Assembly: GCF_004363775.1 (NCBI RefSeq)
Contig: NZ_SNZE01000009.1
Coordinates: 1-64,000, forward strand
DNA length: 64,000 bases
Reading direction: 5' to 3'
From: Hydromonas duriensis
GTDB lineage: Bacteria > Pseudomonadota > Gammaproteobacteria > Burkholderiales > Burkholderiaceae
Positions 1 through 64,000 of this stretch are shown piece after piece. A program made the translations under genes and the position numbers. Position 1 is the stretch's first letter. The number at the start of each line of letters is the position of its first letter. Under the pieces are notes generated by a model. That model was not told the origin of the DNA, ran no database searches, and was given only the letters and a program-made list of their open reading frames with translations.

Positions 1-545
1 ACCTACCCACAGCGCCTAACTTGCTCAACCAATGCTTTGACGCCGATGCACCGAATACCAAATGGGTGGCTGACATCACGTACATTCGGGTGAAGAAGCA
101 ATGGCTGTATTTGGCAGTGGTGGTTGACTTGTACTCACGCAGGGTGATTGGTTGGGCTTTTGGTGAGCGCATCAATGCACGACTGGTCTGTGATGCACTC
201 AAGGCGGCGTTGTTCAAACGGGGCTACCCATCTGGGGTGATTGTGCACACCGACCGTGGCAGCCAATACTGTTCGCAAGCCTATCAGCGATTGATTAAAG
301 CTTATGACTTGAAATGCAGTATGAGCAGCAAAGGCAACTGCTACGACAATGCCGCCTGTGAGAGCTTCTTCCACACGCTCAAGGTCGAACATGTCTATCG
401 CATTGCCTTTGAGTCAATGAAGCACGCCAGACGCGAAATCTTCTGGTTTATTGAAGCCTATTACAACTTCAAACGCAAACATTCAAAATTGGGATACCAA
501 AGCCCTGTAAAATTTGAATCCGCAGCATCTAAAATAGCTGCTTAA
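1..545 (+). CDS. IS3-family transposase OrfB, C-terminal part (cut by window edge)
   Basis: Integrase-core (rve) transposase of the IS3 family, which cuts and joins IS ends. The frame is open from the first bases of the window, so the TTG at 21 is not the true start and the N-terminal part lies to the left. Counting from that TTG, the DDE triad is visible: Asp18 (ADITYI), Asp78 (HTDRGSQY) and Glu114 (CESFF), with 35 residues between the last two, the family signature. The C-terminus (YNFKRKHSKLGY) is also typical. A terminal repeat follows the stop. The visible part is uninterrupted, so the protein could be functional if the rest is intact. Confidence 0.92.
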   Translation, partial: LPTAPNLLNQCFDADAPNTKWVADITYIRVKKQWLYLAVVVDLYSRRVIGWAFGERINARLVCDALKAALFKRGYPSGVIVHTDRGSQYCSQAYQRLIKAYDLKCSMSSKGNCYDNAACESFFHTLKVEHVYRIAFESMKHARREIFWFIEAYYNFKRKHSKLGYQSPVKFESAASKIAA

Positions 546-558
546 AATGTCCGTTGAA

Positions 559-648
559 ATGAGGGCAGATCAACAACGCCTGCGGGCACTAAGACGTGCA
601 GAAACACTCTTGATTCAGGATTTTGCAATTGTGGGTGATACGGCATAG
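559..648 (+). pseudogene. Short orphan reading frame running out of the IS end
   Basis: An ATG inside the IS terminal repeat opens 29 codons ending at TAG 646–648. The part beyond the IS end reads roughly QRLRALRRAETLLIQDFAIV, a protein-like amphipathic stretch. It may be the 3' end of a gene broken by the IS, or of an element integrated at the adjacent tRNA gene. I do not recognise the family and the stretch is too short for a function. Confidence 0.3.
561..572 (+). mobile_element. Right terminal inverted-repeat end of the IS3-family element
   Basis: The bases GAGGGCAGATCA lie 16 nt after the transposase stop. IS3-family ends read TGA…TCA, and this is the outward TCA end (reverse complement TGATCTGCCCTC). 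The left end is outside the window, so the repeat cannot be paired and the target duplication cannot be read. The outer boundary at 572 is therefore inferred. Confidence 0.6.
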
Positions 649-687
649 CAAACTAAGATTGTTTAATACATGAGCGTATCAACAAAG

Positions 688-712
688 GACTGCTTTTTAA
701 AGCGGTCTTTTT
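688..712 (+). terminator. Rho-independent terminator after the IS/orphan frame
   Basis: Stem GACTGCT/AGCGGTC (7 bp with one G·U), loop of six, then five T. It would stop rightward transcription from the IS side before the leftward tRNA gene. Confidence 0.7.
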
Positions 713-719
713 AATTTCA

Positions 720-745
720 AAGGTACAAATAGGGTACAAAAAATC
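720..745. repeat. Tandem GGTACAAA-type motifs beside tRNA-Phe
   Basis: GGTACAAAT and GGGTACAAAA stand 11 nt apart, about 70 nt beyond the 3' end of tRNA-Phe. Short repeated GGGTACA-like motifs are often seen next to tRNA-targeted tyrosine-recombinase att sites, where they may act as arm sites. No integrase gene is visible here, so this is a weak pointer to an island edge. Confidence 0.3.
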
Positions 746-768
746 AAAATTACAAATCATCCGAACAT

Positions 769-797
769 AAAAAAACGACTTACATCGCTGTAAGCCG
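769..797 (-). terminator. Terminator of tRNA-Phe
   Basis: On the minus strand, CTTACA GCGA TGTAAG is followed by TCG and seven T, directly downstream of the tRNA 3' end. Confidence 0.8.
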
Positions 798-806
798 CTT
801 GTGTTC

Positions 807-882
807 TGGTGGCCTGGGGCGGAATCGAACCGCCGACACAAGGATTTTCAATCCTCTGCTCTACCGACTGAGCTACCTGGCC
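807..882 (-). tRNA. tRNA-Phe (GAA)
   Basis: A full cloverleaf of 76 nt including an encoded CCA. The acceptor arm GGCCAGG pairs with CCTGGCC, the D arm begins with the usual AGCTCAG, the anticodon loop is TTGAAAA (anticodon GAA) and the T loop is TTCGATT. tRNA 3' ends are frequent integration targets, which fits the IS and orphan sequence on its downstream side. Confidence 0.97.
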
Positions 883-931
883 AACTTGTTTTGCATTGCA
901 AATCAAGAACCGCAAGTATACAGAATCCTGT

Positions 932-2413
932 TTAACTCGTCAACCAGTTGAGTAACTTTTCTTCTGTTTTTTTTATGACGGGTGTCCAATCACCGTCAAT
1001 CTCTTGGCGTATGAGTTCAAGTTCCTTGTACCAAACAGAATCATGACGTGTCCAACCCCAACGCCAGTCGCAGTTGCGGCGCAGTAGCATGGTGGCGGGT
1101 AGGCCTGCTGCGCTGCATAGGTGGACGTAGGAGGTGTCGATGGTGATAATCTGCTCGCACAGGCTGGCGAGGGCGAGGGTGTCGACAAAGCTGTCGGTAT
1201 AAGGGCTCATGTCAACGATGGGCATTATGCCTTGTGCATGGGCGTCTATTGCTTGTTTGCCGTATTGTTGGTTTTGTAGGCTGACAAAAACGGCGTTGTG
1301 TGTTTGAGCGATGCGTCCGAGTCCTGCCAGTTGTTCTAGGGTTAGGCTTTTTGCTCGACCGTGCGGGTTGTCGAGGTTGCCGCACCAAGCGAGGGCTATG
1401 AGGTGTTTGTGGCTGAGGTCTATGTGTTGTTCTTTTGCGCGTTGTGTCAATTGACGCTGCATTTTTTTGGCGTGCGTTTGGTTGATTTTTAGATAGGGGG
1501 TGCGCGGGAATTTGGATTCGTCTGGTCGCAGAATATTGGCTAAACTGCCCATGGGGATTTGATAGTCGATGTGCGTGCCTTTTTTGATGAGCGCGTTCCA
1601 CCAGTCGGGCATGATGCCGTTTTGCCAGTCTTGGATGTTTTTGACTCCTCGTGGGTGGTTGACTATTTGAATTTCAGGAAAACTGTCTTGCATCAATTTT
1701 TGGTTGGCTATGTAGCAGGCGAGTATGATGTGGGCGCCTTGTGCGATGAGGTCAGGCAGCATGGAGGCGTACATGATTTCATCTCCTAGACCTTGTTCGC
1801 CGTGTACAACGATGGTTTTGTTTTTGAGTGGTTCGCCTTTCCACAGTGGGGCGGGCAGGGGGCATAAATGTAAATTGGCCCAGCCGATACTGATGAGGCG
1901 AGCTTCGTGATTGTGCCAACCTTCTTTGAAATGTCCTTGTGTGAGCAGCTGCATGGCGTATTCCCAACGGACTTTTGCATTTTCAATTGGGTCATTTTCG
2001 GTGTTTTGGACGGCGCGTTCAAAATAAGGTGCGCCTTTTTCCATTTGTCGTAAGTCAAGATAGCATTTGGCTATGACGAGGTGGAGGTTGGGCCAGTTCG
2101 GTTGTGTTTCAGCAAGAGGCACGAGTATGTCTATTGCATGTTGGTGTTGTGCCATGCGAAATAAAAATAGACCGTAAAGCCAGCGTGCGCTCGGGTTAGT
2201 GGGGTCTAGGTGGTACCACATTTGCGCATGAGTGAGTGCGATGTCGTTGTTTAGGCTTTCACCATAGGAGTAGGCCAGTTGCGCATGAACGAGCGGGAGT
2301 TCGTTATTGAGGCGAAGGGCTGCGTGCCATAAGGCTCGTGCGGAGGCTTTTTGTCCTTGAGCGTCCAGCTGTTGTGCGGTATCTAAAAGTGATTGGAGGT
2401 GTGTTGGATTCAT
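932..2413 (-). CDS. TPR protein with GT9/heptosyltransferase-like C-terminal domain (second copy)
   Basis: About 493 residues. The first ~190 are TPR-like helical repeats. A GT-B type glycosyltransferase-like domain follows, marked by HGEQGLGDEIMYAS (around 215) and a late WRWGWTRHDSVWY segment. Such TPR–GT fusions modify surface structures (flagellin, pilin, LPS or capsule); the acceptor is not evident here. I chose the ATG at 2413 because it overlaps the upstream stop as ATGA, the usual coupling; an ATG at 2443 is possible but has no ribosome-binding site. It is a paralogue of the next gene upstream, which suggests an old tandem duplication. Confidence 0.8.
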   Translation of the reverse strand: MNPTHLQSLLDTAQQLDAQGQKASARALWHAALRLNNELPLVHAQLAYSYGESLNNDIALTHAQMWYHLDPTNPSARWLYGLFLFRMAQHQHAIDILVPLAETQPNWPNLHLVIAKCYLDLRQMEKGAPYFERAVQNTENDPIENAKVRWEYAMQLLTQGHFKEGWHNHEARLISIGWANLHLCPLPAPLWKGEPLKNKTIVVHGEQGLGDEIMYASMLPDLIAQGAHIILACYIANQKLMQDSFPEIQIVNHPRGVKNIQDWQNGIMPDWWNALIKKGTHIDYQIPMGSLANILRPDESKFPRTPYLKINQTHAKKMQRQLTQRAKEQHIDLSHKHLIALAWCGNLDNPHGRAKSLTLEQLAGLGRIAQTHNAVFVSLQNQQYGKQAIDAHAQGIMPIVDMSPYTDSFVDTLALASLCEQIITIDTSYVHLCSAAGLPATMLLRRNCDWRWGWTRHDSVWYKELELIRQEIDGDWTPVIKKTEEKLLNWLTS

Positions 2414-4002
2414 GATTGTATCGGGGTTTGTTCTTCTTTCCATGTGCGGACACGCTCATGTAATGCGGCGTGCATACGACTGACCACATCTTGCCAGTCG
2501 TGGACTTTGCTTTGTCGGAAATAACGTGTGCCTTCGTACCATAAGCTGTGTTCTCGCTCGCGGCCATGTCGCCAATCTGCGCGTTTCATCAGCGGCACCC
2601 ATGTTTCAACGCCCATGCCGCCCGCTAGGTGAGAGACGGATGTGCAGACAGTGATGACTAAGTCAAGGTTGTTGATTAGTCCTGCTGTATCGTAAAAATC
2701 CCTTTGGTCTAGGCTGAAGTCGACGATGTCGAGCGTAGGTGCAAGTGCGGCTTCTGCCCCACGTTCTGAGTTTTGCAGACTGATAAATTCAACATCTTCA
2801 ATCAAGTCGATAAATGATTCAAACATGTTAAGTGGAATGCTGCGTTGGTGTGTCCAGCGTGAAAACTTGGCTGAAATGTTGGCTGGATTAGAGCCCCACA
2901 TCAGTCCGACACGAAAACGTCTTTTGCCATCGCGTGCCTCACGTCCGAGTATTGGAATGAGTGTGCTGTAGTGCGCGGTTGCATTGGTTGCCGCTTTAAA
3001 ATACGGGTGACGATGGGTATCAAAATCGTCATGATTTTGGCGGTATAACCGCATCAAATTGCCCATCGGCAGTTGTGCGTCAATTGACAGGTCGCTGAGG
3101 TTGGCTATGTGCATGCCGACTTTATGTGCACGTACTTCTGCGCGAGGGAAGTTGTGCGAAAACAGTCGAACCAGAGGCGGTTTGCAAGCAATAATGACTT
3201 TGGTGTTGGCTTTTTCAGCTTCGTCCAGTAGCTCATTAAATATTGAAGCAAACATCATTTCATCGCCTAAACCTTGTTCGCCGTGAATCAATAAGGTTTG
3301 GTTCGGCTCAAAAGCGCCTTGCCATAAAGGATAGGGAAAGTCATGGCAGTGTACGTTGTTTTGGCCATTGCACAAGAAACGGTCGTCATAGTATTTGAAA
3401 CCCGTCTGAAAATCTTCAAGCGACAGTTTGTACAACGCGTATTCCCAATGAGCCAATGCCGATGTATGCTTTAACTGCAGTGCTTTTTGGAACGCGGCCT
3501 CGGCTTCCTTATGTCGGTCCAGTTGTGAATAGCATATTGCCATGCGGTCGTATAGGCTTTTGTAGTCGGTTCGTTTTAATGCAACTAAACGTTCAAAACA
3601 ATCCAGAGCCAAATCAAAATGCTCGTCCAGCCGAAGTAGCTCACCATAGTTCCAAAGCGCATCGACCAAGTCAGGTTCAATGCGTAGGGCTTGTGCATAG
3701 TGTGCCATCGCGCGGGGTATATCGCCCCTTATGCCCGCATTAACGGCGGCGTTGTAATGATATTGCGGGTGATTGGGGGCGAGGGCGAGGGCGCGTTCAA
3801 GCATGGCATCTGCAAGAAGGGCGTTTCCGAGCTGGCTATAGGCATGCGCAGCCAAATGGTGTGCCTCTGCGTGCAACGGGTCTAGCTTGAGTGCCGCTAA
3901 TGCATTTTCTAAAGCATTCGAGAACTGGTTTTGACTTATAGCATCAAGGGCGGCACTCAATAACTCAGGAATTGATTTGTTAGTGTGATGCACAAAACTC
4001 AT
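2410..4002 (-). CDS. TPR protein with GT9/heptosyltransferase-like C-terminal domain (first copy)
   Basis: 530 residues. Residues 1–200 hold about five TPR units (for example the LKLDPLHAEAHHLAA and LALAPNHPQYHYN repeats). The C-terminal half has the family motif HGEQGLGDEMMFAS and the late LAGGMGVETWVPLMKRADWR with EHSLWYEG. No signal peptide or membrane segment is present, so it is cytoplasmic. It overlaps the upstream methyltransferase by 4 nt and the downstream paralogue by 4 nt (ATGA at both joints), so the three proteins are probably made together. The glycan acceptor and sugar donor are unknown. Confidence 0.82.
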   Translation of the reverse strand: MSFVHHTNKSIPELLSAALDAISQNQFSNALENALAALKLDPLHAEAHHLAAHAYSQLGNALLADAMLERALALAPNHPQYHYNAAVNAGIRGDIPRAMAHYAQALRIEPDLVDALWNYGELLRLDEHFDLALDCFERLVALKRTDYKSLYDRMAICYSQLDRHKEAEAAFQKALQLKHTSALAHWEYALYKLSLEDFQTGFKYYDDRFLCNGQNNVHCHDFPYPLWQGAFEPNQTLLIHGEQGLGDEMMFASIFNELLDEAEKANTKVIIACKPPLVRLFSHNFPRAEVRAHKVGMHIANLSDLSIDAQLPMGNLMRLYRQNHDDFDTHRHPYFKAATNATAHYSTLIPILGREARDGKRRFRVGLMWGSNPANISAKFSRWTHQRSIPLNMFESFIDLIEDVEFISLQNSERGAEAALAPTLDIVDFSLDQRDFYDTAGLINNLDLVITVCTSVSHLAGGMGVETWVPLMKRADWRHGREREHSLWYEGTRYFRQSKVHDWQDVVSRMHAALHERVRTWKEEQTPIQS

Positions 4003-4625
4003 GGTTTCAACCCAGTATTGCTGGGTTTACGCACGCGCATGATAAAGCGATATTGCAGTACCACATTGTTGAATTGACGTTCGGCTTCGAAGAGTTGCTC
4101 TTGCGTGATTTCACCATTTTCGTAACGAGCTAACCAAATGGGTTCAAAATCAAATACCGTATTTTCTATAACAAAATCAACGTTGTAATACAAGGCCAAT
4201 GTGGTGTTAGCGTAGTTGTTTTCAATCCAAGCTTCGCATTGTTGGCGGTCAAGCATCGAGAGGCTGATGGGGGTAATCGGACGAATATGTGTCGGGTCAC
4301 CTATGAAGGTGTCGTGACGAGGATGGGGTAAGATGACCGATAATTTTGCGCCATCGACACACACACGGTACAACTCCTGCCAAATGGCCATGTAGGTGTC
4401 GACTGTTTGCCCGACATGTTCAAGCACATGGTGCATATTGACTTCGTCAACGCTGTTGTCAGGTAAATCCCACGGTGTTGTTTCTAAGTCCATTTGCCAA
4501 TCGGGTTTTGCTTCTGCGAACTTATCGACATTGAAAAAACCGTCAAAGTGAGTATAACCTGAACCCAAGTTTAGTTTGATTGAGCCTTTTTTTAAGGCGT
4601 TTTTTATGTTTTTTGGTAAAGACAT
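3999..4625 (-). CDS. Class I SAM-dependent methyltransferase
   Basis: 208 residues with a Rossmann-type SAM site: LNLGSG at 18–23, an acidic FNVDKF at the end of strand 2, and the catalytic-loop region HHVLEHV near 66, as in the Methyltransf_11 type. It is the first gene of the operon with the two TPR–glycosyltransferases, overlapping the next by ATGA. The context suggests methylation of a sugar or its carrier in glycan modification, but that is inferred from neighbours only. Confidence 0.8.
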   Translation of the reverse strand: MSLPKNIKNALKKGSIKLNLGSGYTHFDGFFNVDKFAEAKPDWQMDLETTPWDLPDNSVDEVNMHHVLEHVGQTVDTYMAIWQELYRVCVDGAKLSVILPHPRHDTFIGDPTHIRPITPISLSMLDRQQCEAWIENNYANTTLALYYNVDFVIENTVFDFEPIWLARYENGEITQEQLFEAERQFNNVVLQYRFIMRVRKPSNTGLKP

Positions 4626-4665
4626 AGGCGCTCCTTGAAATATTTTGTAGTTATGAGGGTAACGA

Positions 4666-4695
4666 GTAAAACCCCTTTTAATTTTGGGGTTTTAC
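4666..4695 (-). terminator. Hairpin between ctpA and the methyltransferase operon
   Basis: A perfect 10-bp palindrome, GTAAAACCCC/GGGGTTTTAC, around a 10-nt AT loop. The A-tract and T-tract flanking the CCCC/GGGG core fit a terminator for ctpA transcripts; it is symmetrical and could act in both directions. Confidence 0.65.
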
Positions 4696-4751
4696 TGCCC
4701 TGTTACATTTTATTTGTTTTTGTGTGAGGCCGTACTTTTTTTTATAACTTT

Positions 4752-6179
4752 TTATTGTTTTTTCTTTGCCGTCTGCACAGGTATGCCTTTGAGATGGTTC
4801 AATGCTTGTTGTAATGGGAAGTCGCCAGCCTCGCCAAAACGTGGTGCGTCATCTTTGGCTTTTGGATCTTTTTTGTCCTCATCTTCTTCTTTTGCCCATT
4901 CATCCCATACATCACGCGGTTTGTCTTCTTGTACACCACTGTCGTTTGATAAGTGACCTGGCAAGTCTGACTCGCGTGAGTAGCGGCCATTTTTTCCGTT
5001 GGCGTTGTCATCTACTAAGACATCGGGAATAACGCCTCGTGCTTGAATAGATTTACCACTAGGCGTGTAGTAACGCGCGATGGTTAATTTCACACCTGTT
5101 TTGCCTTCGCGGTCAAGCGGAATCACCTGCTGAACAGAGCCTTTGCCAAAAGTTTGGCTGCCCATGACGGTTGCTCGTTTGTGGTCTTGTAATGCGCCTG
5201 CAACAATTTCAGAGGCTGAAGCTGAACCGCCGTTCACCAATACGACCAAAGGTACGTCTTTTAAATCATTCGGTAAACTTTGCAGTACATCAGGACCGCC
5301 GCGAGCATAATCCATTGGGGTGGCTTTACGCACTTCAGGTTCTGTGTGCAAGCCTTTTGAAGATACAACAGTGACATCTTTAGGCAAGAAAGCCGCTGAA
5401 ACGCCCACTGCCGTATCTAACGAGCCACCTGGGTCGTTGCGTAAATCTAAAACTAAACCTTTTAGTTTGCCTTGTGCGTATAGTTCTTTTGCTTTAGCCA
5501 CAAAGTCGCGTAAAGTCGGTTCTTGGAATTGAGTGACGCGAATCCAGCCGTAACCTGGCTCGATGATTTTGCCTTTGACACTTTGGCTCTTGATTTCGGC
5601 GCGAACAATGTTAAAAATTAAGGGTTTGGATTCACCTTTGCGCACGACGGTTAGGCGGACGGTTTCGCCCGCCTTGCCGCGCATGAGTGAAATGGCTTCT
5701 GTTAAGCCGCGCATTGAGCTGACTGCTTTGTCGTTGATTTTGACGATGGTGTCGCCTGATTGAATGCCCGCTTTAAAGGCGGGGCTGTCTTCAATCGGTG
5801 AAATCACTTGCACCACACCTTTGCCACCTTGAACCTCAATGCCTAAGCCAGTGAATTTGCCTGAAATGCCTTCTTTTAAGTCTTCAAAATCTTTTTCACT
5901 GAAGTAGGCGGAGTGCGGGTCGAGCTCGCGCACCATGCCTGAAATGGCGTTTTCGATAATTTTTTTGTCTGTGACATCGTCAACATAATTGTTTTTTATC
6001 AGTCCCAAGACTTGAGAAAATTTTTGTAAATCTTCGAGTGGAATGGCACTTTTGGCCTCTCCATTTCTGTCTGCGTATGCGGTGATGCCTAAACTTAGCA
6101 TGACACCTGCGGCCGCTCCACTTAATACTAAACCTGCTTTTTTCATAGATTCAACCATTTCCTTTAATTGAGCATTCAC
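4752..6179 (-). CDS. ctpA: C-terminal processing peptidase (S41)
   Basis: Periplasmic serine protease of the Prc/CtpA family that trims C-termini of envelope proteins. An N-terminal signal or anchor (KKAGLVLSGAAAGVMLSLG) is followed by a PDZ domain (about 95–180) and the S41 core with catalytic Ser in GGSASASE and Lys in TFGKGSVQ. The tail is charged and low in complexity (EEDEDKKDPKAKDD). The start is uncertain: GTG at 6179, ATG at 6158 or ATG at 6146; the last gives the cleanest signal peptide. It lies 121 nt downstream of the gpmA stop. An EnvC-type M23 gene, which I would expect between them in this order, is not there. Confidence 0.93.
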   Translation of the reverse strand: MNAQLKEMVESMKKAGLVLSGAAAGVMLSLGITAYADRNGEAKSAIPLEDLQKFSQVLGLIKNNYVDDVTDKKIIENAISGMVRELDPHSAYFSEKDFEDLKEGISGKFTGLGIEVQGGKGVVQVISPIEDSPAFKAGIQSGDTIVKINDKAVSSMRGLTEAISLMRGKAGETVRLTVVRKGESKPLIFNIVRAEIKSQSVKGKIIEPGYGWIRVTQFQEPTLRDFVAKAKELYAQGKLKGLVLDLRNDPGGSLDTAVGVSAAFLPKDVTVVSSKGLHTEPEVRKATPMDYARGGPDVLQSLPNDLKDVPLVVLVNGGSASASEIVAGALQDHKRATVMGSQTFGKGSVQQVIPLDREGKTGVKLTIARYYTPSGKSIQARGVIPDVLVDDNANGKNGRYSRESDLPGHLSNDSGVQEDKPRDVWDEWAKEEDEDKKDPKAKDDAPRFGEAGDFPLQQALNHLKGIPVQTAKKKQ

Positions 6180-6300
6180 CGCTAATTCCGTTGTTTTTAA
6201 TGGGTTTCGTCAAAAAATAATGAAGAAACGTTCATGTGTGAGTCACGTCCGTGGTGCGAGTGATATTGTCACAAATATGTTCTCAAGCCCCACGGATAGC

Positions 6301-7047
6301 TTATTTGGCTTTACCTTGGTTGGCCACTGCTGCAGTTGCCGCGGCAATCGCTTCGGCGTCGCCTAAATAGTAGCTGCGAATTGGTTTCATACGTTCGTCC
6401 AGTTCGTACACCAGCGGCTGAGCGGTCGGGATGTTTAAATTCACAATGTCATCATTGCTGATGTGATCCAAGTGTTTGACGAGCGCGCGCAGGCTGTTGC
6501 CGTGTGCAGCAATGACCACGTTTTGACCCGCCTTAATGAAAGGTACGATGGTTTCTTCCCAGTATGGAATCACGCGCTCGACGGTGTCTTTTAAACATTC
6601 TGTCGTTGGCAATAAGTCTTTTGGAATGTGAGCGTAACGCTCATCATTCCCAGGCCAGCGTGGGTCTTCTTTGTCTAAGGGATTGGGCGCAACGGCATAG
6701 GCGCGTCGCCAAATCAAAACCTGTTCATCACCGTATTGAGCTGCTGTTTCTGCTTTGTTTAAACCTTGTAATGCGCCGTAATGTCGTTCGTTTAAATGCC
6801 AATCTGGATGAACGGGGATGTACATTTGACCCATTTCGTCCAGTACTGTCCACAGCGTGCGAATGGCTCGGGTGAGCAGCGATGTAAACGCAATGTCAAA
6901 TTTAAATCCCGCTTCTTTTAATAGCTTCCCCGCACGTACGGCTTCAGCACGGCCATTTTCGGTTAAGTCGACATCAGTCCAGCCAGTAAAACGGTTTTCT
7001 AAATTCCATTGGCTTTCACCGTGACGAAATAAAACGACTTTATACAT
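6301..7047 (-). CDS. gpmA: 2,3-bisphosphoglycerate-dependent phosphoglycerate mutase
   Basis: Interconverts 3- and 2-phosphoglycerate in glycolysis. 248 residues, the usual length. The phospho-acceptor His9 sits in FRHGESQWN, the second catalytic His in [10 protein letters not shown], and [11 protein letters not shown] is the family signature. I start it at 7047, where AGAGGG precedes ATG by a good spacing; the frame is open to 7143 but that extension is not family-like. Confidence 0.96.
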
Positions 7048-7414
7048 AGCAATCCCTCTAAAAAATACAGAAAATTTTTGCGCTTGTTCAGCGTTTTGTT
7101 TTCTGTGGTTAGGTTTTGAATCTTTGTTTTGCAGCTCTGGCAAAGATAGCTTTGAATTTTACCTCTTTTTTTGTGTTATATACTCAAAATCGCTTGGCGT
7201 GGTTCCCCATCTTAAACAGAGACTCGTCTAGTTGTTTGATTTTTATTGTATTTTATTAAATATAAACGACAATGTTGATAATGAAAAACAGCGGTCGAGA
7301 GTTTTTCGTGTTTTCATAGGGCATTTGTTGGCATGACTTGGACGAGAAGTGGTTTATATTCTATAATGCTTTCTTAATTTTTCAACGATTTTAATTCCGA
7401 CATAAGGATACATT
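7048..7414. promoter_or_regulatory. Divergent regulatory region between gpmA and the rhodanese gene
   Basis: An AT-rich stretch of 367 nt with no gene. Its right part holds the promoter listed separately. The gpmA promoter should lie in the left part but I could not fix its boxes. Confidence 0.5.
7338..7367 (+). promoter_or_regulatory. Sigma70-type promoter for the rhodanese–grxC–secB genes
   Basis: TTGGAC (7338–7343), 18-nt spacer, TATAAT (7362–7367), about 45 nt before the GTG start. Confidence 0.65.
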
Positions 7415-7825
7415 GTGGATTTCTTTTTACAGCCGATGAATTTAGCTTTAGTAGCGTTTGCAGCCATTTCAGGCGGTCTTTTGGTGTGGCCAAGCATCGC
7501 GGGTGGCCGAGCGTCGCGTTTAAATGTGACAGAAGCGACGACATTAATTAATAAACGTGCTCAAGTCATTGATGTCCGTAGCGCAGAAGCCTTTGCTGCG
7601 GGACATATTCAAAATGCCAAATCATTGCCCATGAGTAATTTGGTGGAGCAGTTGCCATTGGCAAAATTGAAAAAAGACAAGCCTGTGTTATTGGTGTGTG
7701 ACCGAGGTGTTGCCGCAGCTGGAGCGGTTAAAGTATTCAGCAAAATGGAGTTTACGGATGTGCATGTACTAGACGGTGGTTTGAATGCATGGAAAGAGGC
7801 CCAGTTGCCTTTAGTTAAAAATTAA
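7415..7825 (+). CDS. Membrane-anchored rhodanese-like sulfurtransferase
   Basis: 136 residues. One N-terminal membrane segment (about 8–27) then a single rhodanese domain with the active-site Cys95 in LLVCDRG. Sulfur transfer or redox role; the substrate is unknown. The GTG start at 7415 is set by ATAAGGA 7 nt upstream. It heads the run to grxC and secB; this order is common in Burkholderiales. Confidence 0.88.
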   Translation: MDFFLQPMNLALVAFAAISGGLLVWPSIAGGRASRLNVTEATTLINKRAQVIDVRSAEAFAAGHIQNAKSLPMSNLVEQLPLAKLKKDKPVLLVCDRGVAAAGAVKVFSKMEFTDVHVLDGGLNAWKEAQLPLVKN

Positions 7826-7842
7826 ACCCTCGGAGTCATACC

Positions 7843-8103
7843 ATGCAAAAAGTCACCATGTACACTACGGGTTGTTGCCCTTATTGTATTCGAGCGGAGC
7901 AGTTGCTCAAACAGCGTGGCGTTGAACACATTCATAAAATACGAATTGACCAAGAACCCAGCCAGCGTGAATACATGATGAGTGTCACTCAACGGCGGAC
8001 GGTTCCCCAAATTTTTATTGGTGACACCCATGTGGGTGGTTTTGATGATTTATCTGCATTAGATCGCGCAGGCGGTTTAATGCCTTTATTGAACGCTGAG
8101 TAA
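7843..8103 (+). CDS. grxC: Glutaredoxin 3
   Basis: 86 residues. Small dithiol glutaredoxin with active site C12-P-Y-C15 and the conserved TVPQIFIG cis-Pro loop and GGFDDL glutathione site. It reduces disulfides and mixed glutathione disulfides with glutathione. The start follows CGGAG by 8 nt. Next to secB as in many proteobacteria. Confidence 0.96.
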   Translation: MQKVTMYTTGCCPYCIRAEQLLKQRGVEHIHKIRIDQEPSQREYMMSVTQRRTVPQIFIGDTHVGGFDDLSALDRAGGLMPLLNAE

Positions 8104-8154
8104 TCTCATCGTTTGTTTTTTTAACTGTATTATTTTACTAACTAGGATTACAAC

Positions 8155-8604
8155 ATGACTGACCAAGCTCAACCTACTTTTGACCTGCGCCGTGTGTATT
8201 TGAAGGATGCGTCTTTAGAAATGCCGAATGCGCCCGCAGTTTTTTTGGAAGGCGAAGCCCCTCAAGTTGCAGTTGAGGTCTCTACTGAACATACGCAATT
8301 GGATACATCTGCTTACGAAGTTGAAGTCAGCGTGACTTTAACGGCTCGTTTGAATGACAAGGTGTTTTTCTTAATTGAAGCTAAGCAAGCAGGCATTTTT
8401 GAAATTGCCAATTTACCTGATGAGCAATTAGAACCTGTATTGCATATTGTGTGCCCATCTATGTTGTACCCGTACTTGCGTGCAAACGTGGCCGATTTGC
8501 TCACGCGTGCGACCTTGCCGCCATTGCACTTGACTGAAGTGAACTTTGAACAGTTCTATCAAGACAAAATCGGTACAGCGGCTCCTGCAACAACGGTTCA
8601 ATAA
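8155..8604 (+). CDS. secB: Protein-export chaperone SecB
   Basis: 149 residues. Cytosolic tetrameric chaperone that keeps precursors unfolded and hands them to SecA. The YLKDASLEMPNAP start and the CPSMLYPYLRANVADL block are family signatures. An AGGA ribosome site lies 7 nt before the ATG. Its place between grxC and gpsA is conserved. Confidence 0.97.
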   Translation: MTDQAQPTFDLRRVYLKDASLEMPNAPAVFLEGEAPQVAVEVSTEHTQLDTSAYEVEVSVTLTARLNDKVFFLIEAKQAGIFEIANLPDEQLEPVLHIVCPSMLYPYLRANVADLLTRATLPPLHLTEVNFEQFYQDKIGTAAPATTVQ

Positions 8605-8654
8605 ATTAAGGATAATCGAGCGTAGCTCGATTTCTGCATTTTAGAAAAATCAAA

Positions 8655-9659
8655 ATGAATATAGCGGTTTTGGGTGCTGGCGCATGGGGCTCTGCCCTTG
8701 CCTCCTCGCTTGCCAATCGGCATCGCGTTACTCTTTGGGGGCGTGATGAGTTGCTCATGTCTTCTATGGCGCAAACGTTTTATAACACAACGTACTTGAC
8801 GGGCACGCGACTGCATCCTGATTTGAAGTTCTGCCATCGTTTTGAGCAGGTCATGGCTGAACATTCTCACGCGGACGATGTGCTTATTATTGCGACCCCT
8901 TTAGCGGCTTTGCGTGGGGTGTGTCAAAAAATTGCTAAAGCGAACACGCAAGCCTCTGTGTTGTGGCTGTGTAAGGGGGTTGAGCGTGAGACATTGGCTT
9001 TGCCGCACCAAATTGTTGCTGAGGTTTTAGGGGTGGATGCGCCTGTAGGCGCTTTGTCAGGCCCTTCTTTTGCGGCTGAAGTTGCTCAAAATCAACCGTG
9101 CGCTTTGGTTTTAGCTTCTTTGCATCCACGTTTGAACATGGATTTTGTGCAGCAACTGCACCATGCTCATTTGCGGATTTATCACAGTACGGATGTGATT
9201 GGCGTGGAAATCGGCGGGGCATTGAAAAACGTACTTGCCATTGCGGCTGGGATTTGTGATGGATTAGAGTTGGGCATGAATGCCAGAGCGGCCTTGATTA
9301 CGCGAGGAATTGCTGAAATGATGCGCTTGGGGCAGGCTTTAGGTGCTCAAACTGCGACTTTAAGTGGGCTAACTGGCGTTGGGGATTTGATTCTGACTGC
9401 AACAGGGCACTTGTCGCGTAATCGAAAAGTAGGATTGGCACTGGCTGCGGGAGCGTCTTTACAGGACATCACTGCGGGCTTGGGACATGTGGCCGAGGGT
9501 GCGTTGTGCGCCCACGCGATGCTGGCATTGGCTCGACAACATCAGGTTGATTTGCCGATTACTCAAGCGGTATGCGCCGTGCTTGATGGTTTGCCTCCCA
9601 AAGAAGCCGTGCAACAATTGTTAATGCGCGAAGCCGCCAGTGAAAGTATTCGGTTATGA
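8655..9659 (+). CDS. gpsA: NAD(P)-dependent glycerol-3-phosphate dehydrogenase
   Basis: Makes sn-glycerol-3-phosphate for phospholipid synthesis. 334 residues. NAD(P) loop GAGAWG at 7–12, GPSFAAEVA in the middle, and the catalytic lysine region GGALKNVLAIAAG. No strong ribosome site is visible. The stop overlaps the hemH start as ATGA, so the two are translationally coupled. Confidence 0.96.
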   Translation: MNIAVLGAGAWGSALASSLANRHRVTLWGRDELLMSSMAQTFYNTTYLTGTRLHPDLKFCHRFEQVMAEHSHADDVLIIATPLAALRGVCQKIAKANTQASVLWLCKGVERETLALPHQIVAEVLGVDAPVGALSGPSFAAEVAQNQPCALVLASLHPRLNMDFVQQLHHAHLRIYHSTDVIGVEIGGALKNVLAIAAGICDGLELGMNARAALITRGIAEMMRLGQALGAQTATLSGLTGVGDLILTATGHLSRNRKVGLALAAGASLQDITAGLGHVAEGALCAHAMLALARQHQVDLPITQAVCAVLDGLPPKEAVQQLLMREAASESIRL

Positions 9660-10633
9660 CCACACATCATCAAGCCATATTGCTGGTTAATTTGGGTTCG
9701 CCCGACGAGCCAAGCGCACCTGCGATAGCTCGCTATTTGGCTGAATTTTTGGGCGATCGACGAGTGGTTGACCTGCCCAAATTGGTTTGGTGGCCGATTT
9801 TACATGGCATCATTTTGCGAACACGTCCGCCCAAGCTGGTAGAGAAATATAAAGCGGTTTGGCAAGAAGAGGGGGCGCCTTTAAAAGCAATTACGGCCGC
9901 GCAAGCCCGACACTTGTCCGCTCTGTTGTCCGAACAGAATGTGCGCGTTTATTGGGCCATGCGCTATCAAAACCCATCGGTTCGAGATGTCTTGCAACGC
10001 ATCAACGCCGATGGTGTGCAACACGTGCGCGTGATACCCATGTACCCGCAGTACTCCATGACCACGACAGCGACAGTTGAGGATGCGCTTAAGGCCGCGA
10101 TTTTGAAGGATGGTCACAGTTTTAGTTATGATGTTGTCCATACATATCATGAACATCCGAGCTATATTCACGCCCTAAAAATCAGTATTTTAGAGAGTTG
10201 GCAAAACAACGGTCGACCTGATTTTATCGCGGGTGACAAGTTGTTGCTTAGTTTTCATGGTTTGCCTGAACGTAATGTTTTGCGCGGTGACCCCTATCAA
10301 AAACAGTGCCAACGCACTTACGAGTTGCTTGTGCAAGCGCTTGGTTTGAGTACGCATGAAGTTAAGCTGTCGTATCAATCACGCTTTGGGGCGCAAAAAT
10401 GGTTGCAACCTTATACGCAAGCGACTTTAGAAGGCTTGGCTCAAGCGGGTACTCGACGGCTGGATGTCATCTGTCCTGGTTTTGCGGCGGATTGTTTGGA
10501 GACGTTGGAGGAGGTCAATATTGAATTGCGCGAGGTGTTTTTGCATCAAGGTGGTTTGGCGTATCATTACATTCCGTGTTTGAATACGACCCCTGCGCAT
10601 ATCCAAATGCTGCAGTCGATTGCGTTGGCATAG
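9656..10633 (+). CDS. hemH: Ferrochelatase
   Basis: Inserts Fe2+ into protoporphyrin IX, the last step of haem synthesis. 325 residues, with the N-terminal LLVNLGSPDEP, the PMYPQYSMTTTAT substrate loop, catalytic His201 in LSFHGLPER and the C-terminal acidic ETLEEVNIE. Coupled to gpsA by a 4-nt overlap. A very strong hairpin follows. Confidence 0.96.
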   Translation: MTTHHQAILLVNLGSPDEPSAPAIARYLAEFLGDRRVVDLPKLVWWPILHGIILRTRPPKLVEKYKAVWQEEGAPLKAITAAQARHLSALLSEQNVRVYWAMRYQNPSVRDVLQRINADGVQHVRVIPMYPQYSMTTTATVEDALKAAILKDGHSFSYDVVHTYHEHPSYIHALKISILESWQNNGRPDFIAGDKLLLSFHGLPERNVLRGDPYQKQCQRTYELLVQALGLSTHEVKLSYQSRFGAQKWLQPYTQATLEGLAQAGTRRLDVICPGFAADCLETLEEVNIELREVFLHQGGLAYHYIPCLNTTPAHIQMLQSIALA

Positions 10634-10647
10634 ATAAAATATTGCAT

Positions 10648-10690
10648 GCACAAAAGAACGGCACATTAACAATGTGCCGTTCTTTTGTGC
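10648..10690. terminator. Bidirectional terminator between hemH and the META lipoprotein gene
   Basis: A perfect 20-bp stem with a 3-nt loop (AAC); the arms begin GCACAAAAGAACGG and end CCGTTCTTTTGTGC. It separates two convergent genes. The A/T-rich arm bases give T-runs in both directions. Confidence 0.85.
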
Positions 10691-10715
10691 TTTTGAATGC
10701 CCCGATTCATGTTCA

Positions 10716-11150
10716 TCAATGACGTGCTGTAATCACTTCGCCATCTGTTGTTTTCAAAAGTAAAGCGCCATCCGCAGTGAAGCTATAGCTTTGGGTTTTT
10801 TCTAATAATGCCAAAAACAATGATTCTTGATTCATCAGTGCGGGCGAGCACATCATGCGTGTGCTGGCGGTTTTACTGATATTCAATGAAGAACCTTGGG
10901 CAGTGTATTGTCCATTGAAGCGGTTGCACGAGGCAGAACCGCTGACACGACCGTTTTTATCAAAAGTCATGCTGATAACCGAGCTGTCAACGATGCCTTT
11001 GCGTGCCAAGTCTTCAACATGCCATTCACCTTCTTCTAATGTGTGTTTCATAGGGCTTGTCATATTCGGTGTGTTGGAAGTATAGGTTGAGCAGGCGACT
11101 AAGCTTAAACTTAAAGCGAAAGCCGTACTTAAAGTGCGAAATGATGCCAT
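10716..11150 (-). CDS. META-domain lipoprotein (HslJ-like)
   Basis: 144 residues. A lipoprotein signal ends in LSLVAC, giving an acylated Cys20. The META domain follows, recognisable from SASCNRFNGQY and the TRMMCSPALMNQE block with two conserved cysteines. Relatives (HslJ) are linked to heat or drug resistance at the outer membrane, but no firm activity is known. It is transcribed alone. Confidence 0.85.
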   Translation of the reverse strand: MASFRTLSTAFALSLSLVACSTYTSNTPNMTSPMKHTLEEGEWHVEDLARKGIVDSSVISMTFDKNGRVSGSASCNRFNGQYTAQGSSLNISKTASTRMMCSPALMNQESLFLALLEKTQSYSFTADGALLLKTTDGEVITARH

Positions 11151-11261
11151 TGAAGTGTCCTTAGTTGTGTGTTGTTTTGTGCGTTAAGCGCGTGCATTGT
11201 ACCAAACTGTGGCGCACGTGTTTGGCACGGTGAATGTTTGTGTGTGCTTGTCTCGTTGGTC

Positions 11262-11852
11262 TTAGCGCAAAGCTTTCTCTACTTCCATGAACGTCCGAGC
11301 CACTTCAGCGTGGTGAGCGATTCCGAGTTGGCGAGCGATTTGTGCTGCTGACACGATGCCGCGAATGATTTCATTGCCTTCACTGTCTTCCTCAAGCACC
11401 AAGGTGTGTTGGCGTCCTGATTGTTTCAGCGTTTGCAATAGATGTCCGACTTTCGCATTTTTTAAATCATCAAAATGCACAAAAAATAGTTTATCACTGC
11501 AGGTCATGACATCAAACACACAAATGTCTGCATGTCGCCCGCCGCGCTCTTGCAAGACTTTCATCGGTTTTTCGCCCAAGATGTCTGTCGACGTGATGAT
11601 GCCGATAATCTGCTGTTTGTTATTGGTGACGAGCAATGAACGCACACCAAAAGCAATCATTTTGGCATTGGCATCGTCAATGGGGATGTCCGATTGAATC
11701 GTGACTGCGGGGTGGTAGTGAAAATCCGTCATGACCTCAAGGGCATGAGATGTCAAGGTGACGTTTTGAGAGGCGCGGTGTGGCGGTTGAGCGTAAACAG
11801 CAACGCCCTTTAAGTTGACTTCGGTAAGGGCTGGGTAGTGGTCGATGGACAT
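11262..11852 (-). CDS. CBS-domain pair protein
   Basis: 196 residues made of little more than two CBS motifs (about 55–115, with VRSLLVTNNKQQIIGIITS, and 125–185, with HTLVLEEDSEG and RGIVSAAQIA). Such proteins bind adenine nucleotides and often regulate a partner; none is evident nearby. I start it at 11852, where AAGAGG precedes the ATG; the open frame extends to 11897. Confidence 0.82.
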   Translation of the reverse strand: MSIDHYPALTEVNLKGVAVYAQPPHRASQNVTLTSHALEVMTDFHYHPAVTIQSDIPIDDANAKMIAFGVRSLLVTNNKQQIIGIITSTDILGEKPMKVLQERGGRHADICVFDVMTCSDKLFFVHFDDLKNAKVGHLLQTLKQSGRQHTLVLEEDSEGNEIIRGIVSAAQIARQLGIAHHAEVARTFMEVEKALR

Positions 11853-12031
11853 AAAAACCTCTTTTTGAGTGAATGACAGCAGTAGGTTAAAGTGCATTCA
11901 TGCAGTCTAGGGCTGCATGTGAAATATTCTAATACCAATCTGATTTTAAAATGTTGAGTTTTGTAATACATTACAGTGTCTTGTTTGTTATTTGCGCTAA
12001 GCTGTTGCATCACTATCAAAGGAGTTGGATT

Positions 12032-12856
12032 TTGAACGGAGTGATTGATATTTCTAAACAGGTGGCCGTTGTTATGCCTTGTCATAACGCGGCTGAAACT
12101 GTTGTTGAAGCGGTTGCAAGTGCTTTGCAACAGTCGGCCGTCAGTTGTATTTATATTGTTGATGATGCCTCCACAGATGATAGCTTTGGATTGCTGCACA
12201 ACTTGGCGAGCCGTTACCCTAGCCGTATAAAAGTGTTGCAAACGCCTGTAAAAAGCGGTGCTGCCGTTGCGAGAAATTGGGGGGTTATGCATGTCAATGA
12301 GTCTATTGTCGCTTTTTTGGATGCCGATGATGTGTATCGCCCACACGCACTCGATGCTGCGGTCATGGCGTTTCATTGCATTCCACAATTGGCGATGGTT
12401 CGACTGCCTCTTCATCCTTGGGGCGTGCCTGAAAAGTACGCCGCGCATGAGGGTTTTAAGCGAGCATGGCGCAGTGTCGAAATGACAGGTGCGGGCAATA
12501 TGGTCATACTGAAAACCGTTTTTTTAGCTGCGGGTGGTTTTCCGCAAGACGCATTGTTTCGGAGGTTTGGCGGCGAAGACGCAGCATTGGGCTTGGCTTT
12601 ACACGATACCGTCATGGTGGGTACGTTATTTGAAGATGTCGGGGTGCTGTATCGGTATAAATCAGGGTCTCATTGCCAACGGTTGCTCAATGCTCATCTG
12701 TTTCAACACATGCCAGAAGGCCTTTTGCAAAACCACCTAGACGAGGCAAATGCGGTCACAGAACGCATCGTGCAGAATTTAAAGCGGATGAGCGGTGTGT
12801 TGGCTGGTTCTATGGGCAAGGTTGTTCCCCTGCTGGTGGAGGAGGCGAAAGCATGA
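12032..12856 (+). CDS. Family 2 glycosyltransferase
   Basis: About 274 residues. GT-A fold: the first strand VAVVMPCHN, then YIVDDASTDDS and the metal-binding FLDADDVYRP. A GGEDAALG block near 195 matches the ED(Y/W) acceptor region. The frame is open from an ATG at 11951, but AAAGGAG at 12018–12024 sits 7 nt before TTG 12032, which also places the start just before the GT2 fold; I therefore prefer TTG. No transmembrane tail. The acceptor is unknown. Confidence 0.8.
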   Translation: MNGVIDISKQVAVVMPCHNAAETVVEAVASALQQSAVSCIYIVDDASTDDSFGLLHNLASRYPSRIKVLQTPVKSGAAVARNWGVMHVNESIVAFLDADDVYRPHALDAAVMAFHCIPQLAMVRLPLHPWGVPEKYAAHEGFKRAWRSVEMTGAGNMVILKTVFLAAGGFPQDALFRRFGGEDAALGLALHDTVMVGTLFEDVGVLYRYKSGSHCQRLLNAHLFQHMPEGLLQNHLDEANAVTERIVQNLKRMSGVLAGSMGKVVPLLVEEAKA

Positions 12857-12920
12857 GGCTGTTTTTGCGACAGTCTGTTTTTTGATGTGTGGGAAATTTT
12901 TAAACAAATGGGAGAGTGTG

Positions 12921-13385
12921 ATGAATGCAGTAAGCGTCAAATGGGCAAAGTTGTCGGATGTTGAGTGCGTAGTGCCGTTATTTGATGGCTATCGTCAGTT
13001 TTATCAAAAGCCATCTGACTTGGCATTGTCCGCTCGGATTTTGACAGTCCGATTGCAAAACAACCAATCTCGTGTGGCTCTAGCGTTTGATGAACAAGGC
13101 GAGGCCTGTGGTTTTGCGCAGCTCTATCCGATGTTTAGCTCTTTGGCAATGAGCCTTGAAGCCACTCAAGTTTGGTTATTGAACGACTTATTTGTTAAAC
13201 CATCCGCAAGGGGGCTGGGCGTGGGCAAAACCTTGCTTGATTTTGTGCAAAACTGGGCCGCGGATGAAAAACTGGGGTATCTCATGCTGGAAACCGCTAA
13301 AACCAATGTTGTCGCGCAAAAATTTTATGAGGCTCAAGGCTGGCGGCGCGATAACGATTTTTATACTTATTATTACGTTTTGTGA
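12921..13385 (+). CDS. GNAT-family N-acetyltransferase
   Basis: 154 residues. Acetyl-CoA-dependent acetyltransferase fold with motif A NDLFVKPSARGLGVGKTLL and a C-terminal AQKFYEAQGWRRD. The ATG at 12921 follows GGGAGAG at correct spacing, so the longer open frame from 12795 is discarded. The substrate cannot be told from sequence. Confidence 0.85.
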   Translation: MNAVSVKWAKLSDVECVVPLFDGYRQFYQKPSDLALSARILTVRLQNNQSRVALAFDEQGEACGFAQLYPMFSSLAMSLEATQVWLLNDLFVKPSARGLGVGKTLLDFVQNWAADEKLGYLMLETAKTNVVAQKFYEAQGWRRDNDFYTYYYVL

Positions 13386-13445
13386 CCTTGTTCGATAAAT
13401 AAGTTTCTGAAATTTAAAATAACTCAGCATGAAATGCTTAAAGTG

Positions 13446-13467
13446 CGCCGTGTCTACGGCGTTTTTT
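13446..13467 (+). terminator. Terminator after the GNAT gene
   Basis: Stem CGCCGT/ACGGCG with loop GTCT, then six T. Confidence 0.85.
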
Positions 13468-13490
13468 ATTTATGAGCTATCCCTTTGTGT

Positions 13491-13496
13491 TATAAT
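13491..13496 (+). promoter_or_regulatory. Probable -10 box of the ndk promoter
   Basis: A perfect TATAAT 81 nt before ndk, just after the upstream terminator. The -35 region is poor. Confidence 0.45.
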
Positions 13497-13576
13497 TTTA
13501 CGTTGACAAGAAACATAAACAACTTGATTTTATTGTCTTTTTTAAACATCCTTCTTTTTTAAACAGGAGCATAGCA

Positions 13577-13981
13577 ATGGCTATCGAACGTACTTTATCT
13601 ATCATCAAACCAGACGCAGTTGCAAAAAACGTGATTGGTCAAATTTACACACGTTTTGAAAATGCAGGCTTGAAAATTGTTGCCGCTCAATACAAGCAAT
13701 TAACTCAAGCGGAAGCAGAGGGTTTTTACGCTGTACATAAAGAACGTCCTTTCTTCAAAGATTTGGTTGCGTTCATGATTTCAGGTCCAGTCATGATTCA
13801 AGCCTTGGAAGGCGAGAATGCGGTATTGAAAAATCGCGAATTGATGGGTGCGACCAATCCTAAAGAAGCTGCTCCAGGTACTATCCGTGCTGATTTTGCA
13901 GAATCAATTGATGCAAATGCCGTTCACGGCTCTGACAGCTTGGAAAATGCTGCGATTGAAATCAAATACTTTTTTGGTTAA
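13577..13981 (+). CDS. ndk: Nucleoside diphosphate kinase
   Basis: Balances (d)NTP pools by phosphate transfer through His117 (NAVHGSDS). 134 residues, a little shorter than the usual ~141, with the loss at the C-terminus. The IIKPDAV start and [15 protein letters not shown] block are intact. It opens the conserved Burkholderiales run to hflX. Confidence 0.96.
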
Positions 13982-14015
13982 TCACACGCTTGCTCGAAAA
14001 AGTTAATTTTTCGAA

Positions 14016-14064
14016 GGCTTTATCCGTTGTTCGAGTCGATATGCTGTGAGCATCCGATAAAGCC
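14016..14064 (+). repeat. Inverted repeat in the rlmN leader
   Basis: GGCTTTATC (14016–14024) and GATAAAGCC (14056–14064) form a 9-bp stem around a 31-nt loop that holds a smaller ATGCTGTGAGCAT hairpin. No T-run follows. It could be a weak ndk terminator or an rlmN leader structure. Confidence 0.45.
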
Positions 14065-14092
14065 ATGCAAGAAAATATAAAAGCACCTAAAG

Positions 14093-15328
14093 ATGAAAAC
14101 CAACCTGTTAAATTTTGACCTTGCAGGCATGACCGAACTTTTCGCTCAGATGGGCGAAAAGCCTTTTCGCGCCCGTCAGGTCACACGGTGGATTCATCAT
14201 TTTGGTGCGCAACGATTTGACCAAATGACTGATTTGGCCAAATCATTGCGTACCCGATTGGAGCAAGAGGCGCAGTTGCCGCTACCGACCATCATCAGTG
14301 ATCACACATCTTATGACGGAACACGCAAGTGGTTGACTGACGTCGAGCAAGGCAATGCAGTCGAGTCGGTTTATATTCCAGAAGCCACACGCGGCACGCT
14401 GTGCATTTCGTCGCAGGCGGGCTGTGCGGTCAATTGCCGTTTTTGCTCGACGGGGCACCAAGGGTTTAACCGTAATTTGACGACAGGTGAAATCATCAGC
14501 CAGTTGTGGTGGGCGAACCATGCTTTGGGCGCAGATCCTAAAGGACAACGTTTGATTACCAATGTGGTGATGATGGGCATGGGCGAGCCTTTACTCAATT
14601 ACAATCAGTTGGTTCCCGCCTTAAAGTTGATGCTGGATGACAATGCTTATGGTTTGTCGCGTCGGCGTGTGACTGTCTCGACATCGGGTGTTGTGCCCAT
14701 GATGGATCGCTTGAGCCAAGATTGTCCCGTTGCTTTGGCGGTGTCTTTACACGCGCCGAATGATGCTTTGCGCGATGAGCTGGTTCCCTTAAACAAAAAA
14801 TACCCGTTGCGTGAGCTGATGGCAGCATGCCAGCGTTATTTGCCCCATGCGCCACGAGATTTTGTGACGTTTGAATATGTCATGCTGGCGGGGGTGAATG
14901 ATTCTGTTAAGCATGCTAAAGAATTGGTTGCGCTGGTACAAGATGTGCCGTGCAAATTTAATTTAATACCGTTTAATCCGTTTCCTGCGTCTGGATTGCA
15001 TGCGTCTTCACGCCAACAGATTATGGCTTTTTCTCAAGTGTTAATGGATGCAGGAATTGTCACCACTGTGCGCAAAACCCGTGGCGATGATATTGATGCC
15101 GCTTGTGGACAGCTCGCGGGGCAGGTTAGGGATCGTACGCGTCACGCCGAGCGCATGGCCGAGCAAGTGTTGGTCTTTACGCCAAGAGCGAAGGTTTCCG
15201 CAGAAACAGATGACGCCAACGCCGATGCGGCTGATGCGAAACGTGGTGTGATTTCGTTTGCTCAAATGCAGGCCCAAATTGAGCAGGTCAACGCGCAAGA
15301 AAACGCCAAGGCTGGAACATCGGAATGA
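14093..15328 (+). CDS. rlmN: Dual-specificity 23S rRNA A2503 / tRNA A37 C2-methyltransferase
   Basis: Radical-SAM enzyme that methylates A2503 of 23S rRNA and A37 of some tRNAs. 411 residues. The CX3CX2C cluster is C111, C115, C118 in [25 protein letters not shown] is the SAM-binding loop and the late [12 protein letters not shown] carries the second catalytic Cys. The C-terminal ~45 residues are Ala/Glu-rich and family-variable. The stop overlaps pilW by ATGA. Confidence 0.96.
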
Positions 15329-16068
15329 GATCTGCGTTGATGTTGTTTGTGGCATGTATGTTCAGTGCGTGCGTGAATACGTCTCGGATGGATAAAACAC
15401 TGGCGTATGCACAGGTGCACACTGAATTGGCGGTGAATTATTTTGACGTTGGGCAAGTGGGCATTGCGGTTCGTGAGGCCGAATTGGCGTTGAGTGCTGC
15501 ACCCAGTTATGCGCCAGCACATAACCTGCTCGCCTTGATGTACGCTCAGTTGCGTCAAAATGACAAAGCGGACGTGCATTTTAACCAAGCTTTGGCAGGT
15601 GCATCGAATACGACCGATGTGCGTAATAATTACGCTTGGTTTTTGTGTGGCAGTGGTCGTGCGGATGAAGCCATGGTGCAATTTGCTAAAGTGTTGCGGG
15701 ACCCGCTGTATGTTAGCATGGATAAAGCATTGGTCAATGCGGGTGTTTGTGCGGCACGGATGGGGCGATTTGATTTGGCGCATTCTTACTTGAATGCAGC
15801 TTTAGATGTCAATCCAAAAAATGCGGTTGCCTACCTTTATCGAGCACATATGGCGGTTAGCGAAAAGCGTTTTGATGCGGCTCGTGAAGATGCTCGTGCC
15901 GCAGAAATATTGCAAGATAAATCGAAACTGCTTTGGTTGAATGTACGTTTGGCGCAAGCTCAAAAACAGTTGAGCGAAGAAAGTCGGCTGATTGCCGCTT
16001 TGTTATTAGATGCGCCAACCAGTGATGAAGCTGCTTGGGCACGCGCTGGAGACTTCAATCAGTTTTAA
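15325..16068 (+). CDS. pilW: Type IV pilus biogenesis TPR lipoprotein PilW/PilF
   Basis: 247 residues. Outer-membrane lipoprotein (lipobox near FSAC) with about six TPR units; the family helps secretin PilQ assemble or be localised. It is coupled to rlmN by a 4-nt overlap, its standard place in Burkholderiales. No other pilus genes are in the window. Confidence 0.88.
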
Positions 16069-16211
16069 AAATAAGTGAAAACATCGGGCGTTGTTTTGAT
16101 AACTGGTTGTAAAATTATCGTTAAAACGTCTGCATGGCTTAAGCTGAAACGCCTTTAAGACATGCAGGTCATTAATCATGTGGTTGTACAAATAAAATAG
16201 AGAGTTCTGAT

Positions 16212-17084
16212 ATGACTGAGCAAGACAAATTAAATTTAGACTCCGTTGTCCAAGAGGATGGGCAAAAAGCCAGTCCTGAAGTCGCTTTAACTTTAGGTCA
16301 GTGGTTAGTGAATGCGCGCCAAGCCAAAGGCCTGAATGCACAAGACGTTGCATCGCGTAGTAACCGAGCTTTGCGTCAGATTGAAGCCCTTGAGGCGGAT
16401 GATTTATCTCTTTTTGGTTCAGCAAATTTACTGCGTGCTGTTGTCCGCCATTATGCAAAAATTGTTGGTGTTGACCCAGACGAAGCCGTCAGCTATTTAC
16501 CCGCGCAGTATCAGAATCAAGCGGCTGTATTGCCCGAGCGCGAGAGCCGTGTCAGTGAAAAAGTGGCCTCACAAGGCACGCCTTTGAATAAACCTTGGAT
16601 TGGTAAAATTTGGTTGGTGTTACTGTCTTTGGTTGTGGCCAGTTTATTGGCGTACTGGGTTTTGGGAACACGCCTCATGAAAAAACAAGAAGGCGTGCAG
16701 AAAGTGTCTGAGCCCAACCAAGTGCAAGTCATTACGCAGTCACAAACGGTTGCGCCTGCTCCTGTTGTTGAGCCTACCGCTGCGCCAGCAACTGCCCCTG
16801 TTGAGAACGAAGCCGCAAGTGCACCAAGCTTACCAAATGATGCACTCATGTTGAAATTCAAAGTGGCAAGCTGGGTCGAAATTAAAGACGCCAAAGGGAC
16901 GGTCTTGTTAAGCGGCACGCAAGAGGCGGGCACAGAACAAACGGTCACGGGTGAGTTGCCTTTGAAAGTGAAAATTGGCAATGCCTCACAAGTTGAAGCC
17001 ACTTGGAAAGGGCAGCCCTATGATTTAAAAGCGGCGATTGCCAACAAGGGCAAAGACGTCGCAAAAATTGACGAACTCAATTAA
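16212..17084 (+). CDS. rodZ: RodZ-like helix-turn-helix membrane protein
   Basis: 290 residues in three parts: a cytoplasmic HTH_25 domain (about 25–95, LGQWLVNARQAKGL), one membrane segment (about 135–155), a Pro/Ala-rich linker, then a periplasmic DUF4115 domain (SWVEIKDAKGTVLLSG). This is the RodZ layout; RodZ links MreB to the cell-wall machinery. AGAGAG precedes the start. It sits directly before ispG, as in most beta- and gammaproteobacteria. Confidence 0.9.
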   Translation: MTEQDKLNLDSVVQEDGQKASPEVALTLGQWLVNARQAKGLNAQDVASRSNRALRQIEALEADDLSLFGSANLLRAVVRHYAKIVGVDPDEAVSYLPAQYQNQAAVLPERESRVSEKVASQGTPLNKPWIGKIWLVLLSLVVASLLAYWVLGTRLMKKQEGVQKVSEPNQVQVITQSQTVAPAPVVEPTAAPATAPVENEAASAPSLPNDALMLKFKVASWVEIKDAKGTVLLSGTQEAGTEQTVTGELPLKVKIGNASQVEATWKGQPYDLKAAIANKGKDVAKIDELN

Positions 17085-17108
17085 ATAAACAAACAATTAA
17101 GTTTTGAT

Positions 17109-18347
17109 ATGAACATCCAACATCCAACATTGCGTCACCACACCCATGCTGTTGTCGTGCGTCATGCCGACACAGCGGTACGCATCGGTGGTGGACACCC
17201 GATTGTCGTGCAGTCAATGACCAATACGGATACGGTCGATGCCTTGGGCACGGCCATTCAAATCAAAGAGCTGGCTCAGGCGGGCTCAGAACTCGTGCGC
17301 ATCACGGTCAACTCGCCCGAGGCCGCTGCCGCTGTCCCTTATATTCGCCAAAAACTGGACGACATGGGGGTGCATGTTCCGCTTGTCGGCGACTTTCACT
17401 ACAATGGACATAAGTTACTCACGCAATATCCTGATTGCGCGCAAGCCTTATCGAAATACCGCATCAATCCAGGCAACGTTGGCGCGGGTTCGCGCAAAGA
17501 TGCACAGTTCGCACAAATGATTGAAGTGGCGGTGAAATACGACAAGCCCGTGCGCATCGGCGTGAATTGGGGCAGTTTGGATCAATCGGTATTGGCGCGG
17601 ATTATGGATGAAAATGCCCAACGCACAAAGCCGTGGACGGCACAACAGGTCATGACCGAAGCGCTCATCACCTCTGCGCTTGAATCCGCTCAAGCGGCAC
17701 GCGACATCGGCTTGCGCGAAGACCAAATTGTGATTTCTTGCAAAGTATCGAACGTACAAGATTTGATTGCAGTTTATCAACAACTGGCGCAACGCTGCCA
17801 TTATGCGCTTCACCTCGGGTTGACTGAAGCAGGCATGGGCAGCAAGGGCATCGTTGCCTCGTCCGCCGCGCTTGGCGTATTGCTCCAACAAGGCATCGGT
17901 GACACCATCCGCGTTTCACTCACGCCTGAACCGAACGGTAGCCGCAGCACTGAAGTCGTGGTGGCACAAGAGATTTTACAAACCATGGGTTTTCGTCAAT
18001 TCACGCCAATGGTGGTGGCCTGTCCTGGTTGCGGCCGCACCACCAGCACCGTGTTTCAAGAATTGGCGTCGGATATTCAAGCCTACCTGCGTGAACAAAT
18101 GCCTGTTTGGAAAACGCAATACACTGGTGTTGAAAGCATGACCGTTGCGGTCATGGGGTGTGTGGTCAACGGCCCAGGCGAATCGAAACATGCCAATATT
18201 GGTATTTCCTTACCTGGCACAGGCGAGACCCCCGCTGCACCCGTGTTTGTCGATGGTGTGCGCACGGTGACGCTGAAAGGCGACAATATCGCGGTCGAGT
18301 TTCAAGCGATTGTGGATGACTACGTAAAGCGGACGTATGGTGCTTGA
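17109..18347 (+). CDS. ispG: (E)-4-hydroxy-3-methylbut-2-enyl-diphosphate synthase
   Basis: Penultimate step of the MEP isoprenoid pathway, a [4Fe-4S] enzyme. 412 residues. Cluster ligands lie in [10 protein letters not shown] and [22 protein letters not shown] is the betaproteobacterial-type insert region. The TIM-barrel start ([11 protein letters not shown]) is intact. 24 nt after rodZ. Confidence 0.96.
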
Positions 18348-18353
18348 GTGTGT

Positions 18354-18399
18354 TGATACAATTCATGAGCGCAGAGTGTTGCGCCAATTTTTTGTATCA
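18354..18399 (+). repeat. Nested inverted repeat between ispG and hisS
   Basis: Outer arms TGATACAA / TTGTATCA (8 bp, perfect) enclose GCGCA GAGTGT TGCGC. No T-run follows the outer stem, so it is not a standard terminator. Confidence 0.5.
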
Positions 18400-18473
18400 G
18401 GTATACACCTAAGTCGCTTCTACTCTGAAACGGTCATCTTGTAGTTTTTTATTAAAATTGAATGATTTTTAAG

Positions 18474-19763
18474 ATGAGCAAACAAAAATTCCAAGCAGTC
18501 AAAGGCATGAATGACATCCTGCCTGAAGAGGCTGCATTATGGGAATACCTTGAAGATGTGTTGCGTGGTTGGTTGCGCAGTTATGGTTATCGCAATATGC
18601 GTGCGCCTGTGTTGGAGCAGACCGCGTTGTTTCGTCGTGGCATCGGTGAGGCCACCGATGTGGTTGAAAAAGAGATGTTTTCTTTTGTAGACCGTTTAAA
18701 CGGCGATGAGTTGACCATGCGTCCAGAGTTCACTGCGGGTGTGGTGCGTGCGACGGTTGAACACAGTCTGACGTACAATGGCCCGCAGCGCGTGTATAGC
18801 ATGGGTCCTGTGTTTCGCCATGAGCGACCACAAAAGGGGCGCTATCGCCAGTTTCATCAGTTAAGCGTAGAGGCTTTGGGTTTTGCGGGGGCAGATATGG
18901 ATGCCGAGCTCATTGTCATGTTGCGCGATTTGTGGGATGAGCTGGGTTTGACTGATGTGCGTTTGGAGCTCAATACACTGGGTATGGCTGAGGAGCGCGC
19001 GGCGCATCGTTTGGCTTTGATTGCGTATTTTGAGCAAAATGAATCGCTTTTGGATGACGATGGCAAGCGCCGCTTGCATACCAATCCATTGCGCATTTTG
19101 GATACGAAAAACCCTGCCATGCAGGATTTGGTCAATGCGGCTCCGCGTTTGGATGCGTTTTTGGGCGAGGCCTCGCGTGCGCATTTTGACAAAGTACAGC
19201 GTTTATTGAGTGATGTGGGTATTGCATTTACAGTCAACCCGCGCTTGGTGAGGGGGTTGGATTACTACAATCACACCGTATTTGAATGGATTTCAACTGG
19301 CTTGGGTTCTCAAGGAACCATTTGTGGCGGTGGCCGCTACGACGGCATGATTGAATTGTTTGGCGGCAAGCCAACTCCTGCGGTTGGTTTTGGCTTGGGC
19401 TTAGAGCGTTTGCTTTTGCTCACGCAGGATGATTTAAAATTAAACGTCGATACATCGTGTGATGTTTATGTTGTGCATCAGGGCGAAGCCGCGGCGAGGG
19501 CTGCATTTAGTACCGCAAGCCAATTGCGCCAAATGGGGTTGTCGGTGGTGCTGCATTGTGGCGGCGTTGAAGGCTCGGGCAGCTTTAAGTCTCAAATGAA
19601 AAAAGCGGATATGGCCAATGCGATGTACGCCGTGATTATTGGTGATGACGAGTTGGCGGCGGGTACGCTCAGTATTAAGCCTCTGCGTGATAATGGCGAG
19701 CAAGTGACGGTCGCTACAAACGAGGCTGCAAGTTATTTGATGCAAAAAATTGCAGGTGCATAA
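18474..19763 (+). CDS. hisS: Histidyl-tRNA synthetase
   Basis: Class II synthetase. About 429 residues. Motif 2 is FRHERPQKGRYRQFHQ, the His signature is LVRGLDYYNHTVFEW, and motif 3 is GFGLGLERLLLL; an anticodon-binding domain ends the protein. The canonical N-terminus MSKQKFQAVKGMNDILP starts at 18474; an ATG 12 nt upstream in frame is possible. No strong ribosome site is visible for either. Confidence 0.96.
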   Translation: MSKQKFQAVKGMNDILPEEAALWEYLEDVLRGWLRSYGYRNMRAPVLEQTALFRRGIGEATDVVEKEMFSFVDRLNGDELTMRPEFTAGVVRATVEHSLTYNGPQRVYSMGPVFRHERPQKGRYRQFHQLSVEALGFAGADMDAELIVMLRDLWDELGLTDVRLELNTLGMAEERAAHRLALIAYFEQNESLLDDDGKRRLHTNPLRILDTKNPAMQDLVNAAPRLDAFLGEASRAHFDKVQRLLSDVGIAFTVNPRLVRGLDYYNHTVFEWISTGLGSQGTICGGGRYDGMIELFGGKPTPAVGFGLGLERLLLLTQDDLKLNVDTSCDVYVVHQGEAAARAAFSTASQLRQMGLSVVLHCGGVEGSGSFKSQMKKADMANAMYAVIIGDDELAAGTLSIKPLRDNGEQVTVATNEAASYLMQKIAGA

Positions 19764-19795
19764 TCTTTATTAATTGATATTGAATTGGAACAATT

Positions 19796-20434
19796 ATGGC
19801 ATTCGATTTAGAAGAGCAAGAGCAGATAGATAAATTAAAAGCTTTTTGGGAGCGTTGGGGCTTTTTAGTCAGCACCGTAGTGACCGTTTCCGCCCTGACG
19901 TTTATTGGTTGGAGAGGCTACGAGTATTATCAGATTAAGCAATCTGAAAAAGCCGCAGAAGTCTACGAGGTATTTAACCAAGCCGTGCAGAAAAAAGACG
20001 CCAGCCTAGACGGGGCGTTGAGCACTATTCAGCAGTCGTATGGCAAAACCCAATATGCGGCCGCGGCGAGTTTGCAAGCGGCTCAAGTGGCAATCGCAGC
20101 AGAACAGTGGGATAAGGCGCAAGCACCTTTGCAATGGTTAGTTGCCAACGGTTCATTGGAAAACCAAGGGGCGGCTCGCTTGTTGTTGGCGGATGTTTTG
20201 GCTCAAACAGGTAAAAATGAAGACGCGTTGAAAGTGTTAGATACCGTACCGAGTGAGATGTTTGCATTGGCATTTGCCAATAAAAAGGCCGATGTGTATT
20301 TGCAAATGAAAGATATGACAAAGGCACGCGAGGCTTTAGAAGCGGCGTTGCAATTGGCTAAGCAGCAGGGGGCAACCAGCAAAGATTTGGTGGATGCGTT
20401 GCAAGCCAAGTTGGATCTTTTGCCAAAGTCATGA
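19796..20434 (+). CDS. yfgM: YfgM-like tetratricopeptide membrane protein
   Basis: 212 residues. Short cytoplasmic N-terminus (EEQEQIDKLKAFWERWG), one membrane segment (about 22–42), then a periplasmic TPR domain (TPR_21). In E. coli YfgM is an ancillary SecYEG subunit that hands clients to periplasmic chaperones. It normally precedes bamB; here der follows after 142 nt instead. Confidence 0.88.
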   Translation: MAFDLEEQEQIDKLKAFWERWGFLVSTVVTVSALTFIGWRGYEYYQIKQSEKAAEVYEVFNQAVQKKDASLDGALSTIQQSYGKTQYAAAASLQAAQVAIAAEQWDKAQAPLQWLVANGSLENQGAARLLLADVLAQTGKNEDALKVLDTVPSEMFALAFANKKADVYLQMKDMTKAREALEAALQLAKQQGATSKDLVDALQAKLDLLPKS

Positions 20435-20576
20435 GCGTGGACTAAGCAAAACGAGCGTTGGACGAATTGAAATAAGAGCGCATCGGTCGCACCTATTCTT
20501 TGCATGAAGACAGACACAATTGTCAAGGCAAAAGAATATGGTTTGATGTCAAAAAGTAGTTTTTGAAAGAAGTATT

Positions 20577-22034
20577 ATGAAACCAGTGATTGCACTGGTC
20601 GGACGCCCGAATGTGGGCAAGTCGACTTTATTTAACCGACTCACTCGCTCACGAGATGCGATTGTAGCGGATTTCCCAGGCTTGACCCGTGACCGACATT
20701 ACGGCAACGGTCGCATGGGCGAGCGTCCTTTTTTAGTGATTGATACAGGTGGTTTTGAACCTGTGGCTAAAGATGGCATTTATCATGAAATGGCCAAACA
20801 AACCCGCCAAGCCGTCATTGAGGCCGATGTGGTGATTTTCATCGTGGATGGCCGAGCAGGCTTGAATGCGCATGACCAAATCATTGCTGATGATTTGCGT
20901 AAAACGGGGCGCAGTGTCATTTTGGCGGTGAATAAAGCTGAAGGCATGCGTCATGCCAATGTAACTGCAGAGTTTTACATGCTCGGTTTGGGCGAGCCTG
21001 TGGTGATTTCCAGTGCCCATGGCGATGGCGTGCGAGAGATGCTTGATTATGCGCTGGACATGGTTTTACCGCCCGAGTCTGATGTGCCTGACTGGCTTGA
21101 TGTTTCAGGTGTAAAAGATGATGCCCCTGTTCTAAATGACGCTGATATTGAGGCGATTCTGAAAAATCGCGACAATAAAGATGAGCCTTTTAATCCAGTT
21201 CAAGATGCTGAACGTGCCGCACGGCCGATTAAAATCGCCATTGTTGGCCGCCCAAATGTCGGCAAATCAACTTTAATCAACACCTTAATTGGCGAAGAGC
21301 GCGTGATTGCTTTTGACATGCCAGGTACCACACGAGATGCGATTGAAATTGAATTTGAACGTGCGGGTAAACAATACGTTTTGATTGATACCGCGGGCTT
21401 GCGTAAACGCGGTAAGGTTTTTGAAGCGATTGAAAAATTTTCTGTTGTAAAAACGCTGCAAGCGATTGCGGATGCAAACGTTGTGGTATTGATGCTTGAT
21501 GCCAGCCAAGATGTGTCTGAACAAGATGCCCATATTGCGGGTTTTGTTTTAGAGTCTGGTCGCGCTTTAGTTGTTGCCGTCAATAAGTGGGATGCCGTTG
21601 ATGACTATAGTCGAGACCGCATTAAAGTTGACATTTTACGTAAATTGATATTTTTGGATTTTGCCAAATTTCACTACACCAGCGCCTTGAATGGACGCGG
21701 CATTGACGCGTTATTACAATCGGTTCACGTGGCGCATGCCGCCGCTTTTGCTAACTTATCGACCCCCCGTTTGACGCGGGCTTTGCATACCGCTTTGGAG
21801 CATCAAGCCCCGCCGCGAAAAGGCAGTGGAAGCGCACGCCCTAAATTGCGCTATGCCCATCAAGGCGGGCAAAATCCACCCGTTGTGGTCATTCATGGTA
21901 ACTCACTTGAAGACGTACCCGATTCATACAAACGCTACTTGGAAGGGCGTTTCCGAGATGCCTTCAAACTGGAGGGCACACCGTTGAGAATCGAATTTAA
22001 AAATAGCAAAAATCCTTATGCAAGGCGTCGATAA
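20577..22034 (+). CDS. der: Ribosome biogenesis GTPase Der (EngA)
   Basis: 485 residues with two Ras-like G domains in tandem, each opening with [10 protein letters not shown] (near 8 and 222), plus a C-terminal KH-like domain. Needed for 50S maturation. [11 protein letters not shown] is the G3/switch II of domain 2, NKWDAV its G4. The basic C-terminus ([10 protein letters not shown]) is typical. Confidence 0.97.
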
Positions 22035-22094
22035 AACTGTTATGATTCTAGATATTGGTTGTTTAAGTATAAATACTTAAAAATGAGTAAAAGA

Positions 22095-22140
22095 TTTTCA
22101 TGCTCGGTTAAGAAACCATATAATCAGGATGTTGTATAAT
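22095..22140 (+). promoter_or_regulatory. Probable hfq promoter region
   Basis: Two TATAAT boxes (22119–22124 and 22135–22140) stand 16 nt apart in the 254-nt der–hfq gap, suggesting one or two starts. The matching -35 boxes are weak. The leader to hfq would be about 140 nt. Confidence 0.45.
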
Positions 22141-22288
22141 GGCGCTTCATTGCGTTAGCGATAATTAGTGTTTACGGCAGTGATAGGAAGGGTTGATAAA
22201 TCACTTCTCGTCACTTAGCAACAATAAAAATACCGTGTGCATGGTGTATCACTTTGAACTATAAATTTGACCCTTATTGGAGAAAAAA

Positions 22289-22522
22289 ATGAATAAAGGA
22301 CAACTGTTGCAAGATCCTTTTTTGAATGCTTTGCGTAAAGAACATGTGCCTGTCTCTATTTATTTGGTAAACGGTATTAAATTGCAAGGCAACATCGAGT
22401 CGTTTGATCAGTATGTGGTTTTATTACGCAATACAGTAACGCAAATGGTTTATAAACATGCCATTTCGACAATTGTGCCTTCGCGTCCAGTGAATATTCA
22501 AGAAATTCAAGCGGCTGAGTAA
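22289..22522 (+). CDS. hfq: RNA chaperone Hfq
   Basis: 77 residues. Sm-like hexamer that pairs small RNAs with mRNAs. Sm1 includes [15 protein letters not shown], Sm2 is [10 protein letters not shown]. The start is ATG 22289: the upstream in-frame TTG at 22277 contains the ribosome site (TTGGAGAAAAAAATG), so it cannot be the start. The C-terminal tail is short. der–hfq–hflX is the conserved order. Confidence 0.97.
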
Positions 22523-22544
22523 GCGTTCAGTTTCTTTGGATTTT

Positions 22545-22585
22545 GTAACACGCCCGCCCGCTTTCATAGCGGGCGGGCGTGTTAC
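22545..22585 (+). terminator. Long GC-rich hairpin between hfq and hflX
   Basis: A perfect 18-bp stem (arms GTAACACGCCCGCCCGCT and its complement) with loop TTCAT, 22 nt after the hfq stop. No T-run follows on either strand, so it may stabilise the hfq mRNA 3' end or give partial termination. Confidence 0.6.
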
Positions 22586-22722
22586 TAGATGACTTAAAAT
22601 TTTTGAAGTAGAAAATAACCGTATTTGACTTATCTGATGAGTCAAGTACTTGATTTTTTGAGCTGTTTTTGGTTTTACTGTATTTCCATAATAATAAAAA
22701 TACATCCTATAAAGGTTTTAAA

Positions 22723-23862
22723 GTGCGAACAATTATTGTCGGATTATATTTTGGTAAGGGTGATTTCGAAGCCTCAATGGAAGAGCTTCATTTGCTCGTA
22801 TCCAGTGCGGGTGGCGAGGTGTGTTCAGCGATTACGGGTAGCCGTAAAGCACCCGATGCAAAATACTTTATTGGCTCAGGTAAAGCCGAAGAAGTCAAAC
22901 TCGAAGCTCAAATGCACCATGCAGACATGGTTGTGTTCAACCACAGTCTCAGCGCAGCCCAGCAACGCAATCTCGAAGAGCTACTCGGTGTTTCAGTCAT
23001 GGACCGCACAGGGCTGATTTTAGATATTTTTGCCCAACGTGCTAAAAGCCATGAAGGTAAATTGCAGGTTGAAATGGCCAAGCTGGAATATTTCTCATCA
23101 CGGCTGGCGGGTTTGTGGACGCATTTAGAGCGTCAGCGCGGTGGTATTGGTGTGCGAGGTGGCATGGGTGAAAGTCAGCTTGAAATTGACCAACGCTTGA
23201 TTGGTGACCGCCGTCGCAGTTTACAAGCTCAACTTGAGAAGTTCCAGCGTCAATCAGAAACGCAACGTCGAGCACGTAGTAAAGGTTCGCGTTTGAACAT
23301 TGCTTTAGTTGGTTATACCAATGCGGGCAAATCTTCGCTTTTTAACCATTTGACCAGTGCAACCAGTTACGCGGCGGATCAGTTGTTTGCTACGCTCGAT
23401 ACCACGACCCGAAAAGTGTATGTTGAAGGTGCTGGGCAGATTGTCATTTCCGATACGGTCGGTTTTATCCGTGAGTTGCCGCATCAACTTGTTGCGGCCT
23501 TTCGTGCAACGCTTGAAGAAACTGTACATGCGGATGTGCTCTTGCATGTGGTTGATGCAGCCAGCGATGTGCGTATGGATCAAATTGATGAAGTAAATAA
23601 AGTGCTTACGGAGATTGAAGCAGACCACATCCCCCAAGTGTTGATTTGGAACAAAATTGATTTAACCGCACACGAGGCAGGCATAGAGCGTGATGAGCAT
23701 GGCCGTATAGCCAGAGTATTTATCAGTGCGAAAACAGGGGCTGGCATGAGCGATTTGCGTGCAGCACTGGTTGAGTTAGTTGAGACACATACGCCACAAT
23801 GGCAAAAAAATAAAAAACAGCAGGACGAGTGGCTTGAAGACCCAAGGTTTCGCAAAGATTGA
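22723..23862 (+). CDS. hflX: Ribosome-associated GTPase HflX
   Basis: 379 residues. Splits stalled or hibernating ribosomes. N-terminal domain with KAPDAKYFIGSGKAEE, the glycine-rich linker GGIGVRGGMGESQLE, then the G domain (GYTNAGKSSLFNHL, DTVGFIRELP, WNKID). I start it at GTG 22723, 7 nt after AAAGG; the longer open frame adds non-homologous sequence. hflK and hflC, expected next, are absent. Confidence 0.95.
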   Translation: MRTIIVGLYFGKGDFEASMEELHLLVSSAGGEVCSAITGSRKAPDAKYFIGSGKAEEVKLEAQMHHADMVVFNHSLSAAQQRNLEELLGVSVMDRTGLILDIFAQRAKSHEGKLQVEMAKLEYFSSRLAGLWTHLERQRGGIGVRGGMGESQLEIDQRLIGDRRRSLQAQLEKFQRQSETQRRARSKGSRLNIALVGYTNAGKSSLFNHLTSATSYAADQLFATLDTTTRKVYVEGAGQIVISDTVGFIRELPHQLVAAFRATLEETVHADVLLHVVDAASDVRMDQIDEVNKVLTEIEADHIPQVLIWNKIDLTAHEAGIERDEHGRIARVFISAKTGAGMSDLRAALVELVETHTPQWQKNKKQQDEWLEDPRFRKD

Positions 23863-23961
23863 TTTTTAACCTGTTGTTTTTATTGCATTTCTTTGGCGTA
23901 AATATTTACTTTTGACTATTTCTTTACTTAATTTTTTACATAATTTATACTCCCAAAATGT

Positions 23962-23992
23962 AAACCCTAATATTGTTTGATTGGGGTTTTTA
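23962..23992 (+). terminator. Terminator after hflX
   Basis: Arms AAACCCTAAT / ATTGGGGTTT (one G·U), 8-nt loop, followed by TTTAT. It marks the end of the conserved run. Confidence 0.7.
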
Positions 23993-24043
23993 TAAAAAGA
24001 TGCGTTTGTTTTTTTATGAAACATTCCTTCAAAGGGAGGCGTT

Positions 24044-25661
24044 ATGTTAACTCTAGCTTTTGATTACATCATCGTCGGCGCAGGTTCTTCAGGTTGCGTA
24101 TTGGCTGGGCGTTTGTCAGAAAACCCAAATATTAAGGTGTGTTTATTAGAAGCGGGGGGGGGCTGACGATTCATTTTTTATTAAGTGCCCAGCAGGGGTG
24201 GCCGCGATTGTGTTGCATCGTGGTTTCAGTTGGCATTATGAAACGGTTGCACAAAAAGCTCTCAATGACCGCCGTGGTATGGTTCCCCGAGGCAAAGTGC
24301 TCGGAGGGTCTAGCTCAATCAATGCGATGGTTTATATCCGTGGAAATCGAGAGGATTACAACCAGTGGGCAGCGGCTGGGAATGAGGGTTGGTCGTATGA
24401 TGAGGTTCTACCTTATTTTAAAAAGGCAGAGCATAGCGAGAATCATCCCGACAGTGAGTTCCATGGACAAAATGGACCGTTGAATGTCAAATGGCTGGAT
24501 TCGCCCAGTCCAGTCAACCAGTTGTTCTTGAATGCCTGTGTCGCTCACAATATTCCCATCAATATGGATCCGAACGGGGCATCACAGTTTGGTGCGTACC
24601 CATCGTCCGTTACCCAAAAAGATGGCATGCGCTGCAGTGCCGCTCAAGCTTACCTCATCCCACATTTATCCCGCCCGAATCTGACGGTCATCACACACGC
24701 TCAAGTACTGCGTGTGTTGTTTGAGGGCAAACGTGCGGTTGGTGTGGTCTATCAACAAGCTGGGGTTGAGAAGATTATCCATGCGAACATTGAAGTTGTT
24801 TTATCTGGCGGCGCGATAAACTCTCCACAAGTGCTCATGAATTCTGGGATTGGTGATGCAACAGTTTTGCGTAATTTAGGCATAGAGGTTAAGCAGGATT
24901 TACCTGGCGTAGGACAAAACCTGCAAGATCATTTTTCGATTGGACTGATTTGGCGCGCGCGTCAGACGCACGGTCTTTTTGGTGTTAATCCAGCCACGAC
25001 GTTTGAAATTGTCCGCGGCTTATATGATTGGTCTTATCACCGCCGAGGCTTGTTGACGACAAACTTTGCAGAGTCTGGCGCGTTTATTTATAGCTCAAAA
25101 GCAGTACGAACGCCCGATATTCAATTGGCATTTGTCATTGGCATATTGGATGACCATTTGCGTAAGTGGCATTTAGGTACGGGGTTCAGCGTGCACGTGA
25201 CACTCATGCACCCTAAAAGTCGTGGTCAAGTGGCATTAAATCCGCTGGATTTGTATGGTGCCCCGTTGATTGATCCCCAATTTTTAGAAGCATCTGAGGA
25301 TGTGGCAACCATGATTAAGGCCGTTCAAAAAACGTTACGCATCATGAATGATGAAGCAATGGACAGTTATCGAGATGAGATGCTCTATCCAATGCTAGAA
25401 GAAGAAGTTGCGTGTATTGAAGCTTATATCCGCGCGCATGGTGATACAGAATATCATCCAGTGGGTACTTGTAAAATGGGTGCTGACCACGATGCCATGG
25501 CCGTCGTTGATTCACAATTGCGCGTCAGAGGTGTTGAACATCTGCGTGTGGTCGATGCCTCTATCATGCCCACTATTATCACGGGTAACACCAATGCACC
25601 AACAATCATGATTGCAGAAAAAGCGGCTGACATGATAAAAAAGAGTGCACATCGTATATAG
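24044..25661 (+). pseudogene. GMC-family FAD oxidoreductase (choline dehydrogenase-like), out of frame at a G9 tract
   Basis: With one base removed the two frames join into a full-length ~538-residue GMC alcohol dehydrogenase. The FAD site [13 protein letters not shown] is in the first frame, which starts at ATG 24044 behind AAAGGGAGG and stops at TGA 24164–24166, right after nine G at 24154–24162. The other frame carries the rest: [15 protein letters not shown], the catalytic His in [11 protein letters not shown] and Asn in GNTNAPT. Eight G would restore the protein. Choline as substrate is a guess, since no betaine genes are nearby. It may be phase-variable, a recent pseudogene, or a read error in the homopolymer. 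Confidence 0.88.
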
Positions 25662-25783
25662 TGTGCATTGAAAAACAGAATATTCAACAGACCCTGTCAA
25701 CCAGTTCAAGCATCAAGGCCTTTTTAAAACACCTGCTTGTAATATTTATTATGTTTTGTTTTATTTTTAAAAAAGGGAATATC

Positions 25784-26455
25784 ATGCAACGTCAACTCAC
25801 TGCTTTAGCACTTATGAGCACTTTGGCTTTTTCAGGCTGTGCCAGTATCAACCAAGGCATGCAATCAACAGGCTCGGGCACTGCCATTGGCGCAGGACTG
25901 GGTGCCGTTGCGGGTGCCATTATAGGTAACGCAACATCGGGCGGCAGTGAAACACGCAGTACCATAACGGGCGCATTGATTGGTGCGGCGATTGGTGCGG
26001 GAGGTGGCTACGTGTGGTCGCAACGCATGCAAGCGCAAAAAGCGGCTCTTGATAAAGCCACGGCAGGCACTGGTGTGGATGTGAGCAAAACAGCGGATAA
26101 CCGCATTAAATTAGACATTCCAGCGGATGTATCGTTTGACGTTAATAGTTACACGATTAAATCAAATTTCCGTTCTGTGCTTGATAAATTTGCTCAAACG
26201 ATGAAAACCAATGCAGTGACCACAGTGTACATCGTCGGCCATACCGACAGCTCAGGCAGTGATGCCATCAATCAACCGCTCTCAGTCAACCGTGCAGCGA
26301 GCACGCGTGATTATTTGGTTGGTCGCGGAGTTGCCAGCAGTCGATTCAACATCAGCGGTATGGGCTCAACCCAACCTGTTGCAAGCAATTCAACAGAAGC
26401 CGGGCTTGCGCAAAACCGTCGTGTAGAGATTTACATTGGCGAAGAAGCGAAATAA
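25784..26455 (+). CDS. OmpA-family lipoprotein with glycine zipper (YiaD-like)
   Basis: 223 residues. Lipoprotein signal ending FSGC, then a glycine-zipper segment (GAGLGAVAGAIIGNATSG and a second), then a C-terminal OmpA-like peptidoglycan-binding domain (VGHTDSSGSDAINQPLSVNR and the RRVEI end). It probably ties the outer membrane to the wall. AAAGGGA precedes the ATG; the open frame from 25661 is longer but not real. A terminator follows. Confidence 0.9.
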   Translation: MQRQLTALALMSTLAFSGCASINQGMQSTGSGTAIGAGLGAVAGAIIGNATSGGSETRSTITGALIGAAIGAGGGYVWSQRMQAQKAALDKATAGTGVDVSKTADNRIKLDIPADVSFDVNSYTIKSNFRSVLDKFAQTMKTNAVTTVYIVGHTDSSGSDAINQPLSVNRAASTRDYLVGRGVASSRFNISGMGSTQPVASNSTEAGLAQNRRVEIYIGEEAK

Positions 26456-26482
26456 CTGTAGTTAGTTGAATTTAGACTTGAT

Positions 26483-26508
26483 AAAAAAGGGCTTTAAGCC
26501 CTTTTTTT
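26483..26508 (+). terminator. Terminator after the OmpA-like gene
   Basis: AAAAGGGCTT/AAGCCCTTTT palindrome running into a T-tract. Confidence 0.85.
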
Positions 26509-26558
26509 GTGATGTTACGAAGCTTACAAGCTGCATTTATATGGTATTGGAGAATAAA

Positions 26559-26738
26559 GTGAGGTTAATAAGACATTTAATTGTTTTAGCCCTGTTGAGC
26601 ATGATTAGCTTAATGTCGCAGGCGCATGATCAGGATGTTGATAATCTCAGCGCTGACATTGCACTTATTCGCAATCTGGACAATACGCCCATTAAATTTT
26701 ATTCAAATACGTTTGTATCAACCCTTGCCATCTCTTAA
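26559..26738 (+). CDS. Small putative secreted protein, unknown
   Basis: 59 residues from GTG 26559, which stands 6 nt after GGAG. Residues 1–24 form a clear signal peptide (RLIRHLIVLALLSMISLMSQA) with a likely cut before HDQD, leaving about 35 mostly polar residues. I recognise no family. It may be a small periplasmic protein or the surviving N-terminus of a longer gene; the next gene is convergent and starts the lipocalin end 33 nt later. Confidence 0.45.
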   Translation: MRLIRHLIVLALLSMISLMSQAHDQDVDNLSADIALIRNLDNTPIKFYSNTFVSTLAIS

Positions 26739-26771
26739 ACATAATGACTAGGGTCGGTGTTCTGTAGAAAC

Positions 26772-27308
26772 CTAAAATTGTTGAGGCATAATCAGCTTCT
26801 GAGTGTCAAACCCAGCGGCTTTGGCTTTATCAATAAGCTGCTGTTTGAGTGGCTCGCTGATGGTGGGGGTTCGCGCCAGCAACCAAAGGTATGTGTGGTC
26901 TGGCCCTTGACCGCTGACGAGGGCGTATTGATAATTTTTTTCGTCCAACTCAAAGACAATGTAGTCGCTATAAAATGGCCCGAACAATGACACTTTAAGA
27001 TGCCCCGTTGAAGTGTCACTGACAAAGCGCGCTTTACCTGTCGCTTGCCGCCATTTTTGTTTGCTATCAGAGTAGCCTTTGTTGGTGACGGTGAGAGTGT
27101 TGTCAGGGTTGAGGGTGTATTCTGCTGTGACTCTTGATACACCACGCTCAAAGCTGTGGTCTAAACGAGCAATTTCATACCAAGTACCTGTGTAGCGAGC
27201 GGCATCAAAGTTGGTTACAGGCGTGACGCCTTTGGGAATGCTATTGCTGCTACAGCCGAGTGCTAGTGCGCTGGCAATGAATATAGTGAGCTTTTTGAAT
27301 GGGTTCAT
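26772..27308 (-). CDS. blc: Outer-membrane lipocalin (Blc-like)
   Basis: 178 residues. Lipobox LALGC, then a lipocalin barrel with the family signature GTWYEIARLDHSFERG and a late YLWLLARTPT. Bacterial lipocalins bind lysophospholipids and fatty acids and act in envelope maintenance. Transcribed alone, convergent with the small secreted ORF. Confidence 0.92.
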   Translation of the reverse strand: MNPFKKLTIFIASALALGCSSNSIPKGVTPVTNFDAARYTGTWYEIARLDHSFERGVSRVTAEYTLNPDNTLTVTNKGYSDSKQKWRQATGKARFVSDTSTGHLKVSLFGPFYSDYIVFELDEKNYQYALVSGQGPDHTYLWLLARTPTISEPLKQQLIDKAKAAGFDTQKLIMPQQF

Positions 27309-27427
27309 GATGATTTTCCTATAGGGTTTTGTTCATTATACCCTTCTACGGCAATTGGACAGGCTGTGTGCTGAATCTCTTGTTTTTTCCTGCCTTGCAC
27401 ATTGCTTGTAATTGTGGTTTAATTTTC

Positions 27428-27439
27428 GAACGCTCGTTC
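27428..27439. promoter_or_regulatory. TetR-like palindromic operator candidate
   Basis: GAACG-CT-CGTTC, a perfect palindrome with a 2-nt centre, in the blc / nitronate monooxygenase gap. GAACG-N2-CGTTC is a shape used by several TetR-family repressors. No regulator gene is adjacent. Confidence 0.4.
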
Positions 27440-27520
27440 ATTTTATGTTGTGGGTGCAACTATTTTAAATTGAATGTGATGGGCTGACCGTCCTATAAAC
27501 CCAATATCATGGAGACCTTT

Positions 27521-28477
27521 ATGAGTTTACCCGCCTTATTGCAGCATTTACGTTTGCCGATTATTTGTTCACCCATGTTTATTGTATCCAACCCCAGTCT
27601 AGTCGCTGAGCAATGCAAAGCGGGTGTGGTGGGTTCTTTTCCTGCGCTCAATGCACGTGGCGATGGTGCTTTGGACTCGTGGTTAAGAACTTTGAAAGCG
27701 GAGCTGGCAGCTGATAAGGCCGCGGGCGGCCATCCTGCACCGTTTGCTGTGAATCAAATTGTGCATGGCTCAAATAATCGTTTGGCTGAAGATATCAAAA
27801 TTTGTCTTGAGCATCAAGTGCCCATTTTTATCACCAGCTTGCAGGTTCCTCCGAAGGAGTTGGTCGATGGTGCGCATGCTTACGGCGGTATTGTGTTGCA
27901 TGATGTGACCAATGTGCATCATGCGAAAAAAGCGTTGGCGGCAGGTGTGGATGGTTTGATTTTGGTGGCGACAGGTGCGGGTGGGCATGCGGGTACGATT
28001 AACCCGTTTGCTCTGGTGGGTGAGATACGTCAATTTTATGATGGTTTGGTTGTGTTGGCGGGCGCGATTGCAACGGGTGACGCGGTTTTGGGTGCGCAAG
28101 CGATGGGGGCGGATTTGGCCTATATGGGCACGCGTTTTATTTGTACGACTGAGGCCAATGCGGATGCGGCTTATAAGCAGGGTATTATTGACGCGGTGTC
28201 CACGGATGTGATTTATACCAATCTGTTTACAGGTGTGCATGGCAATTATTTGCGCCAAAGTATTGTGGCTGCGGGGCTTGATCCCGACAATTTGCCAACG
28301 GCTGATAAGTCGAAGATGAATTTTGGTTCGGGGGGTAACTCTGCGGCGAAGGCATGGAAAGATATTTGGGGCGTGGGGCAGGGCGTGGGTGTTATTGATG
28401 ATGCGCCTAGCACTGCAGAATTGGTGAATCATTTGGAGGCGGAGTATAAAGCCGCGCGTGCGCGTTTGACACTTTAA
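27521..28477 (+). CDS. Nitronate monooxygenase (NMO / 2-nitropropane dioxygenase family)
   Basis: 318 residues. FMN TIM-barrel that oxidises nitronates such as propionate-3-nitronate. CSPMFIVSNPSLVAEQCKAG at the start, the GAGGHAGT phosphate loop (about 152–159) with its His, and ADLAYMGTRFICTTE are family marks. I start at ATG 27521, 8 nt after GGAG; the in-frame ATG at 27509 contains that ribosome site. Confidence 0.9.
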   Translation: MSLPALLQHLRLPIICSPMFIVSNPSLVAEQCKAGVVGSFPALNARGDGALDSWLRTLKAELAADKAAGGHPAPFAVNQIVHGSNNRLAEDIKICLEHQVPIFITSLQVPPKELVDGAHAYGGIVLHDVTNVHHAKKALAAGVDGLILVATGAGGHAGTINPFALVGEIRQFYDGLVVLAGAIATGDAVLGAQAMGADLAYMGTRFICTTEANADAAYKQGIIDAVSTDVIYTNLFTGVHGNYLRQSIVAAGLDPDNLPTADKSKMNFGSGGNSAAKAWKDIWGVGQGVGVIDDAPSTAELVNHLEAEYKAARARLTL

Positions 28478-28541
28478 TCATCAGCAGAAAAAAGCATGAA
28501 TGCGTATTGCTTGTGTTGAGTGAATCAGCTTATTAAAAACC

Positions 28542-28577
28542 ATCCGCTTCTTCTCTTTCTTTGAAGCGGATTTTTTT
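28542..28577 (+). terminator. Terminator after nitronate monooxygenase
   Basis: ATCCGCTTC/GAAGCGGAT stem with a 12-nt loop and seven T. Confidence 0.85.
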
Positions 28578-28632
28578 ATGCCTGCCAGCGTTATCGGGGG
28601 TTAAAATACGGTTTTAAATATTAAATTGCCCC

Positions 28633-29670
28633 ATGACTGCTTATTATTGCCCCATTCCCGAATCGCAACGCGTATTGGCCAAGCACAATGTTCATGACAT
28701 TGTGTACCGCGCCATTGAACACACAAATGATGAACCTGCGTTGATTGTGCACGATGCCGAATGTCCTTTGGCGGAGGTGTTGAAGGAAGCGTACGCTCAA
28801 GCCTTGCCCATGGCTGAGGTCATGAATGTGGCGCAGTTCAGCAATGATGAGGTCATGTCGGCTTTTGCTGCCTTGCCTGCTGGGGCGTTGGTGGTGTTGG
28901 TTCAATCCACTCATTTTCGTTTAGATGCTTATCGCCTGCGTGTTCAATTGTTTAATCAAGGTTTAAAGGTGATTGAGCATGTGCATTTGGCGAGGATGGT
29001 CGATGAGCAGGCGTTATTGTATATCGACGCTTTGGCGTATGACCCCGAGTATTATCGCGGTACGGGGGCGGCGATTAAAGCAAAAATTGATGCGGCTGCA
29101 TCAGCGCGTTTGTGTAGCGGTGAGCAGGATGTGCTGTATTTTGACAGTGCTTTAGAGTTGGCAAAAATGAATGTCGGTGACTATCGTCAATTGAATAATG
29201 TGGGTGGCCAGTTTCCAATTGGTGAGGTCTTCACTGAGGCACGAGACTTGGAGGCGGTGCATGGTCGTGCGCAGGTATTTGTGTTTGGCGACACCACGTT
29301 TCATTGCAATTGGACCGAAACCCCCATCACTTTAATTATCGAAGCAGGTCGGGTGGTGTCTGTGGAAAATAGTACGCCCCATTTTGACGATGTGTTGGCA
29401 AAAATCCGTGAGGTTGAAGGTGAAGTGTGGGTGCGTGAGTTGGGTTTGGGCATGAATCGCGCCTTTAGCCCAACACGAAAAGTGAGTGATATTGGTACTT
29501 TTGAACGCATGTGTGGTGTTCATTTATCGTTGGGCGCAAAACATGGCAGTTACACCAAGCCGCAGTTTAAACGTAAGGACACTCGATTTCATGTTGATGT
29601 GATGATTGCCGCTACGGCGGTCTATATGGATGACGTCAATATCTTTAAACAAGGTGAATGGGTGGTTTGA
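28633..29670 (+). CDS. M29-like (thermophilic metalloprotease) aminopeptidase-type protein
   Basis: 345 residues. It resembles the aminopeptidase T/M29 fold: likely metal ligands lie in GEVFTEAR (about 197), RELGLGMNR (about 275), GVHLSLGAKHGS (about 295) and FHVDVMI (about 322). The N-terminal third is an unrelated-looking Rossmann-like region. Function as a peptidase is inferred from these residues only. No clear ribosome site. Flanked by terminators, so it is a single-gene unit. Confidence 0.6.
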   Translation: MTAYYCPIPESQRVLAKHNVHDIVYRAIEHTNDEPALIVHDAECPLAEVLKEAYAQALPMAEVMNVAQFSNDEVMSAFAALPAGALVVLVQSTHFRLDAYRLRVQLFNQGLKVIEHVHLARMVDEQALLYIDALAYDPEYYRGTGAAIKAKIDAAASARLCSGEQDVLYFDSALELAKMNVGDYRQLNNVGGQFPIGEVFTEARDLEAVHGRAQVFVFGDTTFHCNWTETPITLIIEAGRVVSVENSTPHFDDVLAKIREVEGEVWVRELGLGMNRAFSPTRKVSDIGTFERMCGVHLSLGAKHGSYTKPQFKRKDTRFHVDVMIAATAVYMDDVNIFKQGEWVV

Positions 29671-29679
29671 CAAACATCT

Positions 29680-29715
29680 AAAAAAGAGCGTGTTCAACCG
29701 ACACGCTCTTTTTTT
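29680..29715. terminator. Bidirectional terminator between the M29-like gene and pepN
   Basis: AAGAGCGTGT/ACACGCTCTT stem flanked by A6 and T7, between convergent genes. Confidence 0.88.
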
Positions 29716-29740
29716 GTTTTTTAAAGTTGTTATGAAGCCA

Positions 29741-32446
29741 TCATGCCAAGGCTTTACCAACAATTTCTTTCACATCCTGCGACAACGCTGCGTGATTCGC
29801 CACTTTTTGCAAAGCGGCTTGCATCTGACTACAGTAAGGTCCAGCGTAATCGCGCCAGTGCTCTAAACTGCGTGCGAGTCGAGAGGCCACCTGTGGATTT
29901 TTTGCATCAATGGCGAGAACATGCTCGGCCCAGAAGTTGTAGCCCGTGCCATCGACCTGATGAAAATGGTGAGGGTTTGCATTACAAAATGTAAAAATGA
30001 GCGCGCGCAAGCGATTTGGGTTGGCTTTCATAAACGCAGGATGAGCCAACAATTCGCTCAATGTCTGCATCTGTTGTTCATGCGAAGCGTGGCCATTGGC
30101 GGCCTGAACAGCAAACCATTTATCAATGACGAGGGCTTCATCTGCGTAGCGTTGATAAAAATCAGCAAGCATGGCACTCGCAGATGCAGAATGATATTGA
30201 ACCATGGTGCTGAGTGCGGCGATGCGGTCGGTCATGTTGTCGCATTGGTCGTATTGCGCTTGCACAAGTGATATGGCTTGACTGTCAACACGAGCCAGCT
30301 TGCGCAACGCGAGGTTCTTTAGGGCGCGCTCGCCAGCTGCGATGCCGTTGTATACGTAATTTTGGCCATTGTTCAGTTGTGCATAAAGTGTGCGCCATGT
30401 GGATTGGAAGCTTAATGCAAGCGCGTCATCCGCACGTTGATGAGCGGCGAACAGGGTTTGCGGGTCAATCCGCCCCGTACGAGCGATGAGTTGTGCCAAA
30501 TAAGGGATACTCGGTAGGGTGAATAATTGTGCTCGGTAGGCAGGGCTTAAGTCGTGATTGTTCAACAGGTGTTCGAGAGTGCTCAGTTGAGTGTCATTGA
30601 ATACCGGTGCGGCTGGTGTGTTGATGTTGTTCAAGATGCAGCGCGTGAACAGTTGTTGCGCGGCATCCCAGCGGTTGAAAGCGTCGCTGTCATGCTGCAA
30701 TAAAAAGTTTAAATCATCGTCGCTGTAATCGAATTGAACCAACACAGGCGCACTGAATTGTCGATTCAAAGAAGGAATCGGTGCGCACGGAATATTTTCA
30801 AACACAAAGGATTGCTTCGCTTCAGTCAGTGATAGAGTTAGTGTGCGTGCGCTTGTGTCATTCAATGTTAAAGGCAAATCCTCGCCTGCCTTAACGGTGT
30901 GGGTGCTGCTTGATGCCAATAAACCGATATTAAATGGAATATGCAAAGGTTGTTTGAGCAAGGCTTCTTGTTGTAATTCGATGCCAACGGCTGGATTGTG
31001 TTGTGTGAGGGTCAAGGTATAACGAGCTGCGTCCGCATCATACGAGCCGCTGGCTGTCACGGTTGGCGTACCCGCCTGTTCATACCAGCGGGCAAACTGG
31101 CTCAAATCCACATGGTTTGCATCCGCCATCGCTGCGCGAAAATCATCGCAGGTCACGGCTTGTCCATCATGACGTTGGACATATAAATCCATGCCTTTGC
31201 GGAAACCATAACGGCCAAGCAGGGTCTCATACATCCGCACCACTTCCGCGCCTTTTTCGTATACCGTCATGGTGTAGAAGTTATTGATTTCCTCATAAGC
31301 CACGGGGCGAATAGGATGCGCCATCGGCCCCGCATCTTCAGCGAATTGAGCCGTACGCAAATTGCTCACATCATCAATGCGTTTAACCGCGCGTGCGCTG
31401 GCGGCAGCGACGTCATTTAAGCCTGCGGCGAGTTGGTCGCTGGAAAACTCTTGGTCACGATACACCGTCAAACCTTCTTTTAAACTCAACTGAAACCAGT
31501 CACGGCAGGTCACGCGGTTGCCCGTCCAATTATGGAAATACTCATGACCGACCACGGCTTCAACGTTTTCAAAATCAAAATCGGTCGCGGTGTCTTGATG
31601 GGCGAGGACGAATTTACTGTTAAAAATATTTAAGCCCTTATTCTCCATCGCGCCCATATTAAAATCAGCGGTGGCGACAATCATAAAACGCTCTAAATCG
31701 AGCGGCAGATTGAAGCGTTTTTTGTCCCAAACAATTGAGGCTTTTAAACTGTCCATCGCGAACTGTGCTTTTGGCAAGTCCTGCGTTTCAACGTAAACCT
31801 GCAACAACTTACGGGCGCCATCTTGTTCAATGGTTTCCTCAAGGCAAGCCAATAGCCCCGCCACGAGCGCAAACAAATACGAGGGTTTGGGGAACGGGTC
31901 GTGCCAAGTCGCCAAATGACCGCCGTGCTCCAAATCGCGTTGTTCAATCAAATTACCATTCGCCAGCAAAACGGGGAACTGCGTCTTGTTCGCCATTAAC
32001 GTCACGCTGTAAACCGACAACACATCGGGGCGGTCAGGGAAATAAGTCATGCGACGAAAGCCTTCGGCTTCGCATTGCGTCATTAAGTGAACACCCGTTG
32101 CAAACAGTCCAGACAAGCTGGTGTTGCTTGCAGGTGAGCATGTGGTCACAATCGACAAAACCCCTGTAGTGGGCGGATGGAGGAGCATCAGTTTTGAATC
32201 ATCCACTTGATAATCCACATCTTGGCGCAAAACCACATCATCTAAACTCACACTGAGCAGTGTCATGTGCTCGCCGTCCAAAACCATCGGGCATGGTTCA
32301 GCAGATGTTCGCTCAAACGTCAGCCATGAGGTGACGGTGGTGAGTTCGGCGGCAAGGTCAAACAATAATTCCGTACTTGTTATTTCAAAAGGATAGGGCG
32401 CATATTCACTGAGCAAGTGTGTTTTTGTCATGGGTTGGGTCATCAT
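29741..32446 (-). CDS. pepN: Aminopeptidase N (M1)
   Basis: About 901 residues. Zinc aminopeptidase of the cytosol with broad specificity. Exopeptidase motif GAMEN (MGAMENKGLNIFN), zinc site HEYFH followed 18 residues later by the Glu in LKEG, then the long C-terminal helical domain typical of proteobacterial PepN. The start is not certain: ATGATG at 32446/32443 or ATG 32431, none with a good ribosome site; the open frame reaches 32518 but begins with non-conserved sequence. Confidence 0.95.
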   Translation of the reverse strand: MMTQPMTKTHLLSEYAPYPFEITSTELLFDLAAELTTVTSWLTFERTSAEPCPMVLDGEHMTLLSVSLDDVVLRQDVDYQVDDSKLMLLHPPTTGVLSIVTTCSPASNTSLSGLFATGVHLMTQCEAEGFRRMTYFPDRPDVLSVYSVTLMANKTQFPVLLANGNLIEQRDLEHGGHLATWHDPFPKPSYLFALVAGLLACLEETIEQDGARKLLQVYVETQDLPKAQFAMDSLKASIVWDKKRFNLPLDLERFMIVATADFNMGAMENKGLNIFNSKFVLAHQDTATDFDFENVEAVVGHEYFHNWTGNRVTCRDWFQLSLKEGLTVYRDQEFSSDQLAAGLNDVAAASARAVKRIDDVSNLRTAQFAEDAGPMAHPIRPVAYEEINNFYTMTVYEKGAEVVRMYETLLGRYGFRKGMDLYVQRHDGQAVTCDDFRAAMADANHVDLSQFARWYEQAGTPTVTASGSYDADAARYTLTLTQHNPAVGIELQQEALLKQPLHIPFNIGLLASSSTHTVKAGEDLPLTLNDTSARTLTLSLTEAKQSFVFENIPCAPIPSLNRQFSAPVLVQFDYSDDDLNFLLQHDSDAFNRWDAAQQLFTRCILNNINTPAAPVFNDTQLSTLEHLLNNHDLSPAYRAQLFTLPSIPYLAQLIARTGRIDPQTLFAAHQRADDALALSFQSTWRTLYAQLNNGQNYVYNGIAAGERALKNLALRKLARVDSQAISLVQAQYDQCDNMTDRIAALSTMVQYHSASASAMLADFYQRYADEALVIDKWFAVQAANGHASHEQQMQTLSELLAHPAFMKANPNRLRALIFTFCNANPHHFHQVDGTGYNFWAEHVLAIDAKNPQVASRLARSLEHWRDYAGPYCSQMQAALQKVANHAALSQDVKEIVGKALA

Positions 32447-32519
32447 CAAGGTGTTCTGAAAAAAGAAATAAAAGCGATTACGTGTATTGTAAAGCAAGCT
32501 CAACGGGCTGAAAAACAAA

Positions 32520-32560
32520 ATGGTGAATGACTTTATCAGTCACTCACCATTTGATAAACG
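32520..32560 (-). terminator. Imperfect hairpin between the POT transporter gene and pepN
   Basis: TGGTGAATGACT and AGTCACTCACCA pair with one mismatch around TTATC; on the minus strand TTTT follows closely. Weak terminator for the transporter gene. Confidence 0.45.
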
Positions 32561-32595
32561 CACTCAAGAGAAAAAATGCTCCTGAGTGTTATGGA

Positions 32596-34116
32596 TTAAT
32601 GAGAAGTAGAGCTTTCTTCCAACATTTCTTTACCATTCAATGCCCATTTGGTGATGGGTTTTGCCAATAACAATAATGCCACACCAAAAGCGACACTGGT
32701 CATACACATCTGAGTAAATGCATCAGGTAAACCTGTTGGACTTTCAGTATCCATCCCTGCAGCCAAAAGACCTGCCATCAAGTTACCAAGCGAGGCGGCC
32801 ACAAACCAAAAACCCATCAATTGGCTGGTGAAGCGTTCTGGTGCAAGGCGCGAAAATGTACTCAAACCCACAGGGCTCAGTAAAAGTTCAGCAATTGTGT
32901 GAATAAAGAACGTAGCGGTTAAAAACAAGACCGATACTTTTACACCTGTCAGACCAATTTTTGCCGCAGGAACGAGAATCAAGTAACCCAAACCCAACAT
33001 GATGAGGGCAATACCGAATTTGGTAAAGACTGAAATATTGACACCTTTGTTTTGTAAGGTAATCCAAAATTTTGCAACAAAAGGTGTTAAGACCAAGATA
33101 AAAAACGGATTGAGGTTTTGGAACCATGAGGCAGGAATCACCGCGTCACCAAATTGACGTTGGGTCATGTCGCTGGCAAAAATGCTCAATGAAGAACCTG
33201 CTTGTTCAAAACCTGACCAAAACAGAGCCGCTCCAAAGAACAACACCGCCAACACCACCATGCGTTTTTTTTCATCGGCAGTTAAACCGCCTGCTAAGAA
33301 AATGTTCAAGAAAAAGGCAATTGCCACGCCGACAATCAATACCCCCATAGCCTTTGCCAAGCCAACTGCGCTGAATAAGTCAATTTGTTTGGTTGCTGCT
33401 AACACGCCAACCAAACCCGCAAAAGTCAATGTAATTGCCACTGTCAAGCCTTTGTTGGTTGGCGGTTGAGCCAGTAACGCCGCTGTGGGGTTACGAGTAG
33501 GCTTCTCACCTTTACCAGCCAGAGAACGGTTGTTGGCGTAAATGAAGTTAACTAAACCTAAGAACATGGCAACGGCTGCTGTACCAAAGCCCAAGTGCCA
33601 GTTGATGGACTCACCCAAGTAGCCAACAACAAAGCCGCCCAGTATCGCGCCCAAATTGATGCCCATGTAAAAGAGTGAAAAACCTGCATCGCGACCGCCG
33701 ATGTCATTTTTGTCATACAAGCTACCGACAATGCTTGAAATGTTTGGTTTTAAAAGCCCTGTACCCACCGCGATACAAAACAAACCGAAGAAGAAGATGC
33801 TGCGGACATCAGATGAAACCGCGAGCAAAATGTGCCCCAACATGATGATGGCACCACCCACAATGATGGATTTTTTTGCACCCCAAAAACGGTCAGCAAC
33901 CCAGCCGCCTGGCAGAGCCAAAATATAAACGCCAGCTGTGTATAAGCCATAAATTGCAGCGGCCTCACCTTTTTCTAGTCCCATGCCGCCGTGCGTGACT
34001 TGGTCTACTAGGAAGAGGACTAAAATCGCACGCATGCCGTAATAGCTGAAACGTTCCCACATTTCTGCAAAAAACAATGACCCGAGTCCTGCTGGGTATC
34101 GTGAAGTTGTACTCAT
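32596..34116 (-). CDS. Proton-dependent oligopeptide transporter (POT/PTR2 family)
   Basis: 506 residues, about 14 membrane helices. The proton-coupling ExxERFxYYG motif is present at residues 18–27 (EMWERFSYYG), and GGWVADRFWGAKK is the cytoplasmic loop 2–3 signature; FSLFYMGINLGA is the PTR2 motif. It imports di- and tripeptides with protons, which fits pepN directly downstream in the same direction: import then hydrolysis. Confidence 0.93.
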   Translation of the reverse strand: MSTTSRYPAGLGSLFFAEMWERFSYYGMRAILVLFLVDQVTHGGMGLEKGEAAAIYGLYTAGVYILALPGGWVADRFWGAKKSIIVGGAIIMLGHILLAVSSDVRSIFFFGLFCIAVGTGLLKPNISSIVGSLYDKNDIGGRDAGFSLFYMGINLGAILGGFVVGYLGESINWHLGFGTAAVAMFLGLVNFIYANNRSLAGKGEKPTRNPTAALLAQPPTNKGLTVAITLTFAGLVGVLAATKQIDLFSAVGLAKAMGVLIVGVAIAFFLNIFLAGGLTADEKKRMVVLAVLFFGAALFWSGFEQAGSSLSIFASDMTQRQFGDAVIPASWFQNLNPFFILVLTPFVAKFWITLQNKGVNISVFTKFGIALIMLGLGYLILVPAAKIGLTGVKVSVLFLTATFFIHTIAELLLSPVGLSTFSRLAPERFTSQLMGFWFVAASLGNLMAGLLAAGMDTESPTGLPDAFTQMCMTSVAFGVALLLLAKPITKWALNGKEMLEESSTSH

Positions 34117-34660
34117 GATGTCTCCTTTTGTGAGCTTTGAAAAAGTAATGGAAAGACGATTTTTGTTTCTTAAAAAAATAAATATTTAATTTTTTGTTTC
34201 TTGCCTTTATTTCTTACTTGTTGTCTACGCTTAAATATAAAAGTGATATAAAGGACGCCAAAAAAAATAGGTTTTTATGTGTTTTTGACAGGGGCTTATT
34301 CTACTCCTAGAAATAAATAGCGCAATAATTTTTCTGTGTTTGCAATAAGAATGAGACACCCTATTGCTAAAGAAAAACATACAATAAATACAAAAAAATA
34401 AATTTAGTCACATTGGCTCGCTTTGATGGCTCTCAATTCATGGGCTAGGTGTAAAACGTCATAGCACATCAAGAGCGAATAACAGTGCTTAGGCACGCCT
34501 TAAACTTGTGAAATCATCGTTGGACTGGGTACAATGATGCGCTATAACAAATGTGAACAGTCGCCGAGACTTCTCGCTTGTACGTTCAACGCGTTTTCTC
34601 ATGCCCATTCATAGGTATCGGAAACGGTCTAACAAATTGATAAATGAAGATAAAAGATTC
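34117..34660. promoter_or_regulatory. Divergent AT-rich regulatory region, POT transporter / tyrS
   Basis: 544 nt without a gene. The right part holds the tyrS promoter (listed). The left part is strongly AT-rich with runs of A and T and should hold the transporter promoter; I see no clear operator or RNA motif. Confidence 0.5.
34520..34548 (+). promoter_or_regulatory. tyrS operon promoter
   Basis: TTGGAC (34520–34525), 17-nt spacer, TATAAC (34543–34548). It gives a leader of about 105 nt before the ATG at 34661. Confidence 0.65.
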
Positions 34661-35926
34661 ATGAATACAACACATACCCCAACCTTAAATGAAAAAACAA
34701 AAACCTACCCCATCACCGATAGCGTTCGGCACGCGCTTGCCGTGACCAAGCGCGGGTGTGACGAACTGTTGGTAGAAAGCGATTGGATGCAAAAATTAGC
34801 GAAAAGCGAGGCGACAGGTGTACCGCTGCGAATTAAGCTGGGTTTAGACCCGACAGCACCAGACATTCACTTGGGGCACACGGTTGTATTAAACAAATTG
34901 CGTCAATTACAAGATTTAGGGCACACCGTGATTTTCTTGATTGGTGACTTTACATCCATGATTGGCGACCCGTCTGGACGCAATGCCACGCGCCCGCCGC
35001 TTACTCCAGAGCAAATTAAGGTCAATGCCGAAACCTATTACAACCAAGCCGCACTGATTCTCGACCCGCAAAAAACCGAAATTCGTTACAACAGCGAATG
35101 GTGTGACCCCTTGGGCGCGCGAGGCATGATTCAGCTCGCTTCGCGTTACACCGTAGCGCAAATGCTTGAGCGTGACGACTTTACCAAGCGCTACAACGGC
35201 GGCGTACCGATTTCGGTGCATGAGTTCTTGTACCCGTTGATGCAAGGATACGACTCCGTTGCGCTCAAATCCGACCTTGAACTCGGCGGTACAGACCAAA
35301 AGTTCAACTTGTTGGTTGGACGCGCCTTGCAAAAAGAATATGACCAAGAGCCACAATGTATTTTAACCATGCCTTTATTGGTTGGTTTGGATGGCGTGGA
35401 CAAAATGTCGAAGTCGAAAAACAATTACATCGGCATCACCGAAGCCCCGAACGACATGCTTGGTAAAGTCATGAGCATTTCCGACGAGATGATGTGGACA
35501 TGGTATGACCTGCTCTCGTTTGTTTCATTGGAAGAGATAGCCCAGTTCAAAAAAGAAGTCGCGGATGGACGTAATCCGCGCGATATTAAAGTGCTGCTCG
35601 CGCAAGAAATCGTTGCCCGCTTTCACTCGCAAGACGACGCTGAAAAAGCCCTCGAAGCCTTTAATCACCGCGCTAAAGGCGGCATTCCCGACGACATTGA
35701 ATCGGTCACCGTGAGCGTACCAACCGATGGCTTGCCGCTCGGTGCATTGCTCAAAGCCGCTGGACTGGTCGCCAGCTCATCGGAAGGCATTCGCGCGATA
35801 GAACAAGGCGGTTGCAAAATCGACGGTGAAGCGGTCAAAGACAAAACCGTGCGCTTGCCCGCGGGCGAGTATGTGGTGCAAGTGGGCAAGCGACGCTTTG
35901 CTAAGGTAACGGTTTCTGAGTCATAA
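34661..35926 (+). CDS. tyrS: Tyrosyl-tRNA synthetase
   Basis: 421 residues. Class I synthetase with a HIGH-type motif (DIHLGH) and KMSKS (DKMSKSKNN), which places it in the TyrZ-like subtype, and a C-terminal S4 RNA-binding domain. The start at 34661 ([12 protein letters not shown]) is chosen because the upstream open frame (to 34553) is basic and not family-like and would begin almost at the transcription start. First gene of a four-gene unit. Confidence 0.95.
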
Positions 35927-35946
35927 AGACAATAGGGAGGAAAACT

Positions 35947-37074
35947 TTGTATCAAATTAACGGTAAAAGCAATCGTATCGAACCATTGACGATGAAAAGT
36001 TTTAATGAGTTGGGCTTTACAGAGAGAAATCATTTACAGGAGTGGTTGGCTCATCAGCCTAGTGCTTTGGGCGAAGAGCTGTTGATTATTCAAAAAGAAT
36101 TTGATGGTTTTGATGAAACACGTGAGCGATTGGATCTTTTAGCGGTTGATAAAGACGGTAATTTAGTCATTATTGAAAATAAGCTGGACGATAGTGGTAG
36201 GGATGTTGTTTGGCAGGCATTAAAGTATGCCTCTTACTTTTCTTCATCCTCAAAGCAAGACATCATCGATGTTTATCAAAAATATTTAAACCGTCATCAT
36301 ACTGATGTTGATGCTCAACAGTCTTTGTGTGAGTTTTTGGATGTGCCAGATATTGATGAACTTAAAATTAATGTAGGAAACAACCAGCGCATCATTTTAG
36401 TCGCGGCTAAGTTTCGCAGGGAGGTCACAAGTACTGCGTTATGGTTGCTTGAAAAAGGGATTGACGTTGCCTGTTTTAAAGTGACACCGTATGCTTTAAA
36501 TGAAAATATTTTACTGAATATTGAACAGATTGTTCCTACGCCTGAAACTAAAGAGTTGATGATTGGGTTATCTAAGAAAGAAGCAGAAGAGAAAAATGTC
36601 GAGGTCACACTTAAAAAGCGGCACAATGTTCGTTACGCTTTTTGGGAAAAAATATTGGAGTCGTTTAAGAAAAGTAACTGCGCTTTATATAACAATATCA
36701 GTCCAAGCCATGATCATTGGCTTTCTGCTGGTTCTGGTATAAGCGGATGTGTTTATACTTTGATTTTTGGACACAAACAAGTTCGCGTCGAGTGGAATAT
36801 GGTTAGGCGAAACACTGAGGAAAATAAACAGGTTTTCGATTCTTTATTTGAGCACAAGAGTGAAATTGAGCAACGTTTTGGCGCACCATTGGTTTGGAAA
36901 CGTATGGACGACAGAATTTCTTCTAGGGTTCAATATGCTTTTGATGTAGATGGACATAACCCAGACAATTGGGGTGAAATAATAAACTGGTTGATTTCTC
37001 ATGTTCAGCGATTGGAAATAGCAATTAAACCATTGCTACCTAGCGTCAGTCAGTTGCTAAGAGAGCGTGAATAG
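35947..37074 (+). CDS. PD-(D/E)XK nuclease-like protein with DUF4268-type C-terminus
   Basis: 375 residues. The N-terminal half has the nuclease-fold pattern [19 protein letters not shown] (about 59–77: Asp, then Glu-x-Lys), as in DUF91/NucS-like proteins; the C-terminal part (about 225–365) resembles DUF4268. The TTG start is well supported by GGGAGG 6 nt upstream. The stop overlaps the dtd start by one base, so it is locked into the operon. It looks more AT-rich than its neighbours, which suggests acquisition. Nuclease activity and any defence or repair role are inferred, not shown. Confidence 0.72.
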
Positions 37075-37538
37075 TGATTGCCCTCATCCAACGCGTCAAA
37101 CGCGCCTCTGTTGAAGTGGACCGCCAAGTCGTTGGAGCGATTGATGCGGGTTTACTGGTTTTTTTGTGTGCTGAAAAAAACGACACCGCGCAGACAGGCG
37201 ATAAACTACTCAAAAAGGTTCTCGCCTATCGTGTGTTCAGTGATGAAGCGGGTAAAATGAATCGCAGTGTGCAAAACATTGATGGCGCAGGGGCTCAAGG
37301 CGGTTTGCTGGTGGTCTCGCAGTTTACATTGGCGGCTGACACCAAGAGTGGTACACGCGCCAGCTTTACACCCGCAGCTGCACCAGAAGTGGCGAAAACT
37401 TTGTACGAGTACTGGGTTCAGCAAGCGCGGCAAGTGCATGAGGATGTACAAACAGGCGTATTCGCCGCTGATATGCAAGTGTCGTTGGTCAATGATGGGC
37501 CCGTGACATTTTGGTTGCACGTTGCACCAGATACTTAG
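37074..37538 (+). CDS. dtd: D-aminoacyl-tRNA deacylase
   Basis: 154 residues. Removes D-amino acids (notably D-Tyr) from mischarged tRNA. Both family motifs are present: SQFTLAAD (active-site Thr) and NDGPVTFW (the cross-subunit GP cis-Pro motif). It starts at GTG 37074, inside the TAG stop of the preceding gene. Linkage to tyrS is conserved and makes functional sense. Confidence 0.96.
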
Positions 37539-37552
37539 AGAGGCAAGGGGCT

Positions 37553-38416
37553 ATGGACAGGCAAAAGATGAGTTTAACCATGCGCGATGGTTTAAAAATC
37601 ACGCTGTATCACTATCATTGTGAAGAAACAAATGACGTTAAGTCTCGCCCCTCGTTATTGCTTGTACATGGTTTTTCGGAGCATGTTGGGCGGTATTCGC
37701 ATGTGGTCGCTTTTTTGCAACAGTTGGGGTTTGATGTTTGGGCATACGACGCACGCGGTCATGGTGTATCGGAAGGCACTCGTGGCGTGATTCCAAGCCA
37801 TGAGGCGCTGGTAAACGACTTGATGGATGTGTTTCGTTATGTTGAAGAGATGACCGTGCAAAAGCCAACCATCGTGGCGCACAGTATGGGTGGCTTGACG
37901 GCAGCTTTAGCGGTGACGCAAAAAGGCTTAAAACCCGCGGCTTTGGTTTTCTCCTCACCTGCCATGCGTTTGCACATCAACTGGCTTCAAAAAATATTGT
38001 TAAAGGTTGGCATGGCGTTGTTTCCAAATGCCCCGTTAAGCGTACCAGCCGTAGATACTGATAAATTGTCGCATGATGCAACAGTAGGAGTGGCGTATCG
38101 CAGGGATTCATTGGTGCACAAAAAACTCAGTCCGCGCCTAGCCAACTTTATGCGCATCGGTGGAGATGAGGTGCGTGCCAAAGTGTCGGTGTTTACCATG
38201 CCCACTTTGCTGATGTATGCGGGGGATGATTATATTGTTGATGCGTCAGGCTCGGATGATTTAGCCGCCCTGTTGACGCAGCCTCACGTTCAAATCAAGC
38301 GTTATGATGCGGGTTATCATGAGTTGTTTAGCGAAAGCGAGCCGATGCGCAGCCAGATTTTGAGCGATTTAGCGACTTGGCTAAAAAAACGTGAATTTGT
38401 AACAAAATTCCCGTAA
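37553..38416 (+). CDS. Alpha/beta hydrolase, monoacylglycerol lipase-like
   Basis: 287 residues. Serine hydrolase of the lysophospholipase/monoacylglycerol lipase group: oxyanion loop HGFSEHVGRY, nucleophile elbow AHSMGG, acid in YAGDDYIVD, and His in AGYHELFSE. It lacks a signal peptide. AGAGAGG and AAGGGG precede the ATG at 37553, just after dtd. A terminator closes the unit. Confidence 0.87.
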   Translation: MDRQKMSLTMRDGLKITLYHYHCEETNDVKSRPSLLLVHGFSEHVGRYSHVVAFLQQLGFDVWAYDARGHGVSEGTRGVIPSHEALVNDLMDVFRYVEEMTVQKPTIVAHSMGGLTAALAVTQKGLKPAALVFSSPAMRLHINWLQKILLKVGMALFPNAPLSVPAVDTDKLSHDATVGVAYRRDSLVHKKLSPRLANFMRIGGDEVRAKVSVFTMPTLLMYAGDDYIVDASGSDDLAALLTQPHVQIKRYDAGYHELFSESEPMRSQILSDLATWLKKREFVTKFP

Positions 38417-38466
38417 AATGATGGGGAAAAGCAGGAGCAAAAGTGGTTTTTACTTTTGGCTCGCAC

Positions 38467-38495
38467 AACACGCCTTTTCAAGGGCGTGTTTTTTA
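38467..38495 (+). terminator. Terminator closing the tyrS–dtd–lipase unit
   Basis: AACACGCC/GGCGTGTT stem, 8-nt loop, then T-run. Confidence 0.88.
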
Positions 38496-38560
38496 TTGGG
38501 CGACGTTTGGCGGGTTGAATCCCTTACGCCTCAAAAACCGTTGTTGATAAAGAGATTTGA

Positions 38561-41112
<2,552 letters not shown>

Positions 41113-41128
41113 ATCACTTTCATGAAAC

Positions 41129-41157
41129 AAAACCCCAGCAATGCACTGGGGTTTTTT
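41129..41157 (+). terminator. Terminator after purA
   Basis: AAACCCCAG/CTGGGGTTT with a 7-nt loop and six T. Confidence 0.85.
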
Positions 41158-41196
41158 AGTACAATAGCTCTCTTTTTATATCACACAGGTGACATC

Positions 41197-41733
41197 ATGC
41201 AAGAAACCACAGAAACAGATTTGTATGTCGATTGGCAAGGCTACCATCGCATGATTGAGCGTTTGGCCCTACAAGTGTATGAGTCCAAATGGGATTTTGA
41301 TGTTGTGCTGTGTTTAGCACGCGGCGGCTTGGTCGCGGGCAATGTATTGTGCCGTATTTTCGATAAACCCCTCGCGGTTTTATCCACCAGTTCCTATCGC
41401 GAAGCGATTGGCACGAAGCAAGGCGCATTGGACATCGCTAAAAACATCACCATGACCCAAGGCGAACTGGCAGGGCGTATTTTATTGGTCGATGATTTGA
41501 TTGACACGGGCGTGACCTTGGCTGAAGTTAAAGCGCATTTGCAAGACTTTTACCCAGCGGTTAAAGAAGTGCGCTCCGCTGTATTGTGGCGCAAAGGATG
41601 GGCGAAACAAGAGCCAGACTACTGCGTCGATTTGCTCGATAACAGCCCGTGGATTCACCAACCATTTGAAGCCTATGATGCTTTACAACCGCACATGCTC
41701 GCGGCTTGGTTGAAAAAAGATGCACAAAAATAA
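41197..41733 (+). CDS. Phosphoribosyltransferase (PRTase type I)
   Basis: 178 residues. PRPP-binding loop RILLVDDLIDTGVTL near 98–112, preceded by the CLARGGLVAGNVL segment typical of Gpt/xanthine-type enzymes. Base specificity (xanthine, guanine or hypoxanthine) cannot be fixed by eye, but the position after purA fits purine salvage. AGGTGA precedes the ATG at 41197; the open frame to 41122 reads through the terminator and is rejected. Confidence 0.87.
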   Translation: MQETTETDLYVDWQGYHRMIERLALQVYESKWDFDVVLCLARGGLVAGNVLCRIFDKPLAVLSTSSYREAIGTKQGALDIAKNITMTQGELAGRILLVDDLIDTGVTLAEVKAHLQDFYPAVKEVRSAVLWRKGWAKQEPDYCVDLLDNSPWIHQPFEAYDALQPHMLAAWLKKDAQK

Positions 41734-41742
41734 GAGAAGCTC

Positions 41743-41943
41743 ATGACCGAAGCGCAATTTTCAGAATACGGCTTTTTCATCGGTGTTGGCGGTTTATGCG
41801 CGCTGATGGTGTTTATTGTATTTAAATTGGCAAAAGACAGCAAAGCAGGTCGCTTCGGCACCATCATTCTGCTGGTTGGCTTGGTGATGGGCGTGGTGGG
41901 ATTTTTGGTTAAAGGGATTTTGTCTTTGTTGCTTGAAAAGTGA
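41743..41943 (+). CDS. DUF2788-family small membrane protein
   Basis: 66 residues with two membrane helices (about 8–28 and 40–62) joined by the basic loop KLAKDSKAGRFG. It matches what I know of DUF2788, a small beta/gammaproteobacterial membrane family without known function. It follows the phosphoribosyltransferase by 9 nt, so it is in the same unit. Confidence 0.75.
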   Translation: MTEAQFSEYGFFIGVGGLCALMVFIVFKLAKDSKAGRFGTIILLVGLVMGVVGFLVKGILSLLLEK

Positions 41944-41968
41944 CAACCCTTGCGGTCGCTTCTTTGAG

Positions 41969-42364
41969 CTATCGAAACAATTGATTAGCGCAAATAAAAC
42001 CCATCCAAAGCAATAACATACCCAACACCACGCTCAAGCCTACGTAACCTGTAGCCAGCAGCCACTCGCCGCGTCGAAGCAGCATGAACGTTTCTAAACT
42101 AAAAGCGGAGAAGGTGGTGAAGCCCCCCAAAACGCCTGTGATGAGCAGCAGGCGTAAATCGCTGGTCAGCCATTGATAACGCTCGCCCAACCCCGCCAAG
42201 ATACCAATCATCATACAACCTAAAAGGTTGACGATAAAGGTTCCTACGGGGAAGGCATTCTGGATGTAATGTTGCGTGATGAAACCAGAGAGTTTGTAAC
42301 GCGACACCGAGCCTATAGCCCCTCCAAAGGCAACTAAGAGAATAGATGACCAGTTATTCATCAT
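41969..42364 (-). CDS. crcB: Fluoride channel/exporter CrcB (Fluc)
   Basis: 131 residues, four membrane helices. GGAIGSVSRYKLSG, the GTFIVNLLGC helix with its pore Asn, and GVLGGFTTFSAFS are the Fluc signatures. It exports F-. The ATG overlaps the ppiA stop (ATGA). No fluoride riboswitch is seen upstream; it is expressed from the ppiA side. Confidence 0.94.
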   Translation of the reverse strand: MMNNWSSILLVAFGGAIGSVSRYKLSGFITQHYIQNAFPVGTFIVNLLGCMMIGILAGLGERYQWLTSDLRLLLITGVLGGFTTFSAFSLETFMLLRRGEWLLATGYVGLSVVLGMLLLWMGFICANQLFR

Positions 42365-42930
42365 GGGGTGATGGTGACTGATTTAATCACGATTGGTTTG
42401 ATGGGGACATCGGCGTAAGGTCCGACCGTTTTGGTATATGACTTACTGATTTTGTTCACCACATCAAAACCTTTTGTGACCTTGCCAAACACTGCGTATC
42501 CCCAGCCTTGCATTGATTTCGCTGAGTGATTAAGAAAATCATTGTCTTTTGTGTTGATGAAAAACTGTGATGAGGCTGAGTGAGGTTCCATCGTGCGTGC
42601 CATGGCGATGGTGTATCGGTCATTTTTCAAACCATTGTCTGCTTCATTGATAATAGAAGGCCGTTTGGTTTTCTCTTGCATATCTGCCGTGAAGCCACCA
42701 CCTTGAATCATAAAGTTGTCAATGACGCGGTGAAAAATTGTGCCTGTGTAGTAGCCTTCTTGAGCGGTGGTCACGAAGTTTTTCACTGTGATGGGTGCGG
42801 CTTTGGCGTTTAGTTCTACCGTGATGTCGCCTTCTGATGTCGAGATGAGGGCGGTTTGAGCGTGGGCTTGCACTGATGCGATGAGGAGTGCGGCCAAAGC
42901 CGAGTGACGAAAGATGGTTTTAAATGACAT
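42361..42930 (-). CDS. ppiA: Periplasmic peptidyl-prolyl isomerase (cyclophilin)
   Basis: 189 residues. Signal peptide (about 1–24, ending AHA) and a cyclophilin core with FHRVIDNFMIQGG, the SASSQFFIN block and a late YAVFGKV. It speeds proline isomerisation of exported proteins. Next to cysS divergently, as in many Burkholderiales; a cytosolic ppiB partner is not present here, crcB takes its place. Confidence 0.93.
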   Translation of the reverse strand: MSFKTIFRHSALAALLIASVQAHAQTALISTSEGDITVELNAKAAPITVKNFVTTAQEGYYTGTIFHRVIDNFMIQGGGFTADMQEKTKRPSIINEADNGLKNDRYTIAMARTMEPHSASSQFFINTKDNDFLNHSAKSMQGWGYAVFGKVTKGFDVVNKISKSYTKTVGPYADVPIKPIVIKSVTITP

Positions 42931-43102
42931 AGAGCCTCTTTGAAAAGGGGGATGTTGTGTGGGAGGCGAGACGGCAGGTACTCGGCAATGTTATACTGCA
43001 AAGCTGCTTGAGTCGAGTGCACGGTCTTGCATGGCGGATATTTTACCCGCCTTTATGTTCGGTTGTGCGCAGGAGTGAATTTTTGTTTATTTTTGGTGAA
43101 TT

Positions 43103-44515
43103 ATGTTACGCATTTACAATACCCTATACCGCGCAAAGCAAGTTTTTAAACCGATTACGCCACAAGAAGTGCGCATGTACGTGTGTGGCATTACCGTTTA
43201 TGACTACTGTCATTTAGGGCATGCGCGTATGTTGTTGGTCTTTGATGTGGTACAGCGTTGGCTCAAGACATCGAATTATAAAGTGACTTATGTGCGTAAC
43301 ATCACTGATATAGACGACAAAATCATTAAGCGTGCTCAAGAGAATAATGAAACGATTCGTGCTTTAACCGAACGTTTCATTGCGGCCATGTATGAAGATT
43401 GTGATGCGTTAGGCATTGAACGTCCAAACCATGAACCGCGCGCAACTGAATACGTGCCGCAGATGTTGAATATCATCGAAAAATTAGAACAAAACGGCTT
43501 GGCCTATCAAGCAACAGATGGCGATGTTAATTTTTCTGTACGCAAGTTTGATGGTTATGGCAAGTTGTCAGGTAAAAGTTTAGATGAACTACAGGCGGGC
43601 GAACGTGTCGCCGTGGTCAGCGATAAACAAGACCCGTTGGACTTTGTGTTGTGGAAGCGAGCCAAAGACACCGAACCTGCGGATACAAAATGGGACTCCA
43701 AATGGGGTTCGGGTCGCCCAGGTTGGCACATTGAATGCTCGGCAATGAGTGGCGCTTTGCTTGGCGATACCTTCGACATTCATGGCGGCGGCATGGATTT
43801 GCAATTTCCCCATCATGAAAACGAAATCGCTCAATCAGAGGGGGCGATGAATGGTGCGGTGAGCTGTGGGCACACTCACGACGAACGCAAACAATTTGTG
43901 AATTACTGGATGCACAATGGTTTTGTGCGCGTTGACAATGAAAAAATGAGCAAATCGCTCGGTAATTTTTTCACCATCCGTGATATTTTGAAACAGTACG
44001 ATGCCGAAGTGGTGCGCTTCTTTGTCATTCGTCCCCATTATCGCAGCCCTTTAAATTATTCCGACGAGCATTTGAACGATGCGCAAGCGGCATTGACTCG
44101 TTTGTATATGGCGTTGAAAGATTTTGATTTGGGTGATGTTCAGGTTGATTGGGATGAAGCGCATGCCGTTGCGTTCAAAACGGCGATGGACGATGATTTT
44201 AATACCCCATTAGCGATTGCCGAATTATTTGATTTAGCTACGATTGTGAATACCGATAAAAACGAGCAAATGGCGCGTCAACTCAAAGCCCTTGCGGGCG
44301 TATTGGGGTTGTTGCAACGCGAACCAAAAGCCTTTTTACAAGCAGGTTCTAATGATGATGAGATTGCGAAGATTGAGCAACTGATTGAACAGCGTCAAGC
44401 AGCCAAAGCTGAGAAAAATTTCGCAGCCGCTGATGCCATTCGTGCCGAATTAACCGCTATGGGAGTTGTCATTGAAGACAAAGCAGGTGGTGTGACGGAG
44501 TGGCGTCGCGCGTAG
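43103..44515 (+). CDS. cysS: Cysteinyl-tRNA synthetase
   Basis: 470 residues. Class I synthetase. The first zinc Cys is in YVCGITVYD, the HIGH-type motif is CHLGHARM, further zinc ligands lie in WHIECSAMS and the HHENE segment, and KMSKS is [10 protein letters not shown]. Transcribed divergently from ppiA–crcB. Confidence 0.97.
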
Positions 44516-44552
44516 TCACGACATTAAGCCAATAAAAAAAAGGAGGAGACCG

Positions 44553-45542
44553 ATGAGTTATCAAGCCAGTGCCAGTCGTTATCAACAGATGCAATACCGC
44601 CGCTGTGGTAACAGTGGTTTGAAATTGCCTATGGTGTCCTTGGGCTTGTGGCATAACTTTGGCGGCGTCGACACCTTTGAACACTATCGCGACACATTGC
44701 GAACCGCCTTTGATTATGGCGTGACGCATTTTGATTTGGCAAACAATTACGGGCCGCCAGCGGGTTCGGCGGAGGAAAATTTTGGCGCTTTGATGAAGCG
44801 CGATTTTGCGCCGTATCGCGATGAGTTGATTATTTCTTCAAAAGCGGGTTACACCATGTGGGAGGGGCCTTATGGTGATTGGGGAAGTAAAAAATATTTG
44901 GTGGCCAGCCTGAATCAAAGCCTGAAACGCATGGGTTTGGATTATGTTGATATTTTTTATCATCATCGCCCAGACCCTGATACGCCCTTGTATGAGACCA
45001 TGGCCACACTCGATTTAATGGTGCGTCAAGGTAAAGCCTTGTATGTTGGTTTATCCAATTATCCCGCAGAATTGGCGGCGCAAGCGATGGACATATTGAA
45101 TCAACTGGGCACGCCCTGTCTGATTCATCAACCACGTTACTCGATGGTTGACCGCTGGGTGGAAGATGGCTTACTGGATGTATTGGCTGAAAAAGGTGTG
45201 GGTTGTATTCCGTTTTCGCCTTTGGCTCAAGGTTTGTTGACGAATAAATATTTAAATGGCGTGCCTGAAGGCTCGCGTGCCTCCAAAGCGCATGGTTTTT
45301 TAAAAACTGAACACATCACCCCCGAGCTTTTGACAAAAATCAAGCAACTCCACGAAGTCGCGCAGCAGCGTGGTCAAAGTTTGGCTCAAATGGCTTTGGC
45401 ATGGTTACTCAAAGATGAGCGCGTGACCTCAGTGCTGGTCGGTGCAAGCAGCGCCCAGCAATTAAAAGAATCGTTAGCGAGTTTGAATCAATTGAATTTC
45501 AGCGTGGATGAGTTGGCTGTGATTGAGCAAATTTTGGCTTAA
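44553..45542 (+). CDS. Aldo-keto reductase, YghZ/AKR14-type
   Basis: 329 residues. NADPH aldo-keto reductase; the E. coli relative reduces L-glyceraldehyde 3-phosphate and methylglyoxal. Catalytic tetrad: Asp in HFDLANNYG, Tyr in that segment, Lys in IISSKAGY, His in IFYHHRPDPDTP. The MWEGPYGDWGSKKYL loop marks the YghZ group. A strong AAGGAGGAG precedes the ATG. Ends only 3 nt from the convergent mog gene with no terminator between. Confidence 0.9.
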   Translation: MSYQASASRYQQMQYRRCGNSGLKLPMVSLGLWHNFGGVDTFEHYRDTLRTAFDYGVTHFDLANNYGPPAGSAEENFGALMKRDFAPYRDELIISSKAGYTMWEGPYGDWGSKKYLVASLNQSLKRMGLDYVDIFYHHRPDPDTPLYETMATLDLMVRQGKALYVGLSNYPAELAAQAMDILNQLGTPCLIHQPRYSMVDRWVEDGLLDVLAEKGVGCIPFSPLAQGLLTNKYLNGVPEGSRASKAHGFLKTEHITPELLTKIKQLHEVAQQRGQSLAQMALAWLLKDERVTSVLVGASSAQQLKESLASLNQLNFSVDELAVIEQILA

Positions 45543-45545
45543 CGT

Positions 45546-46130
45546 TTATTTTTTGGGTCTAAATGCTTTGACAACGTGCTCATGCGTGTCCAAGTAAGGC
45601 CCGCCCATCAACTCGATGCAATAAGGTACAGCGGCAAAAATCCCATGTACCTTTATCTCACCAGTATCGTTTTTCACGCCCCCCAGTGTTTCCGCAATGG
45701 CCTTGGGTCGACCAGGCAAATTTAAAATCAATGATGTGCCGCGAATCACACCGACTTGGCGCGATAGGATAGCAGTCGGCACATAATACAAGCTGATTTG
45801 ACGCATTTGCTCGCCAAAACCAGGCATGACGCGATGCGCCACGGCTAAGGTCGCATCGGGCGTGACATCTCGCGGCGCTGGCCCTGTTCCACCCGTGGTT
45901 AAAACCAATGTGCATTGATGCTGGTCGCACATTTCAATCAATGTTTGTTCGATGAGCGCTTGCACATCTGGAATCAATTGTTCAACCCACTCAATCGGGT
46001 TTTTTAATGCGCGGGTGAGCCAATCCCGTAAAGCGGGTAAGCCTTCGTCTACATATACGCCAGAACTGGCGCGGTCTGAGGTGGAAATCAAGCCAATTTT
46101 GATGGGTTGTAACGTATTGATATTATTCAT
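45546..46130 (-). CDS. mog: Molybdopterin adenylyltransferase
   Basis: 194 residues. Adenylates molybdopterin before metal insertion. Signature LTTGGTGPAPRDVTPDAT and the STSDRAS start. Four nucleotides after the moeA stop, last gene of the moaD–moaE–moeA–mog operon; no ribosome site, so probably coupled to moeA. Confidence 0.95.
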   Translation of the reverse strand: MNNINTLQPIKIGLISTSDRASSGVYVDEGLPALRDWLTRALKNPIEWVEQLIPDVQALIEQTLIEMCDQHQCTLVLTTGGTGPAPRDVTPDATLAVAHRVMPGFGEQMRQISLYYVPTAILSRQVGVIRGTSLILNLPGRPKAIAETLGGVKNDTGEIKVHGIFAAVPYCIELMGGPYLDTHEHVVKAFRPKK

Positions 46131-46134
46131 ATGT

Positions 46135-47346
46135 TCACAAAGGATAAATCGTTAAAACATCACCTGCATTCACTGTGGTGTTGGGTGGAATCTCAATCAA
46201 AGCATTGGCGACGGCACACGCCGACAGCATGTGTGACCCTTGGTTGCTTAATTTTTCGACATGCAGCACACCGTGCTCATCGCAGCGCATGACCCCACGC
46301 AAAAACTCCCTGCGCATCTCGGTTTTGTGTAAGCTGAAACTCGCTTGTGCTTTTAAATGCGCGGGTTGAGCCTTGTGCGTTGAAGTGCCACTTAATACGC
46401 GCAAAGCAGGTTCAACCAGCATTTTAAATGTGACAAAAGTGGCGACAGGGTTACCAGGCAACATCATGACGGTGCTCATGCGCGTACTTGTTTGGATGCT
46501 GCCCCATGCGAAAGGCTTCCCTGGTTTAATCAACAGCTTCCATTGTTGCAACACACCAATCGCCTCAAGGCTGGCTTTTAAATGGTCTTCTTCACCGACC
46601 GAGACCCCGCCGCTGGTTAAAATCACATCCGTATTGTTGGCCGCATCGTGTAGTCGTTTCTCGGTCTCATCGCGTTGGTCAGGTAAAATTTCGCCATCGA
46701 CCACGTGGCAGCCCAATTGATGCAGCCATGCCAATAATTGATAACGATTGGCATCAAAAATAGCCCCTGCCGCCAATGCGTTGTTGTGTGGTTCTTGTAA
46801 CTCATTACCGCTGGAAAACACAGTGACGCTAAGGGGCGCGTACACGGGCAATTCAGCGTAGCCTTGGCTGGCCGCCAAGCCAATGGCCGCAGGATTGAGG
46901 ATTTGCCCTGCGGCTAATAATAAATCACCCGCTTGAATATCCTCGCCGCGACGGCGGATATGTTGACCAAGTTGAGGCTCGCATTTGAGCTGGTTGTGCT
47001 CAACTTGAGCAGATTCTTGGGGCACGACGGCGTTTGCGCCTGCAGGTAAAGGTGCGCCTGTAAAAATACGAATAGCTTGTCCACACAACAGTTCATGGGC
47101 GGATGCGTCATCGCCCGCAGCAATGCGCCCTGTCAGCTCAAAAGTATTGTTCGAGTGCGAGTGGCCAAGGTGTAAGGCATAGCCATCCATTGCGCTGTTA
47201 TCAAAGACGGGGCTGTCGTATTGAGCCTTGATGTCATGCGCCAACACTCGACCTTGTGCTTGATGCAAAGGCGTGCTTTGAATGGATGGGCGACGCAATT
47301 CTAAGGTGGAGAGCAGTTGAGTTAAGGCGGTTTGGTAATCAAGCAT
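46135..47346 (-). CDS. moeA: Molybdopterin molybdenumtransferase
   Basis: 403 residues. Inserts molybdate into adenylated molybdopterin. DNSAMDGYAL and the GAPLPAGANAVVPQE block near 110, the MoCF-type ILTSGGVSVGEEDHLK, and VMMLPGNPVATFVTF are all present. Twelve nt after moaE. Confidence 0.96.
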   Translation of the reverse strand: MLDYQTALTQLLSTLELRRPSIQSTPLHQAQGRVLAHDIKAQYDSPVFDNSAMDGYALHLGHSHSNNTFELTGRIAAGDDASAHELLCGQAIRIFTGAPLPAGANAVVPQESAQVEHNQLKCEPQLGQHIRRRGEDIQAGDLLLAAGQILNPAAIGLAASQGYAELPVYAPLSVTVFSSGNELQEPHNNALAAGAIFDANRYQLLAWLHQLGCHVVDGEILPDQRDETEKRLHDAANNTDVILTSGGVSVGEEDHLKASLEAIGVLQQWKLLIKPGKPFAWGSIQTSTRMSTVMMLPGNPVATFVTFKMLVEPALRVLSGTSTHKAQPAHLKAQASFSLHKTEMRREFLRGVMRCDEHGVLHVEKLSNQGSHMLSACAVANALIEIPPNTTVNAGDVLTIYPL

Positions 47347-47358
47347 GGTTGAAAAGTG

Positions 47359-47865
47359 TCAATCTCGGTGTGTGGTTGAAATGCTATTTTGCCACTTTTG
47401 TAAGGCTTGTGTGTCGTTGGCTTTGGCTTCAACCCAGTGTTGTTCACCGTTCGCTAAATGTTCACGCTTCCAAAAGGGGGCTTGCGTTTTTAAATAATCC
47501 ATGATGAATTCTGCGGCCGCGAACGCGTCCTTGCGGTGACGCGAACAGATCAACACCAACACGATGACATCTGTGGCGCGTAATTCGCCCACGCGGTGAA
47601 TCACGCGCACGCCACTCAATGTCCAACGGTTGCTGGCTTCATCAATGATTCGAGCCATTTCGTTTTCGGTCACCTCTGGATAGTGCTCTAAAAACAAATA
47701 GTCCACGCGCTTGGCATCCTCTTCGTAGTCAAATTCACGCACCATGCCTTGAAAAGCCACCAAAGCACCCGCATCGTGGGCATATTGACGAAGTTCGCGC
47801 TCCTCTTCGCCTAAATCGAAAGCTTCGGTTTGAATGCGGATGTCACGCCAAAAAGCTGGAACCAT
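47359..47865 (-). CDS. moaE: Molybdopterin synthase catalytic subunit
   Basis: 168 residues. Large subunit of molybdopterin synthase, uses the MoaD thiocarboxylate to make the dithiolene. FQGMVREF, LFLEHYPEV and the catalytic Lys region FWKREHL are present. Start: ATG 47865 with AGGTGG 5 nt upstream is my choice; GTG 47874, overlapping moaD, is the alternative. Confidence 0.94.
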   Translation of the reverse strand: MVPAFWRDIRIQTEAFDLGEEERELRQYAHDAGALVAFQGMVREFDYEEDAKRVDYLFLEHYPEVTENEMARIIDEASNRWTLSGVRVIHRVGELRATDVIVLVLICSRHRKDAFAAAEFIMDYLKTQAPFWKREHLANGEQHWVEAKANDTQALQKWQNSISTTHRD

Positions 47866-47866
47866 A

Positions 47867-48115
47867 TCAGCCACCTGTTACGGGAGGTAAAATGCCAATG
47901 TCCGCACCATCGACGATGTCGGTTGTCGTGTGCGTGAGTTGACGATTGACTGCGATTTTAAAAATTTTACTCGTTTGTAAAACAGAAGCCCAAGGCTCAC
48001 CGCGCTGGCGCAGCAGTTGCAATAAATCATCTGTCGTACCGCCAGACCAAGGCACATCTTCTGTCGCGACGTTAAGTTGGTCAGCCAGTTGTCCAAAGTA
48101 TCGAATGTGTATCAT
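47867..48115 (-). CDS. moaD: Molybdopterin synthase sulfur-carrier subunit
   Basis: 82 residues. Ubiquitin-like sulfur carrier ending in the required Gly-Gly (PPVTGG), which is adenylated and thiocarboxylated. Start at ATG 48115 (MIHIRYFGQLADQL); the frame is open to 48163 but family members start here. First gene of the leftward Moco operon. Confidence 0.93.
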   Translation of the reverse strand: MIHIRYFGQLADQLNVATEDVPWSGGTTDDLLQLLRQRGEPWASVLQTSKIFKIAVNRQLTHTTTDIVDGADIGILPPVTGG

Positions 48116-48261
48116 GGTATCTGTTTTATAGTTGAGAGGGATCGTTAAGTGAGTGCGGTGCATGAGGGCAGTTATAATGTGACTTGATTGATTTTATAGC
48201 AGTATCACTGTTTTCCCATCCCCCAAAGTGATAATGGACGCATTTCTCTTCGCATGTTAAT

Positions 48262-48294
48262 GTACAACGGCACATTTTATGCCATGAATTGTAC
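48262..48294. repeat. Inverted repeat in the moaD/moaC divergent region
   Basis: GTACAA (48262–48267) and TTGTAC (48289–48294) are perfect arms, with GGCA…TGCC nested inside. It lies 69 nt before moaC in the 247-nt divergent gap. It could be an operator or an RNA hairpin; it does not match the Moco riboswitch as I know it. Confidence 0.4.
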
Positions 48295-48362
48295 GAAGTT
48301 GCACGAACCTCTCAGCAAGCACATCAAACCAATCAAACACATGGCAGACTGGATTAAAACTC

Positions 48363-48890
48363 ATGACTGAACACATCAAACACCCAGACCCACGCATGGT
48401 CGACACTGATACTTTAACCCATTTTGACTCAATGGGGCAGGCGCATATGGTTGATGTTGGAGACAAGCACAGCACTCACCGCATCGCGGTGGCGACAGGT
48501 GCTATCTATATGTCGGCGCGGGCATTTGAGCATTTGCAACCCAACGTCAATAAAAAAGGAGATGTCTTGGGCATTGCCCGTATTGCAGCGATAGGCGGCA
48601 CGAAGCAAACTGCACAGCTTATCCCATTGTGTCATCCGTTGGCGTTGACGCGTGTCGCGGTTGAATTTGAGTTGGATGAAATCAACTTAAGTGTGCGCAT
48701 CGAGGTGACGGCAGAAACCGTCGGACGGACGGGCGTTGAAATGGAAGCTTTGACGGGAGTGTCTGTTGGATTGTTGACTATTTATGACATGCTTAAAGCA
48801 GTCGATAAAGGCATGCGCATCCAAGACATTCAGTTGCAAGCAAAAAGTGGAGGTCGAAGTGGAAAATGGGTTCGAGACAGCGCATCCTGA
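48363..48890 (+). CDS. moaC: Cyclic pyranopterin monophosphate synthase
   Basis: 175 residues, second step of molybdopterin synthesis. [11 protein letters not shown] with catalytic residues, [20 protein letters not shown] and the C-terminal KSGGRSGKW are intact. Its last 32 bases overlap the next gene's GTG start, tying Moco synthesis to the sensor kinase. moaA is not in the window. Confidence 0.96.
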
Positions 48891-50799
48891 GACTTTTCAA
48901 TCGGTTGCCCGTTCAAAAAGTTTGTCAACTCGGCTATTGATATCGGTTGTTGTTTGGCTGATTTGCGCCATCGTTTTTACGGGCTATACTTTGCTATTGT
49001 CTTGGGAGCTTGAAAACGGCGGCATGGCGATTAACAACGCAGGCAGCTTACGCAAACGCACCTTTCAAATTGCACTTTTATACAATCAAGCCCCCGATTC
49101 TTTTGAGCTTCAGAACGAGCAACGTGAGTTTGAGGCGGTACTCGATGGCCTATCTACTTTTGGGCAAGGTAAGCAGCTCTTACCCAACAATCACACGGTC
49201 AGCCAGCAAGTCACTTACCTTAAGCAACAGTGGCAGCAAGTCATTTTACCTTGGTATGCGCAGCTACGGGTTGAGGGGCAAACGGTCAATTTGAACAATC
49301 GCCAACCATTAGACGCATTTGCCAACGACTTAAATACGCTGGTGAAAATGATTGAAAATGACAATACCGTCAGCATTCAACTTTTGCGCCTGTTTCAAAA
49401 ACTACTATTGGCAATGACCGTTGTCACGGCGGTGACAGGCATTTATCTGTTATTTCGTTTGGTCATTCATCCACTCGACACTTTGCGTGGTGGGATTCAG
49501 CGTTTAAGTGATGGTGATTTAAACTCAAGGGTCGTCATTCATACTCAAGATGAGTTTGGTGTCGTATCCAAAGGCTTTAACCAAATGGCAGGGCGTTTAC
49601 AAGACTTGTACAACAACCTAGAACGAAAAGTCAGCCAAAAAACCCAAGCATTGGCGCAAAAAAATCAAGAAACAAGCGACTTGTACGAAATGACCGCCTT
49701 TTTGCATCAGTCCCAAACGGCCGACGAAATGAATCGAGGTTTCATTGAACGCATGTTGAAGCTCACGGGCGCAAGCGCAGGCAGTATAAGGTTATTAGAT
49801 GCCACACGGCGCAAACTAGACTATGTCGCACACGAGGGCTTACCCCCCAGCATGATTAACAGTACAACGTGCACATCGTTGGATGCTTGCTATTGTGGTG
49901 AAGTGGCAAAACAATCGATTTTAAACACACAACCTGAAGCACAACACATTGATTTAATCCCGCTCAAGTTTGAATGCTCATGTTTGGGTTTTGTCGATTT
50001 ACTGGTGTTTCCGATTCACTTTCGCACCCAAAAACTGGGCGTGCTTGCTTTGTATTTTAACAGCGCGAGCACGGTTGACAACAACCAGAAACGTTTAATT
50101 CACGCGCTGTGCGACCAAGTGGGCGTGGCGATTGAAAACCAACGATTAATTGCGCGAGACCGACAGTTCGCCGTATCTGAAGAGCGCAACTTAATTGCCC
50201 AAGGTCTACACGACTCCATTGCACAATCATTATCATTTTTAAATCTACAAGTTCAAATGCTTGAAGCCGCCATGCAAAAAGAAGCATGGTTAGAGGCCAA
50301 AGAAAATTTAAGTTTTATCAAAAATGGCGTGCAAGAATCTTACGACGATGTACGCGAGTTGCTACTGAACTTCCGTACCCGACTGTCGAAGCAAGACTTC
50401 ACAGAAGCCGTGCAAACACTACTCAATCGGTTTGAACAACAAGTCAGCGTTCAAGCACATCTCACCCTCATAGGCGACGGCTCACCGCTTTCACCACAGC
50501 AGCAATTGCAAGTCGTCTTTATTTTGCAAGAAGCCCTGTCAAATGTGCGAAAGCATGCGCAAGCGCAACATGTGCATGTGACGATAGACAATCAAGATGA
50601 CTTTCTCATGACCATCGTTGATGACGGGCAGGGATTTGACGCAGAAAAAATTAAAACCAAGCGCACACAGCATGTTGGCACCGCCATTATGCAAGAACGG
50701 GCTCATTTGATTCACGCGCAAGTCACGCTTGAATCCAAAATTGGGCAAGGCACACGGGTGAAACTGATTTTGCCCAAAATAGAAAGAGTCTTATCATGA
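48859..50799 (+). CDS. NarX-like sensor histidine kinase
   Basis: 646 residues from GTG 48859, which follows GGAGG by 5 nt inside moaC. Order: membrane helix (26–47), a periplasmic NarX/PilJ-type domain with a P-box-like [10 protein letters not shown] (about 58–67), second helix (182–201), HAMP (to 255), a GAF-like module (about 290–430), HisKA_3 with phospho-His451 in [10 protein letters not shown], and HATPase (DDGQGFD). The P-box suggests nitrate/nitrite sensing. The GAF part carries five cysteines (338, 344, 346, 373, 375), a possible redox or metal site. It overlaps the response-regulator gene by 4 nt. Confidence 0.88.
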
Positions 50800-51449
50800 G
50801 TGATGCAACAATTAAACTACTACTGATTGATGACCATGCCTTATTCCGCAGTGGTCTACGAAGTTTACTACAGCGTCAAGATGATTTTGAAATCGTCGGT
50901 GAAGCTGCAGATGGACTAGAAGGCGTTAAATTAGCGGCTCAGCTTAAACCAGACGTTATCTTGCTGGACTTAGACATGCCCGTCATGCACGGTAAAGACG
51001 CTCTCGCACAAATTTTATCCGCCCAACCCGACATGGCGGTGCTGATGCTCACCGTCTCAGAAGATGGCACTGATTTGACCGAGTGTATGCGCACGGGCGC
51101 GCGAGGTTACTTGCTAAAAAATATCAATATCGACTTTTTATTAGACTCCATACGCAGAACCGTAGATGGTGACTCCGTACTTTCCCCTGAAATGACCACC
51201 AAACTGGTCGCACGCTTACGCTCTACAGACACACCCACAACAACGGCAAAAGTAGACAGTCTCACGCCACGTGAACGAGAAACATTGATTTGGCTGGCAC
51301 GAGGCGTGAGCAATAAACACATCGCTCGCGCTTTAGATGTGGCCGAAAGTACCGTAAAAGTGCATGTGCAAAACATCCTACGAAAACTCGAATTAAGCAG
51401 TCGTGTACAAGCCGCTGTTTACGCGGTTGAGCATGGTTTGGATAAATAA
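50796..51449 (+). CDS. NarL/LuxR-family response regulator
   Basis: 217 residues. Receiver domain with phospho-acceptor Asp58 (LLDLDMP), then a LuxR-type HTH (LTPRERETLIWLARG … VAESTVKVHVQNIL). It is the partner of the overlapping NarX-like kinase. Regulated targets are unknown; no nitrate reductase genes are in the window. Confidence 0.93.
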   Translation: MSDATIKLLLIDDHALFRSGLRSLLQRQDDFEIVGEAADGLEGVKLAAQLKPDVILLDLDMPVMHGKDALAQILSAQPDMAVLMLTVSEDGTDLTECMRTGARGYLLKNINIDFLLDSIRRTVDGDSVLSPEMTTKLVARLRSTDTPTTTAKVDSLTPRERETLIWLARGVSNKHIARALDVAESTVKVHVQNILRKLELSSRVQAAVYAVEHGLDK

Positions 51450-51477
51450 ACGCTTGTCGATGAACGCTTGAATCTAA

Positions 51478-51512
51478 GAAAAAAGTCGGCTTGAGCGAGC
51501 CGACTTCTTTTT
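51478..51512. terminator. Bidirectional terminator, narL-like gene / nrdA
   Basis: AAGTCGGCT/AGCCGACTT stem, 6-nt loop, A-rich left flank and T-rich right flank between convergent genes. Confidence 0.88.
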
Positions 51513-51532
51513 AAACGACGTTAATTACAAAA

Positions 51533-53878
51533 TCAAGAACCACAGCTGATACAGCCTTCTTCCATTGTACAGACAGCGCCTTCAACAATCTCTTCTTCCT
51601 TGGCTGGTTTTTTGTCTGAGACAGCACCGACAGTGAACTGCACGGCTTGGCTGGCGGCTTTGGCGCGCAGGTAGTAGATGCCTGTTTTAAGACCCTTTTG
51701 CCATGTGTAAAAATGCATCGAGGACAATTTTGCGATGGTCGGTTGCGCCATGAATAGGTTCATAGACTGCGATTGACAGATGAACGCGCCTCGAGCCGCC
51801 GCCATGTCGATGAGGGTTTTTTGTTTAATTTCCCACACGGTTTTGTACAGGGCTTTGAGTGATTCTGGAATGCGGTCAATGCCTTGTACAGAGCCATTGG
51901 CACGGATGAGCTCGTTGCGCATCTCGTCATCCCATAAGCCCAGCTTGACGAGGTCAATCAGCAGGTGTTTGTTGACGATGATAAATTCACCGCTCAACAC
52001 GCGGCGAGTGTAAATATTGCTGGTGTATGGCTCAAAACATTCGTTGTTACCCAGAATTTGTGAGGTTGAAGCCGTCGGCATCGGTGCGAGTAACAGTGAG
52101 TTGCGCGCGCCGTATTGGGCCAAGTTTTGACGCAATTGAGCCCAATCCCACGTATTCGACGGCGTATGTCCCCACATGTCGCATTGCAAAATCCCCTTGG
52201 ATAATGGCGAACCCGCGTAGCTGTCATAAGGGTCGTGTTCTTTGGCCAAGTCAATGGATGCGCTCATGGCGGCGTAATACATGGTTTCAAAAATACGCTG
52301 GTTGAGGGTTTGCGCCACATCAGAATCGAACGGCAAACGCAGCTTAATGAAGGTGTCGGCCAGTCCTTGTACACCGAGGCCAATGGGGCGGTGGCGCATG
52401 TTTGAATGGCGCGCTTCAGGCACGGGGTACAAATTGCGGTCAATGATTTTATTCAGGTTTTTGGTGGCGTGATACGTCACATCATACAATTTTTGATGGT
52501 TGAATTGATTGTCCTCAACGAACTTTGGGAGGGCAATTGAGGCCAAGTTGCACACGGCAATTTCGTCGGGTGACGTGTATTGGATGATTTCAGTGCATAG
52601 ATTGCTGCTTTTGATTGTGCCCAAATGCTGTTGGTTGCTCTTGCGGTTGGCATGGTCTTTGTACAACAGGTATGGCGTGCCTGTCTCAATTTGAGATTCT
52701 AAAATCGCGAACCACAATTCTTGCGCACGAATCACGCGGCGTGCCTTACCTTCAGACTCATATCGCGTGTACAACGCTGCAAAAGCCTCGCCCCAGCATT
52801 CGTCCAATCCTGGGCATTCGTGCGGGCAAAACAAGCTCCATTCGCCGTCCGCTTGTACCCGTTGCATGAATAAATCATTAATCCACATGGCGTAAAACAA
52901 GTCGCGCGCGCGCAATTCTTCTGCACCATGATTTTTTTTCAATTGCAAAAAGTCAAATACATCGGCGTGCCAAGGTTCGAGATAAACCGCAAACGCGCCT
53001 TTGCGCTTGCCACCGCCTTGGTCGATGTAGCGCGCGGTGTCATTAAACACTTTGAGCATGGGTACAATGCCGTTGCTTGTGCCGTGCGTGCCAGCAATCG
53101 TACTGCCCTTGGCGCGGACTTTGTGAATGGATAAACCAATGCCACCCGCATTTTTTGAAATGAGTGCGGTTTGTTTTAAGGTGTTATAAATGCCTTCAAC
53201 CGAATCATCTTGCATGGTCAGCAAAAAACACGAACTCATTTGTGGATGCGGCGTGCCCGAATTAAACAAGGTTGGCGTGGCGTGAGTAAACCAGCCTTCA
53301 GACATCAGGTGATAAGTTTCGATGGCGGCATTGATGTCGTCGCCATGAATACCAAGCGCGACGCGCATATACATGTGTTGTGGGCGTTCAATGATGTCGC
53401 CGTTGATGCGCAGTAAATAACTGTGTTCTAAGGTTTTAAAACCAAAATAATCAGAGTTAAAGTCGCGCTCGTATACTACAGTGGAGTCAAGCAATGCGGC
53501 GTGCTGTTTGACCGTTGCGAGCAGCTCATCCGTGATAATTGGCGAATGTTTTTTTGTATGGGCATCCGTGTTGTCATGCAGCTTTTGCATGGTTTCTGAA
53601 AATGATGCCGACGTGTTTTTATGCAAACGACTAATCGCTAACCGTGCCGCCAATAGTGCGAAATCAGGATGTTGCGTGGCCATACTGGCCGCCGTTTCAG
53701 CCGCCAGATTATCCAGCTCCGTGGTGGACACGCCATCGTACAAGCCCATGATGACTTTTTTAGCCACTTCAATCGGTTCAACCATGGGGTGCAGGTTGTC
53801 AGACAGTTTGCTGATACGGGCGGTGATTTTATTGAGTTGAACGGTCTCTTGTTGACCGCTGCGTTTGGTAACGAACAT
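51533..53878 (-). CDS. nrdA: Class I ribonucleotide reductase alpha subunit, eukaryote-like
   Basis: 781 residues; makes dNDPs from NDPs with NrdB. ATP-cone start ([17 protein letters not shown]), [11 protein letters not shown], active-site Cys/Asn/Glu in SNLCTEI and [11 protein letters not shown], and a redox C-terminus [12 protein letters not shown]. The length, the [10 protein letters not shown] block and the CGS end resemble eukaryotic RRM1 rather than the ~950-residue type usual in Betaproteobacteria. ATG 53878 follows AGGAG by 5 nt; the frame to 53944 is an artefact. Expressed with nrdB behind a cobalamin riboswitch. Confidence 0.95.
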
Positions 53879-54031
53879 GGGGGCTCCTAAATATGAATGT
53901 GCGGTTATGAATCTCAGGTGGTGACGGCAACAAGGGCGCACCACCTCGATTTAGCGAGTGGACGAGAGGCGATGAAAACAGTGGGTTTGTCGTTTGTAAG
54001 CTTTAAAAAGACTCAAAAAACTTAAAAAGAC

Positions 54032-55048
54032 TTAAAAATCTTCTTCCAATGAGAAAATTTGGTCGTTCTTATTGCCCAAAACCCCCGCTTTTTGATAATC
54101 GCCCACCCGTTTTTCAAAGAAGTTTGTTTTACCTTCGAGAGAAATCATCTCCATGAAATCAAACGGATTCTTGGTGTTGAACAGCTTGGCGTAGCCCAAC
54201 GCGGCGAGCCAGTGGTCGGCCACAAACTCAATGTATTGGCTCATCAACTCAGCGTTCATGCCAATCAGACTGACAGGCAACGCCTCGCAGACGAAGTTTT
54301 TTTCAATTTTGACGGCATCTGAAATAATCGCGTGGATGGTTTCGGTTGATAAACGTTGCTTGAGCATGTGATACAAGGAGCAAGCAAATTGGCAGTGCAA
54401 AGCCTCATCGCGGCTAATCAATTCGTTGCTGAATGTTAAGCCTGGCATCAAGCCGCGTTTTTTCAACCAAAATAAGGCGCAAAAACTGCCGCTAAAGAAA
54501 ATGCCCTCAACCGCTGCAAATGCAACCAATCGTTCAGCAAAATTCCCTTGTTCAATCCAGCGCAAAGCCCAATTGGCTTTTTCTTTAACCGCAGGAATGG
54601 TTTCAATGGCGTTGAACAAAAAGTCTTTTTCGTCTTGCTTTTGGATATATGTGTCGATGAGCAAGGCGTATGTTTCTGAGTGAATATTTTCCATTGCCAC
54701 TTGAAACCCATAAAAACAACGCGCTTCGGGCACTTGTACTTCCTGCATGAAGTTAACCGCCAAATTCTCATTGACGATGCCATCAGATGCGGCGAAAAAA
54801 GCCAATACATGGCTGATAAAGTGCCGCTCACCCGAAGACAAAGACCACCAGTCTGCTAAATCGCTTTCTAAATCAATCTCTTGCGCCGTCCAAAAGCTCG
54901 CTTTGTGTTGCTTATATTGTTGCCATAAATCAGGATGTTGTATGGGCAAAAGCACGAAGCGATGCGGGTTGTGCGCCAAAATAGGCTCAACCGAAGGGTC
55001 AAAAGTGTCGCTGAAAAAAGATGGCTGTTCAATGGTGTAATTAGTCAT
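54032..55048 (-). CDS. nrdB: Class I ribonucleotide reductase beta subunit, eukaryote-like
   Basis: 338 residues. Ferritin-like subunit with the di-iron/tyrosyl radical: Asp89 (AASDG), Glu120 and His123 (MENIHSE), radical Tyr113 in CFYGFQ, later [13 protein letters not shown] and YIEFVADHW. These segments match eukaryotic RRM2 closely, including the C-terminal acidic -FSLEEDF tail that docks on the alpha subunit. AGGGG precedes the ATG. The 153-nt gap to nrdA has no gene. Confidence 0.96.
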
Positions 55049-55275
55049 GGTAAACCCCTGTTAAAGGTGTTCCGAAATTCACCAAAGATGCGCAAGTAAT
55101 GCAAGATATCCGCTCAAAATCACCGTAGCGGAATGGGGGCATGTGCACGCCTTTGGTACGAAGGCTTGCACACATAATCATTTGACAGGTATCTGACTTG
55201 GGTCGGACAGCATACAGTGCTGAAAACCGACTTTACAGTTGCGCCACAGTCCATGAATTTCACATGGTTCCCTGA
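55049..55275 (-). promoter_or_regulatory. Cobalamin riboswitch and expression platform of nrdBA
   Basis: Read on the minus strand. The core spans about 55275–55182: GGGAA, the P-stem CCATGTGAAATTCATGG, the B12 box GACTGTGGCGCAACTGTAA (55251–55233), a variable hairpin, and AGTCAGATACCTG (55198–55186). These are the conserved elements of the family. A long hairpin (55173–55141) and a second one near 55130–55105 follow, then the nrdB ribosome site AGGGG. No T-run follows the hairpins, so control is probably at translation: B12 would shut off this B12-independent reductase. Confidence 0.93.
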
Positions 55276-55287
55276 GTTTTTTGTTTA

Positions 55288-55323
55288 ACCATTTGATTTT
55301 AAATGTCATTAAATTCAAATGGT
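55288..55323. repeat. Inverted repeat just upstream of the riboswitch
   Basis: ACCATTTGA and TCAAATGGT (9-bp arms, 18-nt AT-rich spacer). It lies where the nrdBA promoter should be. It does not fit the NrdR box; it may be an operator. Confidence 0.45.
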
Positions 55324-55554
55324 GTTGTAAAAAAAGAAAATGATGTCAGTGTGTTGGGTGTCATGATAACAAAAAAAGCACAGGTAGAAAGTGCCAAATC
55401 CATTCTATTTTTGATTTCAGTTCGTCATCAGTTGGTCGTTATTTAGGAGTTAAATCTGCTAAATAGGATGTAAAAAAATCGGTAAGCACATGATTCATAC
55501 ATGAATTTTTATCTAAAAAATGTCAAATCATTAAAATATTGACTTGTTTGAACG
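55324..55554. promoter_or_regulatory. AT-rich promoter region of nrdBA
   Basis: About 230 nt without an ORF of note, rich in A and T runs. It must carry the nrdBA promoter, but I cannot choose a -10/-35 pair with confidence. Confidence 0.35.
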
Positions 55555-55587
55555 AAAAAAATGCCAACATGGCGTTGGCATTTTTTC
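55555..55587. terminator. Terminator after tal
   Basis: ATGCCAAC/GTTGGCAT stem with a 5-nt loop, flanked by A-run and T-run, 65 nt beyond the tal stop. Confidence 0.88.
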
Positions 55588-55651
55588 GATAAAAATACGA
55601 CATTCACTCAAACCATTCATCAAAATTTAGAGTGATGCGTCGCTCGTTCGT

Positions 55652-56590
55652 TTAACCGCGTGCTTGTTCAATCAATTTCACCAGCTTTTCGGTGTCAACA
55701 CAGAATGCACGAATGCCCTCGGCGAGTTTTTCACACGCCATCGCATCATTATTGAGCATCAAGCGGAAGCTCGATTGTGTCAATTCAAGTCGTTGAATAT
55801 CCATGTTCTGTGCCGCAGCCGCGCTTAATGCGGGTTTGACAGCATCATGGCTCGCTTGCATGGTTGCCAATAAATCGGGGCTAATCGTCAATAAGTCACA
55901 ACCCGCCAAGCCGAGAATCTGACCGACATTACGGAAACTCGCGCCCATTACTTGGGTTTTGATGCCGAATTTTTTGTAGTAGTTATAAATGGTCGTCACA
56001 GAGGCGACACCAGGGTCGTTGCTCATGTCGTATTCAATGCCTGTTTGCTTTTTGAACCAATCGTAAATGCGACCGACAAAAGGTGAAATTAAGGTCACGC
56101 CCACATCAGCACAAGCCACCGCTTGCGCGAGGTTAAACATTAACGTCAAATTGGTGTGGATGCCTTCTTGTTCAAGCACTTTAGCCGCTTGAATGCCTTC
56201 CCATGTGGCCGCGACTTTAATCAAAATGCGCTCGCGGCTGTACCCTTGTGCTTCGTATAAAGCGATGATGCGACGACCACGCGCAATCGAACCTTCGGTG
56301 TCGAATGATAAGCGCGCATCGACTTCAGATGACACACGACCAGGAATGGTTTTTAAAATTTCGCAACCAAAAGCCACCAGAACATGGTCCATAATGTCCG
56401 CGACAGATTCAGCCGCATGGGTTTTAACCGTAGACTCAAACAAAGGCTGATATTCGGGTTTTTGTACCGCTTTTAAAATTAAAGAAGGATTGGTGGTCGC
56501 GTCTTGAGGTAAAAACTGGGCAATCGCCTGAAAATCGCCTGTATCCGCCACGACAGTGGTCAGTGCTTTAAGTTGCTCTAATGTACTCAT
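55652..56590 (-). CDS. tal: Transaldolase
   Basis: 312 residues. Non-oxidative pentose phosphate pathway. Schiff-base Lys in [23 protein letters not shown] at the start and [17 protein letters not shown] in the middle. Start at ATG 56590, 7 nt after TTGGAG; the in-frame TTG at 56602 contains the ribosome site and is not the start. Confidence 0.96.
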
Positions 56591-56686
56591 GCGTTTCTCC
56601 AATCAAATAAAGTGAGTGGCGAGCCAAGCTCACCTTGAATTTTTGAAATTGTATCTTAAATTTTAAGTGAATTTACGTCTTAGTCT

Positions 56687-56714
56687 TTGAGATAAGGGTT
56701 TTTTCTGCTAAAAT
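56687..56714 (+). promoter_or_regulatory. Candidate carA promoter
   Basis: TTGAGA (56687–56692), 16-nt spacer, TAAAAT (56709–56714). A TATAAA at 56737–56742 is an alternative -10. Either start places the leader ORF and terminator inside the transcript. Confidence 0.45.
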
Positions 56715-56755
56715 AACGCGGTTTAGCAATATATTTTATAAAGACGACGAATACG

Positions 56756-56812
56756 ATGATGTACAGGCTACTAAAGACACTAAAAACAGGTGAAAACCGC
56801 CCAGCACAGTAA
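56756..56812 (+). CDS. Putative leader peptide of carA
   Basis: 18 codons, MMYRLLKTLKTGENRPAQ, ending TAA. Its last codons overlap the 5' arm of the downstream terminator and the stop lies in the loop, so a ribosome at the end would block the hairpin. It contains three CTA Leu codons and one AGG Arg, which look uncommon here. A strong ribosome site is not seen. Function is inferred from geometry. Confidence 0.45.
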   Translation: MMYRLLKTLKTGENRPAQ

Positions 56813-56845
56813 ATTTTTTTATTGATGTGGGGGCGGTTTTTTTTT
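56793..56845 (+). terminator. Leader terminator (putative attenuator) before carA
   Basis: Perfect 10-bp stem AAAACCGCCC/GGGCGGTTTT, 28-nt loop with a T7 run, then more T (nine in all). It lies 78 nt upstream of the carA ATG and after the likely promoter. Confidence 0.7.
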
Positions 56846-56923
56846 GCCCAGTGTTTGTTGTGTGTGTTTGTATCAAAAAGTTCGAATCATGTTTGTATGT
56901 CCAAAAGGTCAAGGAGTTTGAGT

Positions 56924-58066
56924 ATGTTACCGATTTTTTCTAATCAATTTCCCAAAGCGGTGCTGGTGTTGGCCGATGGTTCAGTGTTTCACGGTTACAG
57001 CATCGGTGCGCAAGGACATACTGTCGCCGAAGTGGTGTTTAATACTGCGATGACAGGTTACCAAGAAATTTTAACCGACCCATCGTATACGGGGCAAATG
57101 GTGACGCTGACCTATCCGCACATTGGCAATGTCGGCGTTAATTCCGAAGACATCGAGGCCGATAAAGTCTACGCCGCAGGTTTAATCATCAAAGAGCTGT
57201 CGCCCGTGGTGTCAAATTTTCGCGCGACGCAAAGCCTGCCTGATTATCTCAAAGCCAACAACATCGTTGCCATTGCTGGGGTCGATACCCGCGCGCTCAC
57301 GCGCGTATTGCGTGAAAAAGGTGCGCAAGGCGGTTGTATTTTAGTTGGAGACGACGTCGCTTTGGCCACTCGACTGGCGAGCGAGTTCGCTGGGATGAGT
57401 GGGCAAGACTTGGCAAAAGTCGTTTCGACGACCTCCGCCTATTCGTGGACAGAAACCGAATGGCGATTGGGGCAAGGTTATGGCACACAAACCGCACCCA
57501 AATTTAAAGTCGTCGCGTATGATTTTGGCGTCAAATACAATATTTTGCGCATGTTGGCCGAGCGCGGTTGCGACATCACCGTTGTCCCTGCACAAACCAG
57601 CGCGGCCGACGTATTGGCCATGAATCCAGATGGTGTGTTTTTGTCAAATGGCCCTGGCGACCCTGAGCCTTGCGATTACGCCATTGCCGCAACCCGCGAG
57701 TTTTTGGACAAAAACGTCCCGACTTTCGGTATCTGTTTAGGGCATCAAATCATGGCCTTGGCCGCTGGTGCAAAAACCTTGAAAATGAAATTTGGTCATC
57801 ATGGTGCGAATCACCCAGTGAAAGACTTAGACAGCGGTCGTGTGGTCATCACCTCACAAAACCACGGCTTCGCCGCAGACGAGGCAACTTTACCCACGAA
57901 CGTTCGCGCCACGCATGTGTCGTTGTTTGATGGCAGCTTGCAAGGCTTGGCTTTCACCGATAAACCAGCCTTTAGCTTCCAAGGTCACCCAGAAGCCTCA
58001 CCAGGGCCGCATGACATTGCGTATTTATTTGACCGATTCATTGATTTGATGGGCAGCAAAAAATAA
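56924..58066 (+). CDS. carA: Carbamoyl-phosphate synthase small subunit
   Basis: 380 residues. Glutamine amidotransferase subunit that feeds ammonia to CarB for arginine and pyrimidine synthesis. Catalytic Cys in FGICLGHQ, His in [12 protein letters not shown]-terminal [17 protein letters not shown]. Start at ATG 56924, 7 nt after AAGGAG; the longer frame from 56822 is excluded because it runs out of the terminator. Confidence 0.96.
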
Positions 58067-58067
58067 A

Positions 58068-58406
58068 ATGTTTGCTCACACACCGCCCCCACCTTACTAC
58101 GCCGTCATATTCAGCAATCAGCTCGCAGCTGATGCTCAAGGCTATGATGCCATGGCTGACAGAATGGTGGAACTGGCGCAACAGCAAAACGGCTTTTTAG
58201 GTGCGGAAAGTGTACGTGATGCCGCTGGTTTTGGCATCACGGTGTCCTATTGGCAGTCCGAGCAGGACATCGCGGCTTGGAAAAACCATGCCGAGCACGT
58301 GATTGCTCAAGAAACAGGACGCGAACGCTGGTACGAGCAATACATCACGCGTGTCGCCAAGGTTGAGCGCGCGTATGGCTTTACGCATTCGACCACAAAC
58401 GTTTAA
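58068..58406 (+). CDS. ABM-domain (antibiotic biosynthesis monooxygenase-type) protein
   Basis: 112 residues of a ferredoxin-like ABM fold: YYAVIFSNQL, then QNGFLGAESVRD, VSYWQSEQDIAAWKNHAEH and a C-terminal RWYEQY. The family covers small quinol or haem-modifying oxygenases; the substrate here is unknown. One nt after carA, 10 nt before leuE, so in the car operon. Confidence 0.83.
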   Translation: MFAHTPPPPYYAVIFSNQLAADAQGYDAMADRMVELAQQQNGFLGAESVRDAAGFGITVSYWQSEQDIAAWKNHAEHVIAQETGRERWYEQYITRVAKVERAYGFTHSTTNV

Positions 58407-58416
58407 TTGGAGACCT

Positions 58417-59121
58417 ATGGATTTTTTCACCCAACTCGGCATCACAGACATCACCACCTATCTGATTGGTGCGATTGCCATTATTTTGTTGCCAGGACCA
58501 AACTCCATGTACGTGCTCACTACCGCTGCGAAGCAAGGCGTTCGAAGCGGCTATGCTGCAGCCACAGGGGTCTTTGTCGGTGATGCGGTCATTATGGTGC
58601 TGGCGGTTGTGGGCGCAGCCACTTTGTTGCGCGAAGCACCCTCGATTTTTATTGTGCTCAAAATAACGGGCGCATTGTATTTAAGCTATTTGGGCTTACA
58701 AATGCTGCGCGGGGCATGGTTGATTTGGTCGAATCGCAACCAATTAACCGTCGCCGAAATGTCGAACGCAGCAAGTGAACTTGACGCATCGGAAGGGCGC
58801 AGTTTAAAAACACCTAAAGGATTAAGCCCGTTCAAACGCTCTTTATTCATCAGCTTGATTAACCCGAAGGCAATTTTGTTTATGTTGTCTTTTTTCTTGC
58901 AGTTTGTCTCGCCCACCGCTGAGCATCCTTACGTTGCATTTTTGGTGTTGGGATTGATTTTGCAGTTACTGAGCTTTTTGTATTTGAGTGCCTTGATTTT
59001 TGCGGGTGCGCGTTTGGCGGCCGCCTTTAGCGCTCGCCCCATGTGGATGATTGCGGGGACTGCGACGGTGGGATTGATGTTTTTAGGGTTTGGGGTGAAA
59101 TTGGCGATGGCGACGTTGTGA
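58417..59121 (+). CDS. leuE: LysE/RhtB-family exporter, LeuE-like
   Basis: 234 residues, six membrane helices. LLPGPNSMYVLTTAAKQG and GVFVGDAVIM are LysE-family signatures; the N-terminus matches LeuE. It exports neutral amino acids such as leucine. A loop of about 40 polar residues splits helices 3 and 4. TTGGAGA precedes the ATG. carA–leuE–carB is a known Burkholderiales arrangement. Confidence 0.88.
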   Translation: MDFFTQLGITDITTYLIGAIAIILLPGPNSMYVLTTAAKQGVRSGYAAATGVFVGDAVIMVLAVVGAATLLREAPSIFIVLKITGALYLSYLGLQMLRGAWLIWSNRNQLTVAEMSNAASELDASEGRSLKTPKGLSPFKRSLFISLINPKAILFMLSFFLQFVSPTAEHPYVAFLVLGLILQLLSFLYLSALIFAGARLAAAFSARPMWMIAGTATVGLMFLGFGVKLAMATL

Positions 59122-59226
59122 GAGCGCAATTGTAGTTCTAAAGCTATTGCGGATTAAGAGTGTTATTAAGGGAACTGGTGTGGTTTGTATTTTGTGGCTC
59201 TCCATAATCGAATGAGGTAATAAGGA

Positions 59227-59898
59227 TTGAAAAACATATTTTGGCTTGGACCTATTGTTGTTTCTTTTTTTATATTTGGTTTAGCATTTGAACTTTCTGC
59301 TTTTTATGTGCTCGGATTAAATGCTCTAAAAGTGTTGAGTTGGAAACATTTTTTGTACTCAGGTCTGATACACGCAACACTATCTTTCTTTCCCATTTTG
59401 GTTTTATATGTTTTTTCTGCATTACGCATGTTTTTTTCTGAGGCACTTTATAAAAGCCCTGAAGAAACAGTAGCTTTGTTACCAAAATTTGAATTTCGAA
59501 ATTATGTGTTTATTTCAAAACTTATATTACTTGTGAGTTTGATTTATTTACTTTTGGTAATCTTTGAGGGGGAAATATTTAATAGCCAAATATTAGGTTT
59601 AGCGTACCCTTGGATGTTTTTATTTTGCACAGTTTTTTTTGTTCTTACGTTATTAAAGAGTCCAACAGGTAGCTTTATGGCTGTGTTTGTTGCATTTATG
59701 TTCGCAGGAAGCTTTTGCATGTCTGCTGGAGGATTTGGATTGTCGCGCTCGCACTTTATAGCTTTTGCTAAAGATGGGATTGTTAGAAATGACTTTATCG
59801 TTTTGATTGAACGTAAGGGGAGTGTATACATCGCAACAGCAAAAGAAGTGGGGGTTCCCTTATTGGACGATGTTGCATCTAAAGTAGCTGGGTTTTAG
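59227..59898 (+). CDS. Orphan membrane protein, unknown
   Basis: 223 residues from TTG 59227 (TGAGG 9 nt upstream). Four hydrophobic helices (about 7–30, 45–66, 94–113, 122–165 as a pair), then a soluble C-terminal ~55 residues with alternating strand-like pattern (FIVLIERKGSVYIATA). No family recognised. It is plainly AT-rich compared with carA, leuE and carB and splits leuE from carB, which suggests insertion by transfer. Confidence 0.62.
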   Translation: MKNIFWLGPIVVSFFIFGLAFELSAFYVLGLNALKVLSWKHFLYSGLIHATLSFFPILVLYVFSALRMFFSEALYKSPEETVALLPKFEFRNYVFISKLILLVSLIYLLLVIFEGEIFNSQILGLAYPWMFLFCTVFFVLTLLKSPTGSFMAVFVAFMFAGSFCMSAGGFGLSRSHFIAFAKDGIVRNDFIVLIERKGSVYIATAKEVGVPLLDDVASKVAGF

Positions 59899-60004
59899 TC
59901 TATGGGCATGCTTAACTTAAGCGTAATCGTATTTATGAGAAACAAGTAAGAAAGTTTAACTGGGTACTTACGCAAAAGTTGTTGGTTGTCCTTAAAAGGT
60001 AAGT

Positions 60005-60072
60005 CACGTCATGCCGTGCTTGACACGGCATCTCCTTAGCGGGGAGATTGCGGGTCAAGCCCGCAATGACGA
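60005..60072. repeat. Double palindromic intergenic repeat (REP/RPE-like)
   Basis: Two arms, each a palindrome (TGCCGTG-CTTGA-CACGGCA and TTGCGGG-TCAAG-CCCGCAA), are also imperfect inverse copies of one another around TTAGCG. This is the well-known GTCATTGCGGGCTTGACCC type scattered in many genomes. It is in the carB leader, 46 nt before the start. Confidence 0.85.
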
Positions 60073-60118
60073 GTCAGAATTATTGATTGAATTGAAATTA
60101 AAAAGTTGGAGTAAAGAA

Positions 60119-63100
60119 ATGCCAAAACGTAATGACCTAAAATCCATCCTCATCATCGGCGCGGGGCCGATTATTATTGGGCAAGCCTGTGAGTTTGACT
60201 ATTCGGGGGCGCAAGCGTGCAAGGCCTTGCGTGAAGAGGGTTACCGCGTGATTTTGGTGAACTCGAACCCAGCGACCATCATGACTGACCCAGAGATGGC
60301 GGATGCGACCTATATCGAGCCGATTACGTGGGAAGTGGTGGAAAAAATTATCGAGAAGGAAAAGCCCGATGCGATTTTGCCGACCATGGGTGGACAAACT
60401 GCATTGAACTGCGCGTTGGATTTGCACCGCCACGGTATTTTGGCGAAGCACAATGTGCAGCTTATTGGCGCGTCGCCTGAAGCGATTGATAAGGCGGAAG
60501 ATCGCATGAAGTTTAAAGATGCAATGACTAAAATCGGTCTCGGTTCGGCGTTGTCGGGCATTGCGCATTCATGGGAAGAGGCGCAAAACGTGCATGCGAT
60601 GATTGCCCAAACCAACAACAATTCGGGTTATCCCGTCATCATTCGCCCATCGTTCACCATGGGCGGTACGGGCGGTGGGATTGCGTATAACCGCGAGGAG
60701 TTTGAAGAAATTTGCAAACGCGGTTTGGACTTGTCGCCGACCAATGAATTGTTGATTGAGGAGTCTTTGCTCGGTTGGAAAGAGTACGAGATGGAGGTCG
60801 TGCGCGACAAAAAAGACAATTGCATCATCGTCTGTTCAATCGAAAACTTGGACCCGATGGGCGTGCACACGGGTGATTCGATTACGGTTGCGCCTGCGCA
60901 AACTTTGACGGATAAAGAATACCAAATCATGCGTAATGCGTCGCTTGCGGTCTTGCGCGAAATTGGTGTGGATACGGGCGGCTCGAACGTGCAGTTTTCG
61001 GTCAATCCTGATACAGGCCGCATGATTGTCATCGAGATGAATCCGCGCGTGTCGCGTTCATCTGCGTTGGCGTCAAAAGCCACGGGGTTTCCAATTGCTA
61101 AAATCGCTGCTAAATTGGCGGTGGGTTACACCTTGGATGAGTTGAAAAACGACATTACAGGCGGTCAAACGCCTGCTTCGTTTGAGCCGTCTATTGATTA
61201 TGTTGTGACGAAAATTCCGCGTTTTGCTTTTGAAAAATTCCGTGAAGCCGACCCGCACTTGACCACACAAATGAAGTCGGTCGGTGAGGTGATGGCGATT
61301 GGTCGCACATTCCAAGAATCGTTCCAAAAAGCCTTGCGTGGTTTAGAAACGGGCATTGATGGCTTGAACCCTGTGACCGATGACCGCGCCGACATCATCG
61401 AAGAAATTCGCGAGCCGAAAGACAAGCGCATTTTGTACGTTGCCGATGCGTTCCGTGTTGGCATGTCGGTGGATGAGGTGTTCAATTACAGCAAAATCGA
61501 CCGTTGGTTCTTGGTGCAAATTGAAGAAATTGTTAAGTTAGAAGCGCATGTGGCGAGCCAAACCTTGGCGAGCATTGATGCAGTTGACATGCGTGCTTTG
61601 AAGCAAAAAGGTTTTTCTGACCGCCGCTTGGCGCAATTGTTGAACGTCACGGATGAAGCCGTGCGTGCGGTACGACATGCGCTTGGCGTGCGTCCTGTGT
61701 ATAAACGCGTGGACACGTGCGCGGCGGAATTTGCCACCGACACCGCGTACATGTATTCGAGCTACGACGCTGAATGCGAAGCCAATCCAACTGGCAACAA
61801 AAAAATCATGGTTTTGGGCGGCGGGCCAAACCGCATCGGTCAAGGGATTGAGTTTGACTATTGCTGCGTGCACGCGGCCTTGGCTTTGCGCGATGACGGT
61901 TATGAAACCATCATGGTCAACTGCAACCCTGAAACCGTTTCGACTGATTATGACACGTCCGACCGTTTGTATTTTGAGCCTGTGACTTTAGAAGATGTGC
62001 TGGAAATTGTTGAAGTGGAGAAGCCCATTGGCGTGATTGTGCAGTACGGTGGACAAACACCGTTGAAACTCGCGCTTGGCTTAGAGGCAGCAGGCGTGCC
62101 GATTATTGGCACGTCCCCTGATTCGATTGACTTGGCGGAAGACCGCGAACGCTTCCAAAAACTTCTGCATGATTTGAACTTGCGTCAACCGCCAAATCGC
62201 ACGGCGCGTACCGAAGACGAAGCCTTGCGCTTGGCGGATGAAATTGGTTATCCGCTGGTGGTGCGCCCCTCGTATGTCTTGGGCGGACGGGCGATGGAAA
62301 TCGTGCATGAACGTTCTGACTTAGAGCGTTACATGCGCGAAGCGGTTAAAGTCTCGAATGACTCGCCTGTGTTGCTTGACCGCTTCTTAGATGATGCGAT
62401 TGAGGCCGATGTTGACTGCATTTGCGATGCGACAGGGCAAGTGTTGATTGGCGCGGTGATGGAGCACATCGAACAAGCGGGCGTGCATTCGGGCGACTCG
62501 GCGTGCTCATTGCCACCGTATTATTTATCCGCCGCCACCATTGATGAAATCAAACGCCAAACGGCTGAAATGGCGCGTGCCTTAAAAGTGGTCGGTTTGA
62601 TGAATGTGCAATTTGCGATTCAAAACAACGGTGGCGAAGACGTGATTTATGTGCTCGAAGTCAATCCGCGTGCCTCGCGCACCGTGCCGTTTGTCTCGAA
62701 AGCGATTGGACAGCCGTTGGCGAAAATCGCCGCACGCGTGATGGCGGGTCAAACTTTAGCGCAATTGGGCTGTACGACAGAAATCGTGCCGCCGTATTTC
62801 AGCGTCAAAGAAGCCGTGTTCCCGTTCAATAAATTCCCAGGTGTCGACCCCGTGCTCAGTCCTGAAATGCGTTCAACAGGTGAGGTCATGGGGGTGGGCA
62901 CAACCTTCGGCGAGGCTTTGTACAAGAGCCAATTGGCCGCCTCCACGCGCTTACCTGCCAGCGGTCAAGTGTTCATCAGCGTAAAAAACCGTGATAAACC
63001 CGCGATGCGTAAAATCGCCGCTGAACTGGTGCAGCTCGGTTACTCAATTTGCGCCACAGGCGGTACGGCCGAAGATTTGCAAGCGGCGGGCTTGCCCGTC

Positions 63101-63358
63101 CAACGCATCAATAAAGTGAAAGAAGGTCGCCCGCACATTGTCGATGCCATGAAAAATGGTGAAATTGCTTTGGTGTTTACAACGGTAGACGAAACCAAAG
63201 ATGCGATTGCGGACTCTCGCTCGATTCGCACCACGGCTTTGGCGCAACGCATCACGTACCAAACCACGGTGGCGGGCGCTGAAGCCGCGGTTGAGGGCAT
63301 GAAGCATTTGCACGAAATCAAGGTGTATGACTTGCAGGGCTTGCACGCGAGTTTATAA
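60119..63358 (+). CDS. carB: Carbamoyl-phosphate synthase large subunit
   Basis: 1079 residues, full length. Two homologous ATP-grasp halves (starts [19 protein letters not shown] and [19 protein letters not shown]), with the oligomerisation domain between and a C-terminal allosteric MGS-like domain ([12 protein letters not shown]). Makes carbamoyl phosphate from bicarbonate, ATP and CarA-derived ammonia. Start at ATG 60119, 7 nt after GGAG; the open frame to 60011 only translates the palindromic repeat. Confidence 0.97.
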
Positions 63359-63419
63359 ACCATAAACCATACGAAAAAAGTAGCATCTGGCTTTTAACTT
63401 AGTTTTTGAACAGTAAATT

Positions 63420-63450
63420 AAATTTGGGCGGGTATATCCCGCCTAAATTT
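63420..63450 (+). terminator. Hairpin after carB
   Basis: AAATTT-G-GGCGGG / CCCGCC-T-AAATTT around TATAT. The trailing T-tract is within the arm; probably a terminator. Confidence 0.6.
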
Positions 63451-63463
63451 ATGAAAAATATAT

Positions 63464-64000
63464 ATGACGCTCATCACACAACTTAATCGCAAAACCATGC
63501 TGTTTCCGCTGGCATTGGTCATCTTCGAATTTTGCGTTTACATCACCAATGACTTGATTCAACCAGCCATGCTTGTCATCACGCGCGAGTTCGGTGTCGA
63601 TGCGACATGGAACGCCTCGGCGATGAGTGCTTTTTTATTTGGTGGTGTGATTTTTCAGTGGTTGTTTGGCCCTTTGTCCGATCGTGTCGGACGGCGACGC
63701 GTTTTGTTGTCGGGCGTTGCTTTTTTCATCACGGCTTGCTTGGCCATGTGGTGGGCGAATGACATTTATCATTTTCTGTTTTTGCGCGTGTTGCAAGGTG
63801 TTGCCTTATCGTTTATTGGGGCGGTTGGTCATGCCGTGATTCAAGAGGCTTTTGAAGAAAAAACCGCCGTGCAAATCAGCGCGTTGATGGCCAATGTGGC
63901 GATGATGGCGCCGTTGGTAGGCCCGATTGTAGGCAGTGTTTTTGTTAATCACTGGCCTTGGCGTTGGGCGTTTGTCATCATTGCATCATTGGCGAGCGTG
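63464..64000 (+). CDS. mdfA: MdfA/Cmr-type multidrug MFS transporter, N-terminal part (cut by window edge)
   Basis: The first 179 residues of a drug/proton antiporter. It matches E. coli MdfA through helix 1 (LALVIFEFCVYITNDLIQPAM, with the membrane-embedded acidic residue), motif A GPLSDRVGRRR, and the FIGAVGHAVIQEAFEE segment. Broad export of lipophilic cations and chloramphenicol is known for the family. No strong ribosome site. The rest lies to the right. Confidence 0.9.
   Translation, partial: MTLITQLNRKTMLFPLALVIFEFCVYITNDLIQPAMLVITREFGVDATWNASAMSAFLFGGVIFQWLFGPLSDRVGRRRVLLSGVAFFITACLAMWWANDIYHFLFLRVLQGVALSFIGAVGHAVIQEAFEEKTAVQISALMANVAMMAPLVGPIVGSVFVNHWPWRWAFVIIASLASV

Follow-up and report, generated by a model that had tools for sequence, protein, structure and literature searches.

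When oxygen, iron or B12 is scarce, the way in which a cell makes its DNA precursors depends on which class of ribonucleotide reductase (RNR) it uses. In Hydromonas duriensis, a class I RNR operon is preceded by a leader that resembles a cobalamin sensor. We asked whether this leader is a B12 riboswitch, what it would control, and whether sensor and enzyme share one history. The analysis covers a 64,000-nucleotide stretch of the H. duriensis genome (the window), together with relatives from the same family, the same class and the Bacteroidota.

A compact cobalamin riboswitch precedes nrdB

A first-pass annotation had reported the conserved cobalamin riboswitch elements, in order, in the minus-strand nrdB leader and had proposed a check against the Rfam cobalamin model. 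In a search of all 64 kb against the whole of Rfam, RF00174 matched positions 55334-55167 of the minus strand over the full model (1-189) at 40.7 bits (gathering score 31.5 bits; E = 7.7e-07), in agreement with that reading. The core motifs follow one another as GGGAA (55272-55268), P4 as CCATG-loop-CATGG (55267-55251), GACTGTGGCGCAACTGTAA (55250-55232) and AGTCAGATACCTG (55198-55186). The annotated element thus stands, with one correction: its end had been set at 55275, and the aptamer begins about 60 nt further upstream. The features of the leader are:

55167..55334, minus strand: cobalamin riboswitch aptamer (RF00174, 40.7 bits), compact form with a short P6 arm; core conserved in relatives
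55251..55267, minus strand: aptamer helix P4 (CCATG / CATGG), with pairing and compensatory changes across nrd leaders
55142..55173, minus strand: hairpin directly 3' of the aptamer, GCCTT-CGTACCA-AAGGC plus an outer stem; it may be the P13/L13 that pairs with loop L5

Helix P4 is maintained across nrd leaders. This form is present in 24 of 39 leaders, where standard pairs fill 119 of 120 cells and two positions have changed in a compensatory way. Cobalamin riboswitches typically form a kissing interaction between L5 and the L13 loop of a downstream hairpin. A hairpin of the form CCTTCG....AAAGG also occurs in all six sister leaders (G001, G002, G003, G005, G026 and G069). L5-L13 complementarity is weak in the window (two Watson-Crick pairs and one wobble out of four) and clear in some Bacteroidota leaders (CGGG/CCCG, TGCG/CGCA). 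Across 14 unique pairs, 30 of 56 positions were Watson-Crick against 24.5 after shuffling (p = 0.02), a figure that includes some wrongly extracted loops: loops were obtained for 27 of the 39 leaders and misread for L110, L113, G026 and G069.

The core pattern, with up to three mismatches, was present in seven of 200 family genomes, namely five genomes of the genus that carry this nrdB and two of a second genus (G026 and G069), and in none of the other 193; a backwards control pattern gave no match in the same genomes. The exact pattern was found in no other of 369 genomes of the class. In all seven leaders the core is intact, and the flanks, P6 arm and leader length vary widely. The RF00174 score, the distribution of the core within the family and the covariation in P4 together rule out a chance match.

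Rfam scores of the sister leaders were uneven. RF00174 gave 77.1 bits for G001, 31.7 for G005 (just over the cut-off) and 27.3 for G002 (under it). The AdoCbl riboswitch family RF01482 was the best family for G003 (34.7 bits), G026 (43.7) and G069 (45.8), all below its gathering score of 50; the window leader, in contrast, scores best with RF00174. With four of the six sister leaders under the Rfam cut-offs, Rfam alone is a weak detector for such compact leaders. G004, a genome of the same genus that is only 85% complete, showed neither a class I RNR nor a leader of this kind.

The operon encodes a Bacteroidota-type class I RNR

The aptamer lies 118 nt upstream of nrdB, with nrdA downstream:

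54032..55048, minus strand: nrdB, class I RNR radical subunit, 338 aa, eukaryote/Bacteroidota type (PF00268, 374 bits); ATG start at 55048
51533..53878, minus strand: nrdA, class I RNR catalytic subunit, 781 aa, with ATP cone (TIGR02506, 714 bits; PF03477, PF00317, PF02867); ATG start at 53878

These family models confirm the earlier assignment of a class I, B12-independent RNR behind the riboswitch; for NrdA, the query was the protein minus its initial Met. NrdB aligns with mouse R2 at 484 bits and, in the one stretch checked, retains E..H...Y (MENIHSE-Y), which we take to be metal ligands and the radical-site Tyr.

Window NrdB is 72.8-78.1% identical to 80 Bacteroidota proteins. Among the matches listed, its best identity in 368 other genomes of the class is 36%, and the next best in 200 family genomes is 34%. 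In all 80 Bacteroidota loci nrdA lies downstream of nrdB on the same strand, with NrdA 65-71% identical. Judged by these comparisons, the window's class I RNR is of the Bacteroidota/eukaryote type and not the family's usual one. Five phage records, three of two Tenacibaculum phages and two of uncultured phages, hold NrdB relatives at 62-66% identity, less like window NrdB than the Bacteroidota proteins are. A phage origin of the leader was considered and rejected: the phage collection held no similar leader (E 0.1) and the viral contigs no exact core.

The kinship extends to the riboswitch. RF00174 lies just upstream of nrdB, on the same strand, in 32 of the 80 Bacteroidota loci, which thus share the window's arrangement of riboswitch, nrdB and nrdA despite belonging to another phylum. 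These counts come from Rfam scans, used in place of an aptamer regular expression that flagged only 4 of the 32. When compared with the window leader, 17 of the 32 Bacteroidota aptamers scored above 30 (L067 at 73, L086 at 70 and L081 at 66), against none of 82 other riboswitches of relatives. The latter comprised a first set of 29 best-scoring riboswitches (best 25) with the genome's own btuB one (16), and a second set of 52 others (best 30), in which nine compact ones of family members scored 17-30. The remaining 15 Bacteroidota aptamers are no closer to the window's than are the family's own riboswitches. A few Bacteroidota operons carry a compact core that is nearly base for base that of the window: L067, L086 and L114 hold the exact core pattern, and L067 has 38 of 39 aligned core bases in common with it. 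The class I RNR was therefore probably acquired together with its riboswitch, and a remote phylum looks to be the source of both. The tree node that places the genus inside the Bacteroidota has a support of only 0.339, which leaves a sister position and another donor possible.

Nearly the same leader stands before unrelated class I RNR genes in a second genus

The leaders of G026 and G069, from the second genus, resemble the window's (scores 104 and 99). The genes behind them do not: their NrdA and NrdB are of the E. coli type and match the class Ia models NF006578 and NF006576 far over the cut-off, and their NrdA is only about 30% identical to that of the window. Leader and coding genes can therefore part company. 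The B12-dependent partner enzyme has a different record. NrdJ of G026 is an orthologue, 84% identical to window NrdJ. For twelve NrdJ in eleven further family genomes the identity to window NrdJ is 44-68% (best stretch), and in six genomes from other families it is 61-65%. On this pattern, the sensor seems to have travelled along with the enzyme under its control and then outlasted it.

The genome has predicted means to obtain and adenosylate B12

The annotation had predicted that the riboswitch would be accompanied by a B12-dependent NrdJ in another part of the genome, which is 2.43 Mb in size and 99.8% complete. Such an adenosylcobalamin-dependent class II RNR is indeed encoded (TIGR02504, 616.7 bits against a cut-off of 399.95), and its closest relative of solved structure is the B12-dependent RNR 1xje. 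The proposed search for B12 genes was also productive. RF00174 has only two matches in the genome, one at nrdB and one at a btuB-like gene. The TonB receptor behind the latter has TonB-B12 as its best NCBIfam model, at 326.8, under the equivalog cut-off of 599.7. A PduO-type adenosyltransferase and MetH are encoded, and no BtuR/CobA-type adenosyltransferase was found in the genome. Nor was a class III RNR (PF13597, none in this one genome; the control was positive in 6 of 14). By its gene content, the genome has the means to obtain and adenosylate B12, with the receptor assignment below the equivalog cut-off. With aptamer, nrdBA, NrdJ, receptor and adenosyltransferase in one genome, the annotation's reading of a B12-set switch between two reductases gains support.

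Possible promoter region and level of control

Two further features lie upstream of the aptamer:

55339..55380, minus strand: conserved stretch with a possible promoter -10 region (TGTTATCAT) and transcript start
55652..56602, minus strand: tal (transaldolase; TIGR00874, 454.8 bits), the upstream neighbour

The conserved stretch is similar in G002, G005, G026 and G069, where none of 300 shuffles reached the respective score, and unlike that of G001 (216 of 300 shuffles) and G003 (188 of 300). No match to the sigma-70 consensus was found in the region upstream of the aptamer. Two terminator-like patterns lie between tal and the leader, both scored on the plus strand, and tal is probably not part of the nrdBA unit.

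Between aptamer and nrdB no minus-strand terminator pattern was found, which speaks against attenuation by an intrinsic terminator and makes control of translation start, or by Rho, more likely. Of seven leaders, G003 alone showed masking of the ribosome-binding site beyond that in shuffled controls at the 5% level. Complements to the ribosome-binding site had been noticed by eye ahead of the shuffle test.

A probable B12-responsive switch and its alternatives

We consider it very probable that the leader is a B12-responsive OFF switch on nrdBA, and that leader and operon came jointly from the Bacteroidota. When coenzyme B12 is plentiful it would bind the nrdBA leader and shut down the class I RNR, a di-iron, oxygen-dependent enzyme, because adenosylcobalamin-dependent NrdJ would then be able to supply deoxyribonucleotides. 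When B12 is short, the leader would open and the class I RNR would be made. Control would more likely act at translation start, or through Rho, than by attenuation. Riboswitch and nrdBA would have entered the lineage jointly and replaced the family's own nrdAB, and in the second genus the same leader would now command an unrelated, E. coli-type nrdAB. We regard it as evenly balanced whether the riboswitch served as a portable front end, crossing with its class I RNR from the Bacteroidota and displacing the native operon before the second genus swapped the enzyme.

A different history, in which the riboswitch is either native or a separate acquisition, a Bacteroidota-type operon landed behind it later, and the likeness of the aptamers reflects convergence of compact forms, would account for the second genus, where the same leader and part of the likely promoter stand before unrelated genes. 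We think it rather unlikely: the aptamer variant occurs in no other of the 200 family genomes, even with three mismatches, or, as an exact match, of the 369 class genomes, yet L067, L086 and L114 hold the exact pattern, L067 with its 38 of 39 core bases, and nine compact riboswitches from the family, at 17-30, score below those Bacteroidota leaders.

Other doubts concern what the leader does. Compact cobalamin riboswitch forms include methyl- and aquocobalamin-selective ones, and the missing long peripheral arm would suit an ON switch, or a sensor that reads light or redox state through methyl- or aquocobalamin. That is improbable, given that described riboswitches before B12-independent RNRs are taken to repress (PMC545781, PMC4991794). 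We rate lowest, as quite improbable, a decaying relic that came with the operon and no longer controls it, leaving nrdBA to NrdR or to no regulator; the low Rfam scores of several sister leaders, the weak L5-L13 pairing and the lack of a clear expression platform fit this, but the core has stayed intact in seven of seven leaders of two genera despite divergent flanks, P6 arm and length. The OFF switch remains our preferred reading.

Relation to known systems and significance

B12 riboswitch control of RNR is already established. Streptomyces coelicolor nrdABS has a B12 riboswitch, with control by coenzyme B12 reported from experiments (Borovok et al. 2006, as cited in PMC4991794). As here, a cobalamin riboswitch precedes a class Ia RNR whose B12-dependent counterpart is NrdJ; that system, however, belongs to another phylum, has the nrdS regulator in its operon and has experimental B12 control where ours is predicted. 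For the delta-proteobacteria, PMC545781 describes B12-elements before nrdDG in Desulfovibrio vulgaris and Desulfuromonas, with B12 repression proposed. There, too, the genomes have NrdJ and a B12 element precedes a B12-independent RNR, but that enzyme is class III (anaerobic) rather than class I. A similar nrdD case in Chlorobium is reported in PMC8620254. Among the open-licence papers listed by our literature searches, titles and abstract openings dealt with neither a riboswitch-controlled nrdBA in Bacteroidota nor an RNR exchanged behind one riboswitch; the evolutionary history of sensor and enzyme is the part that we did not find in print.

With a switch of this kind at 32 of the 80 closest nrdB genes, part of the Bacteroidota would seem to place class I RNR under B12 control frequently. 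H. duriensis and its relatives add a lineage in which the choice of RNR is probably set by B12, and the wiring should be easy to read out because the search for class III gave no third enzyme to choose from. The two genera form a natural experiment: NrdJ and the riboswitch leader are common to both, the class I RNRs that follow the leader are not related, and a comparison can address whether a riboswitch evolves as one unit with the enzyme it regulates or separately from it. If the leader did act as a portable front end, selection would have acted less on any particular class I enzyme than on the response to B12, in which a stable NrdJ is the partner.

The window leader carries a cobalamin riboswitch ahead of a class I reductase

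In an all-family Rfam scan, the window returned two matches, one tRNA and the cobalamin riboswitch aptamer RF00174. The aptamer scored above its cut-off, bearing out the cobalamin riboswitch that the first-pass annotation had placed before a class I ribonucleotide reductase (RNR); the motifs quoted there were all found, in the order stated. Three features make up the unit:

55334-55167, minus strand: cobalamin riboswitch aptamer RF00174 (40.7 bits, cut-off 31.5)
start ATG 55048, minus strand: nrdB, 338 aa
start ATG 53878, minus strand: nrdA, after nrdB, 781 aa

Compact in form, with a single short hairpin separating ACTGTAA from AGTCAG, the aptamer stops 118 nt short of the nrdB ATG.

Judged by sequence, nrdBA encodes a B12-independent class I RNR of the eukaryote/Bacteroidota type. 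NrdB matches PF00268 at 374 bits, and its closest solved structure is mouse R2 (484 bits), with entries such as 1mrr, which we take to be E. coli R2, at 58 bits or less. Aligned to mouse R2, NrdB retains the E..H...Y stretch, presumably the ligands and radical tyrosine. NrdA carries an ATP cone and scores 714 bits against TIGR02506. Just downstream of nrdA, positions 45546-51449 hold what we take to be molybdopterin-related genes and a NarX/NarL-like sensor/regulator pair.

The genome also encodes a B12-dependent reductase

The window's genome (2.43 Mb, 99.8% complete) encodes two large RNR subunits, the window NrdA and a 984 aa protein whose gene adjoins a presumed secA; no class III RNR was matched in it. 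The 984 aa protein scores 616.7 bits against TIGR02504 (adenosylcobalamin-dependent; cut-off 399.95) and is thus the NrdJ that had been predicted elsewhere in the genome; its closest solved structure is a B12-dependent RNR. Relatives of this NrdJ occur on plasmids of Cupriavidus, Caballeronia and Variovorax, among others. Besides the nrdB leader on contig C9, RF00174 matches the genome once, at C15:5280-5531(-), where a TonB receptor gene follows 66 nt downstream; the top NCBIfam model of this receptor is TonB-B12, with a score under the equivalog cut-off. A PduO-type adenosyltransferase and MetH are encoded, and no BtuR-type adenosyltransferase was found in the genome. MetH seems split, at locus L007, between 1101-2114(+), presumably its first part, and 3903-6548(+), identified by family model, about 1.8 kb apart.

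Operon and riboswitch resemble those of Bacteroidota

The best 80 of at least 580 NrdB relatives in the named genome collection are all Bacteroidota by title (72.8-78.1% identical), and nrdA lies downstream of nrdB on the same strand in all 80 loci. Some NrdB match occurs in 213 of 369 class genomes, the best non-self one among the matches listed being 36% identical; within the family, the best beyond the genus, again among the matches listed, is 34% identical. Against PF02867, nrdA reaches 720-727 bits in five genus genomes; for most of the remaining family genomes sampled, the top-scoring RNR lies at 631-649 bits, with one exception (G026, 462.5 bits) and no match in three family genomes of about 200 kb. 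From these sequences we infer that the nrdBA operon is foreign and probably came from Bacteroidota. In a FastTree NrdB tree the genus forms a single clade (support 1.0); the node nesting it within Bacteroidota has support of only 0.339, and the genus may instead be their sister group. Some phages also encode a Bacteroidota-type NrdB, with 62-66% identity to the window protein: two Tenacibaculum phages and two uncultured phages with very large genomes, about 640 kb each (records ON950054, LC168164/NC_049383, LR756502 and LR756504).

Of the 80 Bacteroidota loci, 32 (8/16, 4/16, 7/17, 7/17 and 6/14 by batch, the first including four loci preselected by motif scan) carry an RF00174 match shortly before nrdB and in its orientation, ending 78-238 nt ahead of the NrdB match. 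This count leaves out L048 and L083, with RF00174 on the opposite strand, and far-downstream second matches in L058 and L114. In local alignment, the window leader scores 73, 70 and 66 against the Bacteroidota leaders L067, L086 and L081, and above 30 against 17 of the 32 aptamers but not the other 15. Among 82 riboswitches of relatives not before nrd genes, the top score is 30: 29 score at most 25, the genome's own btuB-side one 16, and 52 more at most 30, nine of these being compact (up to 170 nt). For the genus mate G001 the score is 71, not above L067, so the best Bacteroidota leaders resemble the window's as closely as its most distant genus mates do. The exact core pattern recurs in L067, L086 and L114; among 369 class genomes, of which the window's own is the sole family member sampled, no other has it. 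The riboswitch, too, would by its sequence be foreign, from Bacteroidota.

Thirteen loci, all titled Pontibacter (L053, L054, L077, L080, L089, L094, L098, L101, L109, L115, L117, L118, L119), have a minus-strand S-box SAM riboswitch ~1.4-2.6 kb ahead of nrdB; none of the 13 has a cobalamin riboswitch.

Window-type NrdB (86-100% identical) and the core pattern occur in the same five of six genus genomes. In the sixth (G004, 85% complete) neither was found; NrdJ is present. Across 39 leaders (32 from Bacteroidota, seven from two genera), 24 show the compact form, and these preserve helix P4 in 119 of 120 cells, one pair showing AT, CG and GC types and another TA, CG and GC.

A second genus has the same leader before an unrelated reductase

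Allowing up to three mismatches, the core pattern occurs in 7 of 200 family genomes: five of the genus, plus G026 and G069 of a second genus sampled by three genomes, the third (G083) only 70% complete. The 38-base core of G026 is identical to the window's, and the same hairpin follows with few changes. The stretch upstream of the aptamer, from its sequence a possible promoter -10 region, is similar in G002, G005, G026 and G069 (scores reached by 0 of 300 shuffles); in the same comparison G001 and G003 were not alike.

In G026 the leader precedes a class Ia pair of the E. coli type, nrdA (NF006578, 1480 bits) and nrdB (NF006576, 725 bits); G069 is arranged alike, at 98% identity. NrdA is about 30% identical between the two genera, whereas NrdJ of the window's genome and G026 is 84% identical; NrdJ and the sensor are thus common to both genera and the class I enzyme differs. 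Elsewhere, NrdJ identity is 61-65% for six genomes outside the family, and 44-68% over the best stretches of twelve NrdJ from eleven other family genomes. Either the sensor stayed in place while the RNR behind it was replaced, or it was transferred between operons.

In G069, metE lies directly upstream of the riboswitch-nrdAB unit (L190, G069:C3:98000-106500; 6337-8499(-)), making two B12-independent isozymes neighbours; an Lrp-like regulator gene occupies its position in G026. Near nrdAB, G026 (L150 1277-2806(-)) and G069 (L190 429-1958(-)) each encode a B12-binding radical SAM protein with DUF4080; the window's genome has one too, at another place (L009 3912-5432(+)), with 72% identity.

Novelty and mode of control

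B12 riboswitch control of an RNR is, as a kind, already known. In literature listings we found no paper describing nrdBA switches in Bacteroidota, their passing to a proteobacterium, or a single leader with two unrelated RNRs. A passage of PMC3766115 names 'isozymes of B12-dependent enzymes' as one class of cobalamin-riboswitch targets, so single Bacteroidota cases may stand in its supplements.

On the minus strand of the window leader region no terminator pattern was found. Masking of the ribosome-binding site had statistical support at the 5% level in only one of seven leaders, and the L5-L13 loop-loop contact is clear in several Bacteroidota leaders and weak in the window. Passages of PMC4991794, citing Borovok 2006, describe coenzyme B12 control of Streptomyces nrdABS, and PMC545781 proposes repression by B12 of NrdDG in delta-proteobacteria, with NrdJ present. 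By analogy with these described cases, in which B12-independent RNRs come under B12 control where NrdJ is present, the window switch would be an OFF switch, the nrdBA leader turning off the B12-independent RNR.
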